A stretch of 64,000 nt of DNA, taken from NCBI RefSeq assembly GCF_011682235.2, contig NZ_CP076718.1, forward strand, positions 3,706,400-3,770,399. Direction: 5' to 3'. Source of the stretch: Rhodocaloribacter litoris (GTDB taxonomy: Bacteria; Bacteroidota; Rhodothermia; Rhodothermales; ISCAR-4553). The notes under the pieces are model-generated. The model was not told the origin of the DNA. It saw nothing but the letters and a program-made list of their open reading frames with translations, and did no database searches. Shown here piece by piece: positions 1 to 64,000 of this stretch (its first letter is position 1; each line of letters opens with the position of its first letter). The position numbers and the translations under genes were made by a program.

Positions 1-455
1 GCAGCCTGCTGGCCGGGTCGCTGACGATGGCGCTGTTGATCCTGCCGGTGATCGTCATCGCCACGCAGGAGGCGCTGCGGGCCGTGCCTTCCGGGATCCG
101 CGAGAGCGCCTATGCGCTGGGGGCCACCCGCTCGCAGGTCATCTGGAGCCATCTCCTGCCCATCGCCACCCCCGGCATCCTCACCGGGGTGATCCTGGCG
201 CTGAGCCGGGCGCTGGGCGAGACGGCCCCGCTGATCATGATCGGGGCCCTCACGTTCATCGCCTTCCTGCCCGAGTCGGTCATGGACCCGTTCACCGTCC
301 TGCCCATCCAGATCTTCAACTGGACCACCCGGCCGCAGGCGGCGTTCCAGGAACTGGCCGCGGCCGCCATCATCGTGCTGATGGTCTTCCTCTTCCTGAT
401 GAACCTCAGCGCGATCCTGCTGCGTAACCACTTCGACAAGAAACGGGCGCTCTGA
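1..455 (+). CDS. pstA: Phosphate ABC transporter permease PstA (3' fragment)
   Basis: This is the C-terminal part of the inner-membrane permease that, with PstC, forms the phosphate channel of the Pst importer. The frame is open to the window edge, so the true start lies outside. The visible ~150 residues include the EAL-type coupling loop ([20 protein letters not shown]) that contacts the ATPase, followed by hydrophobic segments ([20 protein letters not shown], then [20 protein letters not shown]). The stop codon overlaps the pstB start (TGATG), which indicates translational coupling. PstS and PstC are expected upstream, outside the window. Confidence 0.93.
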
Positions 456-1318
456 TGCGCGCCGGCGAGCAAGACGTCATGGAACAGCAGAAAACCGTAT
501 CTCCGCCCGAAGCGACCCCGGACGACGGGCAGGTGCCGGCCGCCAGCCGGGCCGATCGCCGGAAGCGCGTGCCCGAAGACGTCAAGATCGACGTGCGTGA
601 CCTGCACTTCTGGTACGGCGACAAACCGGCGCTCAAGGGCATCACGATGCAGATCCGGGCCCGGCGGGTGACCGCCTTCATCGGCCCTTCCGGCTGCGGC
701 AAGAGCACCCTGCTCCGGTGTTTCAACCGGATGAACGAGCTCATCCCGGGAACCCGCCACGAGGGGCAGGTGCTGCTCGACGGCGCCGACATCTACGAGG
801 CCGACCCCGTGGTGCTGCGGCGCCGGGTGGGCATGGTGTTCCAGAAGCCCAACCCGTTCCCCAAGTCGATCTATCAGAACATCGCCTGGGGGGCGCGCAT
901 CAACGGCTACCGGGGCAACATGGATGAGCTGGTGGAGCGCTGCCTGCGGCAGGCGGCGCTCTGGGACGAGGTCAAGGACCGGCTGGGCGACAATGCCTAC
1001 GGCCTCTCCGGGGGGCAACAGCAACGCCTGTGCATCGCACGGGCCCTGGCCGTCGAACCGGATGTGCTGCTCATGGACGAGCCGGCCAGCGCCCTCGACC
1101 CCATCGCCACCAGCAAGCTGGAGGAGACCATCCTCAAGCTCAAGGAGCATTATACGGTCGTCATCGTTACCCATAACATGCAGCAGGCGGCGCGGATCAG
1201 CGACGAGACGGCGTTCTTCTACCTCGGCGAACTCATCGAGATGAACGAAACCGAGGCGCTCTTCACGCATCCCGCCCAGCAGCGCACCGAGGATTACATC
1301 ACCGGCCGCTTCGGCTGA
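455..1318 (+). CDS. pstB: Phosphate ABC transporter ATP-binding protein PstB
   Basis: Cytoplasmic ATPase that powers phosphate import through PstA/PstC. From the ATG at 455 it has 287 residues, with Walker [10 protein letters not shown] (77-85), signature LSGGQ (184-188), Walker B VLLMDEP (204-210) and a switch His in VTHN. The family core begins near residue 43, so the first ~40 residues are a low-similarity extension. An in-frame ATG at 479 (MEQQKT) is an alternative start, but the TGATG overlap with pstA favours 455. phoU follows after 38 bases, the usual pstAB-phoU order. Confidence 0.95.
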
Positions 1319-1356
1319 GTCCCGCCGGCACCGGCCCTTTCAAACCGCGACGACCC

Positions 1357-2052
1357 ATGCCCGCTTTTCGCCATCTGGACGAGGAACTCGACACGCTCCG
1401 GGAACAGCTCGACCGCATGATGCACCTGGTCGAAGCCCAGCTCGCCGAGGTGGTCAATGCCCTGCTGGCCTGTAGCCGCACCGGGGCCGAGACGGTGGTG
1501 CGGCAGGACCGGGAGATCGACGCGCTGGAGCTGGCCATCGATCACCAGTGCGAACGCATCCTGGCCCTGCAGCAGCCCGTGGCCGTCGACCTGCGCATGC
1601 TCATCGCGGCTTCCAAGATCAACAAGGACCTCGAGCGCATCGGCGATGAGTGCAAGAACATCGCGCGGGCCATCCCGCACCTCTGTGCCACGCCCGAGGT
1701 GCTCCGGGTCACCAGCTTCGACCAGATGGCCGACGTGGCCCGCTCCATGTTTCGGAAGGTGCAGGATGCCCTCCACCGCCGCGACCGCCTGCTGGCCCGC
1801 CAGGTGATCGCCGAAGACCAGCAGGTGGACCGCCTCTACCTCCAGAACTTCAATGCCCTGGTGGCCTACGGCGCGGCGCATCCCGAACACATGGAGGCCG
1901 TCGCCCACCTCTTCTCGGTCGTCAAGGCGTTCGAGCGCATCGCCGACCACGTCAAGAACATCGGCGAGGACGTCGTCTTCCTGATCGACGCGGTCGATAT
2001 CCGGCACCGGGAGCTGCACCAGGCAGCCGGCGAGTCGGACGAACAAGGGTAG
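1357..2052 (+). CDS. phoU: Phosphate signalling regulator PhoU
   Basis: PhoU is a cytoplasmic all-helical protein that links the Pst transporter to the phosphate-sensing histidine kinase and restrains uptake. The 231-residue length fits two three-helix bundles. Each half carries the metal-binding helix motif: ERIGDECKNIAR in the N-terminal bundle and ERIADHVKNIGED in the C-terminal bundle. It is the last gene of the pst operon and converges on the CYTH gene, with only 13 bases between the stop codons. No phoR/phoB pair is visible here. Confidence 0.95.
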   Translation: MPAFRHLDEELDTLREQLDRMMHLVEAQLAEVVNALLACSRTGAETVVRQDREIDALELAIDHQCERILALQQPVAVDLRMLIAASKINKDLERIGDECKNIARAIPHLCATPEVLRVTSFDQMADVARSMFRKVQDALHRRDRLLARQVIAEDQQVDRLYLQNFNALVAYGAAHPEHMEAVAHLFSVVKAFERIADHVKNIGEDVVFLIDAVDIRHRELHQAAGESDEQG

Positions 2053-2065
2053 GGCATGGCCGGCG

Positions 2066-2533
2066 TCATGCGGGGGGGCGGCCGCGTGTGGCGAGTTGCA
2101 GGTTCTTGTAGCGGGGGTCGTAGGTCACCTCACGCCCGAACCACGCCGGCGGCGCGTAGGCCTCGGCGGCGGCATGGCTCTCGAACTCGACCTCGGCCGT
2201 GAAGAGCCCTTCCAGGGCCCCGTGGTAGACGTCCAGCTCGATGGTGTACGCGCCGTGGGGCAGGTAGTAGCGGGTTTTTTCCAGGCGTCGTCCCTCCGTC
2301 GCCGGCCAGAGTGCCTCGAACTGGTCCGCCGCCAGCAACACCTCCCGCTCGATGCGGGCCCGTTCCCCCGCGCTTTTGACCGTCAGGTAGAACCGGTCTC
2401 CTTTCTGCCGCAGGCGCACCACCGTGCCGTTCGGGTCGGCGGCGACGTAGCCCTGCCGGACGGGCTCGTGCGGGAAGATCTCCAGCCGTTCCGGAAGGCG
2501 GTCGATGAGAAACTTGCGCTCGATCTCCAGCAC
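2066..2533 (-). CDS. CYTH domain protein, probable inorganic triphosphatase
   Basis: A 155-residue single-domain CYTH protein. The N-terminal EIERKFLI matches the ExExK signature that binds triphosphate and metal in the tunnel fold. Alternating charged strands follow (VVRLRQKGDRFYLTVK, EIELD-like TIELDVY, AEVEFES). Family members hydrolyse inorganic triphosphate or act on nucleotides or thiamine triphosphate; the exact substrate cannot be read from sequence. The start is a GTG, and I see no better in-frame ATG upstream. Its closeness to phosphate-uptake genes is suggestive only. CYTH proteins are often paired with CHAD proteins, and none is recognised here. Confidence 0.85.
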   Translation of the reverse strand: MLEIERKFLIDRLPERLEIFPHEPVRQGYVAADPNGTVVRLRQKGDRFYLTVKSAGERARIEREVLLAADQFEALWPATEGRRLEKTRYYLPHGAYTIELDVYHGALEGLFTAEVEFESHAAAEAYAPPAWFGREVTYDPRYKNLQLATRGRPPA

Positions 2534-2608
2534 GGCAGGTCGGCACGGGATGACGGAGACAAAAGGGCGACCTGCGAAAGATACGACGTTCGTCGTGGAG
2601 GGTGCGTC

Positions 2609-3619
2609 TCAGAAGGTGAAAAAGAACGTCAGGCGGGGCATGACGGTGGGATCGGGGGCGGGGCGGTCGTCCGGCGCGTCGTAGAAGACCACCTCTACGT
2701 TGGGCAGGAAGTGAACCTGTTCGTGGGCGACCACGTCGAGGCCCAGCAGGACGAGGTTGGAGCGGGCCGAGGCCTGGAAGGGCAGGTAGGCGATGCGGCC
2801 GGCATCCGGGTTCGGATCGAACAGGCGGTCGTACCGTACGTAGCCGTGGAGCCGGTCGGCCAGTTGCAGGACTCCGAAGAGGGAGAGCCCGTTCAGGTCG
2901 ACGTCCGGTCCGGCTTCCACGTCACGGTGCTGGTAGACGTACTGGATGCCGGCCCGGCCGGTCTCGAAGTGAAAGCCGGCAAACGCCTGCAGCGTGTACC
3001 GGTTTGTCTCGCCGGGCCGGTCGTCGACGTCGCCGTACAGCTCGAAGACGGCGGTGTCGTTCGGGTACAGCGCCAGCGACAGCATGGCTTTCTTTCCCTT
3101 GTTCGTCTCCGCTCCGGTGCCTCCGCCGTTGGCGAACATCACGTGGTAACGGACCCTGCGTGCCGCATCCAGGTTGCCGCGTGCGGCCAGGCCGATGTCC
3201 CGGGAGGAGCCGAGCCGCTGCAAGTCGACCAGGGTCTTTTCTACGGACCGGTATCCCCACACGTCTTCGACGACGTTCCAGGTGGGCGTGCTGGAGAGGC
3301 CGGCGTAGACCTGGTGGTCGGCGCTTTTCCAGCGGAGATACAGGTCTTTGGCGAAAGGTTCGAGGCGGGCGTTGGAGGTGAAGTCGCCCGGCGAGTTCAT
3401 CTCCGTCCGGAGGCGTGCCGACCAGACCTCGCTGATGGCAAAGTCGAACGTGAGGTAGACGCGGCGGAACCAGAAGCCGTTTTGTCCCTCCAGGTCTGCC
3501 CCGTCATGGGCTGCCACCCAGTAGGCGTCGCCGAAGGCCAGGCCGCTGATGGAAACATCCTGGCCGAAGGCCGGCGTGAACAGCATCCAGGCGGCGAGCA
3601 GGCACAGGCACACGGGCAT
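2609..3619 (-). CDS. Outer-membrane beta-barrel porin-like protein
   Basis: Probable outer-membrane porin. Starting at the ATG at 3619 gives 336 residues with a clear signal peptide (LCLLAAWMLFTPAFG, cleavage before QD). An AGGAAG ribosome site lies 6 bases upstream. The longer frame to 3700 adds a Pro/Lys-rich leader and has no ribosome site, so I reject it. The mature part alternates hydrophobic and polar residues, is rich in Tyr, Phe and Arg, and ends in LTFFFTF with a terminal Phe, as expected for BAM-assembled barrels. It resembles OprO/OprP-type phosphate-selective porins and lies near pst genes, but the substrate is inference. Confidence 0.7.
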   Translation of the reverse strand: MPVCLCLLAAWMLFTPAFGQDVSISGLAFGDAYWVAAHDGADLEGQNGFWFRRVYLTFDFAISEVWSARLRTEMNSPGDFTSNARLEPFAKDLYLRWKSADHQVYAGLSSTPTWNVVEDVWGYRSVEKTLVDLQRLGSSRDIGLAARGNLDAARRVRYHVMFANGGGTGAETNKGKKAMLSLALYPNDTAVFELYGDVDDRPGETNRYTLQAFAGFHFETGRAGIQYVYQHRDVEAGPDVDLNGLSLFGVLQLADRLHGYVRYDRLFDPNPDAGRIAYLPFQASARSNLVLLGLDVVAHEQVHFLPNVEVVFYDAPDDRPAPDPTVMPRLTFFFTF

Positions 3620-3953
3620 GAGCGGCTTCCTGCGTGCCTTGGCGGGGGACGGCGGGGTGTGCGGGGGGACCGGGTGCGCGGCGGGTGACTGGCAGGGCAT
3701 GGAGGGGATGAAAACGGCTGGACGTTACGGCTGGCGGTAGCGGCCCCATATTAAGAAAGTGTTGCCTGCAGAAAAGCCCGGTCGTATAAAAATGTGGTGA
3801 TGATTTGACGTTTTTCTGGGGGCAGGGTAGTGGAGGGAAGAAGAGGTGGTTCGGGGCTTTCGCATGGTGCTCGTTCTGCGTTACCTTTAAGGCCGGAAGG
3901 GAAGGGTGGTTTGGGTTTTGCCGGGCGAGGCCGGGATAGACGGATTGGGATTC
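3620..3953. other. Intergenic control region between porin and SemiSWEET genes
   Basis: This 334-base stretch separates two divergent genes. Positions about 3745-3830 are clearly richer in A and T than the surroundings, which fits a divergent promoter zone. On the minus strand TAATAT at 3751-3756 could be a -10 element for the porin gene, but there is no convincing -35. I could not identify a recognisable Pho box, and no gene is supported in this stretch. Confidence 0.4.
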
Positions 3954-4250
3954 ATGCATGTAGAGCCAGATGCCCTCACCGTGCTGGGGCTCGTTGCCGC
4001 GGCCTGCACGACGGTTGCTTTCTTGCCGCAGGTGGTCAAGAACTGGCGGACGAAGTCGGCCGGGGATTTGTCGTTTGGTATGTTCGGCTTGTTCACCATC
4101 GGGGTGGTGCTCTGGCTGGTCTACGGGGTGCTTATCGAGAACCTCCCGATCATTGCGGCGAACATGGTCACGCTGGTGCTGAATGTGATCAACCTCGTCC
4201 AGATGGTCCGCTATCGCCACCGGGGGGTGCCGGGGAAGAAAGCGGTCTGA
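3954..4250 (+). CDS. SemiSWEET family sugar transporter
   Basis: A small (98 residue) three-helix membrane protein of the SemiSWEET/PQ-loop family; these act as dimers and move sugars down a gradient. The first helix contains the diagnostic FLPQVVKNWRTKSAGDLS, carrying the PQ motif. Helices two and three follow (MFGLFTIGVVLWLVYGVL and AANMVTLVLNVINLVQM). The frame is open upstream to 3906, but the family core begins right after MHVEPDALT, so I chose the ATG at 3954. There is no strong ribosome site. Confidence 0.85.
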   Translation: MHVEPDALTVLGLVAAACTTVAFLPQVVKNWRTKSAGDLSFGMFGLFTIGVVLWLVYGVLIENLPIIAANMVTLVLNVINLVQMVRYRHRGVPGKKAV

Positions 4251-4312
4251 AGCGGGCGGACACCCTTCCGGAGGCGACGCCACGTTCGATCCACGAAACA
4301 GGAGGTATGCCG

Positions 4313-4942
4313 ATGAGTGCGCTGCTTCAGCCGGAACAGGTCATTGCCCTGGAAACCATGGCCCGGGAGGCGTCCGATGAGGCCCTCCGGCGCCGGGCCC
4401 GGCTTTTGTTGCTCTATCACGAGGGCCGGCCGACGCGCGAGGTGGCCGCCGCCGTGGGACTGTCCCCGAGCCGGGCGAACTACTGGCGCCGTGAATTCCG
4501 GCGGCGCGGGATGGACGTTTTTCCACAGACCGATGCCGTGCCGGTGAAGCCGGCGACCCCCCCGGCCTCGAGAAAGCGTGCTCCGAAGACGCCCGCCGCT
4601 GAGGCGGAAGCCTCGCTGGTGGACCGGGTCACGGATGCGATTGCCGAAACCGTGCCGGCCCTGTTGCCGAAAAAGCTGCGCAAGAAGGCCGAGAAGCTCG
4701 CCGGTGAGGTGCGGGACATCCTCGGCAAGAAGGCGGCCCGGGCGATCGAGGAGATTCGCACCGAGGAGAGTTTCCGGGCGTTTGTCGACTTCGTCCAGAA
4801 GCAGGGGGCGCAGATCCGCGAGAAGTTGGAGGCGGAAGACCTGAAGAAAAAGCAAATCAAGTTTCTGCGGAAGCAACTGAAGAAGCTGGAGGCTCAGATC
4901 GAACGGGCCGAGAAGCTGCTGCAGAAAATGGAATCCCGGTAG
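4313..4942 (+). CDS. HTH-domain protein with long charged coiled coil, function unknown
   Basis: A 209-residue protein that I do not recognise as a named family. Residues ~10-65 look like the winged HTH found in IS630-type transposases (REVAAAVGLSPSRANYWRRE). A Pro/Ala/Lys linker and a middle region (LLPKKLRKKAEKLAGEVRDI) follow. The last ~60 residues are a Lys/Glu heptad-like coiled coil ending LEAQIERAEKLLQKMESR. An AGGAGG at 4300-4305 sits 7 bases before the ATG at 4313, but only one base before the ATG at 4307, which decides the start. No transposase catalytic domain follows, so a domesticated DNA-binding protein is possible. Confidence 0.75.
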   Translation: MSALLQPEQVIALETMAREASDEALRRRARLLLLYHEGRPTREVAAAVGLSPSRANYWRREFRRRGMDVFPQTDAVPVKPATPPASRKRAPKTPAAEAEASLVDRVTDAIAETVPALLPKKLRKKAEKLAGEVRDILGKKAARAIEEIRTEESFRAFVDFVQKQGAQIREKLEAEDLKKKQIKFLRKQLKKLEAQIERAEKLLQKMESR

Positions 4943-5050
4943 TTCGTTCGGGGCCGGTGTACGCCCCGGGAGGGAGGCGCTCAGCCGTTCCCGCGGGGAG
5001 CGGGTCGAAGGTTGAAAAGCCGGGACTTGGGGTTTCCCCTGCGCCTTTTT

Positions 5051-5107
5051 GCCCTCGTGGCAGCCGGACCGGAGGCGCGGCGCGTCCAATCCGGCTGTCA
5101 CGAGGGC
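5051..5107. repeat. Long inverted repeat between convergent genes
   Basis: Arms at 5051-5068 and 5090-5107 can form an 18-bp stem with a single G-U pair and a 21-base G+C-rich loop. The left arm begins GCCCTCGTGG and the right arm ends CACGAGGGC. It lies in the 183-base gap between the convergent HTH and DUF4340 genes. A run of five T precedes it on the plus strand, but no T run follows on either strand. It could be a bidirectional transcript end, a structured RNA or a mobile-repeat remnant. Confidence 0.6.
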
Positions 5108-5125
5108 CCGAAGCCCTTTCAAGCT

Positions 5126-6034
5126 TCACGGGTTGGCTTTCAGGCTCCCGGAGGACGGATAGAGCATCACGCGCCGGTGCCCGTAGAGACGGAAGGTTTC
5201 CCCGGCGTCTTCGGTGACGGCGGCGAGGTATTTGCCTTCGATGCGCGTTCGAAGCGTGCGGGTGGTGCCGTCTTCGAGGGTGAAGATCAACTGTTCCTCG
5301 GGGTCGTTGCGCACGTCGTCGGCCGGTACCTCGGCCAGGAAGCCGTCCGCCTGGAGCGGGGTGAAGCGGTCGAGCCAGCGGGCGACGGCGGCCGAGTCGG
5401 CCGGTGCGGTGGTGCCGTCGACCCGGATCTGCCAGGCGCCGTGCTCGCGGAAGACCTCATACGTTTTGTCTTCCTTCTCGACGCGCACCTGCCGGATGGC
5501 CAGCGGGCTTTTCAGGTCGAGGACGGTCTTGTCCCGCCAGTCGTCGAGCACCGTGGGGAAGAAGGGGCGGCCACGGGCCAGCAGGACGCGCGGGTCGTCG
5601 CCGAGGCGAAGGTAGACCGACTGGAAATCGGGGCCGGATTTACCCAGGGTGAGCCGGATCGGGGACGGGGCGTCCGTGTACAGGGTGACCGTCTTCGCCG
5701 AGGAGTCCACGCCGTAGTGGGCGTGGCGCGCGGGGTTGGTCGAGAGGACGGCCTCCGGCTTGAGGTTTTTCAGGGCGGCCAGGAAACCGGCCGCGGTGGC
5801 CGAGTCGGCGCGGGCCTCGAGCGGGGCGGTCAGGTGCCAGCCTGTGGGCCGGCGTTCGAGCGACAGGGCCTGCCCGGGCCAGGTTACGTTCATCCGTGAG
5901 ACGGCCTCCGGCTCGATCGCCAGTTCGGGTACCTCGACCGTCGAGATCTCGTCGTCGAAGACGCCGGCGGCGAAGGCGACGATCAGCAGAAGGACGACCC
6001 CGCCGGCAAGGAGCAACAGGGTGTTGTTTCGCAT
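5126..6034 (-). CDS. DUF4340 domain protein of the Gld-type ABC module
   Basis: A 302-residue protein with one N-terminal membrane anchor (LLLLAGGVVLLLIVAFAAGV, residues ~5-25) and a soluble beta-rich remainder, matching the DUF4340 family. Proteins of this family are usually encoded beside GldG-like auxiliary proteins, as here, where it is the last gene of a four-gene minus-strand module. The likely location is the periplasmic face of the inner membrane. A role as an accessory subunit of the ABC complex is inference from gene order; no enzymatic motif is visible. Confidence 0.8.
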   Translation of the reverse strand: MRNNTLLLLAGGVVLLLIVAFAAGVFDDEISTVEVPELAIEPEAVSRMNVTWPGQALSLERRPTGWHLTAPLEARADSATAAGFLAALKNLKPEAVLSTNPARHAHYGVDSSAKTVTLYTDAPSPIRLTLGKSGPDFQSVYLRLGDDPRVLLARGRPFFPTVLDDWRDKTVLDLKSPLAIRQVRVEKEDKTYEVFREHGAWQIRVDGTTAPADSAAVARWLDRFTPLQADGFLAEVPADDVRNDPEEQLIFTLEDGTTRTLRTRIEGKYLAAVTEDAGETFRLYGHRRVMLYPSSGSLKANP

Positions 6035-6083
6035 GGTGGTACCGTTTAAAGTCCGATCGGTGGAGGGTCAGGTTGTTCGGGCG

Positions 6084-6113
6084 CGTGCGTAGTTGCATGA
6101 CGCACTACGCACG
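6084..6113. repeat. Short hairpin between gldG-like and DUF4340 genes
   Basis: Perfect 10-bp arms CGTGCGTAGT (6084-6093) and ACTACGCACG (6104-6113) with a 10-base loop lie in the 91-base gap inside the ABC module. There is no T run after it, so it is not a typical terminator. It may influence the amount of the last gene's transcript or be a small dispersed repeat. Confidence 0.5.
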
Positions 6114-6125
6114 ACGAAACGGGGG

Positions 6126-7709
6126 TCAGGCGGGTTCGTGCACTTCGGCCCGGCGCGGCGTTTCCGGTGCGGAGGGTGCGGGAGAGCCGGGCAGGACGAA
6201 CGTGCGGCTTTTGCGCAGGCGCCAGCGGATGAGGCCGAAGAGCAGCACCAGCAGGGCGGGTCCGAGCATGTTGGCGTACTTGATCCACGGGCGCACGGCT
6301 TCGCTGACGAACTCGAGCTGGCGCGGTTCGATTGTCTTGGTGCGGATCGCCAGCAGGTCGTCGTCCTGGGCGAGCCAGTCCACCATGTTCAGCACGAAGG
6401 CGACGTTGCCCGGGATCTCGGTGCCCATGAGCGAGGCATTCACGAAGTCGCCGTCGCCCACGACGACCAGGCGGGTGTTGGGGCTGCGCAGCCCGTCCAC
6501 GTAGGCGCTGGGGAAGGTGCCGCTGTAGGCGGCTGCCAGCACGTAAGGGCCGTCCCGGAGCGTCTCCATGGAACGGGCGACCATCGGCTGGATGAAGAAG
6601 AAGTCCTGCTGCAGGCCACTCCGGGGGGAGGAATACATCAGGGGTTCAAGGGTTACGTTCTCGGGCAGCACGGCCGCCGTGTCGAGGGCGCTGGCATAGT
6701 AGAGCCCCACCTCGCGCAGCCGGTTGACCATCTGGTGGTCCGGGTTGAACCGGGTGGCGATGGGGAAGAACGGGTATTCGATGGCCTGCTGGACGATGAA
6801 GCCGCCGAGGTTGCGCTGCACCGAGATGCTCGAGCTCTGGCGGTCCATCACCAGGTTGGCACCGATGCGGGCGCCGTAGCGTTCGAGCAGCCCTTCGAGG
6901 CCGGTGGTCAGTTCCGAAGCCTGGCCCATCTGCAGGTTGGCGGCCACCCGGTTGAGCAGGAAGCCGGCCTTGCCGCCGCTCATGAGGTAGGCGTCGATCG
7001 CCTTCAGGTGGGCCTCCGGCAGCGAGTCCGACGGGGCCACCACCAGCAGCACGTCGGGCCGGGGGCTCAGCGTCGTGTCCGTGACCGAGACGGTGCGGAC
7101 GTCGTAGTTGCGCTGGAGGGCCCGGTCGAGCGCGGGCATGTGCTGGGCCGGTGTGGGCTCGCCGTGGCCGGTCAGGAAGCCGACGACGGGGGTGCGCTCC
7201 CGGGTCAGCTTCTTCAAGGCGCTCGTGATGTCGTATTCGAGCGTCGAGAGGTCCTGCACGACCGGGATGATCTCGCGTTCGCCGCCGTAGAGGATGGCCA
7301 GGCCCATGAAGGCGTTCTTGATCTGCAGGTTGTCGTTCTCGATCACCTGGATCTGAACGGGCGGAATGCCGTAGCGCTCGGCTTCTTCCCGGAGCGCCTC
7401 GTCGCTGCCCGGGTCGACGAATTCGTACTGGACGTTGCGCCCTCCATAGGCCCGGTAGTCGTCGAGCTTGTCCCGGAGGAAGCGCAGGTTGCTGCTGTAG
7501 GGGGCCGGCAGGTTCGGGGTGAAGAAAGCCTTGAAGGTGACCGGGTCCTCCAGGTTTTCCACGAGCCGGATCGAGGCCGGCGAGAGGGAATACACGTTGT
7601 CGTCGGTCAGGTCGAGGCGAAGGAAGAGGTTGACGCCGATCAGGTTCAGGAGGACGAGGATCACCCCGACCAGCAGGAGCGAGGTACGGGAAGTCCAGTC
7701 GCGCTTCAT
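6126..7709 (-). CDS. GldG-like ABC transporter auxiliary protein
   Basis: A 527-residue membrane-anchored protein of the GldG/ABC_transp_aux family. An N-terminal transmembrane helix (residues ~9-31, LLLVGVILVLLNLIGVNLFL) is followed by the family opening LTDDNVYSLSPASIRLVENL and a large extracytoplasmic region. A C-terminal helix (ANMLGPALLVLLFGLIRW) follows, then a basic cytoplasmic tail. It sits directly behind the permease gene (3 bases apart). GldG is required with GldA and GldF for gliding in Flavobacterium; in other Bacteroidota the module probably exports an unknown substrate. Gliding here is not implied. Confidence 0.85.
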   Translation of the reverse strand: MKRDWTSRTSLLLVGVILVLLNLIGVNLFLRLDLTDDNVYSLSPASIRLVENLEDPVTFKAFFTPNLPAPYSSNLRFLRDKLDDYRAYGGRNVQYEFVDPGSDEALREEAERYGIPPVQIQVIENDNLQIKNAFMGLAILYGGEREIIPVVQDLSTLEYDITSALKKLTRERTPVVGFLTGHGEPTPAQHMPALDRALQRNYDVRTVSVTDTTLSPRPDVLLVVAPSDSLPEAHLKAIDAYLMSGGKAGFLLNRVAANLQMGQASELTTGLEGLLERYGARIGANLVMDRQSSSISVQRNLGGFIVQQAIEYPFFPIATRFNPDHQMVNRLREVGLYYASALDTAAVLPENVTLEPLMYSSPRSGLQQDFFFIQPMVARSMETLRDGPYVLAAAYSGTFPSAYVDGLRSPNTRLVVVGDGDFVNASLMGTEIPGNVAFVLNMVDWLAQDDDLLAIRTKTIEPRQLEFVSEAVRPWIKYANMLGPALLVLLFGLIRWRLRKSRTFVLPGSPAPSAPETPRRAEVHEPA

Positions 7710-7712
7710 GGT

Positions 7713-8420
7713 CTACTCGGGTCTTCTGGCGAGGTGGTAGGCGGTCAGCAGGCAGGCGAAGAAGGTCACCGAGAGGTAGTAGAGCACGTCGCGGGAGTCG
7801 ATCACGCCGCGCAGCAGGTTGCGGTAGTGGTAGTCGATGCTCAGGTATTCGAGCAGGCCGGCCAGGGCCCCCGGGACGAAGTCGGTGACCTTGTCCATCA
7901 TGAAGAGGGCGAAGATGATGGCAAAGCCCAGGATGAAGGCCACGATCTGGTTGCGCGTCAGGCTGGAGGCCAGCAGGCCGATGGCGCCGTAGGTGACGGC
8001 CAGGAGCATCAGGCCGAGGTAGCCGCCGGCGGTGGCGCCGAAGTCGGGGTCGCCGAGGACGGCGATGGTCAGGGCGTAGAGGCCCGTCAGGCCGATGGCG
8101 CTCCAGAGCAGCACCGTCACGGCCAGCAGCTTGCCCGTGATCACCTGCCAGTCGCGCACGGGCATCGTCAGGAGCAGTTCCAGCGTGCCGGCGCGTCGCT
8201 CCTCGGCGAACGTCGCCATCGTGACGGCCGGGACGAAGAACATGAAGATGATCGGAGCCAGGTCGAACACGGTGCGCAGCGACGCCACGTTCTGCAGGAA
8301 CAGCCCGTTGCCGAAGAACCAGCCTACGATCAGCAGGAATGCGATGAGCACGACGTAGGCCGACGGGCTGTCGAAGGCGGCGTTCAGCTCGCGCTTCATC
8401 AAAATCCAGGCGGGTTTCAT
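7713..8420 (-). CDS. ABC-2 type permease (GldF-like)
   Basis: A 235-residue integral membrane protein with about six hydrophobic segments, for example SAYVVLIAFLLIVGWFFGNG, IIFMFFVPAVTMATFAEERR and IVAFILGFAIIFALFMM. The cytoplasmic loop FAEERRAGTLELLLTMPVRD is typical of ABC-2 permeases such as GldF and NosY. It forms the membrane pore for the ATPase encoded just upstream and is followed after 3 bases by the GldG-like gene, a strong operon signature. The transported substrate is unknown. Confidence 0.87.
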   Translation of the reverse strand: MKPAWILMKRELNAAFDSPSAYVVLIAFLLIVGWFFGNGLFLQNVASLRTVFDLAPIIFMFFVPAVTMATFAEERRAGTLELLLTMPVRDWQVITGKLLAVTVLLWSAIGLTGLYALTIAVLGDPDFGATAGGYLGLMLLAVTYGAIGLLASSLTRNQIVAFILGFAIIFALFMMDKVTDFVPGALAGLLEYLSIDYHYRNLLRGVIDSRDVLYYLSVTFFACLLTAYHLARRPE

Positions 8421-8467
8421 GGGCTTTTCGCGGAATCAGGGAACGGGGGGAAACCGGAGGGGGCCTT

Positions 8468-9412
8468 TCAGGCGGCGTGGGTGAGCTGGCGGAAGACCGC
8501 CTCGAGGTCGGCCCGGGTGCGGTGCAGTTCGGTCAGCACCCAGCCCTGCTCGACGGCCAGGCGGAAGAGCTCGGGGCGCAGGTCGTCCGGTTGCTCGGAG
8601 GCCAGCTCGTAGACGAGAGCACCGTCGCCGTCCGGGTGCACATCGACGATGCGGGCCTTGCCCCAGGCCTGCAGGGCGGCTTCTATGCCGCCCGGGCCGG
8701 TTCCGCCATTGGCCTGCACGCCGAAGCGGATGTGCTGCCCGCCGCTGAAATGGGCCTGCAGGTCGTCCGGTGTGCCGTCGGCCACCAGGCGGCCCCGGTT
8801 GATGATGAGCACCCGGTCGCACGAGGCCTCCACCTCGGGCAGGATGTGCGTCGAGAGGATGACCGTCTTTTCGCGTCCGAGCGACTTGATCAGGCTGCGG
8901 ATCTCGACGATCTGGTTGGGGTCCAGGCCCGAGGTGGGTTCGTCGAGGATGAGGATCGGCGGGTCGTGGATCATGGCCTGGGCCAGGCCCACCCGTTGCC
9001 GGTAGCCCTTCGAGAGCGTGTCGATGCGCTTGCCGAGCACGTCCCCGAGGCCGCACACCTCGACCATGGCGGCGAGCCGGCGGGGGCGGTCCGCTTCGGG
9101 CACCTCGCGCAGGGTCGCCACGAAGGCCAGGTAGTCGTAGACCGTCATCTCGCCGTAGAGCGGCGTGTGCTCCGGGAGGTAGCCGATGCGCCGGCGCACG
9201 GCCAGGGGCTCTTTCGAGACGTCGAGCCCGTCAACCAGGACGGTGCCCTCGGTGGGGGGGAGGTAGCAGGTGATCACCTTCATCGTGGTGGTCTTCCCTG
9301 CTCCGTTGGGACCGAGAAAGCCGAGGATCTCGCCGGGGCGTACTTCGAAGGAGATCGCGTCCACAGCCGTCTCGGCGCCGTAGCGCTTCGTTAGCCCGCG
9401 TACCTCAATCAT
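8468..9412 (-). CDS. ABC transporter ATP-binding protein (GldA-like)
   Basis: Cytoplasmic ATPase of the export module, 314 residues from the ATG at 9412 (MIEVRGLTKRYG). It has Walker A GPNGAGKT, signature LSKGYRQR, Walker B ILILDEPTSGLDPNQ and switch His in LSTHI, plus a ~70-residue C-terminal domain typical of GldA/CcmA-type ATPases. The frame is open to 9502, but the extra 30 residues are basic and outside the family; AGGAG about 12 bases upstream of 9412 supports the shorter form. It is first in an operon with the permease, GldG-like and DUF4340 genes. Confidence 0.88.
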   Translation of the reverse strand: MIEVRGLTKRYGAETAVDAISFEVRPGEILGFLGPNGAGKTTTMKVITCYLPPTEGTVLVDGLDVSKEPLAVRRRIGYLPEHTPLYGEMTVYDYLAFVATLREVPEADRPRRLAAMVEVCGLGDVLGKRIDTLSKGYRQRVGLAQAMIHDPPILILDEPTSGLDPNQIVEIRSLIKSLGREKTVILSTHILPEVEASCDRVLIINRGRLVADGTPDDLQAHFSGGQHIRFGVQANGGTGPGGIEAALQAWGKARIVDVHPDGDGALVYELASEQPDDLRPELFRLAVEQGWVLTELHRTRADLEAVFRQLTHAA

Positions 9413-9751
9413 CGTCCGTAAGCTCTCCTGTTCCGGTTGACTTGCTTCGGTCCGGACCTGCGCCCGTCGACGCGGGGTCCGTTGTGCAGAAGAACGCGGC
9501 ACCGGACGGCATATTGTATGCCGCCACGGCGCGGGCGGTACAGAAAAGTCACGCCATTAGTCGAAAAAGAGCATTTTTTTGTTCCCACGGTTCGGGGAGT
9601 AGCCCGTCGCAGGGCCGGATCTCACCCGCTTCTTCACGGCCGCCCCGGATCTTTTCGCGCCCGGCACGGGTCTTCTGGAAACGCTTCGTGTTCCGAAAAA
9701 GCGAGCCGGCCGCCTGGCCCGGCTTCGATCCGCAAACAACCCTGCAGACCC
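9413..9751. other. Divergent intergenic region with a small palindrome
   Basis: This 339-base region separates the GldA-like gene (minus) from the aldehyde dehydrogenase gene (plus) and should hold both promoters. It contains a perfect 7-bp inverted repeat around TTG at 9507-9523 (CGGCATATTGTATGCCG), which could be an operator, and a T run near 9574-9580. I could not assign confident -35/-10 pairs and see no gene in it. Confidence 0.4.
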
Positions 9752-11314
9752 ATGACGGACATGACGACGACCGGGACGGCCCACGTGAGCGCACCGGAGA
9801 TCCTGGCGCGGCTGGGTATCGACGGGACGCCCGCCGGCTATGCCATCGGCCGCCGCTACGAGGAGGGCTCCGGCCCCCGCCTCACGACGTACAGCCCCAT
9901 CGACGGCGAGCCGATTGCCGAGATCGGGACGGCCGCCGAGGACGAGGTCGAGGCCGCCATCGAAGCGGCCGTGCGGGCGTTCCGGGTATGGCGGGCCGTG
10001 CCGGCCCCCGTGCGTGGCGAGCTGGTCCGGCGTTTCGGCGAGAAGCTCCGGGCGCACAAGCGGGATCTGGCCGCCCTCGTGACGCTCGAGGTGGGCAAGA
10101 TCACCGCCGAGGCGGAAGGCGAGGTGCAGGAGATGATCGACATCTGCGACTTTGCCGTGGGCCTGAGCCGCCAGCTCTACGGGCTGACGATTCAGAGCGA
10201 GCGGCCCGAGCACCGGCTCTCCGAATACTGGCACCCGCTCGGCCCGATCGGGGTCATCAGCGCCTTCAACTTTCCGGTGGCCGTCTGGTCCTGGAACGCC
10301 GCCATCGCGCTGGTCTGCGGCGACCCGGTGGTGTGGAAACCCTCGGAGAAGGCGCCGCTGTGTGCGCTGGCATGTCACCGGCTGTTGCAGGAGGTCATCG
10401 ACGCCTACGAGCCGGCGCCGGACGGGCTCATCGCGCTGGTCAACGGCGGGCGTGCGGTGGGGCAGGCCCTGGCCGCCTCGAAGCGGCTCCCGCTCATCTC
10501 GGCCACGGGGTCGATCCCGATGGGACGGGCCGTCGGGCAGGTGGTGGCCGCCCGTCTGGGCCGCACGCTCCTGGAGCTCGGCGGCAACAACGGCATGATC
10601 GTCACCCCGAGCGCCGACCTGGAACTGGCCGTCCGTGCCATCACCTTCGCCGCCGTCGGCACCACGGGGCAACGCTGCACGTCGCTCCGGCGGCTGATCG
10701 TCCATACCTCGATCAAGGACCGGCTCCTCGAGCGCCTGAAGCGGGTCTATGCCACGATCAGGGTCGGCGACCCGCGCGAGGAGGGCGTCCTCATCGGACC
10801 CCTGATCGACGAGGCGGCGGCGGAGCAGATGGCGAAGGCCCTGGAGCAGGCACGGGCGCAGGGCGGCCGCGTCTGGGGCGGCGAGCGCGTCACCGAAGGC
10901 GTCCCCGGCGGGGCCTACGTGCGTCCGGCCCTCGTCGAGATCGAAGCCGCCGCGCCGATCGTCTGCACCGAGACGTTCGCGCCCATCCTCTACGTGATGA
11001 CGTACGAAAACTTCGACGAGGCCATCGAGATGCACAACGCGGTGCCGCAGGGGCTCTCGAGCGCCGTCTTCACGAACGACGTCCGCGAGGCCGAACGTTT
11101 CTGCGGTCCCGAAGGCAGCGACTGCGGCATCGTCAACGTCAACATCGGCACGAGCGGGGCCGAGATCGGCGGGGCGTTCGGCGGCGAGAAGGAGACCGGT
11201 GGCGGCCGGGAAAGCGGGTCGGACGCATGGAAGAACTACATGCGCCGGGCCACGGTCACGGTCAACTACGGCCGGGCGCTTCCGCTGGCCCAGGGGATCC
11301 GGTTCGACGTCTGA
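9752..11314 (+). CDS. ALDH7-family aldehyde dehydrogenase (alpha-aminoadipate semialdehyde type)
   Basis: A 520-residue NAD(P)-dependent aldehyde dehydrogenase of the antiquitin/ALDH7 group. Family marks are LELGGNNGM with the general-base Glu, TTGQRCTSLRR with the catalytic Cys, and the C-terminal GGEKETGGGRESGSDAWK that characterises ALDH7. These enzymes oxidise alpha-aminoadipate semialdehyde (piperideine-6-carboxylate) in lysine catabolism, and some act on other aldehydes. The start is MTDMTTTG at 9752; 9761 is an alternative. An aminotransferase gene follows 89 bases later, which fits a lysine-degradation pair, though that pairing is inference. Confidence 0.88.
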   Translation: MTDMTTTGTAHVSAPEILARLGIDGTPAGYAIGRRYEEGSGPRLTTYSPIDGEPIAEIGTAAEDEVEAAIEAAVRAFRVWRAVPAPVRGELVRRFGEKLRAHKRDLAALVTLEVGKITAEAEGEVQEMIDICDFAVGLSRQLYGLTIQSERPEHRLSEYWHPLGPIGVISAFNFPVAVWSWNAAIALVCGDPVVWKPSEKAPLCALACHRLLQEVIDAYEPAPDGLIALVNGGRAVGQALAASKRLPLISATGSIPMGRAVGQVVAARLGRTLLELGGNNGMIVTPSADLELAVRAITFAAVGTTGQRCTSLRRLIVHTSIKDRLLERLKRVYATIRVGDPREEGVLIGPLIDEAAAEQMAKALEQARAQGGRVWGGERVTEGVPGGAYVRPALVEIEAAAPIVCTETFAPILYVMTYENFDEAIEMHNAVPQGLSSAVFTNDVREAERFCGPEGSDCGIVNVNIGTSGAEIGGAFGGEKETGGGRESGSDAWKNYMRRATVTVNYGRALPLAQGIRFDV

Positions 11315-11403
11315 CGCCGTGCACCCTTGCGGCCCCTGTCGTATCTTGAGCTTTCACACTTCGCATTGCGTGATTGCACCACGCGACCCAGACCAGCGAG
11401 TCC

Positions 11404-12618
11404 ATGTCGATCTCAACTTCACTCGACCTCGAAAACCGTCTTGCGGAGCGGGTGCGGCGTGTGCCGCCGAGCGGCATCCGGCGCTTTTTCGACATCGCCG
11501 CCACGATGGAAGGCGTCATCTCGCTCGGCATCGGCGAGCCGGACTTCGTCTCGCCCGCCCCGATCGTCGATGCGGGGATCGCGTCGCTGCGCGAGGGCAA
11601 GACGGGCTACACCTCCAATGCCGGGCTGCTGGAACTGCGCGAGGCCATCGCCGCCGACCTCGAAGCGCGCTACGGGGTTTCGTATGACCCGGCCACCGAA
11701 ATCCTGGTGACCGTCGGGGTGAGCGAGGCGCTGCAACTGGCCATGCTGGCGCTGCTCGACCCCGGCGATGAGATCCTGATCCCGGAGCCGTGCTTCGTCT
11801 CCTACGGCCCGACGGCCGTCTTCGCCGGGGGGAAGGTGGTCTACGTGCCCACCTTCGCCGAACACGACTTCCAGGTGACGGCCGCCGACCTGGCCGCCCG
11901 CATCACCCCGCGGACGAAGGTGCTCTTTCTCTCCTATCCGAACAACCCGACGGGGGCGGTGCTCCGCCGGGCGGTGCTGGAAGAGATCGCCGAGGTGGTC
12001 GTCGAGCACGACCTGCTCGTGCTCTCGGACGAGATCTACGACCGGCTCGTCTACGGGGCGGCGTACGAGCAGGGACACACGTGCCTGCCCTCGATCCCGG
12101 CCCTGCGCGACCGGACGGTGCTGCTGGGCGGCTTCTCGAAAGGCTATGCCATGACGGGCTGGCGCATCGGGTACGTCTGCGCGCCGGAGCCGGTTTACCG
12201 GGCGATGTACAAGCTGCACCAGTACATCATCATGAGCGCACCGACGATGGCACAGTACGGGGCCCTGGCCGGCCTCCGGCATTGCCAGGAGGACGTGGAG
12301 CGCATGCGCCAGGCCTACGACCGCCGCCGCCGCCTCATCGTCGACGGGCTGCGGGCCGCCGGGCTGCCCACCTTCGAGCCGGAGGGGGCCTTCTACTGCT
12401 TCCCGGACATCCGCTCGACGGGCCTCACGTCCGAGGAGTTCGCCCAGAAGCTGCTGCAGGAGGAGCGTGTGGCCGTGGTGCCGGGCGATGCCTTCGGGCC
12501 GAGCGGCGCGGGCTACGTTCGCTGCTCCTATGCGACGGCGCTCGAGAAGATCGAGGAGGCCGTCGTGCGCATCACCCGCTTTGCCCGGAAGTACCAGGCA
12601 CGCCACAACGGCGGGTAG
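11404..12618 (+). CDS. PLP-dependent class I/II aminotransferase
   Basis: A 404-residue fold-type I aminotransferase. It has the N-terminal LGIGEPDFVSPAPI substrate loop, SYPNNPTGAV, LVLSDEIYDRLVYG, and the PLP-binding lysine in GGFSKGYAMTGWRIGY. It resembles the aspartate/aromatic aminotransferases of thermophiles (subgroup I-gamma); the donor and acceptor cannot be fixed from sequence. The start at 11404 (MSISTSLDLENRL) is preferred over 11374 because the leader looks non-coding. A small membrane-protein gene begins three bases after its stop. Confidence 0.9.
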   Translation: MSISTSLDLENRLAERVRRVPPSGIRRFFDIAATMEGVISLGIGEPDFVSPAPIVDAGIASLREGKTGYTSNAGLLELREAIAADLEARYGVSYDPATEILVTVGVSEALQLAMLALLDPGDEILIPEPCFVSYGPTAVFAGGKVVYVPTFAEHDFQVTAADLAARITPRTKVLFLSYPNNPTGAVLRRAVLEEIAEVVVEHDLLVLSDEIYDRLVYGAAYEQGHTCLPSIPALRDRTVLLGGFSKGYAMTGWRIGYVCAPEPVYRAMYKLHQYIIMSAPTMAQYGALAGLRHCQEDVERMRQAYDRRRRLIVDGLRAAGLPTFEPEGAFYCFPDIRSTGLTSEEFAQKLLQEERVAVVPGDAFGPSGAGYVRCSYATALEKIEEAVVRITRFARKYQARHNGG

Positions 12619-12621
12619 ACC

Positions 12622-12960
12622 ATGATCATCGTCGTTGTCCTGTTGCTCTCGCTCGTGTTGCACCTGACCCTCGGCTGGGCGTGGACGCTCCTGGCGGGGG
12701 TGGTGGCCGGGTGGTGGAAAGGGCGGGGCGGCTGGTGGGCCGGCGCCGCCGGCGTCGGGCTCGGGTGGCTCGTGCTCGTCGCCTACAACTATGCCGTTGC
12801 CGCCGCGGCCATCGCCGAGATGACGCGGGTGGTGGGGGCGATCCTGGGAAACCTGCCGGGGTTCGTCGTCGTTGGGTTGACGCTTCTGATCGGAAGCGCG
12901 CTCGGTGCCCTCGGGGGCGCAGCCGGCACCCAGGCCGCCGCCGTCTTCCGGCGCACCTGA
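12622..12960 (+). CDS. Small membrane protein of unknown function
   Basis: A 112-residue, very hydrophobic protein with three predicted membrane segments (LLLSLVLHLTLGWAWTLLAG, GVGLGWLVLVAYNYAVAAAA and GFVVVGLTLLIGSALGALGG). It starts three bases after the aminotransferase stop, so the two are probably co-transcribed. No named family is recognised. Codon use matches the neighbours, supporting a real gene. Confidence 0.65.
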   Translation: MIIVVVLLLSLVLHLTLGWAWTLLAGVVAGWWKGRGGWWAGAAGVGLGWLVLVAYNYAVAAAAIAEMTRVVGAILGNLPGFVVVGLTLLIGSALGALGGAAGTQAAAVFRRT

Positions 12961-13010
12961 GGCGCCCCGGCAAGCGGATTTTTTTAACGCCTTGAACCCG
13001 CAGCACGAAC

Positions 13011-14130
13011 ATGTCCTATCATAAAGACGAACTCAAAAGCCTGTTAGAGCGCGCGCACGCGCTCGGAGGGTATCTTTGACGTCGACCGGCGCAAGGCCCG
13101 CGTGGCCGAACTGAACGAGCGGCGTCTCGATCCGGCTTTCTGGAACGATCCGGAGCAGGCGAAGAAGGTCGAGATGGAGCTGGCGGCCGAGCAGGCATGG
13201 CTCGATGCCTGGGAGCAGGTGCGGCGGCGGGCCGAGGACATCGAAACGCTCATGGTGCTGGCCGAGGAAGAGGAGGCGGATCTCGACGAGGAGATTGCCG
13301 CCGAGGCCGAAGCCCTGGCCCGGGACGTGGAGGAGATCGAGCTGCGGAGCATGCTCAGCGGCCCGGACGACCATCGCAACGCCATCCTGACGATCAACCC
13401 GGGGGCGGGCGGAACCGAGAGCCAGGACTGGGCCGAGATGCTGCTGCGCATGTACACCCGCTGGGGCGAGCAGCACGGCTACCGGGTAACCCTGCTCGAA
13501 CACCAGCCCGGTGAGGTGGCCGGCATCAAGAGCGCCACGCTCCGCTTCGAAGGGCCGATGGCCTTCGGCTATCTCAAGGCGGAATCCGGTGTTCACCGGC
13601 TCGTGCGCATCTCCCCGTTCGATTCCAGCGGGCGGCGGCATACCTCCTTCGCCAGCGTCTTCGTCTACCCCGAAGTCGACGACTCCATCGAGATCAACCT
13701 GCGGCCGGACGAGATCGAGTTGCAGACGTTCCGGTCCGGCGGCAAGGGGGGGCAGAACGTCAACAAGGTCGAGACCGGCGTGCGGCTGATCTGGACCGGC
13801 AAGCTCTCCAACGGCGAGGAGGCGCGCGTCGTGGCCGAATGCACCGAGGAGCGCAGCCAGCTCCAGAACCGGGAACGGGCCATGCAGATGCTCAAGAGCC
13901 GTGTCTACCAGCTCGAACGCGAAATCCAGGAGGCGGCCAAAAGCGAGATGGAGGGCAAAAAGAAGAAGATCGAGTGGGGCAGCCAGATCCGCTCCTACGT
14001 TTTCCAGCCCTACACCATGGTCAACGACCACCGGACCGAGCTGAAGGTCACCGACGTGCACGCCGTCATGGACGGCGACCTCGACCCCTTCATCAAGGCG
14101 TACCTCCTGCAGGAGGCCGGGGCGGCCTGA
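13011..14130 (+). CDS. prfB: Peptide chain release factor 2 with programmed +1 frameshift
   Basis: RF2 recognises UGA and UAA stops and triggers peptide release. Translation starts at 13011 (MSYHKDELKSLLERAHALGG) and meets an in-frame TGA at 13077-13079 after 22 codons. The context TATCTTTGAC, with an internal Shine-Dalgarno-like GGAGGG at 13065-13070, is the classic RF2 +1 shift site. Reading resumes with GAC at 13078, giving about 372 residues. Domain marks include the SPF tripeptide anticodon (RISPFDSSGR) and the GGQ motif (RSGGKGGQNVNKVETG). The TGA is an autoregulatory device, not a defect: low RF2 favours the shift. Confidence 0.96.
13062..13080 (+). promoter_or_regulatory. RF2 +1 programmed frameshift site
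   Basis: The stimulatory GGAGGG (13065-13070) lies just upstream of the slippery CTT (13074-13076) and the in-frame TGA followed by C. TGAC is the weak-termination context used in most bacterial prfB genes. The zero frame ends at 13079 and the +1 frame continues to 14130. Confidence 0.95.
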
Positions 14131-14166
14131 TCGCCTGCGTCTCCGGTATTTCCCTGGCCGATACCG

Positions 14167-15753
14167 ATGACCGAACGTTTCGACTTTCTGGTGCTCGGCA
14201 GCGGGGTGGCCGGGCTGTCGTTTGCCCTCCGGGCGGCCGAGCACGGCACCGTGGCCGTCGTCACCAAGAAGGCGTCCGTCGAGTCCAACACGAACTATGC
14301 CCAGGGCGGGATCGCCGCCGTGATGGACGGGTCGGACTCCTTCGAGCAGCACATCGCCGATACGCTGGAGGCCGGCGCCGGGCTGTGCGATCCGGAGGTG
14401 GTGGCCTTCGTGGTGCGGGAGGGGCCGGCCCGCATCCGCGAGCTGATGGCCTTCGGCGCCCGTTTTTCCCGGGAAAACGGGCGGCTGCACCTCGGGCGCG
14501 AGGGCGGCCATTCGGCCCATCGCATCGTGCATGCCGCCGACGCCACCGGCCGGGAGGTCGAACGGGCCCTGCTGGCCAACGTGCGGGCCCATCCGAACAT
14601 CCGGGTCTTCGAATACCATTTCGCGCTCGAACTGATCACCGAGCACCACCTCGGCCAGCACGTGAGCCGCCTCCGGCCGGACATCCACTGCTTCGGGGCC
14701 TACGTACTCGACGAGCGGAACGACGTCGTCAAGACGTTCCTGGCGAAGAGCACGCTGCTGGCTACCGGCGGCTCGGGGCAGGTCTACCTCCACACCACCA
14801 ACCCCGCCATCGCCACCGGCGACGGGGTGGCCATGGCCTACCGGGCCAAGGCCCGCATCGCCAACATGGAGTTCGTTCAGTTCCACCCGACCTCGCTCTA
14901 CCATCCCGAGGCGGACTCGTTTCTGATCTCCGAGGCCGTGCGGGGCGAGGGGGCGCTGCTCTACAACCAGGCCGGCGAGCGGTTCATGCCCCGGTACGAC
15001 CCCCGGGCCGAGCTGGCCCCCCGCGACATCGTGGCCCGGGCCATCGACGACCAGCTCAAGCAGCGGGGCGAAGACTACGTGCTGCTCGACATCTCGCACC
15101 GTCCCGCCGGGCACATCCGCGCGCACTTTCCCAACATCTACGAAACCTGCCTCCGGTACGGCATCGACATCACCCGGGAGCCGATCCCCGTCGTGCCGGC
15201 CGCGCACTACCAGTGCGGGGGCGTCCTGACCGACGCGTACGGGCGCACCTCCATCGCGGGCCTCTTTGCCTGCGGCGAGGTGGCCTGCACGGGCCTGCAC
15301 GGCGCCAACCGGCTGGCCAGCAACTCGCTGCTCGAAGCCCTCGTCTTCAGCCACCGCGCCCTCGAGCCGGCCGTGGAATACGCCCGGGGCACCGGCTGGC
15401 GCGAGGACATCCCGCCGTGGGACGACAGCGGAACCGTCCGGCCCCAGGAGTGGGTGCTCGTCTCACACAACCGCGACGAGCTGCGCCGCGTCATGTGGGA
15501 CTACGTGGGCATCGTGCGCTCGACGCTCCGCCTCGAACGGGCCGAGCGACGCACCCGCCTGCTCTATGAAGAAACGGAAGATTTCTACCGCCGCTCGCGG
15601 GTTTCCACCGGCCTCTGTGAACTGCGCAACATGATCGCCGTCGCCTACCTGATCATCCGCAGTGCCCGCATGCGCCGCGAGAGCCGCGGCCTGCACTACA
15701 TGCTCGACTATCCCGAACCCGTCGAGGCGGAATGCCGGCCCACACTCGTCTGA
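14167..15753 (+). CDS. nadB: L-aspartate oxidase
   Basis: FAD enzyme that oxidises L-aspartate to iminoaspartate, the first step of NAD synthesis with NadA. The 528 residues show the FAD-binding [17 protein letters not shown] at the N terminus, [16 protein letters not shown], the substrate-loop [20 protein letters not shown], and the C-terminal FAD/active-site block [21 protein letters not shown] helical C-terminal domain typical of NadB and fumarate reductase flavoproteins follows. No nadA or nadC is adjacent. It starts 36 bases after prfB, so co-transcription is possible. Confidence 0.95.
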
Positions 15754-15832
15754 AAGAAAGAGGGCCGGGATCGTGTAAATCGTGGAAACATTGAGGGGTA
15801 GGCGGCGTTACCCTGACCCTGAGCAAGCAGGT

Positions 15833-15862
15833 TTGCAAAGCAGCCTCCGTTGGGTGTATATT
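15833..15862 (+). promoter_or_regulatory. Candidate promoter of the rimP-nusA-infB operon
   Basis: TTGCAA (15833-15838), an 18-base spacer and TATATT (15857-15862) form a plausible sigma70-type promoter in the 236-base gap between nadB and rimP. The inferred transcript start (~15869) is upstream of two terminator-like hairpins and about 120 bases before rimP. Confidence 0.5.
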
Positions 15863-15880
15863 GGATGCTGCGAGGAAGAG

Positions 15881-15906
15881 GGGCCGGTTTGCAGCCGCCC
15901 TTTTTT
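15881..15906 (+). terminator. Terminator-like hairpin 1 in rimP leader
   Basis: GGGCCGG (15881-15887) pairs with CCGCCC (15895-15900) with one bulged C, followed by six T (15901-15906). It could end nadB transcription or attenuate the nusA operon, because the candidate promoter lies just upstream. Confidence 0.6.
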
Positions 15907-15928
15907 CGTTAGGCGTAAAACTTCGTAG

Positions 15929-15958
15929 CGCCCGTTCCCAGCGGATCGGGCGTTTTTT
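15929..15958 (+). terminator. Terminator-like hairpin 2 in rimP leader
   Basis: CGCCCG (15929-15934) and CGGGCG (15947-15952) form a 6-bp G+C stem with a 12-base loop, followed by six T (15953-15958). It ends 31 bases before the rimP start codon, inside the inferred leader RNA. Confidence 0.65.
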
Positions 15959-15989
15959 GCAACATAGACCGACGAACGTTCGGCGGGAC

Positions 15990-16466
15990 ATGAGCGAGAC
16001 GGCACAGGAAACGACCGCCGCGCAGGAAGCGCGCCTGCGTGCGATCGTCGAGGAGGTGATCGCCGGCACGCCCCACTTCATCGTCGAGGTGAGGGTCCGG
16101 GGGCGGAAAGGCGCCCGCGTCGTCGAGGTGTTCCTCGACAGCGACGGACCGCTCGGGGTCGACGAGCTCGCCCGGCTCAGCCGGGAGATCGGCTTCCTGC
16201 TCGACGTCGAGGAGCTCTTCGACGGCCGCTACCACCTGAACGTCTCCTCGCCCGGCCTCGACCGGCCGCTCAGTCTCCCCCGGCAGTACCGAAAGAACGT
16301 CGGACGCCTCCTGCGTGTCCGGTATCGCGCCGGCGACGCGGTGCACAGCCTCCAGGGCAAGCTCAAAAGCGCCGACGACGACGGCATCGAGATCGACACG
16401 GGCCGGCGGACGCTCCGAATTTCTTTCGGCGACATCGAAGAAGCCAAGGTACAATTACCGTGGTAA
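15990..16466 (+). CDS. rimP: Ribosome maturation factor RimP
   Basis: Cytoplasmic assembly factor for the 30S subunit. It has 158 residues from the ATG at 15990, preceded by CGGCGGGAC. It shows the conserved core LDSDGPLGVDELARLSREIG and YHLNVSSPGLDRPL, then a C-terminal SH3-like domain ending FGDIEEAKVQLPW. An in-frame upstream extension to 15861 runs through both terminator hairpins and is not coding. nusA follows 81 bases downstream in the widely conserved rimP-nusA-infB order. Confidence 0.93.
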   Translation: MSETAQETTAAQEARLRAIVEEVIAGTPHFIVEVRVRGRKGARVVEVFLDSDGPLGVDELARLSREIGFLLDVEELFDGRYHLNVSSPGLDRPLSLPRQYRKNVGRLLRVRYRAGDAVHSLQGKLKSADDDGIEIDTGRRTLRISFGDIEEAKVQLPW

Positions 16467-16547
16467 AGCGTACATTATAAGCTGGCCACGTTTTCGGAGA
16501 ACCCCTTCGCCGCCACGACGGTCCGGCGATCATACAGACAGCGTGCT

Positions 16548-17819
16548 ATGCAAAGTTCGGATCTTGTTTCTTCCTTCGCGGAGATCGCGCGTGAGAAGGG
16601 CATCGAGCGCGACATGTTGCAGCTGATCGTGGAGGACGTCTTCCGTGCCATGATCCGCAAGCGGTACGGCTCCGACGAGTCCTTCGAGATCATCCTGAAC
16701 CCGGATCACGGGGACATCCAGATCCTGCACATCCGCGAGGTGGTGCCGGACTGGGACCTGGAAGACCCGGTGACCCAGATCGAGCTGTCCCAGGCCCGCC
16801 AGATCGACCCGGATTTCGAGGTGGGGGACGAAGTGGCCGAAGAACAGGACATCAAAGACTTTGGCCGCCGCGCCGTTCTGACGGCCCGGCAGACCTTCAG
16901 CCAGCGCATCCGGGACATCGAGAAGGAGAACATCTACCGGTGGTACTCGGAGCTCATCGGCGAGATCGTCGTCGGCGAGGTCTACCAGACGCGCCGCCGG
17001 GAGGTGCTGGTGATCCACAACAAGGTGGAGCTGGTCTTGCCCCGCGAAGAGCAGATCTACAAAGATCGCTACCGGAAAGGGGACATGCTCCGGGCCGTCG
17101 TCAAAGAGGTGCGGCGCGACGAGAAAAGCAACAACGTGCAGGTGATCATCAGCCGCGCCGACCCGATGTTCATGGAGCGGCTCTTCGAGCTGGAGGTGCC
17201 CGAGATCGACGAGGGGATCGTTGAGATCAAGAAGATCGTGCGTGAACCCGGGGACCGGGCCAAGGTGGCCGTCATCAGCCACGACGAGCGCATCGACCCC
17301 GTCGGCGCCTGCGTCGGCATGAAGGGGGCGCGCATCCATGCCGTCGTGCGCGAACTCTCCAACGAAAACATCGACGTGCTCGAATGGTCCGACGACCCGC
17401 ACGAGCTGATCAAGCGGGCCCTCTCGCCGGCCAAGCCGCTGCAGGTGACACTCAACGACGAGCTCGATCCCCCGCGGGCCAAGGTGGTGGTGCGGGCCGA
17501 CGAGGTCAGCCAGGCCATCGGGCGCGGTGGGGTCAACATCCGCCTGGCCTCGGCCATGACCGGGTATGAGATCGACGTCTACCGGGAGATCCTGGAAGAC
17601 GAAGAAGACGTCGAGATCGGCGAGTTTGCCGACGAGATCGATCCGGTGACGCTGCAGAAACTGCGCGACATCGGCTGTGATACGGCCAAGCAGGTACTCG
17701 AGCTTTCCGTCGAGGAACTGATGCGCCGTGCCGGGTTAGAAGCAGACGTAGCGCAACACGTGCTGGCCGTCATCAAGGCCGAATTCGCCGATGAGGAAGA
17801 GGAGGAGTTCGAGGGATGA
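16548..17819 (+). CDS. nusA: Transcription termination/antitermination protein NusA
   Basis: RNA polymerase-associated factor that modulates pausing, termination and antitermination. The 423 residues contain the N-terminal polymerase-binding domain (to ~130), an S1 domain (GEIVVGEVYQTRRREVLVIH), KH domains (VGACVGMKGARIHAVVREL; SQAIGRGGVNIRLASAMTGY) and a helix-hairpin-helix segment (LRDIGCDTAKQVLELSVEEL). It ends in an acidic tail (FADEEEEEFEG). It is shorter than E. coli NusA, which has two acidic repeats. In E. coli this operon is autoregulated, which makes the leader terminators here notable. Confidence 0.95.
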   Translation: MQSSDLVSSFAEIAREKGIERDMLQLIVEDVFRAMIRKRYGSDESFEIILNPDHGDIQILHIREVVPDWDLEDPVTQIELSQARQIDPDFEVGDEVAEEQDIKDFGRRAVLTARQTFSQRIRDIEKENIYRWYSELIGEIVVGEVYQTRRREVLVIHNKVELVLPREEQIYKDRYRKGDMLRAVVKEVRRDEKSNNVQVIISRADPMFMERLFELEVPEIDEGIVEIKKIVREPGDRAKVAVISHDERIDPVGACVGMKGARIHAVVRELSNENIDVLEWSDDPHELIKRALSPAKPLQVTLNDELDPPRAKVVVRADEVSQAIGRGGVNIRLASAMTGYEIDVYREILEDEEDVEIGEFADEIDPVTLQKLRDIGCDTAKQVLELSVEELMRRAGLEADVAQHVLAVIKAEFADEEEEEFEG

Positions 17820-17869
17820 GGCCCGGGGTGCGGTACGGCCCGGGGTTTGTTTAACGCGACGATTATTGA

Positions 17870-20635
17870 ATGGCGACGCAGACGAAATTTAAAAAGGTAC
17901 GGCTCTTTAAGGTCTCACGGGAACTGAACGTTGCCGTGGACACGCTCGTGGAGCATTTGAAGGCGGCCGGTTTTGCGGATGCGCTCACCGGCACGGGCCT
18001 CAATGCGTCCATCACGGACGAGGAGGCCTACTATGAGTTGCTGGAGGAGTTTGCCGAGGACAAGGAGGTGGCCGCGCGGGTGAAGGAGAAGCGGGCCCGC
18101 CGCATGGCCGAGCTGGAGAGTGAACGGCGGGAGCAGGCCGGCGCAGCGGGGGCGAAGACGGCGGCTCCGGCCGAGGAAGCGCCACCGCCCGGGCCCGTCG
18201 CCGGGGAGAAGCCGGTCCCGGAGGAGGTCGCGCCGCCCGAGCCGGAGGCTGCGCCGCCGGCCGAGGAGGCACCCGCGCCCGAGCCCGAGCCGGTGACGCC
18301 GGAAGCCGAGGCACCTCCCGAAGCAGTCGCCGTCACGGACGAGCAGGCGCCGGAGGAGGTCGCCGAGGAGGTGCCGGAAACGGCCGGGGCACCCGTTGCC
18401 GAAACCCCGGAGACGCAGCCCGAGGCGCCTCCCGAGGAGGAGACGCCGGAAGCCGAGCCCGAGACGGTCGAGGTGGCCGGCGAGGCCGGCGAGGAGGAAG
18501 AAGAGGAAGAAGAAGAGGGTGTGCTCTCGGCCGACCGCTACAAGCTCGCCGGGACCAAGGTGCTGGGCAAGATCGACCTGAGCGAGGTCGAGGATGCCGA
18601 GCCCCGGCGCCGGCGGCGCAAGCGGAAGCGGAAGCACAAAGAGGAGCCCTCCGAACGGCTGGTCCGTACGGACGAGGACGGCAAGGGGACGTCCCGGAAG
18701 CGCAAGCGCAAGCGGCGCGGTCCGGTCGTGGACGAGGAGGATGTCGAGCAGACGCTGCAGGAGACGTTGCGCGAGCTCGAGCAGGGCGCCAGCCGCGTCC
18801 GGCAGCGGCGTCGCCGGCAGCGGCGCGAGGAGCGGGCCGCCGAGCGGGCCCGGGAGCAGGAGGTGCAGGAAGCCCGGGAGAAGGTGTTGCGCGTGACCGA
18901 GTTCATCTCGACCGGGGAGCTGGCCAACCTGATGAACGTGCCGGTCAACGAGGTCATCAGCACCCTCTTCAACCTGGGTATGATCGTCTCGATCAACCAG
19001 CGCCTCGACGCCGACACGATCACCATCGTGGCCGAGGAATACGGCTATGAGGTCGAGTTCATCACCGAGCTCAGCGCGGCCGACATCATCCTCGAAGAGG
19101 ACGACCCGGAACAGCTGCAGCCGCGCGCGCCGGTGGTGACCGTGATGGGCCACGTCGACCACGGCAAGACGTCGCTGCTCGACTACATCCGCAACGCCAA
19201 CGTCGTGGCCGGGGAGGCCGGCGGCATCACGCAGCACATCGGCGCCTACCACGTCGAGCTCGACGGGGGGCGGCACATCACCTTCCTCGACACGCCCGGG
19301 CACGAGGCCTTCACGGCCATGCGTGCCCGTGGTGCCCAGGTCACCGACGTGGTGATCCTCGTCGTGGCCGCCGACGACGCCGTGATGCCGCAGACCATCG
19401 AGGCCATCAACCACGCCCGTGCCGCCGGCGTGCCGATCGTGGTCGCCGTCAACAAGATCGACAAGCCGAATGCCAACCCCCAGCGGGTGATGCAGCAGCT
19501 CTCCGAGCAGGGCGTCCTGGTGGAGCAGTACGGCGGCAAGGTGCAGTGCGCCCTCGTCTCGGCCAAGACCGGCGAGGGCATCGACGACCTGATGGAAAAG
19601 GTGCTGCTGGAGGCCGAGTTGCTCGACCTCAAGGCCAACCCGAACCGCAACGCCTACGGCACCGTCATCGAGGCGCGCCTCGAAAAGGGACGGGGCAACG
19701 TGGCGACGGTGCTGGTGCAGAACGGCACGCTCCACGTCGGCGACGTCTTCGTCGTCGGCATCCACAGTGGCCGCGTCCGCGCCATGTTCGACGAGCGGGA
19801 TCGCCGCGTCGAGGAGGTGGGGCCGTCCCGCCCCGTGCTCGTGCTCGGCCTCGACGGCGCCCCGGAAGTGGGCGACCAGTTCGTCGTGCTCGATGACGAG
19901 CGGGAGGCGAAGGCCATCGCCTCGAAGCGGCAGCAGATCTACCGGGAGCAGTCGCTGCGCCAGCGCAAGCATATCACCCTGGACGAGATCGGCCGCCGCC
20001 TCGCCCTGGGCGACTTCCAGGAGCTCAACGTCATCGTCAAGGCCGACGTGGGCGGCTCGGTCGAAGCCCTCTCCGACGCGCTGCTGAAGCTCTCGACCGA
20101 AGAGGTGAAGGTGAACATCATCCACAAGGGGGTCGGCGCCATCACCGAGAGCGACGTCATGCTGGCTTCGGCCTCGGACGCCGTCATCATCGGCTTCCAG
20201 GTGCGTCCCATGGCAAACGCCCGGGCCCTGGCCGAGCGCGAGGAGATCGACATCCGTACCTATTCGATCATCTACGATGCCATCGAGGAGGTGCGCGACG
20301 CCCTCGAAGGCATGCTCTCCCCCGAGAAGTCGGAACGGATCACCGGGGTCGTCGAGGTGCGCGAGACGTTCAAGGTGCCCAAGGTCGGCACCGTCGCCGG
20401 GGGCTACGTTACCGAAGGCAAGATCCGTCGCAACGACCGCATCCGCCTCATCCGGGACGGCGTGGTCATCTACGAAGGCGCGCTCAGCTCGCTCAAACGC
20501 TTCAAGGACGACGTGCGCGAGGTCGCCAGCGGGTACGAGTGCGGCATTGCCATCGAGAACTACAACGACATCAAGGTGGGGGATCAGATCGAAGCCTTCG
20601 AGATCGTCGAGACGAAACGGAAGCTGGAGGTGTGA
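17870..20635 (+). CDS. infB: Translation initiation factor IF-2
   Basis: GTPase that brings initiator tRNA to the 30S subunit. It has 921 residues: an N-terminal IF2N domain ([20 protein letters not shown]), then ~150 residues dominated by Glu, Pro and Ala, then an Arg/Lys-rich stretch, and a second IF2N domain near residue 340. The G domain follows with GHVDHGKT (427-434), DTPGHEAF and NKIDKPN, and then domains II-IV. The long low-complexity linker is typical of Bacteroidota IF2 but unusually acidic before the basic block. rbfA follows after 48 bases. Confidence 0.96.
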
Positions 20636-20683
20636 GACGACGGCCCGCAGCGAGGCCCCGAAGGGATGAAGCGGTAGCAGATC

Positions 20684-21067
20684 ATGAGCATTCGAACGGA
20701 ACGGGTGGCCCGGCTCATTCAGCGCGAGGTTGCGGACCTGCTCAACACCGAGTTCGCCGGGCAACTCCAGCTGATGATGACCGTCACCGGCGCGCGGGTG
20801 ACGAAGGACCTTTCCATCGCCTATGTCTACGTGAGTATCCTGGGGGAGACCGAGGCCCAGCGCCAGGCGGCCTTCCGGCACCTGCAGGAGCTGACACCGC
20901 AGATCCGTGCGGCCCTGGCCACCCGTATCCGTCATCAGGTCCGGCAGATCCCGGAGCTTCGCTTCTTCCTGGACGACACGCTCGAGAAGGCCCGGCGCAT
21001 CGAAGACCTCTTCGAGCGGATCCGCGCGGAACGGGAACGTCGTTCGCCCGAATCGGAGGAGGGATGA
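20684..21067 (+). CDS. rbfA: 30S ribosome-binding factor RbfA
   Basis: Small (127 residue) KH-fold factor for late 30S assembly and cold adaptation. It shows ERVARLIQREVADLLNTEF at the N terminus, VTGARVTKDLSIAYVYVS in the core, and PELRFFLDDTLEKARRIEDL near the end, all typical of RbfA. It lies between infB and truB as in most bacteria. Its stop overlaps the truB start (ATGA), suggesting coupled translation. Confidence 0.95.
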   Translation: MSIRTERVARLIQREVADLLNTEFAGQLQLMMTVTGARVTKDLSIAYVYVSILGETEAQRQAAFRHLQELTPQIRAALATRIRHQVRQIPELRFFLDDTLEKARRIEDLFERIRAERERRSPESEEG

Positions 21068-21852
21068 AGGGACCGGCCCGCCGTCCGTCCGGCACGTCCG
21101 CCTCGCCCGGCCCGGAAGCGGCCGGCGAGACGCCCCTGGTCCATGCCTTTCCCCGGTTGCCGGCCACGTTCGAACAGGCCGTGCTGCCCGTCGACAAGCC
21201 GCCGGGGTGGTCTTCGTTCGACGTCATCCGGGCCTTGCGACGGTTGCTGGGGGTGCGTAAGATCGGGCACGCCGGCACGCTCGATCCGATGGCGACCGGC
21301 CTGCTGATCTGCCTCGTCGGCCGGGCGACGAAGCGGATGGCGTCGTTCATGGAGCTGCCGAAGACGTACGAGGGGACGCTCCGCCTGGGCGAGGTGACCC
21401 CGTCGTACGACGCCGAGACGGAGGTCGCCGAACGCCGGCCCTGGGAACATGTCACCGAGGCGATGCTCGAGGAAGTCCGCCGGCGCTTCGTCGGTGAGGT
21501 GGAACAGCAGCCGCCCATGTACTCGGCGGTCAAGGTGGGAGGGGAGCGACTCTACAGGAAAGCCCGCCGGGGCGAGGTGGTCGAGCGGCCACCGCGGCGG
21601 GTCCGCATCGCCGCGTTCGAACTCACGGGCCGGGACGGGCCGGACGTGTCGTTCCGGGTGCATTGTTCGAAGGGCACCTACATCCGCACCCTGGCGCACG
21701 ACTTCGGGCAGGTGCTGGGGTGCGGGGCGCATCTGGTCGCCCTGCGCCGCACCGCCATCGGGCCGTACGGCGTCGAAGCGGCGTGGCGGCTGCAAGATCT
21801 GGAGGCGGCGCTGAAAACCCGCAGGCAGGAAGCAGGCAAAGGCTCGGCATGA
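21064..21852 (+). CDS. truB: tRNA pseudouridine(55) synthase TruB
   Basis: Makes pseudouridine 55 in the T loop of tRNAs. It has 262 residues from the ATG at 21064, which overlaps the rbfA stop. It shows DKPPGWSSFDVIRALRR, the catalytic Asp motif GHAGTLDPMATGLLI, and the CSKGTYIRTLAHDFG block. There is a ~35-residue N-terminal extension before the family core and no clear C-terminal PUA domain. The stop overlaps the ribF start (ATGA). Confidence 0.94.
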   Translation: MKGPARRPSGTSASPGPEAAGETPLVHAFPRLPATFEQAVLPVDKPPGWSSFDVIRALRRLLGVRKIGHAGTLDPMATGLLICLVGRATKRMASFMELPKTYEGTLRLGEVTPSYDAETEVAERRPWEHVTEAMLEEVRRRFVGEVEQQPPMYSAVKVGGERLYRKARRGEVVERPPRRVRIAAFELTGRDGPDVSFRVHCSKGTYIRTLAHDFGQVLGCGAHLVALRRTAIGPYGVEAAWRLQDLEAALKTRRQEAGKGSA

Positions 21853-22787
21853 AACGCGAATACGGGCTGGATCAGGTCGTCTACGATGCAGGCTCGCTGG
21901 TGACCGTCGGCACCTTCGACGGGGTGCATCTGGGGCACCAGGCCATCCTGCGCTACCTGTTGCGCCGGGCGGCCGAGAACGGCGGGCGCAGCGTGGTCGT
22001 CTCGTTCGACCCGCACCCGCGCGAGGTCGTCCGGAACGAGCCGGTGCCGCTGCTGACCACCATCGACGAGCGGGCCGACCTGTTCGAGCGCCTCGGCGTC
22101 GACCGCTTCATCGTCATTCCGTTCACGAAAGACTTCGCCCGTCTCAGCGCCGAGGACTTCGTCGAGCAGGTGCTGGTGGCCCGGATCGGGCTCAAGGAGA
22201 TCGTCATCGGCTACGACCACGGTTTCGGGCGCGGGCGCGGCGGCGACGCGGCACTGCTCGAACGGCTGGGCCGGCAGCACGGCTTCACCGTCGACGTGAT
22301 CCCCCCGCAGGTCGTGGCCGAGCATGTGGTCTCCTCGACCGAGATTCGCCAGCTCCTCGTCGAGGCGGGCGACGTGCGCGAGGCGGCCCGGCTGCTCGGA
22401 CGGCCGTATGCGCTCTCCGGCACGGTCGTCGAAGGGGCCGGACGGGGACGCACCATCGGCTTCCCGACGGCCAACCTCGCGGTGAGCCACCCGCGCAAGG
22501 TGATTCCCCGGCCCGGGGTCTACGCCGTCAGCGTTGCCCCGGGCGAGGCGGCCCATGTCTACGGCGGCATGATGAACATCGGGCGCCGGCCCACCTTCGA
22601 AAACGAAGGCCTCCACCTGGAGGTGCACCTGCTCGACTTCAGGGGCGACCTCTACGGCCGCTCCCTTCGCATAGAATTCGTCGAAAGATTGCGGGATGAA
22701 CGCAAGTTTGCCTCCGTGGAGGCCCTCGTCGAGCAACTTTACGAGGATCGTAAGCGTTGTATGGCTGCGCTGAAAGCCGTACCTTGA
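21849..22787 (+). CDS. ribF: Bifunctional riboflavin kinase/FAD synthetase RibF
   Basis: Converts riboflavin to FMN and then FAD. It has 312 residues. The N-terminal nucleotidyltransferase domain shows GTFDGVHLGHQAILRYL and VVSFDPHPREVV. The C-terminal riboflavin kinase domain shows RGRTIGFPTANL and GVYAV, ending with LRDERKFASVEALVEQL. The start overlaps the truB stop, so truB-ribF are coupled; the same order occurs in many bacteria. Confidence 0.95.
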   Translation: MKREYGLDQVVYDAGSLVTVGTFDGVHLGHQAILRYLLRRAAENGGRSVVVSFDPHPREVVRNEPVPLLTTIDERADLFERLGVDRFIVIPFTKDFARLSAEDFVEQVLVARIGLKEIVIGYDHGFGRGRGGDAALLERLGRQHGFTVDVIPPQVVAEHVVSSTEIRQLLVEAGDVREAARLLGRPYALSGTVVEGAGRGRTIGFPTANLAVSHPRKVIPRPGVYAVSVAPGEAAHVYGGMMNIGRRPTFENEGLHLEVHLLDFRGDLYGRSLRIEFVERLRDERKFASVEALVEQLYEDRKRCMAALKAVP

Positions 22788-22813
22788 CTCGTCTGGCCCA
22801 CCGGGTTGGAATG

Positions 22814-22841
22814 GCCGGGCCGCGCCCGGCGCTTTCTTCTT
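22814..22841 (+). terminator. Hairpin with T-rich tail upstream of rpsO
   Basis: GCCGGGC (22814-22820) and GCCCGGC (22824-22830) form a perfect 7-bp stem around CGC, followed by GCTTTCTTCTTT. It could end ribF transcription or serve as a leader structure for rpsO, whose start is ~37 bases further on. S15 is known in several bacteria to repress its own mRNA through leader structures. Confidence 0.55.
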
Positions 22842-22877
22842 TACGATGGTATCAATCTAAAGAGGAGCCACCTTATC

Positions 22878-23144
22878 ATGATCGACAAAGAAACCAAGCA
22901 GGAGCTCATCAAGGCGTACGGAAAGAATGAGCGGGACACCGGCACCGCCGAGGTTCAGATCGCCATCTTTACGCACCGCATCAATGAGCTGACCGAACAC
23001 CTGAACAAGCATCCCAAAGACCACTCGACGCGGCGCGGGTTGCTGAAGCTCGTCGGCAAGCGCCGCCGGTTGCTCAACTATCTGATGGACCGGGACATCG
23101 AACGGTACCGTGCCATTATCGAGAAACTGGGTATCCGCAAGTAG
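22878..23144 (+). CDS. rpsO: 30S ribosomal protein S15
   Basis: Primary 16S rRNA-binding protein of the 30S platform. It is 88 residues, the usual length, with diagnostic [41 protein letters not shown] and [22 protein letters not shown] a few bases upstream of the ATG at 22878 is a strong ribosome site and rules out the longer frame from 22806. It is followed by an intrinsic terminator and then pnp, the classic rpsO-pnp arrangement. Confidence 0.97.
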
Positions 23145-23155
23145 CGGTTGGGGAG

Positions 23156-23185
23156 CGGCATCCTCGGGTCCGGGGATGCCGTTTT
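23156..23185 (+). terminator. Intrinsic terminator after rpsO
   Basis: CGGCATCC (23156-23163) pairs with GGATGCCG (23174-23181) around a 10-base loop, followed by TTTT. It lies 11 bases after the rpsO stop and before pnp. Confidence 0.75.
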
Positions 23186-23343
23186 GCTAGGGCCGCTTCC
23201 GCAGGGCGCCGCCGTGCGGGCGGGTACGTGGAGAAGGCCACGGGCCGGTGAACCGCAGGCCGTTTCGCATCGTGTAACCGATGCCGGCGTGGCGTTGCGC
23301 AGGAGAAAGGGAAACATCACTCAGACGTTTGAACGGAAGGAAG

Positions 23344-25632
<2,289 letters not shown>

Positions 25633-25766
25633 TCCGCGACCTCCTCCGAACCTCCTCCCGGTGCCGGGGTTAAAGCCCGCTCGACAGGCAACCTGCCCGC
25701 GAGCCAACCCCGGATCGTGCCGCCTGCGTGCGGCATCCGGCGTGTACGCGCCGGTCATCGCTCTGA

Positions 25767-25807
25767 ACAAGGCGGGAGCCCCTCCGCTCTCGCCTTGTGC
25801 TTTCTTC
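25767..25807 (+). terminator. Intrinsic terminator between pnp and M16 peptidase gene
   Basis: ACAAGGCGGGAGC (25767-25779) and GCTCTCGCCTTGT (25786-25798) form a 13-bp stem with one G-U pair and a 6-base loop, followed by GCTTTCTTC. Because it overlaps a possible GTG start at 25797, it also argues for the ATG at 25818 as the next gene's start. Confidence 0.7.
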
Positions 25808-25817
25808 TGGTGTGCGT

Positions 25818-27083
25818 ATGAAAGGCAAGGCGCAGCCCGCTCCCTTCCCGAAGTTTCAAAAGACGGTCCTGGCCAACGGCGTGCGCGTCGTGAGCGAGAC
25901 CATCCCGTCGGTGCGGTCCGTCTCGGTCGGCATCTGGGTCTTCACCGGAAGCCGGGACGAGGCGGCCTCCGAGAGTGGCATCAGCCATTTCATCGAGCAC
26001 ATGGTCTTCAAAGGAACGGCCCACCGGCGCATGCACCAGATCGCCCAGCGCATGGAGGCCGTCGGCGGGTACCTGAATGCCTTCACGGGCAAGGAGTACA
26101 CCTGCTACTACGCCCGGGCCCTCGACGAGCACCTCGACCGCGCCGTCGACACGGTGTGCGACCTCGTGCTCCATCCCACCTTCCCCGAACGGGAGCTGGA
26201 AAAGGAGAAGGACGTGGTGCTCGAAGAGATGAAGATGTACGAGGACACGCCCGAGGATTTCGTCTTCGACCGCTTCGAGGCGGCCCTCTATGGCCGGCAT
26301 CCGATGGGCCGGCCCGTCATCGGCTTCCCGGAGACGGTGACCTCGTTCACGCGCGAGCAGCTCTTCCACTACCTCCACACCCACTACACCCCCGACCGCA
26401 TGGTGGTGGCCGTGGCCGGGCACGTGGACCACGACCGCCTCGTGCGGTACGTCGAGAAAGCCTTCGCCCGTGCCGAACGGGGGCCGGCCGCCTTCGAACG
26501 CCAGCCGGTCAACGGCTATGCCCCCACCCATCTCGTCGAAGAGCGGGCCATGCATCAGGCCCACCTCGTCATCGGCCTGCCGGCCTACGACGTGCATCAC
26601 CCGCGCCGGGCCGCGCTCTCCGTCCTCAACACCATCCTCGGCGGCGGCATGTCCAGCCGGCTCAACCAGAACATCCGGGAAAAGTACGGCTATTGCTACA
26701 ACATCTACTCCTTCCTCAACCTGCACTCGGACACGGGGGACTTCGGGGTGTACATGGGCACGGACGAGACCAAGGTGGAGCGGGCCCGGAAGCTCATCTT
26801 CCGGGAGCTTGATCGCCTCGCCCAGCATCCCGTGAGCCGGCGGACCCTCACCCAGGCCGTCAGCCAGGTCAAGGGCTCCATCATGCTCGGGCTCGAAAGC
26901 ATGGGCAGCCGGATGATGCGCCTCGGAAGGCAGGAACTCTACTACGGCCGCTATTTCTCCCTCGACGAGATCCTCGAACAGGTGGACGCCGTCACGCGCG
27001 AGGACGTGCTGGAGGTGGCCCAGGAGCTCTTCGACCCCGAGCGCTTCTCCAGCGCCGTCCTCCTGCCCGGCAAGCCCCGCTGA
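25818..27083 (+). CDS. M16 family zinc metallopeptidase
   Basis: A 421-residue insulinase/processing-peptidase-type protein. The inverted zinc motif HxxEH is intact (HFIEHMVFKGT, ~residues 56-66), and a downstream conserved Glu region follows (YYARALDEHLDRAVD). The C-terminal half is the non-catalytic M16 repeat (LNTILGGGMSSRLNQNIREK). The lack of a signal peptide suggests a cytoplasmic enzyme like Bacillus YmxG/PqqL-type proteases, which are also encoded after pnp in many genomes. The substrate is unknown. Confidence 0.92.
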   Translation: MKGKAQPAPFPKFQKTVLANGVRVVSETIPSVRSVSVGIWVFTGSRDEAASESGISHFIEHMVFKGTAHRRMHQIAQRMEAVGGYLNAFTGKEYTCYYARALDEHLDRAVDTVCDLVLHPTFPERELEKEKDVVLEEMKMYEDTPEDFVFDRFEAALYGRHPMGRPVIGFPETVTSFTREQLFHYLHTHYTPDRMVVAVAGHVDHDRLVRYVEKAFARAERGPAAFERQPVNGYAPTHLVEERAMHQAHLVIGLPAYDVHHPRRAALSVLNTILGGGMSSRLNQNIREKYGYCYNIYSFLNLHSDTGDFGVYMGTDETKVERARKLIFRELDRLAQHPVSRRTLTQAVSQVKGSIMLGLESMGSRMMRLGRQELYYGRYFSLDEILEQVDAVTREDVLEVAQELFDPERFSSAVLLPGKPR

Positions 27084-27120
27084 GACCGGCTCCCCCCTGC
27101 AAACCTTCATCCCAGACCGC

Positions 27121-28059
27121 ATGACCATGAAGCACAAGATCCTCGTCACCGGTGGGGCCGGGTTCATCGGCTCGCACGTGGCCGACGCCTTCCGCGCGGA
27201 GGGACACGAGGTCCACGTGATGGACGACTTCTCGGGCGGGCGGGAGGAAAACGTGCCCGAAGGCGCCGTCGTGCATCGCCTGGACATCCGCTCGGACGAG
27301 GCCGCCGCCGTGGTGCGCCGGGAACGCTACGACGTGCTGTGCCACCATGCCGCCCAGATGGACGTCCGCCGGTCCGTGGCCGACCCCCGCTTCGACGCCG
27401 ACGTGAACCTGCTGGGCTTTCTCAACCTCATGGAGGCCGGGCGGGAACACGGGCTGAAAAAAGTGATCTTCGCCTCCACCGGCGGTGCCATCTACGGCGA
27501 GCCGGACTACGTCCCGCAGGACGAGGCCCACCCGCTCCGGCCGCTCTCCCCCTACGGCATCACCAAGCTCTGTACGGAAAAGTACCTCTTCTTCTACCGG
27601 GCGCAGTACGGCATCGACTACGTGTCGCTGCGGTACGCGAACGTCTATGGCCCGCGCCAGAACCCCCACGGGGAAGCCGGCGTCGTAGCGATCTTCACGG
27701 AGCGGATGCTCGCCGGCCGCGCACCCGTCATCAACGGCGACGGCCTGCAGACACGGGACTACGTGTATGTGGGCGACGTCGTGCGGGCCAACCTGGCCGC
27801 TCTCGCCTATGACGGTTCCGGCATCTTCAACGTCGGGACCGGGGTGGAGACGAACGTGGTGGAGCTGTTCCGTGCCCTGCGCGCCCTGATCGACCCGTCG
27901 GTGCCGGAACAGCACGCCCCCGCCAAGCCGGGTGAGCAGCGGCGCAGCGTCCTCGGCTACGCGCGGGCACGGCAAGAGCTGGACTGGACTCCGCAGGTGA
28001 CGCTGGAGGAAGGCCTGCGCCGGACGGTCGAATGGTTCCGGAAACGCCGGGCCGCGTAG
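27121..28059 (+). CDS. NAD-dependent sugar-nucleotide epimerase/dehydratase
   Basis: Extended SDR of 312 residues, of the UDP-glucose 4-epimerase (GalE-like) group. It has the Rossmann motif TGGAGFIGSHVADAF, the catalytic SxnYxxxK (STGGAIYGE region and YGITK), and a C-terminal substrate domain with RYANVYGPRQNPHGEAG. The likely reaction is C4 epimerisation of a UDP-sugar for polysaccharide or glycan synthesis; specificity is not clear. Starts at 27121 (MTMKHK) or 27127 are both possible. It follows the M16 gene by 37 bases. Confidence 0.88.
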   Translation: MTMKHKILVTGGAGFIGSHVADAFRAEGHEVHVMDDFSGGREENVPEGAVVHRLDIRSDEAAAVVRRERYDVLCHHAAQMDVRRSVADPRFDADVNLLGFLNLMEAGREHGLKKVIFASTGGAIYGEPDYVPQDEAHPLRPLSPYGITKLCTEKYLFFYRAQYGIDYVSLRYANVYGPRQNPHGEAGVVAIFTERMLAGRAPVINGDGLQTRDYVYVGDVVRANLAALAYDGSGIFNVGTGVETNVVELFRALRALIDPSVPEQHAPAKPGEQRRSVLGYARARQELDWTPQVTLEEGLRRTVEWFRKRRAA

Positions 28060-28069
28060 GGGACGGTTG

Positions 28070-28106
28070 CAGGTTCCGGCCCGGGGAGACGGCAACCCGG
28101 AACCTG
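28070..28106. repeat. Small inverted repeat after epimerase gene
   Basis: CAGGTTCCGG (28070-28079) and CCGGAACCTG (28097-28106) form a perfect 10-bp stem around 17 bases in the 105-base gap before scpA. There is no T run. It may be a processing signal or a repeat remnant. Confidence 0.45.
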
Positions 28107-28164
28107 GAAGCGGGAAACCCCATTCCCGCCCTGATCACGCCAGCGCAGACGAGCCCCGTGCGCG

Positions 28165-28923
28165 ATGTATCGCGTCCATCTGCAACAGTTTGAAGGTCCG
28201 CTGGACCTGTTGCTCTTCTTCATCCGCCGGGATGAACTGGACATCTACGACATCCCCATCGCGCAGATCGCCGACGAGTTTCTCGCCTACGTGCGCCTGC
28301 TGGAGGAGATCGACCTCGACGGCGTCGGGGATTTCCTCTACATGGCGGCGCTGCTGATCGGCATCAAAGCGCGGATGCTGTTGCCGTCGCCGGAGGTGGA
28401 CGAGGAGGGCGAGCCCCTCGATCCCCGGCGGGAACTCGTCGAGCGCCTGCTCGAATACATCCGGTTCAAGGAGGCGGCGCAGGCCCTGGCCGGCCGGCAC
28501 GAGGTCCGCGCCGAGCTGTTCACGCGGGGACGGGCGGCAGAGGTGCGGGACGGCGAGCGCCCGGATCCCTCGGAAGCCTTGCTGGAGAACAGCGTCTACG
28601 ACCTCGTTTCGGCCCTGCGGCGGATCCTGACCCGCCCGTCCGAGGAGCCCGTGCATCAGGTCCGGCGGGAGGAGTACACCATCGAGGAACAGTCGGCCTT
28701 CGTGCTCGCACAGGTGTTTTCGGGGCAGCGGGTGTCGTTCGTCCGGCTGGTGGCCGGTCGTACCCGGGCGTTCATCATCGCCACGTTTCTGGCCGTGCTC
28801 GAACTGGCCCGCCAGGGGCACCTGTCCCTCTATGTGGCCGCGACGGACGATTTTTATCTTGAGCGGTCCGGTCCGGTGCCCGCGGTCAACGGGGCGCCGG
28901 GCGGCGGCCACGAAACCGGGTGA
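28165..28923 (+). CDS. scpA: Segregation and condensation protein A
   Basis: Kleisin subunit of the SMC-ScpAB condensin that compacts and segregates the chromosome. It has 252 residues, opening with YRVHLQQFEGPLDLLLFFIR, the conserved N-terminal SMC-binding block, and then DIYDIPIAQIADEFLAYVRL. The C-terminal winged-helix region includes FVRLVAGRTRAFIIATFLAV. scpB follows after 66 bases. The SMC gene is not in the window. Confidence 0.93.
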   Translation: MYRVHLQQFEGPLDLLLFFIRRDELDIYDIPIAQIADEFLAYVRLLEEIDLDGVGDFLYMAALLIGIKARMLLPSPEVDEEGEPLDPRRELVERLLEYIRFKEAAQALAGRHEVRAELFTRGRAAEVRDGERPDPSEALLENSVYDLVSALRRILTRPSEEPVHQVRREEYTIEEQSAFVLAQVFSGQRVSFVRLVAGRTRAFIIATFLAVLELARQGHLSLYVAATDDFYLERSGPVPAVNGAPGGGHETG

Positions 28924-28989
28924 CCGGCCGGGGAAACCGAACCTTCGAAACGGATACGGCGCCGCCACACACAGCACGCACGGTGGAAC

Positions 28990-29694
28990 ATGGAGCACAT
29001 GCCGAACGGGGTGGTCGAGGACGGAGAAGACGTACCGAGGGCACGCAGCCTGGAGCGGGTGTGCGAGGCCATGATTTTCGCCGCCGACGAGCCGCTGCCG
29101 GCCCGGCGGATCGCCGACGTGTATGCCGAGGTGACCGGCCTGCCCCGGCCGTCCGAGGAGGAGATTGCGGCGGCCGTGGCCCGGCTCAACGCGGCGTATG
29201 AGGACACCGAGCGCACGCTGCGCATCCACACGTGGGCGGGCGGCTTCCGGATGGCCACGGTGCCGGAGGTGGCCCCGTTCCTGCGGGCCCTCTTTGCCGG
29301 GCAGCAACCCCGGCGGCTCTCGCGCTCGCTCATGGAGACGCTCGCCGTCGTCGCCTACCGGCAACCCACCACCAAACCGGAGGTCGACTACGTGCGCGGC
29401 GTGGACTCCGACTATGCCCTCCGGCGCCTGCTCGAACTCAACCTGGTCGACGTCGTCGGCCGCAGCGAGGCCGTCGGGCGGCCGCTGCTCTACGGTACCA
29501 CCCCCGCCTTCCTCGAACAGTTCGGTCTCCGAAGTCTCGATGAACTGCCGAACCTGCGCGAGGTTGAGGAGTTACTGAACGATCCGGCCTTCAACCGCGA
29601 ACGGGCCCGCCTGTTGATGGAAAAAGGGCTTCTCGACGGTGCCGAAGCAGGGCAGACACCGACCGGAGAGAAAGACGAAGCCTCGGACGCCTGA
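28990..29694 (+). CDS. scpB: Segregation and condensation protein B
   Basis: Partner of ScpA in the SMC condensin; forms dimers of winged-helix domains. It has 234 residues with EAMIFAADEPLPARRIADVY, the central LSRSLMETLAVVAYRQPTTK and the VDVVGRSEAVGRPLLYGTT wing, all typical of ScpB. It lies between scpA and an rsuA/rluB-type gene, a conserved order in many bacteria. Confidence 0.94.
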   Translation: MEHMPNGVVEDGEDVPRARSLERVCEAMIFAADEPLPARRIADVYAEVTGLPRPSEEEIAAAVARLNAAYEDTERTLRIHTWAGGFRMATVPEVAPFLRALFAGQQPRRLSRSLMETLAVVAYRQPTTKPEVDYVRGVDSDYALRRLLELNLVDVVGRSEAVGRPLLYGTTPAFLEQFGLRSLDELPNLREVEELLNDPAFNRERARLLMEKGLLDGAEAGQTPTGEKDEASDA

Positions 29695-29733
29695 GCCGGG
29701 GTTTTCTTGTATCAGCCGCTTTCGGAACCCGCC

Positions 29734-33223
<3,490 letters not shown>

Positions 33224-33291
33224 GGAGGGGCATGGTGGGTCGTGTGAGGTCGCTCGCCTCCCCTGCGTCCCACGTGGTGCGCCACGCGTGA

Positions 33292-33984
33292 TCAACCTGC
33301 TTCGGTGGGCGTCTCCGGGTAGGGGTAGAGGTGCGCGAGCCGGTGGGGATCGGTGCCGCGCAGGAAGTGGAGCCAGAGGCGCAGGTTGCGGAGCTGCTGC
33401 CGGAGTGCGCCGTGTGCCTCGAACCGCCGGGCCGCTGTCACGACGTGCTCGGGGCGGAAGCGGAACCCGCCGCGGCGGTGGAGGCGCCGGACGAGGTCGA
33501 GGTCTTCGAAGAGCGGCGCCTCGGAGAACCCGCCGAGGGCTTCGAAGACGGGGCGCCGGACGAACAGGCTCCGGTCGCCGAAGCAGATGGCGGGCCAGGG
33601 CAGCCGGGTGCAGAAGCCATAGAAGCGGAGCAGGGGGGTAGGGTGGTCGAAGGCCAGGCGGAAGGCGCCGGCCTCGGCGGACGGGTCGGCGAGGGTCTGC
33701 CGGATGAGGGCAAGGGCACCGGGTGGTGGGAGCGTATCGGCGTGCAGGAAGAAGAGCACCTCGCCCGAGGCCCGGGCCGCGCCGGCGTTCATCTGGCGTC
33801 CGCGCCCGCGCGGGCCGGTAAGCACCCGGGCGCCATGCCGCTCGGCCCGTGCGGTCGTGGCGTCCGTGGAGCCGCCGTCCACCACGAGGATCTCTTTGGG
33901 CTCAGTCTCCTGCGCCAGCGCTTCGAGCGTGCGCCCGATGTAGGCCGCCTCGTTGAGCGCCGGAATGACGACGGAAACGCGCAT
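33292..33984 (-). CDS. Family 2 glycosyltransferase (TIGR04283-like)
   Basis: A 230-residue GT-A glycosyltransferase of the TIGR04283 type. It opens VSVVIPALNEAAYIGRTLEA, has the nucleotide-binding ILVVDGGSTDAT and the metal-binding HAD (LHADTLPPP), and continues with FGDRSLFVRRPVFEALGGF and FEDLDLVRRL. There is no membrane helix. Members often occur with a partner of the TIGR04282 family, which is not adjacent here. The acceptor sugar or lipid is unknown. Confidence 0.85.
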   Translation of the reverse strand: MRVSVVIPALNEAAYIGRTLEALAQETEPKEILVVDGGSTDATTARAERHGARVLTGPRGRGRQMNAGAARASGEVLFFLHADTLPPPGALALIRQTLADPSAEAGAFRLAFDHPTPLLRFYGFCTRLPWPAICFGDRSLFVRRPVFEALGGFSEAPLFEDLDLVRRLHRRGGFRFRPEHVVTAARRFEAHGALRQQLRNLRLWLHFLRGTDPHRLAHLYPYPETPTEAG

Positions 33985-34019
33985 GGGGATGTTCGGACAG
34001 TCATGCCGCGTTCAACATC

Positions 34020-34064
34020 GAACGTGTAACGTTACACGTTCAACGTCAAACGTTACACGTTCAA
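34020..34064. repeat. Palindrome plus direct repeat upstream of glycosyltransferase
   Basis: A perfect 22-bp palindrome (34020-34041) is centred on AACGTT, with half-site GAACGTGTAAC. Its right half, AACGTTACACGTTCAA (34028-34043), is repeated exactly at 34049-34064, 21 bases on. The repeats lie between the mscS and glycosyltransferase genes. They look like a short dispersed repeat or a tandem operator. Confidence 0.6.
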
Positions 34065-34071
34065 ACGGTTT

Positions 34072-35163
34072 TCAGTCTGTCTCCGGCACATCCGTTTCCG
34101 GGGGAGAGGGGCGGTGCGGGTCCACGACGCGGCGGGGCGGGGTCTCTTTCTCCTCGCGCACGTAGAGGGTGCGGCGCGGGAAGGGGATCTCGATGCCGAG
34201 CTCGTCGAAGGTGCGTTTCAGCATCAGCCGCAGGTCCCGCTCGGCCTGGAACTGCTCGCCGGGGATCACCTGCACCACGACCCGGACGTTGACCGACGAC
34301 TCGCCGAAGCTCATGATCGCCTGCACGGTCGGCTTTTCCTCCTTGAGGATCTCGCGCCGCTCGGCGGCCCATTCGTTCGCCACCCGCTCGATGACCGGCA
34401 GGATGGTGTCGAGGTCCTGCTCGTAGGAGACGCCGACCTCGACGATCACCCGCGCAAAGTCGATGCTCCGGTTACCGAAGATGCGGAGCTCGCCGGCCGG
34501 GATCATGAGCACCTCGCCGTCGAACTTGCGCACCTTGATCAGTCGCACGCCGATGTGCTCGACCGTGCCGCTGTCGGCGCCGATCTTGACCATGTCGCCG
34601 ACGTGGATGGTGTCGTCGAAGAGGAGGAAGATGCCGCTGATCATGTCCTTGACGAGCGTCTGGGCGCCGAAGCCGATGGCCAGGCCCGCGATGCCGGCCG
34701 TGGCGATGAGCGCGCCCACGTCCACCCGCAGTTCGCTCAGCATCATGATGATGGCGATGGGCCAGAGGATGTACCGCGCCGCCGAGGAGATCAGGTTGCC
34801 GATGGTCGTGGCGCGCTGGCGCCGGGGGTGCAGGGCGGGCAACTCCTCGAACCGGTGGATCCAGCGGCGCACCATCTTGTCGAGCAGGCGGATGGTGAGG
34901 AAGGTCAGGAAGAAGATGAGCAGGATGTGCAGCAGGTGGACCAGCAGGCCCACCCACAGCGCGGCATCCAGGAGGATCGCCTTCAGTTCGTCGACGAACG
35001 TGCCGAACGAGGCGGGGTCGGCGAGGCGGAGGAGCGTCGAGTCCGACCGGAGGTGTTCGATGAACGAGAGGGTATCGACGGCGGTGGTGTCCGGGGCGGC
35101 CTGCAGCGTGTCCGGCGCGGCCTGCCGGGGGATCATCCGGGTAAGGGGACTGACCTGGGGCAT
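34072..35163 (-). CDS. MscS-family mechanosensitive channel (first copy)
   Basis: Inner-membrane channel that opens under membrane tension to release solutes. It has 363 residues: a ~65-residue N-terminal segment containing two QAAPDT repeats, about three helices (for example LLVHLLHILLIFFLTFLTIR), then the pore helix and beta domain (IATAGIAGLAIGFGAQTLVK, ISGIFLLFDDTIHVGDMVKI). It ends with the usual alpha/beta domain and a Pro-rich tail. It is next to a second mscS gene and corA on the same strand. Confidence 0.9.
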   Translation of the reverse strand: MPQVSPLTRMIPRQAAPDTLQAAPDTTAVDTLSFIEHLRSDSTLLRLADPASFGTFVDELKAILLDAALWVGLLVHLLHILLIFFLTFLTIRLLDKMVRRWIHRFEELPALHPRRQRATTIGNLISSAARYILWPIAIIMMLSELRVDVGALIATAGIAGLAIGFGAQTLVKDMISGIFLLFDDTIHVGDMVKIGADSGTVEHIGVRLIKVRKFDGEVLMIPAGELRIFGNRSIDFARVIVEVGVSYEQDLDTILPVIERVANEWAAERREILKEEKPTVQAIMSFGESSVNVRVVVQVIPGEQFQAERDLRLMLKRTFDELGIEIPFPRRTLYVREEKETPPRRVVDPHRPSPPETDVPETD

Positions 35164-35203
35164 GGGAGCAGGGATAGAAGGAGGCAGGGGACTTCGGGAT
35201 CGC

Positions 35204-36067
35204 TTACCGGTCTGCCTGCCGGATCTCGATCGGGGTCAGGGAGAGCGTCTCGTAGGGCATGTCAACGCCGGCGGCGGTCAGCGTCTCGAAGACGGCTTCC
35301 CGCAGGGCGAACCGTTTCTCCACATGGCGGCGCTCGTCACGGACCCAGGCTTGCAGCGACAGGGCTACATTGTAGTCGTTGAGGGCCGTGACCACCACCC
35401 GGGGAGGCGGGTCGTCGAGGTAGTCGGGGTCGTTGCGGACGAGCTCGAGCAGGAGCTGCCGCACCCGCCCGATGTTCTCCCGGTTGCCGACGGTCACCTC
35501 GACCTCGACGCGGAGGTGGGGGAAGTTGGTGTAGGAAGCCACCGTCGAGTTCAGGATTTCCGTGTTGGGAATGGCCAGCATCTTGCCATCGGGCGTGACG
35601 ACGCGCGTAGAGCGCAGGGTAATGCGATCGACCCGTCCGTACTTGTCACCCACCTCGATCAGGTCCCCGAGGACGAAGGGCCGGTCCCAGAAAATGAACA
35701 GGCCGGAGATGGTGTTCGAGAGCGCGTCGCGGGCGGCGAAGCCGATCGTCAGCCCGGCGATGCCGAGGCTGGCCACCAGGGAGGCGGTGTTGATTCCGAC
35801 GACGGCCAGCGCATGCACGAGGCCGAACAGCAGCAGGGCGTACTTCAAGACCGTCTCGACGAACGAGCGGGCCGTGGCATCGAGGTGGGTCCGGCGCAGA
35901 ACCGGATCGAGCAGCCGGTTCAGCAGGCGCCAGAGCAGGTAAAAGGCCAGGAAGACGATGGCGGCCACGATCAGGTCGGCCGCGAGGGTCACCAGCTTCT
36001 CACCCAGCGTGGCGGGCTCGAAATAGGACCGGAGCCGGGCGAGAATGCCCGAAAGGAAGGCGTCCAT
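35204..36067 (-). CDS. MscS-family mechanosensitive channel (second copy)
   Basis: A second small-conductance channel protein, 287 residues from the ATG at 36067. It has helices LVTLAADLIVAAIVFLAFYL and YALLLFGLVHALAVVGI, the pore helix LVASLGIAGLTIGFAARDAL, and the beta domain FIFWDRPFVLGDLIEVGDKY. The frame extends to 36142, but that would overlap corA by 41 bases, so I chose 36067. The channel-lining and gate residues look normal. The pair may have distinct gating thresholds. Confidence 0.9.
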   Translation of the reverse strand: MDAFLSGILARLRSYFEPATLGEKLVTLAADLIVAAIVFLAFYLLWRLLNRLLDPVLRRTHLDATARSFVETVLKYALLLFGLVHALAVVGINTASLVASLGIAGLTIGFAARDALSNTISGLFIFWDRPFVLGDLIEVGDKYGRVDRITLRSTRVVTPDGKMLAIPNTEILNSTVASYTNFPHLRVEVEVTVGNRENIGRVRQLLLELVRNDPDYLDDPPPRVVVTALNDYNVALSLQAWVRDERRHVEKRFALREAVFETLTAAGVDMPYETLSLTPIEIRQADR

Positions 36068-36101
36068 GCGCGTGGACCACGGATTGGTGGAACGGGCGGC
36101 G

Positions 36102-37163
36102 TCAGAGCCAGCGCTTGCGGCGGAAATATACGACGAGGGCAAGCCCTACGCCGAGCATGAAGGCCATGACGAGCGGGTACCCGTACTTGAAGTGCAGTTC
36201 CGGCATGTAGTCGAAGTTCATGCCGTAGATGCCGGCAATGAACGTGAGCGGGATGAAGATCGTGCCCATGATGGTCAGAAACTTCATGACCTCGTTCATC
36301 CGGTTGCTCAGGCTCGAGAGGTAGAGGTCCATGAGTCCGGCCAGGATCTCACGGAGCGATTCGACGATGTCGATCACCTGGATGCTGTGGTCATAGGCAT
36401 CCCGGAGGAAGGGCCGGGTTTCGTCCCGGATGAGGGGCGCCTCGATGCGTTCGAGGCCCAGAAAGAGCTCGCGCAGGGGCCAGACCGAACGGCGCATGAG
36501 GATCAGTTCGCGGCGCAGGTCGCGGATGTGTTGCTGGGTCGGCAGGGAGGGGTCGCGGAGGACGTCTTCCTCCAGCTCCTCGATACGCTCGCTGAGTTGC
36601 TCGAGGGCGACGAAGTAGTGGTCGACGATGACGTCGAGGAGGGCATAGGCCAGGTAGTCGGCACCGTTCCGCCGCAGGCGCCCGAGCCCGTTGCGCAGGC
36701 GGTGGCGGACGGGGTCCAGCACATCCCCGGGCCGTTCCTGAAACGAGAGGACGTAGCCCGTCCCCACGATCAGGCTCACCTGCTCCGCGTCGAGCTGTTG
36801 CCGGGCCGGGTTGAAGCGAAGCATCCGGACGACGATGAAGAGGTAGTCCTCGTAGGGCTCCACCTTCGGCCGCTGTTCCGTGCTGGCGATGTCCTCCTGA
36901 ACGAGGGGGTGGAGGCCAAAGTGCTCACCGAGCCGGCGGATCACCTCCACGTCGTGCACCCCGTCCACGTTGATCCAGGTCACGGTGGGAGAGTCCCGGT
37001 AGGCGAGGACCTCGTCGACCCGGGAGAACGTGTGTTCCGCGAAGGTGTCGGGCCCGTAGTCGAACACCTGGAAGGTGACCGGTTCGGTTCGCTCTTCGAG
37101 CGGGACCAGGGTACCGGGCGGCAACCCGAGTTTCTTCGAGCGTTTTTTGAGGTAACGGGGCAT
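36102..37163 (-). CDS. corA: Magnesium/cobalt transporter CorA
   Basis: Pentameric inner-membrane channel for Mg2+. It has 353 residues: a long cytoplasmic alpha/beta domain with a stalk helix (ISEREQL-like LEQLSERIEELEEDVLRD), then two C-terminal helices. The signature YGMNF lies between them (FIPLTFIAGIYGMNF), and the protein ends with a basic tail FRRKRWL. It heads a minus-strand group with two MscS channels. Confidence 0.93.
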   Translation of the reverse strand: MPRYLKKRSKKLGLPPGTLVPLEERTEPVTFQVFDYGPDTFAEHTFSRVDEVLAYRDSPTVTWINVDGVHDVEVIRRLGEHFGLHPLVQEDIASTEQRPKVEPYEDYLFIVVRMLRFNPARQQLDAEQVSLIVGTGYVLSFQERPGDVLDPVRHRLRNGLGRLRRNGADYLAYALLDVIVDHYFVALEQLSERIEELEEDVLRDPSLPTQQHIRDLRRELILMRRSVWPLRELFLGLERIEAPLIRDETRPFLRDAYDHSIQVIDIVESLREILAGLMDLYLSSLSNRMNEVMKFLTIMGTIFIPLTFIAGIYGMNFDYMPELHFKYGYPLVMAFMLGVGLALVVYFRRKRWL

Positions 37164-37359
37164 GGCAACCGGAGAGGAGGATGAACGACGGGACGAGCGA
37201 CCGGAAGGCCGGGCTTAAATTACGGGCGTTCGGGCTGAATCCCAATCCGGCCGGTGGAACCGGGGCCCGGGTATGGGGCCAGGGTCGCCTCGCTACGCCT
37301 GTCGGGGAATCAGGAGGGATAGGTGCTTGCTGCCGGCCTGAAAAAAATCCGTGCCCGTC

Positions 37360-37388
37360 TTGACAGGAGAGGGTAGGTGTTTTAATTT
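37360..37388 (+). promoter_or_regulatory. susC promoter
   Basis: Perfect -35 TTGACA (37360-37365), 17-base spacer and TAATTT (37383-37388). The inferred transcript start near 37395 lies about five bases before the 15-bp operator motif. Confidence 0.6.
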
Positions 37389-37399
37389 GCTCATAAAGA

Positions 37400-37419
37400 G
37401 ATAATATGACTTTATCATA
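37400..37419 (+). promoter_or_regulatory. Candidate GntR operator upstream of susC
   Basis: GATAATATGACTTTA (37400-37414) matches two other sites in the locus. This copy also contains two dyads: GATAA-N7-TTATC and the perfect TATGA-CTTTA-TCATA (37405-37419). Its position just after the promoter fits a repressor roadblock. Confidence 0.6.
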
Positions 37420-37493
37420 GGATGAATTGAAGCCGGATGATTGGTCCGGTTGCCGTTCGTTGCGCGTCCTGTTCACCTTAACCATACGGCTTT

Positions 37494-40460
37494 ATGGCAC
37501 GGCTGCTCGTCTGTCTTCTGCTTGCAGGGAGCCTTGTCCAGCGGGTCTTGGCGCAGGAGCATACCGTCCGGGGGCGGGTCATGTCCTCGGAGCAGGGAGA
37601 AGCGCTTCCGGGAACCAATGTGACCGTCAAGGGCACGACCATTGGGACGGCGACCGATATCGCCGGGCGCTATGAGTTGACGATTCCCTCACCGCAGGAT
37701 ACGCTGGTGTTTTCATTTGTCGGATACCGGCTTGTGGAGGTCCCGGTTGAGGGACGGACCGTGATCGATGTGGTGCTGGAGCCGCAGGTCTTCACCGGCG
37801 CGGAGCTCGTCGTGGTGGGCTATGGGGCTCAGGAACGGCGGGACATCACCGGTGCGATCGTCTCGGTCCCGACGCGGGAGATCCAGGAGTTGCCCGTGAT
37901 CGATGCCGGCCAGGTGTTGCAGGGACGCACGACGGGTGTGGTGGCGCTGGCGGCGGGGAACCGGCCGGGGGAGGGTGTCACCCTTCGCATCCGCGGGCGC
38001 CGTTCGCTGACGGCCTCGAACGATCCACTTTTCGTTGTGGACGGTATCCCGCTCGAAGGAGGGCTCAATGACATCAGCACGCAGGACATCGAATCGATCG
38101 AAGTGCTCAAGGATGCCTCCGCAACGGCGATCTACGGCTCGCGCGGGGCCAACGGCGTTGTGCTCATCACGACGAACCGGGGCGGCAACCATCCAACCCG
38201 CGTGACCTATGCCGCCTATGCCGGCGCCACGGAAGCTCTGGGCCGGCCCGACATGATGAACGCCCGGGAATTTGCCGACTTGCGCCGGGAGGCCAGCCGT
38301 GACCCGCTTACCGGGGAAATTCCGCCTGACGAAGAAATTTTCACCCAGGCCGAACTCGATGCACTGGCGCGGGGCATCAGCACCGACTACCAGGACCTGT
38401 TGCTCGAGCGCGGCTACCGCATGAACCATCACCTGGGTGTGGAGGGTGGAAACGCCACCACCCGCTTCTATCTCGCGGGAGATTATTTCGACGAACGGGG
38501 GATCATCCGCAGCCAGGGGTTCGAGCGCTATACGTTCCGTGTCAACCTGGATCATGACGTCTCCTCCCGTTTTCGTCTCGGGACCGCTGCCCAGATCTCA
38601 CGTCAGGTACAGCAATATGCGTCGAATCCGCTGGGGTCGGCCGTGGCCATGAATCCTTTGAGCGTGCCCTACGACGAAAATGGAAATCTCATCTTCCGGC
38701 CAGGAGCCGACCCGTTGCTGTTCAACCCGCTGGCCGACCTCGAACCCGGCAACTATCTCGACGAACGCACGCGCACCCGGGTCTTCGGCAACCTCTTCGC
38801 CGAACTCGACCTGACGCAGTCCCTGCGATACCGGGTCAACTTCGGGCCGGATGTGCAGAAGTACCGGCGCGGTCTGTTTCAGGGAAGCATCTCAGTAGCC
38901 CGGCAGGAGGGTTCTCCGCTGGCGCGCTATGAAACCGACGACATCTTTGCCTATACGCTGGAGAACATCATCACCTACGAACACATACTGGCCCCGGATC
39001 ATGCCCTGGATGTCACCGGCCTGTTCGGCATCCAGTCCTACCGCCGTGAATCCTCCTGGCTGGAAGGAACCGGTCTGCCTTACGAAACACAGCTCTTCTA
39101 CAACCTGGGGACTTCGGAAAACCTGCAGGATTTTGGCAGCACCCTGGCCGAGTGGGGGCTGATGTCGTTCATGGGACGGGTCAACTACCAGTTCAAGGAC
39201 CGCTACCTGCTGACCCTGACCGGCCGTTATGACGGTGCTTCGGTGCTGGCCGAAGGTAACAAATGGGGCTTTTTCCCCTCCGTGGGGCTGGGCTGGGTCG
39301 TCAGCGACGAGCCGTTCATGGCTGGGCAGGGACTCTTCTCCGAGTTGAAACTGCGGCTCAGCTACGGGCAGACGGGCAACCAGGCCATCGCCCCTTATCA
39401 GACCCGGGGGGCTCTCTGCCGCACGAACTATCTCTTCGGCGATGAAGCGGCCTTCGGTTTCCGGCCCTGTGCCATCGCCAATCCGGACCTGAAGTGGGAA
39501 ACGTCCACCACCGTGAACCTGGGCCTCGATTTCTCCCTCTGGGACGACCGCATTGCGGGTTCGATCGATCTCTACCAGACCCGTACGACCGATCTGCTAC
39601 TCGAGCGCCAGTTGCCCATCACCTCGGGATTTGCCAGCGTGACGACCAACCTGGGCGAGACCCGTAACCGGGGCTACGAACTCAACCTCAGAACACTCAA
39701 CGTCGAAACCGCCGTCTTCAGCTGGAGCACCGACCTGACGCTCTTTGGCAACGAGGAAAAAATCCTTGATCTCTACGGTACGGGAGAAGATGACGTGGGC
39801 AACGGCTGGTTCATCGGGCATCCCCTCACCGTCTGGTACGACTACGAGAAAGTTGGCATCTGGCAACTGGATGAAGCCGAAGAGGCCGCCTCCTACGGCC
39901 AGCGCCCGGGCGAGATCAAGGTGCGCGACGTGAACCGGGACGGAGTCATCAACGAAGAAGATCGCGTAATTCTCGGTACCGACCTGCCCAGGATCTCGGG
40001 CGGCATCACCAACCGGTTCCGCTACCGGAATTTCGACTTCTCCTTCTTCCTCTTCGGCAGCTTCGGGCACACCATCTTCAATGACTTCAAGGTGCAAAAC
40101 AGCACCCTGGCCAGCCGCTTCAACAACCTGGATCTGGACTACTGGACGCCGGATAATCCGACCAACGAGGCACCCCGGCCCAATCGTACGCAGGAGAATC
40201 CCATCTACGGTTCGACGCGGGGCTATCAACCGGGGGACTTCCTGAAGGTGCGTAACGTGCAACTGGGCTATACGTTGCCGGAAGCGTTTCTATCCCGTTT
40301 CGGCATGCAGTACATGCGGGTCTACGTGAGCGCCAACTCGCCGCTGGTCTTCTCGCGTCTGGAAGGAGGTCTTGATCCCGAGATGTACGGTGGGCGTGTG
40401 GAAGACGATAACGTACCGGCTCCCCGCCTCTACACGCTGGGCCTCAACGTCACGTTTTGA
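37494..40460 (+). CDS. SusC/RagA-type TonB-dependent outer-membrane transporter
   Basis: Outer-membrane importer for oligosaccharides, working with the lipid-anchored SusD protein. It has 988 residues: a signal peptide (LLVCLLLAGSLVQRVLA), a carboxypeptidase-like regulatory domain (~22-100), a TonB-dependent plug (GYGAQERRDITGAIVSVPTR through IYGSRGANGVVLITT) and a 22-strand barrel ending LYTLGLNVTF. It lies 56 bases before susD. The neighbours encode xylanase, alpha-glucuronidase and xylosidases, so the cargo is probably xylo-oligosaccharides carrying glucuronic acid. Confidence 0.94.
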   Translation: MARLLVCLLLAGSLVQRVLAQEHTVRGRVMSSEQGEALPGTNVTVKGTTIGTATDIAGRYELTIPSPQDTLVFSFVGYRLVEVPVEGRTVIDVVLEPQVFTGAELVVVGYGAQERRDITGAIVSVPTREIQELPVIDAGQVLQGRTTGVVALAAGNRPGEGVTLRIRGRRSLTASNDPLFVVDGIPLEGGLNDISTQDIESIEVLKDASATAIYGSRGANGVVLITTNRGGNHPTRVTYAAYAGATEALGRPDMMNAREFADLRREASRDPLTGEIPPDEEIFTQAELDALARGISTDYQDLLLERGYRMNHHLGVEGGNATTRFYLAGDYFDERGIIRSQGFERYTFRVNLDHDVSSRFRLGTAAQISRQVQQYASNPLGSAVAMNPLSVPYDENGNLIFRPGADPLLFNPLADLEPGNYLDERTRTRVFGNLFAELDLTQSLRYRVNFGPDVQKYRRGLFQGSISVARQEGSPLARYETDDIFAYTLENIITYEHILAPDHALDVTGLFGIQSYRRESSWLEGTGLPYETQLFYNLGTSENLQDFGSTLAEWGLMSFMGRVNYQFKDRYLLTLTGRYDGASVLAEGNKWGFFPSVGLGWVVSDEPFMAGQGLFSELKLRLSYGQTGNQAIAPYQTRGALCRTNYLFGDEAAFGFRPCAIANPDLKWETSTTVNLGLDFSLWDDRIAGSIDLYQTRTTDLLLERQLPITSGFASVTTNLGETRNRGYELNLRTLNVETAVFSWSTDLTLFGNEEKILDLYGTGEDDVGNGWFIGHPLTVWYDYEKVGIWQLDEAEEAASYGQRPGEIKVRDVNRDGVINEEDRVILGTDLPRISGGITNRFRYRNFDFSFFLFGSFGHTIFNDFKVQNSTLASRFNNLDLDYWTPDNPTNEAPRPNRTQENPIYGSTRGYQPGDFLKVRNVQLGYTLPEAFLSRFGMQYMRVYVSANSPLVFSRLEGGLDPEMYGGRVEDDNVPAPRLYTLGLNVTF

Positions 40461-40516
40461 CCGGCGCCGGCTGCAGCCAGCCGGTAGGTCTTTCTCCCCC
40501 TGTTTCGACTGACACC

Positions 40517-42241
40517 ATGAGCGCAATGAAACGCTTCTCCCGTGTTCTACTCCTCCTGCTGGGTGCTGTGCTGGGGCTCTCGGCCTGCGACGTGCTCGAG
40601 GAGGAGATCGTCTCCGGCATCACCGTCGATGCCTACTATAACACCCCGCAGGGACTCCGGGACGCCGTCAATGCCTCCTACTCCTTCCTGCGCAACTTCT
40701 ATGCGGACGAACAGGGCGCCAACCTGACCGTCTTCGGCACCGACGCCACCACGAATGGAGGGCATGGCTCCTTCCAGTACATGAACCAGTACACGGCCCA
40801 GCTCAACGGCGACGCCACACCGGTGAACGTGCTCTGGGATGTCTTCTACACCGGGATCAACACGACCAATGCTGCCATCAGCCGGGCCGCGGAGATCACG
40901 GACATGTCCGAGGCCGAAAAAAACCGCCTCGTCGGGGAGGCGAAATTTCTCCGGGCGCATTTCTACTTCATCCTGGTGCAGACCTTCGGCCCGGTGCATC
41001 TGACGCTGGAGGAAACGCAGGGGATGGAACTGGAGGCGAACCGCACGCCGGAGCCGGGGATCTATGACGCCATCGAGCAGGACCTGCGTGATGCGATTGC
41101 GGCACTGCCGGCCACACCTCCACAGTGGGGCCGGGCCACCGAACCAGCCGCCAAACACATGCTCGCGCTCGTGCTGCTGACGCGTGCCTGGAAAAAAACC
41201 CTGCCCACCAACCTCAACGGCTGGGGAAGTGCACCGGGGCGTCCGGCCGAGGCGGACTTCACCGAGGCCTATGAACTGGCCCGCAGCGTCATCGAGGACT
41301 ATAACTTCCACCTGCTCGACCGTTATGCGGCCGTCTTTGACCACGACAACGAACAGCATGCGGAGGTCATCTGGTCCGTCCAGTATAACCAGGACCCTCG
41401 CCTGAACGGGTTCGACGGCAGCGGCAACCCGCTCGGTAACCGCATGCATCTCTTCTTCCGCCCGCACTACGAATTTTACAATCCCGGCATCACGCGCTCG
41501 CTCGAACCCGGCTACGGACGGCCGTGGATCCGCTTTCGGCCGACGCAGTGGGGGTTGGAAAACTTCCGCGCCGCCGCACCCCTTGATGTCGATTGCCGCT
41601 ACCATGACATTTTCCAGGACGTCTGGTACTACAACGATCCGAACAACGGCAACATGCCGCCGGGGGCAGCCGTCGGAGACACGGCCATCTGGGTCTCGCC
41701 GAATAACGGCATCACCCCGGAGGAGATCCAGGCCATTCGCGAGCGTAACCCCGGTGCCGTGATCACCACCTGGGAACAGCGCCCCATTAACCTGTTTCCC
41801 TCCCTGAAGAAATTCGACGACTGGAAACGGGAGTCCGTCAACTATACGGCCGGCTCGCGGGATTTCATCGTCTATCGCCTGGCAGAGACCTACCTGAATG
41901 CCGCCGAGGCCCTGCTCATGCTCGGGCGCACCGCCGAAGCCACGGCATACGTGAATGCCGTCCGACGGCGAGCCGCCTGCCCTGGCGTCGGCAACGAGGC
42001 GATCGACATCACACCGGTCCAGCTCGACCTGGATTTCCTCCTGGATGAACGATCCCGCGAACTCTATGGCGAGCAAAAACGCTGGTTCGACCTCAAGCGT
42101 ACGGGTAAGCTGCTCGAACGCACCCGGAAATATAACCCGGAAGCCGCCCCCAACATCCGGGAATATCACCTGCTCCGTCCCATCCCCACGAACCAGATTC
42201 TCAGAAGCTTCCCCCGCTATCCACAGAATCCGGGCTACTGA
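40517..42241 (+). CDS. SusD/RagB-type surface glycan-binding lipoprotein
   Basis: Lid protein of the SusC transporter that captures oligosaccharides at the cell surface. It has 574 residues with a lipobox LGLSAC (lipidated Cys 24), followed by the acidic DVLEEE region. Helical TPR-like segments follow (for example NRLVGEAKFLRAHFYFILVQ), and the C-terminal RagB block includes LDERSRELYGEQKRWFDLKR. ATGs at 40517 and 40526 are both possible starts. It is paired with susC. Confidence 0.93.
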   Translation: MSAMKRFSRVLLLLLGAVLGLSACDVLEEEIVSGITVDAYYNTPQGLRDAVNASYSFLRNFYADEQGANLTVFGTDATTNGGHGSFQYMNQYTAQLNGDATPVNVLWDVFYTGINTTNAAISRAAEITDMSEAEKNRLVGEAKFLRAHFYFILVQTFGPVHLTLEETQGMELEANRTPEPGIYDAIEQDLRDAIAALPATPPQWGRATEPAAKHMLALVLLTRAWKKTLPTNLNGWGSAPGRPAEADFTEAYELARSVIEDYNFHLLDRYAAVFDHDNEQHAEVIWSVQYNQDPRLNGFDGSGNPLGNRMHLFFRPHYEFYNPGITRSLEPGYGRPWIRFRPTQWGLENFRAAAPLDVDCRYHDIFQDVWYYNDPNNGNMPPGAAVGDTAIWVSPNNGITPEEIQAIRERNPGAVITTWEQRPINLFPSLKKFDDWKRESVNYTAGSRDFIVYRLAETYLNAAEALLMLGRTAEATAYVNAVRRRAACPGVGNEAIDITPVQLDLDFLLDERSRELYGEQKRWFDLKRTGKLLERTRKYNPEAAPNIREYHLLRPIPTNQILRSFPRYPQNPGY

Positions 42242-42281
42242 CCCCCGGGGCGGATGCTTCGAAAATTAACCGACCTGGTGC

Positions 42282-42336
42282 TTGAACAAGCAACGCCATT
42301 GTGATTAGCTTGGGATATAGAGATAAAATGACTTTA
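42282..42336 (+). promoter_or_regulatory. Promoter and candidate operator of the dehydratase-GH67-SDR unit
   Basis: TTGAAC (42282-42287), 18 bases, TAGCTT (42306-42311), then GATAAAATGACTTTA (42322-42336), the 15-bp motif shared with susC and gntR. The geometry (motif ~11 bases after the -10) is the same as at the other two sites. It suggests a separate start inside the 160-base gap after susD. Confidence 0.5.
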
Positions 42337-42401
42337 CTTCATGATGTGCGGCCCGTTCGCTGAAGGACGCCGGTTGCTACCCTCGGAGGGACGAAAGGAG
42401 C

Positions 42402-43649
42402 ATGCGAATAGTCGATATCCGGGCCACTCCCGTGTCGGTGCCGTTGGAGGCGCCGCTGCGGCATGCCAACGGGTGCCACTGGGGGCGGTTCGTGCGGACG
42501 ATCGTCGAGGTGGAGACGGACGAAGGGCTGGTCGGGCTCGGTGAGCTGGGCGGTGGGGGCGAGAGCGCTACGGCCGCCGTCGCCGCCCTGAAGCCGTATC
42601 TGCTCGGGCACGACCCGGCCCGGCTCGAAGAGCTGCGCTTTCTGATTGCGAACCCGACGGCCTCGCTCTACAACAACCGCCTCCAGGTGGCCGCCGCCGT
42701 CGAGTTCGCCTGCCTGGACTTGCTGGGGCAGCAGTGGGAGGTGCCCGTCTCGGAGATCCTGGGCGGGCGCCTGCGCGACCGCATCCCCTTTGCCGCCTAC
42801 CTCTTTTTCCGGTATCCGCATCCCACGAACGGTGTGCGGGAGGTGCGGACCATCGAGCAACTCATCGAGGAGGCCCGGACCCTGAAGCGTCGCTACGGGT
42901 TCCAGACGTTCAAGCTCAAGGGCGGCGTGTTTCCCCCCCGTTACGAGCTCGCGTGCTTCCGGGCCCTGGCCGAAGCCCTGCCGGAGGACCGGCTCCGCTT
43001 CGACCCGAACGGAGTGTGGTCCGTCGAACAGGCCGTCTGGTTCGGCCGGCAGATCGAAGACCTGGCAAACGACTACTTCGAGGATCCCGTCTTCGGACTG
43101 CACGGTATGCGACGCGTCCGGGAAAAGGTGCGCCTTCCGCTGGCCACGAACACGGTCGTCGTCAACTTCGAACAGCTCGCCGCCAACGTCCTCGACACGG
43201 CCGTCGACGTCATCCTGCTGGACACGACGTTCTGGGGCGGCATCCGGCCGTGCCTCAAGGCAGCGGCCATCTGCGAGGCGTTCGGGTTCAGCGTGGGGGT
43301 GCATTCCTCCGGCGAGCTGGGCATCCAGCTGGCGACGATGCTGCACCTGGGCGCGGTGCTACCCAACCTGACCTTCGCCGCCGACGCACATTACCATCAC
43401 CTGACGGACGACATCATCGAAGGGGGCAAGATGACCTACGCAGAGGGTACGCTGGCCGTCCCAACAGGGCCGGGACTCGGGGTCCGCCTCGATCGGGAGC
43501 GGGTGGCCCGCTATCATGAGCACTACCTTCGCCTGGGCAATTATCCGTACGACCAGGACCCGCTCCGGCCCGGCTGGGCGCCGCTGATCCCGAACGACCG
43601 CTGGGCTGACCCGGCCGATGCGCGGGTGCCGGAGATCCGGGTCTGTTGA
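42402..43649 (+). CDS. Enolase-superfamily sugar-acid dehydratase (glucarate dehydratase-like)
   Basis: A 415-residue member of the mandelate racemase/enolase superfamily, closest in motifs to D-glucarate dehydratase. It has K171-x-K173 (TFKLKGG), metal ligands D201 (FDPNGVW), E227 (YFEDP) and N250 (LATNTVV), then D274 and H301 ([13 protein letters not shown]). The likely reaction is loss of water from glucarate or a related sugar acid. Beside an alpha-glucuronidase gene it would process the released glucuronic acid, either after oxidation to glucarate or by acting on another acid. The exact substrate is inference. Confidence 0.82.
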
Positions 43650-43657
43650 GGAGCGGC

Positions 43658-45889
43658 ATGAACGAGCTTCGACACGATCGAGACCGGCGGTGCGCCGGCC
43701 CGGGGGGCGCAGCGCCTCTCCTGACGCTTCTGGGGCTCCTGCTGGTCCTGCTGCCGGTGCCGGCGGCAGGGGACAGGGCCCCGGTGCCGGACGAGCCGGG
43801 CGAGGACGGCTATGAGCTGTGGCTCCGCTACCGCCTCGTGGAGGATGCCACCCTGCGGGCGCATTATCGCACGCGTCTGGCCGAGGTGGTGGTCGCCGGC
43901 GAGACGCCCACGGCGGCGGCCGTGCGACGCGAGCTGCGGTGCGGGCTGCGCGGGCTGCTGGGCGAGACCGTTCCCGAGGCCGGCGCGGTCTCCCGCGACG
44001 GGGCGCTCGTGGTGGGCACGCCGGCCGCATCCCCCCTCATCGCCGGGCTGGGGCTGGACCTGGACGCCCTCGGCCCCGAAGGCTACCGCCTGCTCGACAC
44101 GACCGTCGACGGGCGGCGCCTGCTCGTGGTGGCGGCCGCCACCGAAGTGGGGACCCTCTACGGCACGTTCCACCTGCTGCGCCTGCTCCAGCTCCACCGG
44201 CACCTCGACGGCCTCGACGTCGCCGCGGCGCCCCGGGTACGCCACCGCGTGCTCAACCACTGGGACAACCTGGACCGCACCGTCGAGCGCGGCTATGCGG
44301 GCTTCTCCCTCTGGGACTGGCACAAGCTGCCGGACTATCTCGACCCCCGCTACACCGACTATGCCCGCGCCAACGCTTCCCTCGGCATCAACGGAACCGT
44401 CCTGACGAACGTCAATGCCAACGCCCTGGTACTCACCCCCATGTACCTGGAGAAGGCCGCCGCGCTGGCCGGCGTCTTCCGTCCCTATGGCCTCCGCGTC
44501 TACCTGACGGCCCGCTTCAGCGCGCCCATCGAGATCGGCGGGCTCGCCACCGCCGACCCCCTCGACCCGGCCGTACGAGCCTGGTGGCGCGACAAGGTGG
44601 CCGAGATCTACCGCTATATCCCCGACTTCGGCGGGTTCCTCGTCAAGGCCAACTCGGAGGGGCAGCCCGGCCCCCAGGACTACGGCCGCAGCCACGCCGA
44701 CGGCGCCAACATGCTGGCCGAGGCCCTGGCCCCCTACGACGGCATCGTCATGTGGCGGGCCTTCGTCTACGCCGCCGACAAGCCCGAGGACCGCGTCAAG
44801 CAGGCCTACAACGAATTCGTCCCGCTCGACGGGCAGTTCCGGGACAACGTCCTCGTGCAGGTCAAGAACGGCCCGCTCGACTTTCAGCCTCGCGAGCCGT
44901 TCCACCCCCTCTTCGGGGCGATGCCCCGCACGCCCCTCATGATGGAGTTCCAGATTACCAAGGAGTACCTGGGGTTCGCCACACACCTGGTCTACCTGGC
45001 GCCGATGTGGACGGAGGTGCTCACCGCCGACACCTACGCCCGGGGGCCGGGGTCGACCGTCGCCCGCGTCGTCGACGGCACGCTCCACGGCTACACCCGC
45101 ACCGGCATCGCCGGCGTGGCCAACACCGGTACCGACCGCAACTGGACCGGCTCGCACTTCGACCAGGCCAACTGGTATGCCTTCGGACGGCTCGCCTGGG
45201 ACCATACCCTCTCCCCCGACACCCTTGCCGGTGAGTGGATCCGCCTGACGTTCACGCACGATCCGGCTTTCGTCCGGCCGGTGAAGCAGATGATGCTCGG
45301 CTCCCGGGAGGCCGCCGTCAACTACATGACCCCGCTGGGGCTGGCGCACCTGATGGGGCCGGGGCATCACTACGGCCCCGCACCCTGGTACGACGACGCC
45401 CCCCGTGCCGACTGGACCGCCGTCTACTACCACCGCGCCGACACCCTCGGCATCGGCTTCGACCGCACCGCCACCGGCAGCAACGCCGTCAGCCAGTACT
45501 TCCCGCCCCTCGACTCGATCTACGGGCACCTCGACACCGTGCCGGAGAAATTCCTGCTCTGGTTTCACCACGTCCCGTGGGATCACCGGATGGCCTCCGG
45601 CCGGACCCTCTGGGACGAACTGGTGCACCGCTACACGGCCGGCGTGGAGGCCGTCCGGGCCATGCGGGCCACGTGGCGGCAGCTCGAGGGCCTGATCGAC
45701 GCGCGGCGCTACGAACAGGTGGCGGCTTTCCTGCGTATCCAGGAAAAAGAGGCCCGCTGGTGGCGGGATGCCTGCGTGTCGTATTTTCAGACGTTTTCGC
45801 GTCGCCCGATCCCGGCAGGGCTGGAGCCGCCCGCGCACCCGCTCGACCATTACCGCGCGCTCCGTTTCCCCCACGCCCCCGGTATCTGA
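43658..45889 (+). CDS. GH67 alpha-glucuronidase
   Basis: Removes (4-O-methyl-)glucuronic acid from the non-reducing end of glucurono-xylooligosaccharides. It has 743 residues with a hydrophobic signal segment ([20 protein letters not shown]). Family marks are [20 protein letters not shown], the acid Glu 334 in [10 protein letters not shown], Asp 408 ([12 protein letters not shown]) and Glu 436 ([10 protein letters not shown]), which align with the catalytic residues known for GH67. The ATG at 43658 follows AGGAG; a TTG at 43646 is less likely. It lies 8 bases after the dehydratase gene, so they are co-translated. Confidence 0.95.
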
Positions 45890-45924
45890 CGGCTTTCCCG
45901 GGAGATACCGGGCAAAATCGCGGG

Positions 45925-45957
45925 TTGCATGGGGGCACGGCTTCCGGGCCCATGCAA
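45925..45957. repeat. Hairpin between GH67 and SDR genes
   Basis: TTGCATGGG (45925-45933) and CCCATGCAA (45949-45957) form a perfect 9-bp stem, extendable by two more pairs counting a G-U. It sits in the 101-base gap before the SDR gene with no T run after it. A role in message processing or stability is possible. Confidence 0.45.
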
Positions 45958-45990
45958 TCTGCACGACGCATCGCTCACCCAGAAGAACCC

Positions 45991-46809
45991 ATGCCCGGAA
46001 CGAATCCGTTTGATCTGACCGGCCGCGTCGCCGTGGTGACGGGCGGGTACGGGGTGCTGGGCAGCCGGATGGCCGAAGCCCTGGCCGGCGCCGGGGCGAA
46101 GGTGGCCGTCCTCGGTCGCCGCCCCGAGGCGGCCGCAGCGTGCGCGGAGGCCCTGTGCCGCACCGGCGCCGAGGCGATCCCGCTGATCGCCGACGTGCTC
46201 GACGAGGCCGCGCTCCGCCGCGCCTGCGACGCGTTACTCGACGCCTGGGGCCGTGTCGACATCCTGATCAACGCGGCCGGCGGCAACGTGGCCCGGGCCC
46301 GCACCGACGACGTGCCCGTCTTCACCCTGCCCTTCGACGCCTTCGACGAGGTCGTCCGGCTCAACCTGCACGGTACCGTCTATCCGACGCTCATCTTCGG
46401 CGAGGCCATGGCGCGGCAGGGGACGGGCAGCATCGTCAACATCTCGTCCATGGCCTCGTTTCAGGCCCTCAGCGGGGTGATGGGCTACTCCGCCGCCAAG
46501 GCCGCCATCGATAACTTCACCCGGTGGATGGCCGTGGATCTGGCCCGGCGCCACGGCGAGGGCCTGCGCGTGAATGCCATCGCGCCGGGCTTCTTCATTA
46601 CCCGGCAGAACCGCGACGTGCTGCTCAACCCGGACGGCTCGTACACGGAGCGGACGCAGAAGGTCATCGCGAAGACCCCGATGGGACGCCTCGGCCGGCC
46701 GGAGGAGTTGCAGGGGCCGGTGCTCTGGCTCTGCAGCGACGCCGCCTCGTTCGTCACCGGCGCCGTCATCCCGGTCGACGGCGGCTTCAGCGCCTTCAGC
46801 GGTCTCTGA
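45991..46809 (+). CDS. SDR oxidoreductase, probable fructuronate/mannonate reductase
   Basis: Classical short-chain dehydrogenase of 272 residues. It has the cofactor motif TGGYGVLGSRMAEALAGAG, INAAGGN, and the catalytic Ser (NISSMAS), Tyr 166 and Lys 170 (GYSAAK). The C-terminal AIAPGFFITRQNRDVLLNPD and KTPMGRLGRPEEL are typical of proteins annotated as D-mannonate oxidoreductase. In this locus it would reduce fructuronate to mannonate after GH67 releases glucuronate. A uronate dehydrogenase role, feeding the glucarate dehydratase-like enzyme, is the main alternative. Confidence 0.8.
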   Translation: MPGTNPFDLTGRVAVVTGGYGVLGSRMAEALAGAGAKVAVLGRRPEAAAACAEALCRTGAEAIPLIADVLDEAALRRACDALLDAWGRVDILINAAGGNVARARTDDVPVFTLPFDAFDEVVRLNLHGTVYPTLIFGEAMARQGTGSIVNISSMASFQALSGVMGYSAAKAAIDNFTRWMAVDLARRHGEGLRVNAIAPGFFITRQNRDVLLNPDGSYTERTQKVIAKTPMGRLGRPEELQGPVLWLCSDAASFVTGAVIPVDGGFSAFSGL

Positions 46810-46844
46810 CGACGCCGGGGTTCGCCGTGCCGTGGCCGGGCGGG

Positions 46845-48377
46845 TCATCCCGGGGCGGCGGTGTCCCGGGCCGGCTCGGCGGGTTGCTCGCGGCCGGCCG
46901 TGAAGAGGGGTTCGAGGGCCGGATAGAGACGGCGGAAGGTGTCGTAGGCCGCCTCGTACCGCTCGACGGCTTCGGGATGCGGCTCGGCGACGGGCGTGCA
47001 GGTGAGGGTCGCCGCGCAGGCTGCGTCTACGTCGGGCCAGGCGCCGGTCCCGGCGGCGGCCAGCAGGGCCGCGCCGTAGGCAGCGCCCTCGGTGGTTTGC
47101 GGGGCCGTCAGGGGCAGGCCCAGCACGTCGGCCAGGATCTGGCGCCAGAGGGGGCTGCGGGCGCCGCCGCCCGAGAGGCGCACCTCCGCCGGCGGCGGGA
47201 CGCCGGCCTCGCCGAGCAGCCGGAGGTTGTCGCGCAGGCCGAAGGCCACCCCTTCGAGCACGGCGCGGGTGGCGTGGCCCCGCCCGTGGCGCAGCGTGAA
47301 GCCGAAGAAGACGCCGCGCGCGAAGGGATTGGCGTGAGGCGTGCGCTCGCCGGAGAGGTAGGGGAGAAAGGCGGCGCCCTCACAGCCGGGCGGCACGCCG
47401 GCAGCCTCGGCCAGGAGGACGTCGTAGTCGAGCTCCGGGGCGAAGGTGTCGTGGTACCAGCGGAGGCTGCCCGCGGCCGAGAGCATCACGCCCATCAGGT
47501 GCCAGCGGCCGGGCACGGCGTGGGGGAAGGCGTGGGCGCGGCCGCGCGGGTCGGTGAGCGGCCGTGTGGCCGGGGCGAAGACCACGCCGGAGGTGCCCAG
47601 CGTGAGCGCCAGGATGCCCGGCGCCACCGCCCCGACGCCGACGGCCTGCGCGGCCTGATCGCCGCCGCCGGCCACCACCGGCGTGCCCGCGCGGAGGCCG
47701 GTGACGGCGGCGGCCTCCGGCGTGACGGTGCCGGTCACCTCCGGCCCTTCGTGCGTGGGGGGCAGCCAGGCCCGCGGGATCTCGAGCGCCGCCAGCACCT
47801 CGTCGCTCCAGTCGCGCCGCTGCAGGTCCAGCAGCAGCGTGCCGCCGGCCCCGGCGCGGTCGGTGGCATAGCCGCCCGTGAGGCGGAAGCGGACGTAATC
47901 CTTCGGCAGGAGGACCTGTGCGACCCGCCGGTAGACGTCGGGCTCATGCCGGCGCACCCACAGCAGCTTGGGCGCGGTGAAGCCGGGGAAGGCGTCGTTG
48001 CCGGTGAGGGCCACCAGGCGGTCGAGGCCGAGGCGGGCGCGGATGTCGTCACACTCCGCACTCGCCCGCCCGTCGTTCCACAGGATGGCCGGGCGCAGGA
48101 CCCGTCCTGCCGCGTCGAGCAGCACCAGCCCGTGCATCTGCCCCGTCAGGCCCACGGCTTGCACGGCGTCGCCGGTGAGGCCGGCGGCGGCGAGGGCCTG
48201 TGCCGTGGCAAGGCCGGTGGCCTCCCACCACGCGGCGGGGTCCTGCTCGCTCCAGAGCGGGCGCGGCGTGGACAGATCGTGCGGTGCGGAGGCCACGGCC
48301 GCCACCCGCCCCGCCTCGTCGATGAGCAGGGCCTTGGTGGCCGTCGTCGAGACGTCGATGCCCAGGAAATGGCTCAT
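46845..48377 (-). CDS. xylB: Xylulokinase
   Basis: FGGY-family kinase of 510 residues that phosphorylates D-xylulose to xylulose 5-phosphate. It opens FLGIDVSTTATKALLIDEAG, has GLTGQMHGLVLLDAAG with the conserved catalytic-loop region, ILWNDGRASAEC, and the C-terminal FGGY signature region (LSGGGARSPLWRQILADVLG). It is the last gene of the minus-strand xylan operon, 27 bases after the isomerase gene. Confidence 0.93.
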   Translation of the reverse strand: MSHFLGIDVSTTATKALLIDEAGRVAAVASAPHDLSTPRPLWSEQDPAAWWEATGLATAQALAAAGLTGDAVQAVGLTGQMHGLVLLDAAGRVLRPAILWNDGRASAECDDIRARLGLDRLVALTGNDAFPGFTAPKLLWVRRHEPDVYRRVAQVLLPKDYVRFRLTGGYATDRAGAGGTLLLDLQRRDWSDEVLAALEIPRAWLPPTHEGPEVTGTVTPEAAAVTGLRAGTPVVAGGGDQAAQAVGVGAVAPGILALTLGTSGVVFAPATRPLTDPRGRAHAFPHAVPGRWHLMGVMLSAAGSLRWYHDTFAPELDYDVLLAEAAGVPPGCEGAAFLPYLSGERTPHANPFARGVFFGFTLRHGRGHATRAVLEGVAFGLRDNLRLLGEAGVPPPAEVRLSGGGARSPLWRQILADVLGLPLTAPQTTEGAAYGAALLAAAGTGAWPDVDAACAATLTCTPVAEPHPEAVERYEAAYDTFRRLYPALEPLFTAGREQPAEPARDTAAPG

Positions 48378-48404
48378 GGGTGGTTCGGAGATGGGGCGCG
48401 AAGG

Positions 48405-49583
48405 TCAGGAGAGGCTGGTCGTCGCCGGCTCGACGGAGCGGAGCGTTTCCTCGATCGGGGGCAGCACCAGGCCCTGCGGCGCCCGGGCCCGGATCAGGTA
48501 CGCCTCGATGAAACCCCGGTGCCGGGCCGGGTTCAGGGTTGCCTCCACGATGGCGGCGTGGTCCAGCCGGTTGATGCGCTCGTTCGCCGCCCGGAGCGCG
48601 TCCATCGAGATCTTCAGCGCCACGTCCACCGGCATCCGCTCCGGGTTGATGTCGATGCCGAAGTGGCCCGTGTAGCCATGCATCTTGAGCGTGTAGAGGC
48701 CGGCCTCCATCTGCTCGGGCGAGATGACGCCCACGTTCAGGTCCTGGTCATAGTTGCCCAGCGGCTGGCTGTTCCAGTGCGTGTGTGCCAGGCGGCCCTC
48801 CGAAAGCGGCCAGGACAGCGCGTAGGACACGTCCTCGTAGCCCATGAGCAGGTGCCCGATCTCGGGGTTCATGCCCACGAGTTTGTGCCCTTCGGCGAGC
48901 AGGCGGCGGTTCTCTTCATGGGTGAGCATCGCCTCCACCTGGTGGCCGAGGAGCACCCCCTCGGGGGTCGTCGAGTAGAGGATGCGGCCGCGCGGCTCGT
49001 ACGGTTTCGGCTCGAAGGCGATGCGCACGCCCGGCACGGCGTCCATCGCCTCGGCCAGCCCCTCGGCGAAGCGCCGGCGCATGGCCGCCACGTCGATCCC
49101 GAAGGGGTTCTCATACCCGTCGATGCCGGGCCAGACGACCGCGAAGTCGCCGTCGAGCGCTTTCGTCAGGGCCAGCGAGGCCTTCGTGCGCTCGATGGCC
49201 TTGCGGCGCACCTGCGGATCGGGGTTCGAGAGGGAGCCGAACTCGAACTCGGCGTCGTAGAAGAGCAGCGGGATGACCGTGACGAGGCGGATGCCGGTGT
49301 CGCGGGTGAACTGCTGCCAGACGGCCAGGTTGTCCTCGTTGATCTCGTTGGGGTAGTGGGCCTCCAGGCCGGCGAGGCCGTAGTCCTTCAGTGAGGCCGC
49401 GATCTCCAGGCGGGCTTCCAGCGGCAGGTCGGGCTTGTACTTGGCGTGGAAACGGCTGTCCGGCGGGGAGAAGAACCAGATGCCGGCGGTGAACTTGAGG
49501 TCCAGTTCAAACCGGTTCAGGTGGTCGATGAGGGCCTCGGGCGAGCGGGACTCGGCCTGGCCGCGCAGGTCTTGCAGAGGCAT
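48405..49583 (-). CDS. xylA: Divergent xylose isomerase (TIM barrel)
   Basis: A 392-residue TIM-barrel isomerase close in size to class I xylose isomerases. Conserved active-site positions are His 76 (EAHYPNE), Glu 191/Lys 193 (FEPKPYEPRGR), Glu 241 and His 244 (GMNPEIGH), Asp 279/Asp 281 (NYDQDL) and Asp 311 (FGIDINPER). Two signatures deviate: WPGIDGYE replaces the usual WGGREG, and HTHWNSQ replaces HIDLNGQ, so a metal-ligand Asp is His. It sits between GH3 and xylulokinase genes, so conversion of xylose to xylulose is most likely; a related aldose is possible. Confidence 0.82.
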   Translation of the reverse strand: MPLQDLRGQAESRSPEALIDHLNRFELDLKFTAGIWFFSPPDSRFHAKYKPDLPLEARLEIAASLKDYGLAGLEAHYPNEINEDNLAVWQQFTRDTGIRLVTVIPLLFYDAEFEFGSLSNPDPQVRRKAIERTKASLALTKALDGDFAVVWPGIDGYENPFGIDVAAMRRRFAEGLAEAMDAVPGVRIAFEPKPYEPRGRILYSTTPEGVLLGHQVEAMLTHEENRRLLAEGHKLVGMNPEIGHLLMGYEDVSYALSWPLSEGRLAHTHWNSQPLGNYDQDLNVGVISPEQMEAGLYTLKMHGYTGHFGIDINPERMPVDVALKISMDALRAANERINRLDHAAIVEATLNPARHRGFIEAYLIRARAPQGLVLPPIEETLRSVEPATTSLS

Positions 49584-49673
49584 GGTCGGTTGCAGTCTGT
49601 TGGGTGGATGACAGGTTCGTTCGGGTCGGTCGTTGGCTGGTTCGTCAAGATAATCAAATCGGGGGACGGCGTT

Positions 49674-52283
49674 TCACCGGGGCCGGACGTCGATCGTCGT
49701 TTCGAGCCGGAGGTCTGCGGAGGAGGCGCCGGCCAGCAACCGTACCGGTCCGGGCTCGAGCACCCATTGTGCGGCGGCTTCGTCCCAGTAGCGCAGTTCC
49801 GAAGCGGGCAGGCGGAGCACGACGGTGCGTGTCTCGCCGGGGGCAAGCGTCAGCCGGTCGAACCCCTTGAGTTCGAGGCGGGGGCGGGGGACGGACGAGG
49901 CCGGGTACTGGACGTAGAGTTGAACCACCTCGTCCCCGGTGCGCTCCCCCGTGTTGGTGACGTCGAGGAGGAGGGTGAGCGTGTCGCCGTCCGAGAGGGT
50001 GTTCCGGTCCGTGCGCAGGCCCGCATACGCGAAGGTGGTGTAACTGAGGCCGTGGCCGAACGGATAGAGCGGTGTGCCTTCGAAGAAGCGGTAGGTGCGC
50101 CCCTTCATGGTGTAGTCTTCGAAGGGAGGCAGGTCTTCGGTGCGGCGGTAGAAGGTGACGGGCAGGCGCCCGCCGGGGCTGGCATCCCCGAAGAGGATGT
50201 CGGCCAGGGCGGTGCCGGCGGCCTGGCCGGGGTACCAGGCTTCGACGATGGCCGGCACGTGGGCGCCCGCCCACGGGATGGCGAGGGCGCCGCCATTGAG
50301 CAGGACGAGCACCGTGGGCTTGCCCAGGGCCACGATCCGTTCGAGGAGCCGCTGCTGGGGGCCGGGCAGGTCGAGCCGGGTGCGGTCGCCGCCCCGGAAC
50401 CCCTCGACGGCGACGTCCATCTCTTCGCCTTCGAGGCGGGGCGAGAGGCCCAGAAAGAGGATCACGGCGTCGGCCGTGCGGGCCACCTCGACGGCCTCGG
50501 TTGCCAGGTCGCCGGTGGGGGCGTCCCAGACGAGCTGTACCTGGGCGTCGCCGTAGCCTTCGTGTGCCTCCAGCCGGAGCGCATAGTCCCGCCCGGCATC
50601 CAGGTGCATCGGTCCGGCCGCGACGACGCGCGGGTCGCCCAGCTCGTCCATGTACCGGTAGCTGGAGCGGATGAGGAGGCTGTCGTCGAGGTGGAAGGTG
50701 AACCTGCTCGTGGCGATGACGCCGAGGGTGTAGGTGCCGCTCCGGGCGGGGCGGAGCGTGCCCGTCCAGCGCACGGCGAAGTCGTCGTCGTCGAAGTCCG
50801 GATGGGGGGCGCGATCGTGCCAGTTGGCGTCGAGGGTGGTGTCGCGGCCGGTGAAGCGGGGCGGGCCCGCCATGGCGCGGTTGTCGAAGTATTCGACATG
50901 GAGGCCGGGGCGTCCGTCCGGGCCGAAGAGGACGCCGGCCGGGACGACGTCGAAGTGGGGGAAGTCGTCGGCGAGGCGGCTGCCGCGGGCATGGCGCACC
51001 ACGGTGGTGGGGGCCACGGCGCGGCGGATGCCTTCGAGCGGGGTCACCAGCGTGCCCGGCACCCCGTTGTAGTTGCCCAGCAGCATCAGCCATTGATCGG
51101 CGTTCGGGCCGATGACGGCCAGGGTGTCGAGGTCTTTGCGCAGGGGCAGCACCCCGTCGTTCTTGAGCAGGACGATGGACTTGCGTGTCACCTCACGGGC
51201 CAGGGCCCGGTGTGCTTCACGGTCGACCACCTCGTACGGGATGGCCGCATACGGAACGCGTTCCGGCGGGTCGAACATGCCGAGGCGGAAGCGGGCGCGA
51301 AAGAGCCGTCGCACGGCCGCGTCGATCTCGGCTTCGCTGACCAGGCCCTGCCGGACAGCCTCGACGAGGTGAGGGTAGACCTGGTTGCCGCAGTCGAGGT
51401 CGGTGCCGGCCTTCAGGGCCATCGCCGCCGCCTCGACCGGCGTGTCGACGAGGCGGTGGTTGCGGTAGAGGTCGTCGAGCGCCCAGCAGTCCGAGACGAC
51501 GTAGCCGTCGAAGGCCCATTCGTCCCGCAGGATATCCTGCAGGAGGGTGGGGCTGGCACAGGCCGCCTCGCCGCCGACCCGGTTGTAGGCACACATGACC
51601 GACCGGGCACCGCCCTCGCGCAGGCCCCGCTCGAAGTGGGGCAGGTACGTTTCCCGGAGGTCGCGCGGGCCGACGACGGCATTGAAGGTGTGGCGTTCCG
51701 GCTCCGGGCCGCTGTGTACGGCAAAGTGCTTCACTGTGGCAACGGTCTTCAGGTAGCGGGGATCGTCTCCCTGCAGGCCCCGGACGAAGGCGACGGCCAG
51801 GCGGCCGGTCAGGTACGGGTCCTCACCATAGGTCTCCTGCCCGCGCCCCCAGCGGGGATCGCGGAACAGGTTGATGTTCGGGGACCAGAACGTCAGCCCC
51901 TGATAGCGGTAGTGCTTGCCTTTGCGGGCGTAGACGTGGTACTTGGCCCGGCCCTCGTCCGAGATGGCGACGGCCACGCGGTGGAGCAGCGTGTCGTCCC
52001 ACGTCGCCGCAAGCCCGATAGCCTGGGGGAACACGGTTGCCAGCCCCGAGCGGGCCACCCCGTGCAGGGCCTCGTTCCACCAGTTGTAGGCGGGGATTCC
52101 GAGCCGTTCGATGGCCGGCGAGGCGTTCGTCATCTGGGAGACCTTCTCCTCCAGCGTCATGCGGCCGAGCAGGTCGTCCAGCCGTTCTTCCAGCGGGAGG
52201 TCCGGGTTCCGGAAGGGGAAGGGCTGGGCGGCCGCCGCGCAGGCGGCCAGCAGCAGGATGAGCGCCGGAAGCGTTCGGGTCAT
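49674..52283 (-). CDS. Secreted GH3 beta-xylosidase/beta-glucosidase with PA14 domain
   Basis: An 869-residue GH3 enzyme. It has an N-terminal export signal (LPALILLLAACAAAAQ; LAAC could be a lipobox at Cys 15) and a GH3 N domain with nucleophile Asp 265 (YVVSDCWALDD) and VKHFAVHSGPE. A GH3 C domain follows, interrupted by a PA14 sugar-binding domain (~455-590), then a fibronectin III-like end. EHAxN-type details resemble plant/bacterial beta-xylosidases (NWWNEALHGVARSG). In this locus it should trim xylo-oligosaccharides in the periplasm or at the surface. The ATG at 52283 was chosen because the upstream frame is non-homologous and Arg/Pro-rich. Confidence 0.92.
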   Translation of the reverse strand: MTRTLPALILLLAACAAAAQPFPFRNPDLPLEERLDDLLGRMTLEEKVSQMTNASPAIERLGIPAYNWWNEALHGVARSGLATVFPQAIGLAATWDDTLLHRVAVAISDEGRAKYHVYARKGKHYRYQGLTFWSPNINLFRDPRWGRGQETYGEDPYLTGRLAVAFVRGLQGDDPRYLKTVATVKHFAVHSGPEPERHTFNAVVGPRDLRETYLPHFERGLREGGARSVMCAYNRVGGEAACASPTLLQDILRDEWAFDGYVVSDCWALDDLYRNHRLVDTPVEAAAMALKAGTDLDCGNQVYPHLVEAVRQGLVSEAEIDAAVRRLFRARFRLGMFDPPERVPYAAIPYEVVDREAHRALAREVTRKSIVLLKNDGVLPLRKDLDTLAVIGPNADQWLMLLGNYNGVPGTLVTPLEGIRRAVAPTTVVRHARGSRLADDFPHFDVVPAGVLFGPDGRPGLHVEYFDNRAMAGPPRFTGRDTTLDANWHDRAPHPDFDDDDFAVRWTGTLRPARSGTYTLGVIATSRFTFHLDDSLLIRSSYRYMDELGDPRVVAAGPMHLDAGRDYALRLEAHEGYGDAQVQLVWDAPTGDLATEAVEVARTADAVILFLGLSPRLEGEEMDVAVEGFRGGDRTRLDLPGPQQRLLERIVALGKPTVLVLLNGGALAIPWAGAHVPAIVEAWYPGQAAGTALADILFGDASPGGRLPVTFYRRTEDLPPFEDYTMKGRTYRFFEGTPLYPFGHGLSYTTFAYAGLRTDRNTLSDGDTLTLLLDVTNTGERTGDEVVQLYVQYPASSVPRPRLELKGFDRLTLAPGETRTVVLRLPASELRYWDEAAAQWVLEPGPVRLLAGASSADLRLETTIDVRPR

Positions 52284-52303
52284 GACGAGGGGTACCGTGC
52301 GGT

Positions 52304-53476
52304 TCAGGGACGGGCGGACAGCATCGAGTCGGCCACGTGGACGACGGCATGGAAGGCGGGTTTGGGGCGGTAGTGGCGGTCGAAGAGGAGGGGGTAGGTC
52401 GTCCGCCCGGCGATGGGCCAGTTGTTGAGCCACGAGTCGCCGTCGGTGACGCCCCAGAAGGTGACGCGCTCGAGGACGTCGCGGTGTTCGAGGAAGACCC
52501 TGAAGAGTGCCGCGTACCGCCGGGCCAGGGCCTGTTGCACCGAGTCGGGCAGGGCGTCCGGGTAGGGGTTCAACTCGTTGCGCAGCTCGGCCCGCTGTGT
52601 GATGTCGGCACCCCAGTACTGGCGGGGCCGGGGCAGCACGGCCAGGTCCAGCTCGGTGACCATGACGTCCAGGCCGAGGTCGCCGAAGGCCCGGAGGGTG
52701 GCCGCCTGGGCCTCGGGCGTGGGCACATCCGGCGCCAGATGGTGGTGTCCCTGCGTGCCGATGCCGGTGATCGGCACACCCTGCTCCATCAGCCGGCGCG
52801 CCAGCCGCACGGCGCCGTCCCGCTTGGCCGGGTTTTCCAGGCCGTAGTCGTTGTAATACAGCTCCGCATCGGGGTCGGCCTCGTGCGCGAAGCGAAACGC
52901 CATCGCCAGGTACTCCTCGCCCAGGATCCGGAGCCAGGGCGTCGCGCGCAGCGTGCCGTCCTCGTTCAGCGCCTCGTTCACCACGTCCCAGCCGTGCACC
53001 CGCCCCCGGTAGCGTCCCACGACCGTGTGGATGTGGTCGCGCAGGCGCGCGCGCAACACCTCGCGGGAGACGGGGGCGCCGGTGCTATCCTCGAAGACCC
53101 AGCGCGGCGTCTGGTTGTGCCACACCAGCGTGTGCCCGACGATGAACATGCCGTTCTCCTCCCCGAACGCCACGAACCGGTCCGCCGCCTCGAAGTCGTA
53201 CCGGTCCGGCTCGGGATGGATCAGTTCCCACTTCATCACGTTCTCCGGCGTGATCGTGTTGAAGTGCTTCTTGACGAGCGCCGCCCCCAGGGAATCTCGC
53301 TCGTAGAACTGTTCGGGGTTCAGCGCCGCCCCGATGAGGAACGCTCCCTCGAAGACGTCCTTCAACGCCGGCTCCGGGTCGGCGGCGGGACCGGAGGCGG
53401 GCGGCTCACAGGCCGCCACGAACGGCAGGGTTGCCAGCAACAGCACGGGCCTCAGCCCGTCGAGACGGTAGGGCAT
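52304..53476 (-). CDS. GH10 endo-1,4-beta-xylanase, lipoprotein
   Basis: Endo-xylanase that cuts the xylan backbone. It has 390 residues with a lipobox FVAAC (Cys 23), so it is lipid-anchored, probably at the outer membrane surface. GH10 marks are HFNTITPENVMKWE, GHTLVWHNQTPRWV, acid/base Glu 168 (WDVVNEAL), TGIGTQGHHH, nucleophile Glu 275 (VTELDL) and FWGVTDGDSWLNNWP. It has no carbohydrate-binding module. It lies 20 bases upstream of the GH3 gene and 19 bases after the transporter gene, within one operon. Confidence 0.95.
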   Translation of the reverse strand: MPYRLDGLRPVLLLATLPFVAACEPPASGPAADPEPALKDVFEGAFLIGAALNPEQFYERDSLGAALVKKHFNTITPENVMKWELIHPEPDRYDFEAADRFVAFGEENGMFIVGHTLVWHNQTPRWVFEDSTGAPVSREVLRARLRDHIHTVVGRYRGRVHGWDVVNEALNEDGTLRATPWLRILGEEYLAMAFRFAHEADPDAELYYNDYGLENPAKRDGAVRLARRLMEQGVPITGIGTQGHHHLAPDVPTPEAQAATLRAFGDLGLDVMVTELDLAVLPRPRQYWGADITQRAELRNELNPYPDALPDSVQQALARRYAALFRVFLEHRDVLERVTFWGVTDGDSWLNNWPIAGRTTYPLLFDRHYRPKPAFHAVVHVADSMLSARP

Positions 53477-53495
53477 CGTTCGCTCGGAGGATGGT

Positions 53496-54953
53496 TCAGG
53501 GGGTGGACGAAAGGGGTGCGTCTTCGCCGGACCGGCGCGTCAGGTCCGCTTCGATCTGGAGCATCATCCGGCCGGTCAGGGGGTAGGCAAGCATGATGAG
53601 GCCGCCCGCGATGCCGAAAAGGGCCGGGTAGAAGCTCATGAGCAGGCGGATGCCGAAGAGGGCCGTCTCGGACTGTGCGGTGCCGGCCTCGAACCCGTGC
53701 AGTCCCAGGATCCACCCGACCAGGGCACCGCCGAACGTGAGCCCGAGTTTCAGCATGAACAGCGAGGCTGCCATGATGAGGCCGGTGGCCCGCCGCCCGA
53801 ACTTCCACGCGCCGTAGTCGGCCGTGTCCGTGTAGATGGCCCATTGCAGCACCGACACCGAGCCGAAGAAGAACGACAGGAGCACGTTCAGGCCGTAGAT
53901 GAGCAGCACGTTCTCCGGCGCGAGCGGGAAGAAAAGGACGGACAGCAGGGCACTGGCGATGAGGAAGCCGGAATAGATGCTTTTGTTGTCCCACCGCTTC
54001 GTGAACAGCCCGGTACAGATCGCCCCGATCAGGGTGGAGACCGTCCCCACCGTGACGAAGGAGGACGTGAAGACGGTGTAGTTCAGGTCGAGGGTCAGCC
54101 CGAACAGGGTGAGTTGCTGGTCCTGAACGAAGTAGCGGAAATAGTAGGGGGTGGCCGAGCCGCGCATGACGATGTAGGTCAGCTGGAAGACCGTGGCGAC
54201 GCCGATCAGCACCCAGGGGCGGTTGCGGAGGAGGTCCTTCAGGTCCTCGCCGATGCGGCCCTGCTGGGCCGGAGTCGGCTGCACGCGCTCGCGCGTCAGG
54301 AAGAAGGTCGTCAGCAGGAGCCCGGCCACGAGCACCCCGTAGACCGCCATCGTGTAGGGCCAGCCGAGCCGTTCGTCGCCGCCGCCGAGGCGGTCCACCA
54401 GCGTCAGCGCCGTGGCCCCGATGATGAACTGTCCGATGAAGGCGGCCACGAAGCGGTAAGTGGAAACCTCCGTGCGCTCCACCGAGCTGGGCGTGATGAC
54501 GCCCATCAGCGCCGAATAGGGCACGTTGACGGCCGTGTAGAACACGACGAGCAGCATGTAGGTCACGTAGGCGTAGACCAGCTTGCCCGTCTCGCCCAGG
54601 TCCGGGGTCGTGAAGGCCAGCACGCCGCCCACCGCCAGCGGGATGGCAAACCCGGCGATGTAGGGCCGGAACTTGCCCCAGCGCGTCCGGGTCCGGTCTG
54701 CGATCATCCCCATGAGGGGGTCGCCCACCGCGTCAAAGATGCGGGTGACCAGCAGCATCGTGCCCATGGCGGCCGCCGAAAGGCCGAAGACGTCCGTGTA
54801 GAAGATGGGCAGGAAGACGACGAAGGTCTGGAAGTAGATGTTGGAGGCCAGGTCGCCCAGGCTGTAGCCGACCTTCTCCCGGAGGGTCAGGCGCGGGCGG
54901 CTGCGGTCGAGGACGGGCACGGCGAGGGCCGGCGTGTTCGGGTGCGGTTTCAT
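53496..54953 (-). CDS. GPH-family sugar:cation symporter
   Basis: A 485-residue, 12-helix inner-membrane transporter of the glycoside-pentoside-hexuronide family (MFS). Typical segments are KVGYSLGDLASNIYFQTFVV at the N terminus, DAVGDPLMGMIADRTRTRWG and FRPYIAGFAIPLAVGGVLAF. It probably imports xylose, xylobiose or hexuronide with a cation. It is encoded between GH3 and GH10 genes on the same strand and is the only inner-membrane sugar transporter in the locus. Confidence 0.92.
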   Translation of the reverse strand: MKPHPNTPALAVPVLDRSRPRLTLREKVGYSLGDLASNIYFQTFVVFLPIFYTDVFGLSAAAMGTMLLVTRIFDAVGDPLMGMIADRTRTRWGKFRPYIAGFAIPLAVGGVLAFTTPDLGETGKLVYAYVTYMLLVVFYTAVNVPYSALMGVITPSSVERTEVSTYRFVAAFIGQFIIGATALTLVDRLGGGDERLGWPYTMAVYGVLVAGLLLTTFFLTRERVQPTPAQQGRIGEDLKDLLRNRPWVLIGVATVFQLTYIVMRGSATPYYFRYFVQDQQLTLFGLTLDLNYTVFTSSFVTVGTVSTLIGAICTGLFTKRWDNKSIYSGFLIASALLSVLFFPLAPENVLLIYGLNVLLSFFFGSVSVLQWAIYTDTADYGAWKFGRRATGLIMAASLFMLKLGLTFGGALVGWILGLHGFEAGTAQSETALFGIRLLMSFYPALFGIAGGLIMLAYPLTGRMMLQIEADLTRRSGEDAPLSSTP

Positions 54954-55007
54954 GCAGGATGCGGTTTGCGGGCGGGTGGGGGACGGGCACGGCCTCCGGC
55001 GCCGACA

Positions 55008-57362
55008 TCATGTCACGTGCAACATGATCCGCTGGAGATCTTCGTCCCGCGAGGACGAGCCGACCATGATCTCGAAGTCGCCCGGCTCGACGACGTAGTT
55101 CATGTTGAGGTCATGGAAGGCCAGGTGCTCCGGGGTCAGGTCGAACGTCACGGTGCGGGTCTCGCCGGGGGCCAGGTGCACCCGCTCGAAGCCCCGCAAC
55201 TCCTTCACCGGCCGGGTCACCGAGCTGACGCAGTCCCGGATGTAGAGCTGGACGACCTCCGCGCCGGCACGGTCGCCGGTGTTGGTCACGTCGATCCGGA
55301 CGCGTGCGGTGCCGTCGCGCGGGATCGTTGCCGGCTCCAGGCGCAGGTTCTCCAGGGCGAAGGTGGTGTAGCTGAGTCCGAAGCCGAAGGGAAAGAGCGC
55401 CGAGGCGTCGTCGAAGAGGTAGCCGCGCCGTGCCGAGGGTTTGTGGTTGTAGAAGACGGGCAGGTGCCCCACCGAGCGGGGTATGCTGATGGGGAGCTTG
55501 CCGCCCGGGCTGGCGTCGCCGAAGAGGACGTCGGCCACGGCGTGGCCCGTTTCCTGGCCCAGGTACCAGCATTCGAGCAGCGCGGGGGCGTGTTCGGCCA
55601 GGTACGGCACCGAGAGCGGGCGACCGCCCAGCAGCAGTACCACCGTGGGCTTGCCCAGCGCGAGCACGGCTTCGGCCAGCTCCTGTTGCTGCCCGAAAAG
55701 ATCGAGGCTCGTGCGGTCGCCCAGGTGGGTGCGGGACCATGCCTCGCGGGCGGTCTGCTCGTTGCCGCCGAGCACCAGCACCACGGCGTCGGCCTCGCGG
55801 GCCGTCGCCACGGCCCCGGCGATCCGGCGCCGGTCCTCCTCGGGGTCCGGCCGTACCACCGTGTCTTCGTGCCACGACCCGCCGACGGTGATCTGGCAGC
55901 CTTCGTGGTAATGCACCGCCACGCGGTCGCCGAGCCGGGCGCGGAGCCCGTCGAGCACCGTCACGTTGTGTTTCGGGACGCCGCTGTAGCCGCCGAGCAG
56001 GCTCCGGTGCGCGTTGGGACCGATGACGGCCAGCGTGCGGAGACGCGCCGGGTCCAGGGGCAGGACGTCGTCGTTCTTCAGCAGGATGATGGCCTCGGTG
56101 GCGGCCCGGCGCGCCAGCGCCCGGTGTTCCGCACAGCCGGCCAGGCGTTCGGCTTCGTCCGGGTCCACGTACGGATCCTCGAACAGGCCCAGCCGGAACT
56201 TCCAGGCGAGCATCGGGGCCACCAGCGCGTCCAGCTCGGCCTCCTCCAGCAGGCCTTCGCGCACCAGCTCGGCCAGGTGCGGGTAGCAGTCCGGGTCGGG
56301 CAGCTCGATGTTGACGCCGGCGCGTACCGCCAGCAGGGCCGCCTCCTTCCTGTCGCGGGCCACGTGATGGCCGTGCGTCTCGGGCCGGTCGAACAGCTCC
56401 AGGATGGCGTAGTAGTCCGAGACGACGAAGCCTTCGAACCCCCACTCGCCGCGCAGCACGTCGCGCAGCAGCCAGCGGTTGGCGTGCGAGGGGATGCCGT
56501 CGATCTCGTTGTAGGAGGCCATGACGCTGGCAGCGCCGGCCTTCCGGACGGCTTCCCGGAACGGATGGAGGAAGACGTCGCGCAACTCGCGCTCCGAGAC
56601 GTTCACCGGCCCGCAGTTCATGCCGCCTTCCGGCTGCCCGTGTGCGGCGCAGTGCTTCAGCGTGGCGAGCACGTGCCGCCCGTCCCGGAAGGTGCCGTCG
56701 CCCTGGAAGCCGCGCACGGCCGCCACGCCCAGGGTGGCCACCAGGAACGGGTCTTCGCCGAACGTTTCTTCGACGCGGCCCCAGCGCGGGTCGCGGGCCA
56801 CGTCCAGGACGGGCGTCAGCGCCTGGTGCACGCCGCGCGCCCGGGCTTCGCGGGCGGCCATCGCATAGAGGGCCTCCACCAGGGCCGGGTCGAACGTGGA
56901 GGCCAGGGCGATCGGCTGCGGGAAGCTCGTGGCCCCGACGGCCGCCAGCCCGTGCAGGCACTCCTCGTGAAAGAGGACCGGGATGCCGAGGCGCGTCTCC
57001 TCCAGGAAGAACCGCTGGATGGCATTCGCCAGCGCGGCCTGTTCGCGGGCGGTGCGGCCCTTCTCCGGTTCGTGCCCGCTCGTGCCGGCGTCACTCGGGC
57101 GCCCCACCTGCCCGAGGCCGTGCCGGGCCACGAACGAGGCCCGCGCCAGCGCCGGGTCGAACCGCCCCTGCGCGTCGACGAGGGTGCCGGTCTTTTGCTG
57201 CCAGAGGCACAGCATCTGGGCCACCTTCTCTTCCAGGGTCATCCGCGCCAGCAGGTCGCGGACGCGCTCCGGCACCGGCCGCGCCGGGTCGCGGTACGGC
57301 GCGGCGGCCGGCACCTCCGGCTCGCTTATCTCCCCGGAAGATCGTTTATTGAAAAGATGCAT
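55008..57362 (-). CDS. GH3 beta-glycosidase without signal peptide
   Basis: A 784-residue GH3 enzyme, probably cytoplasmic, since the start at 57362 (MHLFNKRSSGEISEP) has no export signal. It has the GH3 N domain with LKHCAAHGQPEGG and nucleophile Asp 316 (FVVSDYYAI), a GH3 C domain (AIILLKNDDVLPLDPARLRT) and a C-terminal fibronectin III-like domain. It has no PA14 insert, unlike the second GH3 of the operon. It would hydrolyse imported xylobiose or aryl-xylosides. It is the first gene of the minus-strand operon, read from a promoter in the divergent region shared with gntR. Confidence 0.92.
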   Translation of the reverse strand: MHLFNKRSSGEISEPEVPAAAPYRDPARPVPERVRDLLARMTLEEKVAQMLCLWQQKTGTLVDAQGRFDPALARASFVARHGLGQVGRPSDAGTSGHEPEKGRTAREQAALANAIQRFFLEETRLGIPVLFHEECLHGLAAVGATSFPQPIALASTFDPALVEALYAMAAREARARGVHQALTPVLDVARDPRWGRVEETFGEDPFLVATLGVAAVRGFQGDGTFRDGRHVLATLKHCAAHGQPEGGMNCGPVNVSERELRDVFLHPFREAVRKAGAASVMASYNEIDGIPSHANRWLLRDVLRGEWGFEGFVVSDYYAILELFDRPETHGHHVARDRKEAALLAVRAGVNIELPDPDCYPHLAELVREGLLEEAELDALVAPMLAWKFRLGLFEDPYVDPDEAERLAGCAEHRALARRAATEAIILLKNDDVLPLDPARLRTLAVIGPNAHRSLLGGYSGVPKHNVTVLDGLRARLGDRVAVHYHEGCQITVGGSWHEDTVVRPDPEEDRRRIAGAVATAREADAVVLVLGGNEQTAREAWSRTHLGDRTSLDLFGQQQELAEAVLALGKPTVVLLLGGRPLSVPYLAEHAPALLECWYLGQETGHAVADVLFGDASPGGKLPISIPRSVGHLPVFYNHKPSARRGYLFDDASALFPFGFGLSYTTFALENLRLEPATIPRDGTARVRIDVTNTGDRAGAEVVQLYIRDCVSSVTRPVKELRGFERVHLAPGETRTVTFDLTPEHLAFHDLNMNYVVEPGDFEIMVGSSSRDEDLQRIMLHVT

Positions 57363-57418
57363 GGCGTGTCTGGATGCCGGCCCGCGTGCCGTCCTCCGTC
57401 GGCCGGGCCGTCCCGGGC

Positions 57419-57448
57419 TTGACGTGCGAAGGCTCCACGGTGTATCTT
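57419..57448 (+). promoter_or_regulatory. gntR promoter
   Basis: TTGACG (57419-57424), 18 bases and TATCTT (57443-57448); the inferred start near 57455 precedes the operator motif. A 7-bp inverted repeat (CTCCACG 57433-57439, CGTGGAG 57449-57455) overlaps the -10 and the start point. Confidence 0.45.
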
Positions 57449-57461
57449 CGTGGAGGCGACT

Positions 57462-57480
57462 CATAATATCACTTTACGAT
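57462..57480. promoter_or_regulatory. Candidate GntR operator in the divergent GH3/gntR region
   Basis: CATAATATCACTTTA (57462-57476) differs from the susC site at only two of 15 positions. On the plus strand it lies just after the inferred gntR start; on the minus strand it covers the -10 and spacer of the GH3 promoter. A bound regulator would therefore affect both directions. Confidence 0.6.
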
Positions 57481-57491
57481 TTACCCGTCAA
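57463..57491 (-). promoter_or_regulatory. Promoter of the GH3-GPH-GH10-GH3-xylAB operon
   Basis: On the minus strand TTGACG (57486-57491), exactly 17 bases and TATTAT (57463-57468) form a near-consensus sigma70-type promoter about 95 bases upstream of the GH3 start. The candidate operator lies inside it. Confidence 0.65.
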
Positions 57492-57503
57492 GAGGAAACG
57501 CAC

Positions 57504-58226
57504 ATGAGCGCAGGCTTTGCTCCGGTACAGAAGTCCAACCTGGCCGACGACCTGGCGGACCGGCTGGTGCAATTGATCCGTGCGCGGGGATACCAGCCGG
57601 GCGACCGGCTGCCGTCGATCATGGAGATGGCCCGCAGCTTCGGGGTGGGGCACCCCACGCTGCGCGAGGCACTGAAGAAGCTCGAGAGCATGGGTGTGGT
57701 GGAGATCCGCCACGGCGCCGGCGTCTACGTGGGCAGCGGTCACAACCGCCTGCTCGTCTCCAATCCGGTTTTCGGCGGGGAGGTCTCGAAGAAGCTGCTG
57801 CTCGACCTGGTCGAGGCGCGCATCCCGATCGAGACGACGGCGGTGACGCTGGCCGCCACCGCGGCGACCGAAGAGCACCTGGACCGGATGGCGGCGCTGC
57901 TGGCCCGGGCCGAGGCGAACATGGACAACGATGCGGTGCTCAGTGAGGCCAACATGGCCTTCCACCGGGAGATCGCCGTGGCTTCGGGCAACCTGGTGCT
58001 GGCCCAGATTCAGGAGGTGCTGACCCAGCTCTTCTCGCGTGAGCAGCGGGTGATTCTGGGGATCTACGGCTCGCGCGAGAAGGACCACCGGGAGCACCTG
58101 GGCATCCTCGACGCCCTGCGCCGCCGCGACGCCGGGCTGGCCGAGGAGCGGATGAAGACCCACCTGGAAGGTGTGCGCGACGTGCTGTTGCGCTGGGACC
58201 CGGAAAAGAACCCGTTGCCCGCCTGA
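57504..58226 (+). CDS. GntR-family regulator, FadR/FCD subfamily
   Basis: A 240-residue repressor-type regulator. The N-terminal winged HTH reads LVQLIRARGYQPGDRLPSIM and GVGHPTLREALKKLESMGVV. The C-terminal all-helical FCD effector domain includes LVEARIPIETTAVTLAA and the metal-binding histidines expected in FREIAVASGN-like (FHREIAVASG) and EHLGILDALRRRD. FCD regulators such as UxuR, ExuR and LldR sense sugar acids. AAGAGGA upstream supports the ATG at 57504. It is divergent from the xylan operon and is the best candidate to bind the 15-bp motif found at three promoters here. Confidence 0.92.
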   Translation: MSAGFAPVQKSNLADDLADRLVQLIRARGYQPGDRLPSIMEMARSFGVGHPTLREALKKLESMGVVEIRHGAGVYVGSGHNRLLVSNPVFGGEVSKKLLLDLVEARIPIETTAVTLAATAATEEHLDRMAALLARAEANMDNDAVLSEANMAFHREIAVASGNLVLAQIQEVLTQLFSREQRVILGIYGSREKDHREHLGILDALRRRDAGLAEERMKTHLEGVRDVLLRWDPEKNPLPA

Positions 58227-58241
58227 GACGGGAAACGGGGC

Positions 58242-58281
58242 AAAAAGAAGACGCCGGCCTCGAAAACGAAGCCGGCGTCTT
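58242..58281 (-). terminator. Terminator of the initiator tRNA gene
   Basis: AAGACGCCGGC (58248-58258) and GCCGGCGTCTT (58271-58281) form a perfect 11-bp stem. On the minus strand it is followed by CTTTTTG, a good T run, so it ends the tRNA transcript. It may also stop gntR transcription from the other side. Confidence 0.8.
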
Positions 58282-58287
58282 GCGTTG

Positions 58288-58360
<73 letters not shown>

Positions 58361-58621
58361 GTCGATTACCTGTTAGGCCAACCATGATAGGGCGGTAAAA
58401 GTTCCGTGTCAAGGGGGAGGTGGGCCGGTGCGTGCGAAGATTCGAGGAAGCAAGGCCGCCGTATGAGGGCGTTCAGCGGTTTTCCGGTCGTTCTTGCAGG
58501 CCGCGTGGCTTTTCTGTTAACTCCATCCGAAGCTGCCGGAAGCCCTTCCGGGAAGGTTGCTTTTGTCGGTATCTTCACCTTGTTTTGAGGCGCCATTCCG
58601 GGACAGAAACCGAGCTGATTC

Positions 58622-59839
58622 ATGGCCATCCTACATCCCTTCCGGGCGCTTCGCCCCGTGCCGGAAAAAGCGGCCGAGGTCGCCTGCGTGCCGTACGACG
58701 TCGTCAGCACCGAGGAGGCCCGTGCCCTGGCCGAAGGCAAGCCGCTGAGTTTCCTGCACGTCATCCGTCCCGAGATCGACCTGCCCCGGGGCACCGACGA
58801 GCACGACGACGCCGTCTACGCGAAGGGCGCTGAAAACCTGCGGGCCTATGCCCGGAGCCCCTATGCGGTGCAGGAGGACACGCCCGCTCTCTACGTCTAT
58901 CGCCTCATCATGGACGGGCAGGCCCAGACGGGGCTCTTCGGCTGCGTGGCCGTGGCCGACTACGACGACGACACCATCCTCAAACACGAGAAGACCCGGC
59001 CGGACAAGGAGGACGACCGCACCCGTCACATCCTCACGCAGCGGGCCCACGCCGAGCCGGTGATGCTCACCTTCCGCGACGACGCGGCCGTCGGCCGCCT
59101 CCTCGACGCCGCGCAGGACCGCACCCCCCTCTATGACCTGACGGCCGACGACGGCGTGCGCCATACCCTCTGGAAAGTGGAGGACCCCGCCCCGTTCGTC
59201 GAGGCGTTCCGGCAGGTCGACCGGCTCTACGTCGCCGACGGGCATCACCGGTGCAAGGCCGCCAGCCGCGCCGCCGAGACGTTCCGCCGGGAAGGAACGC
59301 ACCTGCCGGAAGCCGAATTCTTCCCGGCCGTGCTGTTTCCGATGGGGCAGATGCGCATCCTGCCCTACAACCGGATCATCCGCCGGCTCCCCGGCTCCCC
59401 GGCCGCCTTCTTGCGGCAACTCGGGGAGCGTTTCGAGGTCGAACCCACCACGGACCCGGTGCCGGACCGGAAGGGAGTCGTCTGCCTCTACCTGGACGGG
59501 CGGTGGCATCGCCTCGTGCTGCCGCCCACCCGGCGCGCCACCGTCGCCGACCGGCTGGACGTCGGCCGCCTGTCGGAGTTCATCCTCGAACCGATGCTGG
59601 GCATCACCAACCCGCGCACCGACCCGAACATCGACTTCGTCGGCGGGATCCGGGGGACGGCCGAGCTCGAACGCCTCGTCGACAGCGGTAAGGCGCAGAT
59701 GGCCGTCTCGATGTATCCCACCGCGATCGAGGAACTCGTCGCCGTCTCGGACGCCGGGTTGCTGATGCCGCCGAAGTCGACCTGGTTCGAGCCGAAGCTC
59801 CGCAGCGGCCTGCTCGTGCATCTTTTCGACGACCTCTGA
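58622..59839 (+). CDS. DUF1015 family protein, possibly linked to serine metabolism
   Basis: A 405-residue soluble protein of the DUF1015 family. Conserved blocks are FRALRPVPEKAAEVACVPYD at the N terminus, KHEKTRPDKEDDRTRH (121-136) and VADGHHRCKAA (204-214). The DGHHR motif resembles the catalytic/nucleotide-binding motif of ParB-like serine kinases (SerK/SbnI), although homology is not shown here. It lies directly upstream of serA-like and serC genes on the same strand with 79 bases between. A role in serine or phosphoserine conversion is inference. Confidence 0.85.
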   Translation: MAILHPFRALRPVPEKAAEVACVPYDVVSTEEARALAEGKPLSFLHVIRPEIDLPRGTDEHDDAVYAKGAENLRAYARSPYAVQEDTPALYVYRLIMDGQAQTGLFGCVAVADYDDDTILKHEKTRPDKEDDRTRHILTQRAHAEPVMLTFRDDAAVGRLLDAAQDRTPLYDLTADDGVRHTLWKVEDPAPFVEAFRQVDRLYVADGHHRCKAASRAAETFRREGTHLPEAEFFPAVLFPMGQMRILPYNRIIRRLPGSPAAFLRQLGERFEVEPTTDPVPDRKGVVCLYLDGRWHRLVLPPTRRATVADRLDVGRLSEFILEPMLGITNPRTDPNIDFVGGIRGTAELERLVDSGKAQMAVSMYPTAIEELVAVSDAGLLMPPKSTWFEPKLRSGLLVHLFDDL

Positions 59840-59918
59840 GCGAAGCGGTGGTCCGCGCCACCGCATACACGCGGAATACGCGAAGCGGCAAAGCACACCG
59901 GCAAACGCACGTGATACG

Positions 59919-61121
59919 ATGAAAGTCCTGATTGCCGACAAACTCTCGCCGGCCTGCCTGGAAGCCCTGGAGCGAGCCGGGCACGAGGTGGTCGATGCGC
60001 CCGGTCTGGTGGGGGAGGCGCTGGTCGAGGCACTCCGCAGCGAGCGGCCCGAGGTGCTCGTGGTGCGCTCGACGAAGGTGACCGCCGAAGCCATGGAGGC
60101 CAGTGCGCGTCTCGAGCTGATCGTCCGGGCCGGCGCCGGCTACGACACGATCGACGTCGAGGCGGCCTCCTCGCGCGGCATCTTCGTGGCGAACTGCCCG
60201 GGCAAGAATGCCGCCGCCGTCGCCGAGCTGACGATGGGGCTGATCCTCGCCCTCGACCGCTCTATCCCGGACAACGTCCTCGATGCCCGGCGTGGGGTGT
60301 GGAACAAGGCGAAGTATGCGAAAGCGGCCGGGCTGAAGGGGCGGACGCTGGGGGTCGTCGGCGTGGGCAACATCGGCCGCGAGGTGATCCACCGGGCGAA
60401 GGCCTTCGGCATGCCGGTCGTCGCCTGGAGCCGCTCGCTCACCGACGAGGTCGCCGCCGCGCTGGGGGTGACCCGCGCGGAAAGCCCGGTCGAGGTGGCC
60501 CGCCGGGCGGATATCGTCACGCTGCACGTGGCCGCCACCCCCGAGACGGAACGCCTCGCCGATGACGCCTTCTTTGCGGCCATGCGACCGGGGGCGTTTT
60601 TCATCAACACCACCCGGAGTTCGGTCGTGGACGAAGTGGCGCTGCGCCGGGCGCTCGACGAGAAGGGCCTCCGCGCCGCCCTCGACGTGATGTCCGGCGA
60701 GCCGGCGGCCAAAGAGGGCCCCTTTTCCCATCCGCTGGCGAACCACCCGAACGTCTACATGACCCACCACATCGGCGCCTCCACGGAGCAGGCCCAGGAG
60801 GCCATCGCCCGTGAGGCCGTCCGTGTGGTCAACACCTATGCCGAGACGGGCGAGGTGCCCAACTGCGTCAACATTGCCGACCACTCGCCGGCCACGCACC
60901 AGCTCACGGTGCGCCACCTCGACAAGGTGGGGGTGCTGGCCGCCGTGCTCGACGAGGTGCGCAAGGCCGGCTGGAACGTGCAGGAAATGCAGAACCTGGT
61001 CTTCGCCGGCGCCCGCGCCGCCTGTGCCTATATTACCTTCGATGGCGAGCCGGACGAGGCGACCGTCGAGCGCATCGCCGCCCACCCGGACGTGCTGGCC
61101 GTCACCATGATCGACCTTTGA
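59919..61121 (+). CDS. serA: D-3-phosphoglycerate dehydrogenase
   Basis: First enzyme of serine synthesis, oxidising 3-phosphoglycerate with NAD. It has 400 residues: substrate domain (LIVRAGAGYDTIDVEAASSR), Rossmann domain with GVVGVGNIGREVIHRAK, catalytic Arg region INTTRSSVVDE and His in MTHHIGASTEQAQ, then a C-terminal ACT-type regulatory domain (HLDKVGVLAAVLDEVRKAGW). serC begins 26 bases after its stop, so the two form a unit. Related 2-hydroxyacid dehydrogenases share the fold, but the ACT domain and serC pairing support SerA. Confidence 0.9.
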   Translation: MKVLIADKLSPACLEALERAGHEVVDAPGLVGEALVEALRSERPEVLVVRSTKVTAEAMEASARLELIVRAGAGYDTIDVEAASSRGIFVANCPGKNAAAVAELTMGLILALDRSIPDNVLDARRGVWNKAKYAKAAGLKGRTLGVVGVGNIGREVIHRAKAFGMPVVAWSRSLTDEVAAALGVTRAESPVEVARRADIVTLHVAATPETERLADDAFFAAMRPGAFFINTTRSSVVDEVALRRALDEKGLRAALDVMSGEPAAKEGPFSHPLANHPNVYMTHHIGASTEQAQEAIAREAVRVVNTYAETGEVPNCVNIADHSPATHQLTVRHLDKVGVLAAVLDEVRKAGWNVQEMQNLVFAGARAACAYITFDGEPDEATVERIAAHPDVLAVTMIDL

Positions 61122-61147
61122 CGAAGAAAGCGCAAACGGAGAAAACA

Positions 61148-62263
61148 ATGCAAACGCTCGAAGCCCGGATTTTGCCGGGAATGCAGACGCCCGGACGGCT
61201 GTACAACTTTGCCGCGGGACCGGCCGTCCTGCCCGAACCGGTGTTGCTGGAGATGAAAGCGGAACTGCCGCTCTACAAAAACGTGGGGGCCTCGATTCTG
61301 GAAATCAGCCATCGCTCGCCGGAATACACCGACGTCGCCGAGCGGGCGCGTGCCCACCTGCGCCGGCTCCTCGGTCTTTCCGACGACTGGCACATCCTCT
61401 TTCTCCAGGGAGGCGCCTCGCTGCAGTTCCACCAGGTGCCGCTCAACTTCCTCCCGAAAGACGGGACGGCCGACTACCTGGTGACCGGCTCGTGGGCAAA
61501 AAAGGCGCTGAAGGAGGCCCAGTTTCTCGGAAACGCCCGGGTGGCGGCCTCCAGCGAGGACCGCAACTTCTCCTACCTTCCCGACCCGGCTGTCTGGGAC
61601 CTCGATCCGGCGGCGGCCTACCTGCATTTCACCTCGAACAACACCATCTTCGGCACCCAGTTCGCCACCGAGCCGCAGGTGGAGGTGCCGCTGGTCTGCG
61701 ATGCATCGAGCGACTTTCTGAGCCGTCCGATCGACATCGACCGCTACGGGCTCATCTATGCCGGTGCCCAGAAGAACGTCGGACCGGCCGGGGTGACGCT
61801 TGTGCTCGTCCGGGACGATTTCCTCCAGCGGCGCAACCGGCCGCTGCCGACCCTGCTCGACTACGGCACCCATACGGCCAAGCTGTTCCACACGCCCCCC
61901 GTCTACGCCGTGTACGTCGTGGAGAAGGTGCTGCGGTGGTTGCTGGACCTGGGGGGGCTTGCGGCCATCGCAAAAATCAATGAGGCCAAGGCGCAGCAAC
62001 TCTACACCCGGATCGACGCGAGCGACTTCTACCGGGGGACGGCCGCGCCGGAAGCGCGCTCGAAGATGAACGTGACGTTCCGGCTGCCCTCGGAGGAGCT
62101 GGAGAAACGGTTCGTGGAAGAGGCGAAGGAAGCCGGGCTGCTGGCGCTCAAGGGGCACCGTTCCGTCGGCGGGATCCGGGCCTCGATCTACAATGCCTGC
62201 CCGCCCGAAGCCGTCGAGGCCCTGGTCGATTTCATGGACCACTTCGAGCGCAGGCATGGTTGA
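61148..62263 (+). CDS. serC: Phosphoserine aminotransferase
   Basis: PLP enzyme (class V fold) that converts 3-phosphohydroxypyruvate to phosphoserine. It has 371 residues: LYNFAAGPAVLPEPVLLEMK, SILEISHRSPEY, and the PLP lysine in YAGAQKNVGPAGVTLV, then the C-terminal GHRSVGGIRASIYNACPPEA. The ATG at 61148 follows GGAGA; a TTG at 61118 overlapping the serA stop is less likely. No serB is visible; DUF1015 upstream may be relevant. Confidence 0.95.
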   Translation: MQTLEARILPGMQTPGRLYNFAAGPAVLPEPVLLEMKAELPLYKNVGASILEISHRSPEYTDVAERARAHLRRLLGLSDDWHILFLQGGASLQFHQVPLNFLPKDGTADYLVTGSWAKKALKEAQFLGNARVAASSEDRNFSYLPDPAVWDLDPAAAYLHFTSNNTIFGTQFATEPQVEVPLVCDASSDFLSRPIDIDRYGLIYAGAQKNVGPAGVTLVLVRDDFLQRRNRPLPTLLDYGTHTAKLFHTPPVYAVYVVEKVLRWLLDLGGLAAIAKINEAKAQQLYTRIDASDFYRGTAAPEARSKMNVTFRLPSEELEKRFVEEAKEAGLLALKGHRSVGGIRASIYNACPPEAVEALVDFMDHFERRHG

Positions 62264-62265
62264 GG

Positions 62266-62291
62266 CGATGCGACCCGGCCGGGTCGCATCG
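62266..62291. repeat. Perfect 26-bp palindrome after serC
   Basis: Thirteen-base arms (CGATGCGACCCGG and its exact complement) meet without a spacer three bases after the serC stop. There is no T run. It could act as a transcript end, a protein-binding site or a message-stabilising hairpin. Confidence 0.6.
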
Positions 62292-62488
62292 AAGCAAATT
62301 TGAGTCGCGCCACGCTTTGATTGCCTTTTGCAGGCGGCAGAGGAATGTGGCTTGCGTTTTTTATGCAAAAGGTGATCTTCAACATTTTTTGTTATGCAAT
62401 GATTCCGGGCGGGTACCGGCCGGCGTTGCATCCGAGGCGCGTCTGCCGTATATAAGGGCCGTTCGTTTGTTCATCAGAACAGGGGACT

Positions 62489-63625
62489 ATGGCCTTGACA
62501 GTAGGAGTGCCGGGCGAGTCGGCACCGGAGGAGCGGCTGGTGGCGCTGGTGCCGGAGGTCGCTGGCCGGCTGGTCAAGAAGGGGATGACGGTGCGGGTAG
62601 AGGCCGGGGCCGGGGCCGGGGCCTACTACCCGGACGCCGCGTACGAGGCCCAGGGCGCGCAGATCGTCGACCGGGAGGCCGCCTTTGCGGCCGACGTCGT
62701 GCTCAAGGTGAACCCACCGGACGACGCGGAGATCGGGTTGCTGCGGAAGGGCAGTGTGCTGATCGGTTTTCTCCGCCCGCTGGACCGGCCCGAGGTGGCC
62801 GAGCGGCTGGCCCGCCAGGGGGTGACGGCGCTGAGCATGGAGCTGGTGCCGCGCATCTCCCGGGCGCAGAAGATGGACGCCCTTTCGGCGCTCAGTTCCG
62901 TCGGCGGCTACCGGGCCGCCCTGATCGCGGCGACGGCCCTGCCCAAGTTTTTCCCCCTGCTGACCACGGCGGCCGGGACGGTTCGGCCGGCCAACGTGCT
63001 CGTGCTCGGGGCCGGGGTGGCGGGCCTGCAGGCCATCGCCACCGCCCGGCGGCTGGGGGCGCGGGTCTCGGCCTACGACATCCGCGAGGCCGTCCGCGAG
63101 GAGGTGCAGAGCCTCGGCGCCACGTTCGTCGACCTGCCCTTCGAGACGCAGGAGGACAAGGAGACGGGCGGCTATGCCCGGGCCCTGCCCGAAGAGAAGG
63201 CCCGCCAGCAGACGAAGTTGCTCGTGCCGCACATCGCCGCCGCGGATGTGGTCATCACCACGGCCCTCATCCCCGGCCGGCCCGCCCCGCTGCTCGTCAC
63301 CGAAGAGGCCGTGGCGGCCATGCAGCCGGGCTCCGTCATCGTGGATATGGCGGCCCCCAGCGGCGGCAACTGTGCCCTGACCCGTCCCGGAGACACCGTC
63401 GTGGAGCACGGCGTGCAGATCTTCGGCCCGCTCAACCTGCCGGCCACGATGCCCGTGCATGCCAGCCAGCTCTACGCCCGCACCCTCATGGCGATGCTCT
63501 TCGAGTTCGCCGACGGCGAGGCGTTTCGTCCGGACTTCGAGGACGAGATCTTCAAGGGCGCCTGCGTCACCTACGACGGCGAGGTAGTGCACGAGCGGGT
63601 CAGGGGGCTGCTGACGCCCGGCTGA
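62489..63625 (+). CDS. pntAA: NAD(P) transhydrogenase subunit alpha part 1
   Basis: Soluble NAD(H)-binding subunit of the proton-translocating transhydrogenase that makes NADPH. It has 378 residues: VGVPGESAPEERLVALVPEV at the start, then the Rossmann motif VLVLGAGVAGLQAIATARRL and AYDIREAVREEVQSLGA, and VITTALIPGRPAPLLVTEEA. It is the split form (PntAA/PntAB), common in Bacteroidota and alpha-proteobacteria. A 225-base upstream gap after serC holds the likely promoter. Confidence 0.95.
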   Translation: MALTVGVPGESAPEERLVALVPEVAGRLVKKGMTVRVEAGAGAGAYYPDAAYEAQGAQIVDREAAFAADVVLKVNPPDDAEIGLLRKGSVLIGFLRPLDRPEVAERLARQGVTALSMELVPRISRAQKMDALSALSSVGGYRAALIAATALPKFFPLLTTAAGTVRPANVLVLGAGVAGLQAIATARRLGARVSAYDIREAVREEVQSLGATFVDLPFETQEDKETGGYARALPEEKARQQTKLLVPHIAAADVVITTALIPGRPAPLLVTEEAVAAMQPGSVIVDMAAPSGGNCALTRPGDTVVEHGVQIFGPLNLPATMPVHASQLYARTLMAMLFEFADGEAFRPDFEDEIFKGACVTYDGEVVHERVRGLLTPG

Positions 63626-63674
63626 TCCGCGCACCCGCGCTTGCCTTCCGGCCTCTCCACCAACCCGGATCGTC

Positions 63675-63947
63675 ATGCTCGACAACCTCATCATCTTCGT
63701 GCTGGCCACGTTCATCGGTCGCGAAGTGATCAGCAAAGTGCCGCAGACGCTGCACACGCCCCTCATGTCCGGCTCGAACGCCATCAGCGGCATCACCATC
63801 GTCGGGGCGCTGGTGGTGGCCGGGATGGTCGGCGGCGTCTGGGCGAAATGGCTCGGCTTCGTGGCGCTGGTGGCCGCCACCATCAACGTCGTCGGCGGCT
63901 TTCTGGTCACCGACCGGATGTTGCAGATGTTCAAGCGGAAGGAGTAG
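63675..63947 (+). CDS. pntAB: NAD(P) transhydrogenase subunit alpha part 2
   Basis: Small membrane subunit (90 residues) with three helices (LIIFVLATFIGREVISKVPQ, SGITIVGALVVAGMVGGVWA and LGFVALVAATINVVGGFLVT). TLHTPLMSGSNAISGI is diagnostic for the family. It lies 49 bases after pntAA. The NADP-binding subunit gene pntB should begin just past the window end, where only ~50 bases remain. Confidence 0.95.
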   Translation: MLDNLIIFVLATFIGREVISKVPQTLHTPLMSGSNAISGITIVGALVVAGMVGGVWAKWLGFVALVAATINVVGGFLVTDRMLQMFKRKE

Positions 63948-64000
63948 GTCGTATTCCGTAGTACGTACTTCGTGGGGTCGCTTCAACCCTTTACGCACCA
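63948..64000. other. Intergenic end of window
   Basis: The last 53 bases contain the palindrome AGTACGTACT (63960-63969) within CGTAGT-type repeat text. No start codon of the expected pntB is visible. Confidence 0.4.

Follow-up and report, generated by a model that had tools for sequence, protein, structure and literature searches.

In Escherichia coli, the divergent bioA/bioBFCD and argE/argCBH operons are transcribed from overlapping promoters that face each other, with one operator lying over both start regions. Divergons have also been described for GntR regulators of the FadR subfamily; in these, the transcription factor gene is divergent from its target operon and one intergenic palindrome is judged to serve both (Suvorova et al. 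2015, PMC4494728). In the operator consensus of this subfamily, TKGT/ACMA boxes place GT and AC 2-3 nt apart, and the set analyzed by Suvorova and coworkers was without a FadR-type factor from Bacteroidetes and had no Gemmatimonadetes listed (PMC4494728). UxuR, ExuR and NanR of E. coli are FCD-type sugar-acid regulators. Among the closest described systems is AWN76_008220 of Roseithermus sacchariphilus RA, which adjoins GH3, GH10 and GH67 genes and is the orthologue, by locus order and organism, of the gntR gene studied here; it was already proposed to be a putative GntR repressor of the neighbouring GH genes (Liew et al. 2020, PMC7409140).

We analyzed the control region between this gntR gene and a divergent operon within a 64-kb stretch of DNA (the window), part of a 4.50-Mb genome (G000) that is a single contig and that belongs, judging by its named relatives, to the order Rhodothermales. 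The region is like the FadR-subfamily divergons in that the regulator gene and its predicted target operon diverge from a single intergenic palindrome, which we judge to serve both.

Results

The gntR gene (57504-58226, plus strand) encodes a 240-aa protein with PF00392 (69 bits) and PF07729 (83 bits) domains, both above the gathering score, which places it in the FadR (FCD) subfamily. The first gene of the divergent, minus-strand operon encodes a GH3 beta-xylosidase/glucosidase (55008-57362); orthologue starts support a start at 57362, and an upstream ATG at 57464 falls within the promoter. It is followed by genes for a GPH-type glycoside/pentoside symporter (53496-54953; PF13347, TIGR00792 above cut-off), a GH10 xylanase (52304-53476; PF00331), a second, Xyl3A-like GH3 enzyme (49674-52283, start approximate), a xylose-isomerase-like TIM barrel (xylA, 48405-49583; PF01261, with a weak TIGR02631 match) and a xylulokinase (xylB, 46845-48377; TIGR01312 above cut-off). 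On the plus strand lie susC and susD (37494-42241; TIGR04056 above cut-off, PF07980) and a group (42402-46809) comprising an MR_MLE-family dehydratase-like gene, a GH67 alpha-glucuronidase and an SDR D-mannonate oxidoreductase-like gene of uxuB type (PF13378, PF07488; PRK08277 above cut-off). As annotated, the gene set as a whole is a glucuronoxylan-use locus. Across loci, the recurring neighbours of gntR were GH3, GPH, GH10, GH67, uxuB-like SDR, MR_MLE, SusCD and uxuA genes.

The original prediction placed two promoters between 57419 and 57491, and direct reading and a consensus scan supported both. The gntR promoter reads TTGACG-18-TATCTT on the plus strand (-35 at 57419-57424, -10 at 57443-57448, predicted start near 57455), and orthologues have TTGAC(A/G) in the equivalent position. 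The GH3-operon promoter reads TTGACG-17-TATTAT on the minus strand (-35 at 57486-57491, -10 at 57463-57468, predicted start near 57456); orthologues with a divergent GH3 gene carry TTGACG, TTGAAA or TTGTCG as the -35. The scan found 3 promoter-like sites in 4 kb, both switch promoters among them, and 0.2 in shuffled sequences. The plus -35 lies nearer GH3 and the minus -35 nearer gntR, so that the promoters stand face to face, with predicted starts one base apart. Two polymerases at such promoters should therefore exclude each other. The pattern TTGAC-N18-20-TAnnTT[GC] had two matches in the window (37360 and 57419; 0.08 expected), each directly before an operator, and the -10 form TAnCTTG resembles the Bacteroidota TAnnTTTG element. 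Because the MAFFT alignment of the plus promoters was poor, promoter positions in other loci are given relative to the operator.

The predicted GntR operator is a 17-bp imperfect palindrome, GACTCATAATATCACTT, at 57458-57474. Its position, its conservation 5' of gntR orthologues and a position weight matrix (PWM) all agree with the earlier proposal of one operator that follows the plus promoter and lies across the minus -10 and part of its spacer. The sequence CATAATATCACTTTAC is identical 5' of gntR in the window and in G006, G007 and G008, which represent four families of the order, while the flanks do not align; the core block TCATAATATCACTTTAC (57461-57477, plus strand) recurs without change in the orthologues of G006 and G008. 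The family consensus is AAGTCAT-NNN-ATGACTT, a clean palindrome outside the order, of which the window operator is a weakened or degraded copy (11/14 consensus positions). An exact search with GTGATAWTATNAN returned the window site only. Literature searches for the motif or for a matching UxuR-xylan operator yielded nothing relevant, the one AAGTCAT match inspected being a primer.

A hairpin had also been counted among the elements of the switch. The inverted repeat in question, CTCCACG-9-CGTGGAG, is present at 57433-57455, and we judge it to be a chance occurrence: the window contains 76 repeats of equal quality, which is the shuffle rate, and the orthologous regions that we compared have no counterpart of it.

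We then asked where else the operator occurs, using a symmetrised PWM trained on 21 gntR-proximal sites. In the 64-kb window only three sites scored strongly, at 37396 (26.2 bits), 57458 (24.7 bits) and 42318 (17.2 bits); the fourth-ranked site scored 8.3 bits, and the highest score among eight shuffles was 13.0 bits. The second operator, AAGAGATAATATGACTT (37396-37412, plus strand), stands before susC and after TTGACA-17-TAATTTG at 37360; the third, TAGAGATAAAATGACTT (42318-42334, plus strand), stands before the MR_MLE-GH67-uxuB-like operon and after TTGAAC-18-TAGCTTG. Both were outside the training set. Since all three strong sites precede xylan-use genes, they point to one glucuronoxylan regulon. 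A search of the whole genome with the symmetric Rhodothermota form, AAGTGATATTATCACTT, allowing up to 3 mismatches, returned two places, both within the window. Genome-wide matches to AAGTCAT-NNN-ATGACTT with 3 mismatches were at noise level (13 versus 19 for the reversed control).

Two operator-like sites were seen elsewhere in the genome. A good one, AAGTCATATTATGATTG (G000:C1:2693655-2693671; L112:5001-5017), lies outside the xylan locus, between lacI-type and TonB-dependent receptor genes, where no promoter of this layout stood out clearly. A weaker one, AATTCATATTATGATAT (G000:C1:515574-515590; L113:4001-4017), is at the 5' end of a transketolase gene; it would make sense for pentose use and may be due to chance. 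In relatives, further sites precede a CBM4_9-GH10 gene (a perfect operator, in Roseithermus) and a GH95 gene (G007).

The operator accompanies the regulator across phyla. A 60-genome sample contained eight gntR orthologues (53-70% identity) in seven relatives, and a wider scan added orthologues in Gemmatimonadota, a Calditrichia MAG and a Bacteroidetes MAG; the operator was found 5' of orthologous FadR-type gntR genes in all three of these groups and in Rhodothermota. In a Gemmatimonadota-centred sample of 99 genomes, the exact operator was present in 4 of the 12 genomes with gntR versus 1 of the 87 without. The GT and AC of the motif are 9 nt apart (GT-CAT-NNN-ATG-AC), which departs from the TKGT/ACMA pattern, the subfamily being defined by domains. 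Atypical operators occur in some accepted FadR-subfamily members too. This misfit with the subfamily consensus (PMC4494728) could mean that the site is owned by another DNA-binding protein. We consider this very unlikely, given that motif and gntR co-occur across phyla and that the exact sites in the four Rhodothermota genomes lacking gntR are all located within open reading frames. Furthermore, the unusual motif goes together with a loss of the G-reading arginines: in sequences aligned by eye, the position of FadR Arg-45 is His, Ala or Thr in 9/9 and that of Arg-35 is other than Arg in 8/9.

The position of the operator relative to promoters was compared across loci. Twenty-four of 26 operators begin within -6 to +9 of the start predicted for a TTGACA-N17/18-TAnCTT promoter (defined by a TTGAC-type -35, a spacing of 16-19 and a TAnCTT-like -10 just upstream of the operator), a score that 1.4% of random 62-mers from the same loci reach. 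An operator at the predicted start of a promoter is in a repressor position. Some FCD proteins are activators, for example CitO (PMC4746285), and GntR might activate one or both promoters; this is highly improbable, since the CitO sites are at -41 to -74, and here the operator is over the start region or the -10 in nearly all cases.

An opposing promoter was present at 9 of the 13 operators with a divergent neighbour versus 0 of the 13 without (Fisher p = 2e-4, an optimistic value because related loci are not independent). Opposing promoters were counted at a score of at least 9/12 with a -35 spacing of 16-18 nt; because the minus -10 comes from the operator itself, the test rests on the -35. 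Two of the nine, L032 and L015, are in another register, with the operator within the spacer. The minus promoter could be coincidental, its TATTAT being supplied by the operator consensus so that only the -35 is independent evidence, and GH3 would then be transcribed from elsewhere. This appears quite unlikely: a -35 at the required spacing is confined to loci that have a divergent gene, and TTGACG-17-TATTAT has no minus-strand competitor of similar score in the GH3-gntR intergenic region. In the four GH3-divergent loci, the minus promoter is the best minus-strand promoter by far.

Relative to the predicted starts, a dimer bound to 57458-57474 would occupy roughly +2 to +19 for gntR and roughly -2 to -18 for GH3. 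One operator thus lies over both predicted promoters, as in an autorepressed divergon. The comparison across loci upheld this part of the original prediction, that gntR and the GH3-GPH-GH10-GH3-xylA-xylB operon share one operator, placed so that it could repress either promoter; the hairpin found no support as part of the layout. In many Gemmatimonadota loci (L026, L028-L031, L034, L037, L040, L042, L043, L047 and L049), gntR follows a GH10 or other GH gene inside the xylan run and lacks a separate operator. Such loci speak against a repressor model, as does the weakness of the window copy.

Published RNA-seq data for R. sacchariphilus RA on beechwood xylan give values of 0.41 for gntR, 3.43 for GH3, 1.66 for GH10 and 1.70 for GH67 (PMC7409140). 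About two thirds of all genes changed in that experiment (PMC7409140), so single values are weak evidence. Simple autorepression predicts that gntR goes up upon induction; the gntR orthologue went down, the opposite of what joint derepression would give. The rise of GH3 and the fall of gntR are suggestive: they fit repression of the operon together with promoter exclusion, rather than simple symmetric autorepression. The opposite changes in Roseithermus (PMC7409140) would also be expected if the operator controlled the GH3 operon only, the fall of gntR on xylan then being due to a competing opposing promoter or to some general effect instead of autorepression. We regard this as unlikely, because the gntR start retains the operator in loci without a divergent gene (for example L024, L027, L033 and L053), making gntR a target there. 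A second GH10 gene of strain RA showed no differential expression (PMC7409140). This gene is probably the counterpart of the Roseithermus CBM4_9-GH10 gene, and its lack of response despite a perfect operator counts against the regulon reading.

Discussion

We conclude, with a probability of about 0.8, that this segment serves to control a glucuronoxylan-use regulon in which GntR represses at three sites, is released by an effector and leaves two promoters in competition. The anatomy of the segment, its conservation, the shared motif, the genomic co-occurrence and the opposite expression changes in the orthologue are established; from these we infer GntR binding, repression, the effector and promoter competition. 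According to this model, a FadR-type GntR dimer would occupy 57458-57474 when substrate is absent, covering the -10 and start region of the GH3 operon and the start region of gntR, so that RNA polymerase would be blocked at both. The same protein would block the susC promoter at 37396 and the MR_MLE-GH67-uxuB-like promoter at 42318. GntR would be released when its C-terminal domain binds a breakdown product, for which fructuronate or mannonate, sugar acids from the glucuronate branch, are the likeliest candidates; the promoters of the operon and of gntR would then be in competition.

The uxuB-like and uxuA neighbours (uxuA in L046) and the invariant histidines of the FCD domain suggest that the effector is such a sugar acid, from the glucuronate-mannonate branch. 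These histidines (His154, His198 and His220) are consistent, from sequence only, with metal binding, and their spacing resembles that of His148/196/218 of a Zn protein cited in PMC4746285. In a Gemmatimonadaceae MAG (L046:5992-9742), a perfect operator accompanies a gntR-uxuB-uxuA-uxuA run that starts with the regulator gene, a link to mannonate metabolism. In a Gemmatimonadetes MAG (L051:4470-7975), it stands with a divergent MFS transporter gene and a lactate-racemase-like (Lar_N) gene, and that regulator possibly responds to a different substrate.

A broader reading combines a new operator class, AAGTCAT-N3-ATGACTT, recognized by a helix without G-reading arginines in a clade of FadR-type regulators from Rhodothermota and Gemmatimonadota, with a reciprocal switch at divergent loci in which the inducer raises the xylan operon and polymerase exclusion lowers gntR. 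We put this forward tentatively, as somewhat less probable than even. If promoter exclusion is true, repressor synthesis drops as the operon is induced, which amounts to positive feedback within 73 bases. For phyla with few worked-out transcription factor sites, the analysis yields an operator, a regulon and a promoter consensus connected with the use of xylan and glucuronate; since the operator type does not conform to the FadR-subfamily consensus as published, it allows a test of the recognition code.

Compared with known systems, the geometry is that of the bio and arg control regions, with other regulators and pathways and with starts that are predicted only. NanR is the nearest NCBIfam model and solved structure; the operator sequence is unlike those of UxuR, ExuR and NanR, and gntR scores far below the equivalog or subfamily cut-offs (score/cut-off: NanR 135/260, LldR 105/311, PdhR 86/330, UxuR 67/442, ExuR 62/396). 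The divergons of Suvorova and coworkers differ in their boxes, in which GT and AC are 2-3 nt apart instead of 9 (PMC4494728). The account of AWN76_008220 gave no operator, promoter, site positions or regulon, unlike the present one (Liew et al. 2020, PMC7409140). Within the literature searched, the operator, the promoters, the regulon and the cross-phylum spread are new, and the predicted operator is of a type undescribed for the FadR family, set within an otherwise ordinary sugar-regulated switch.
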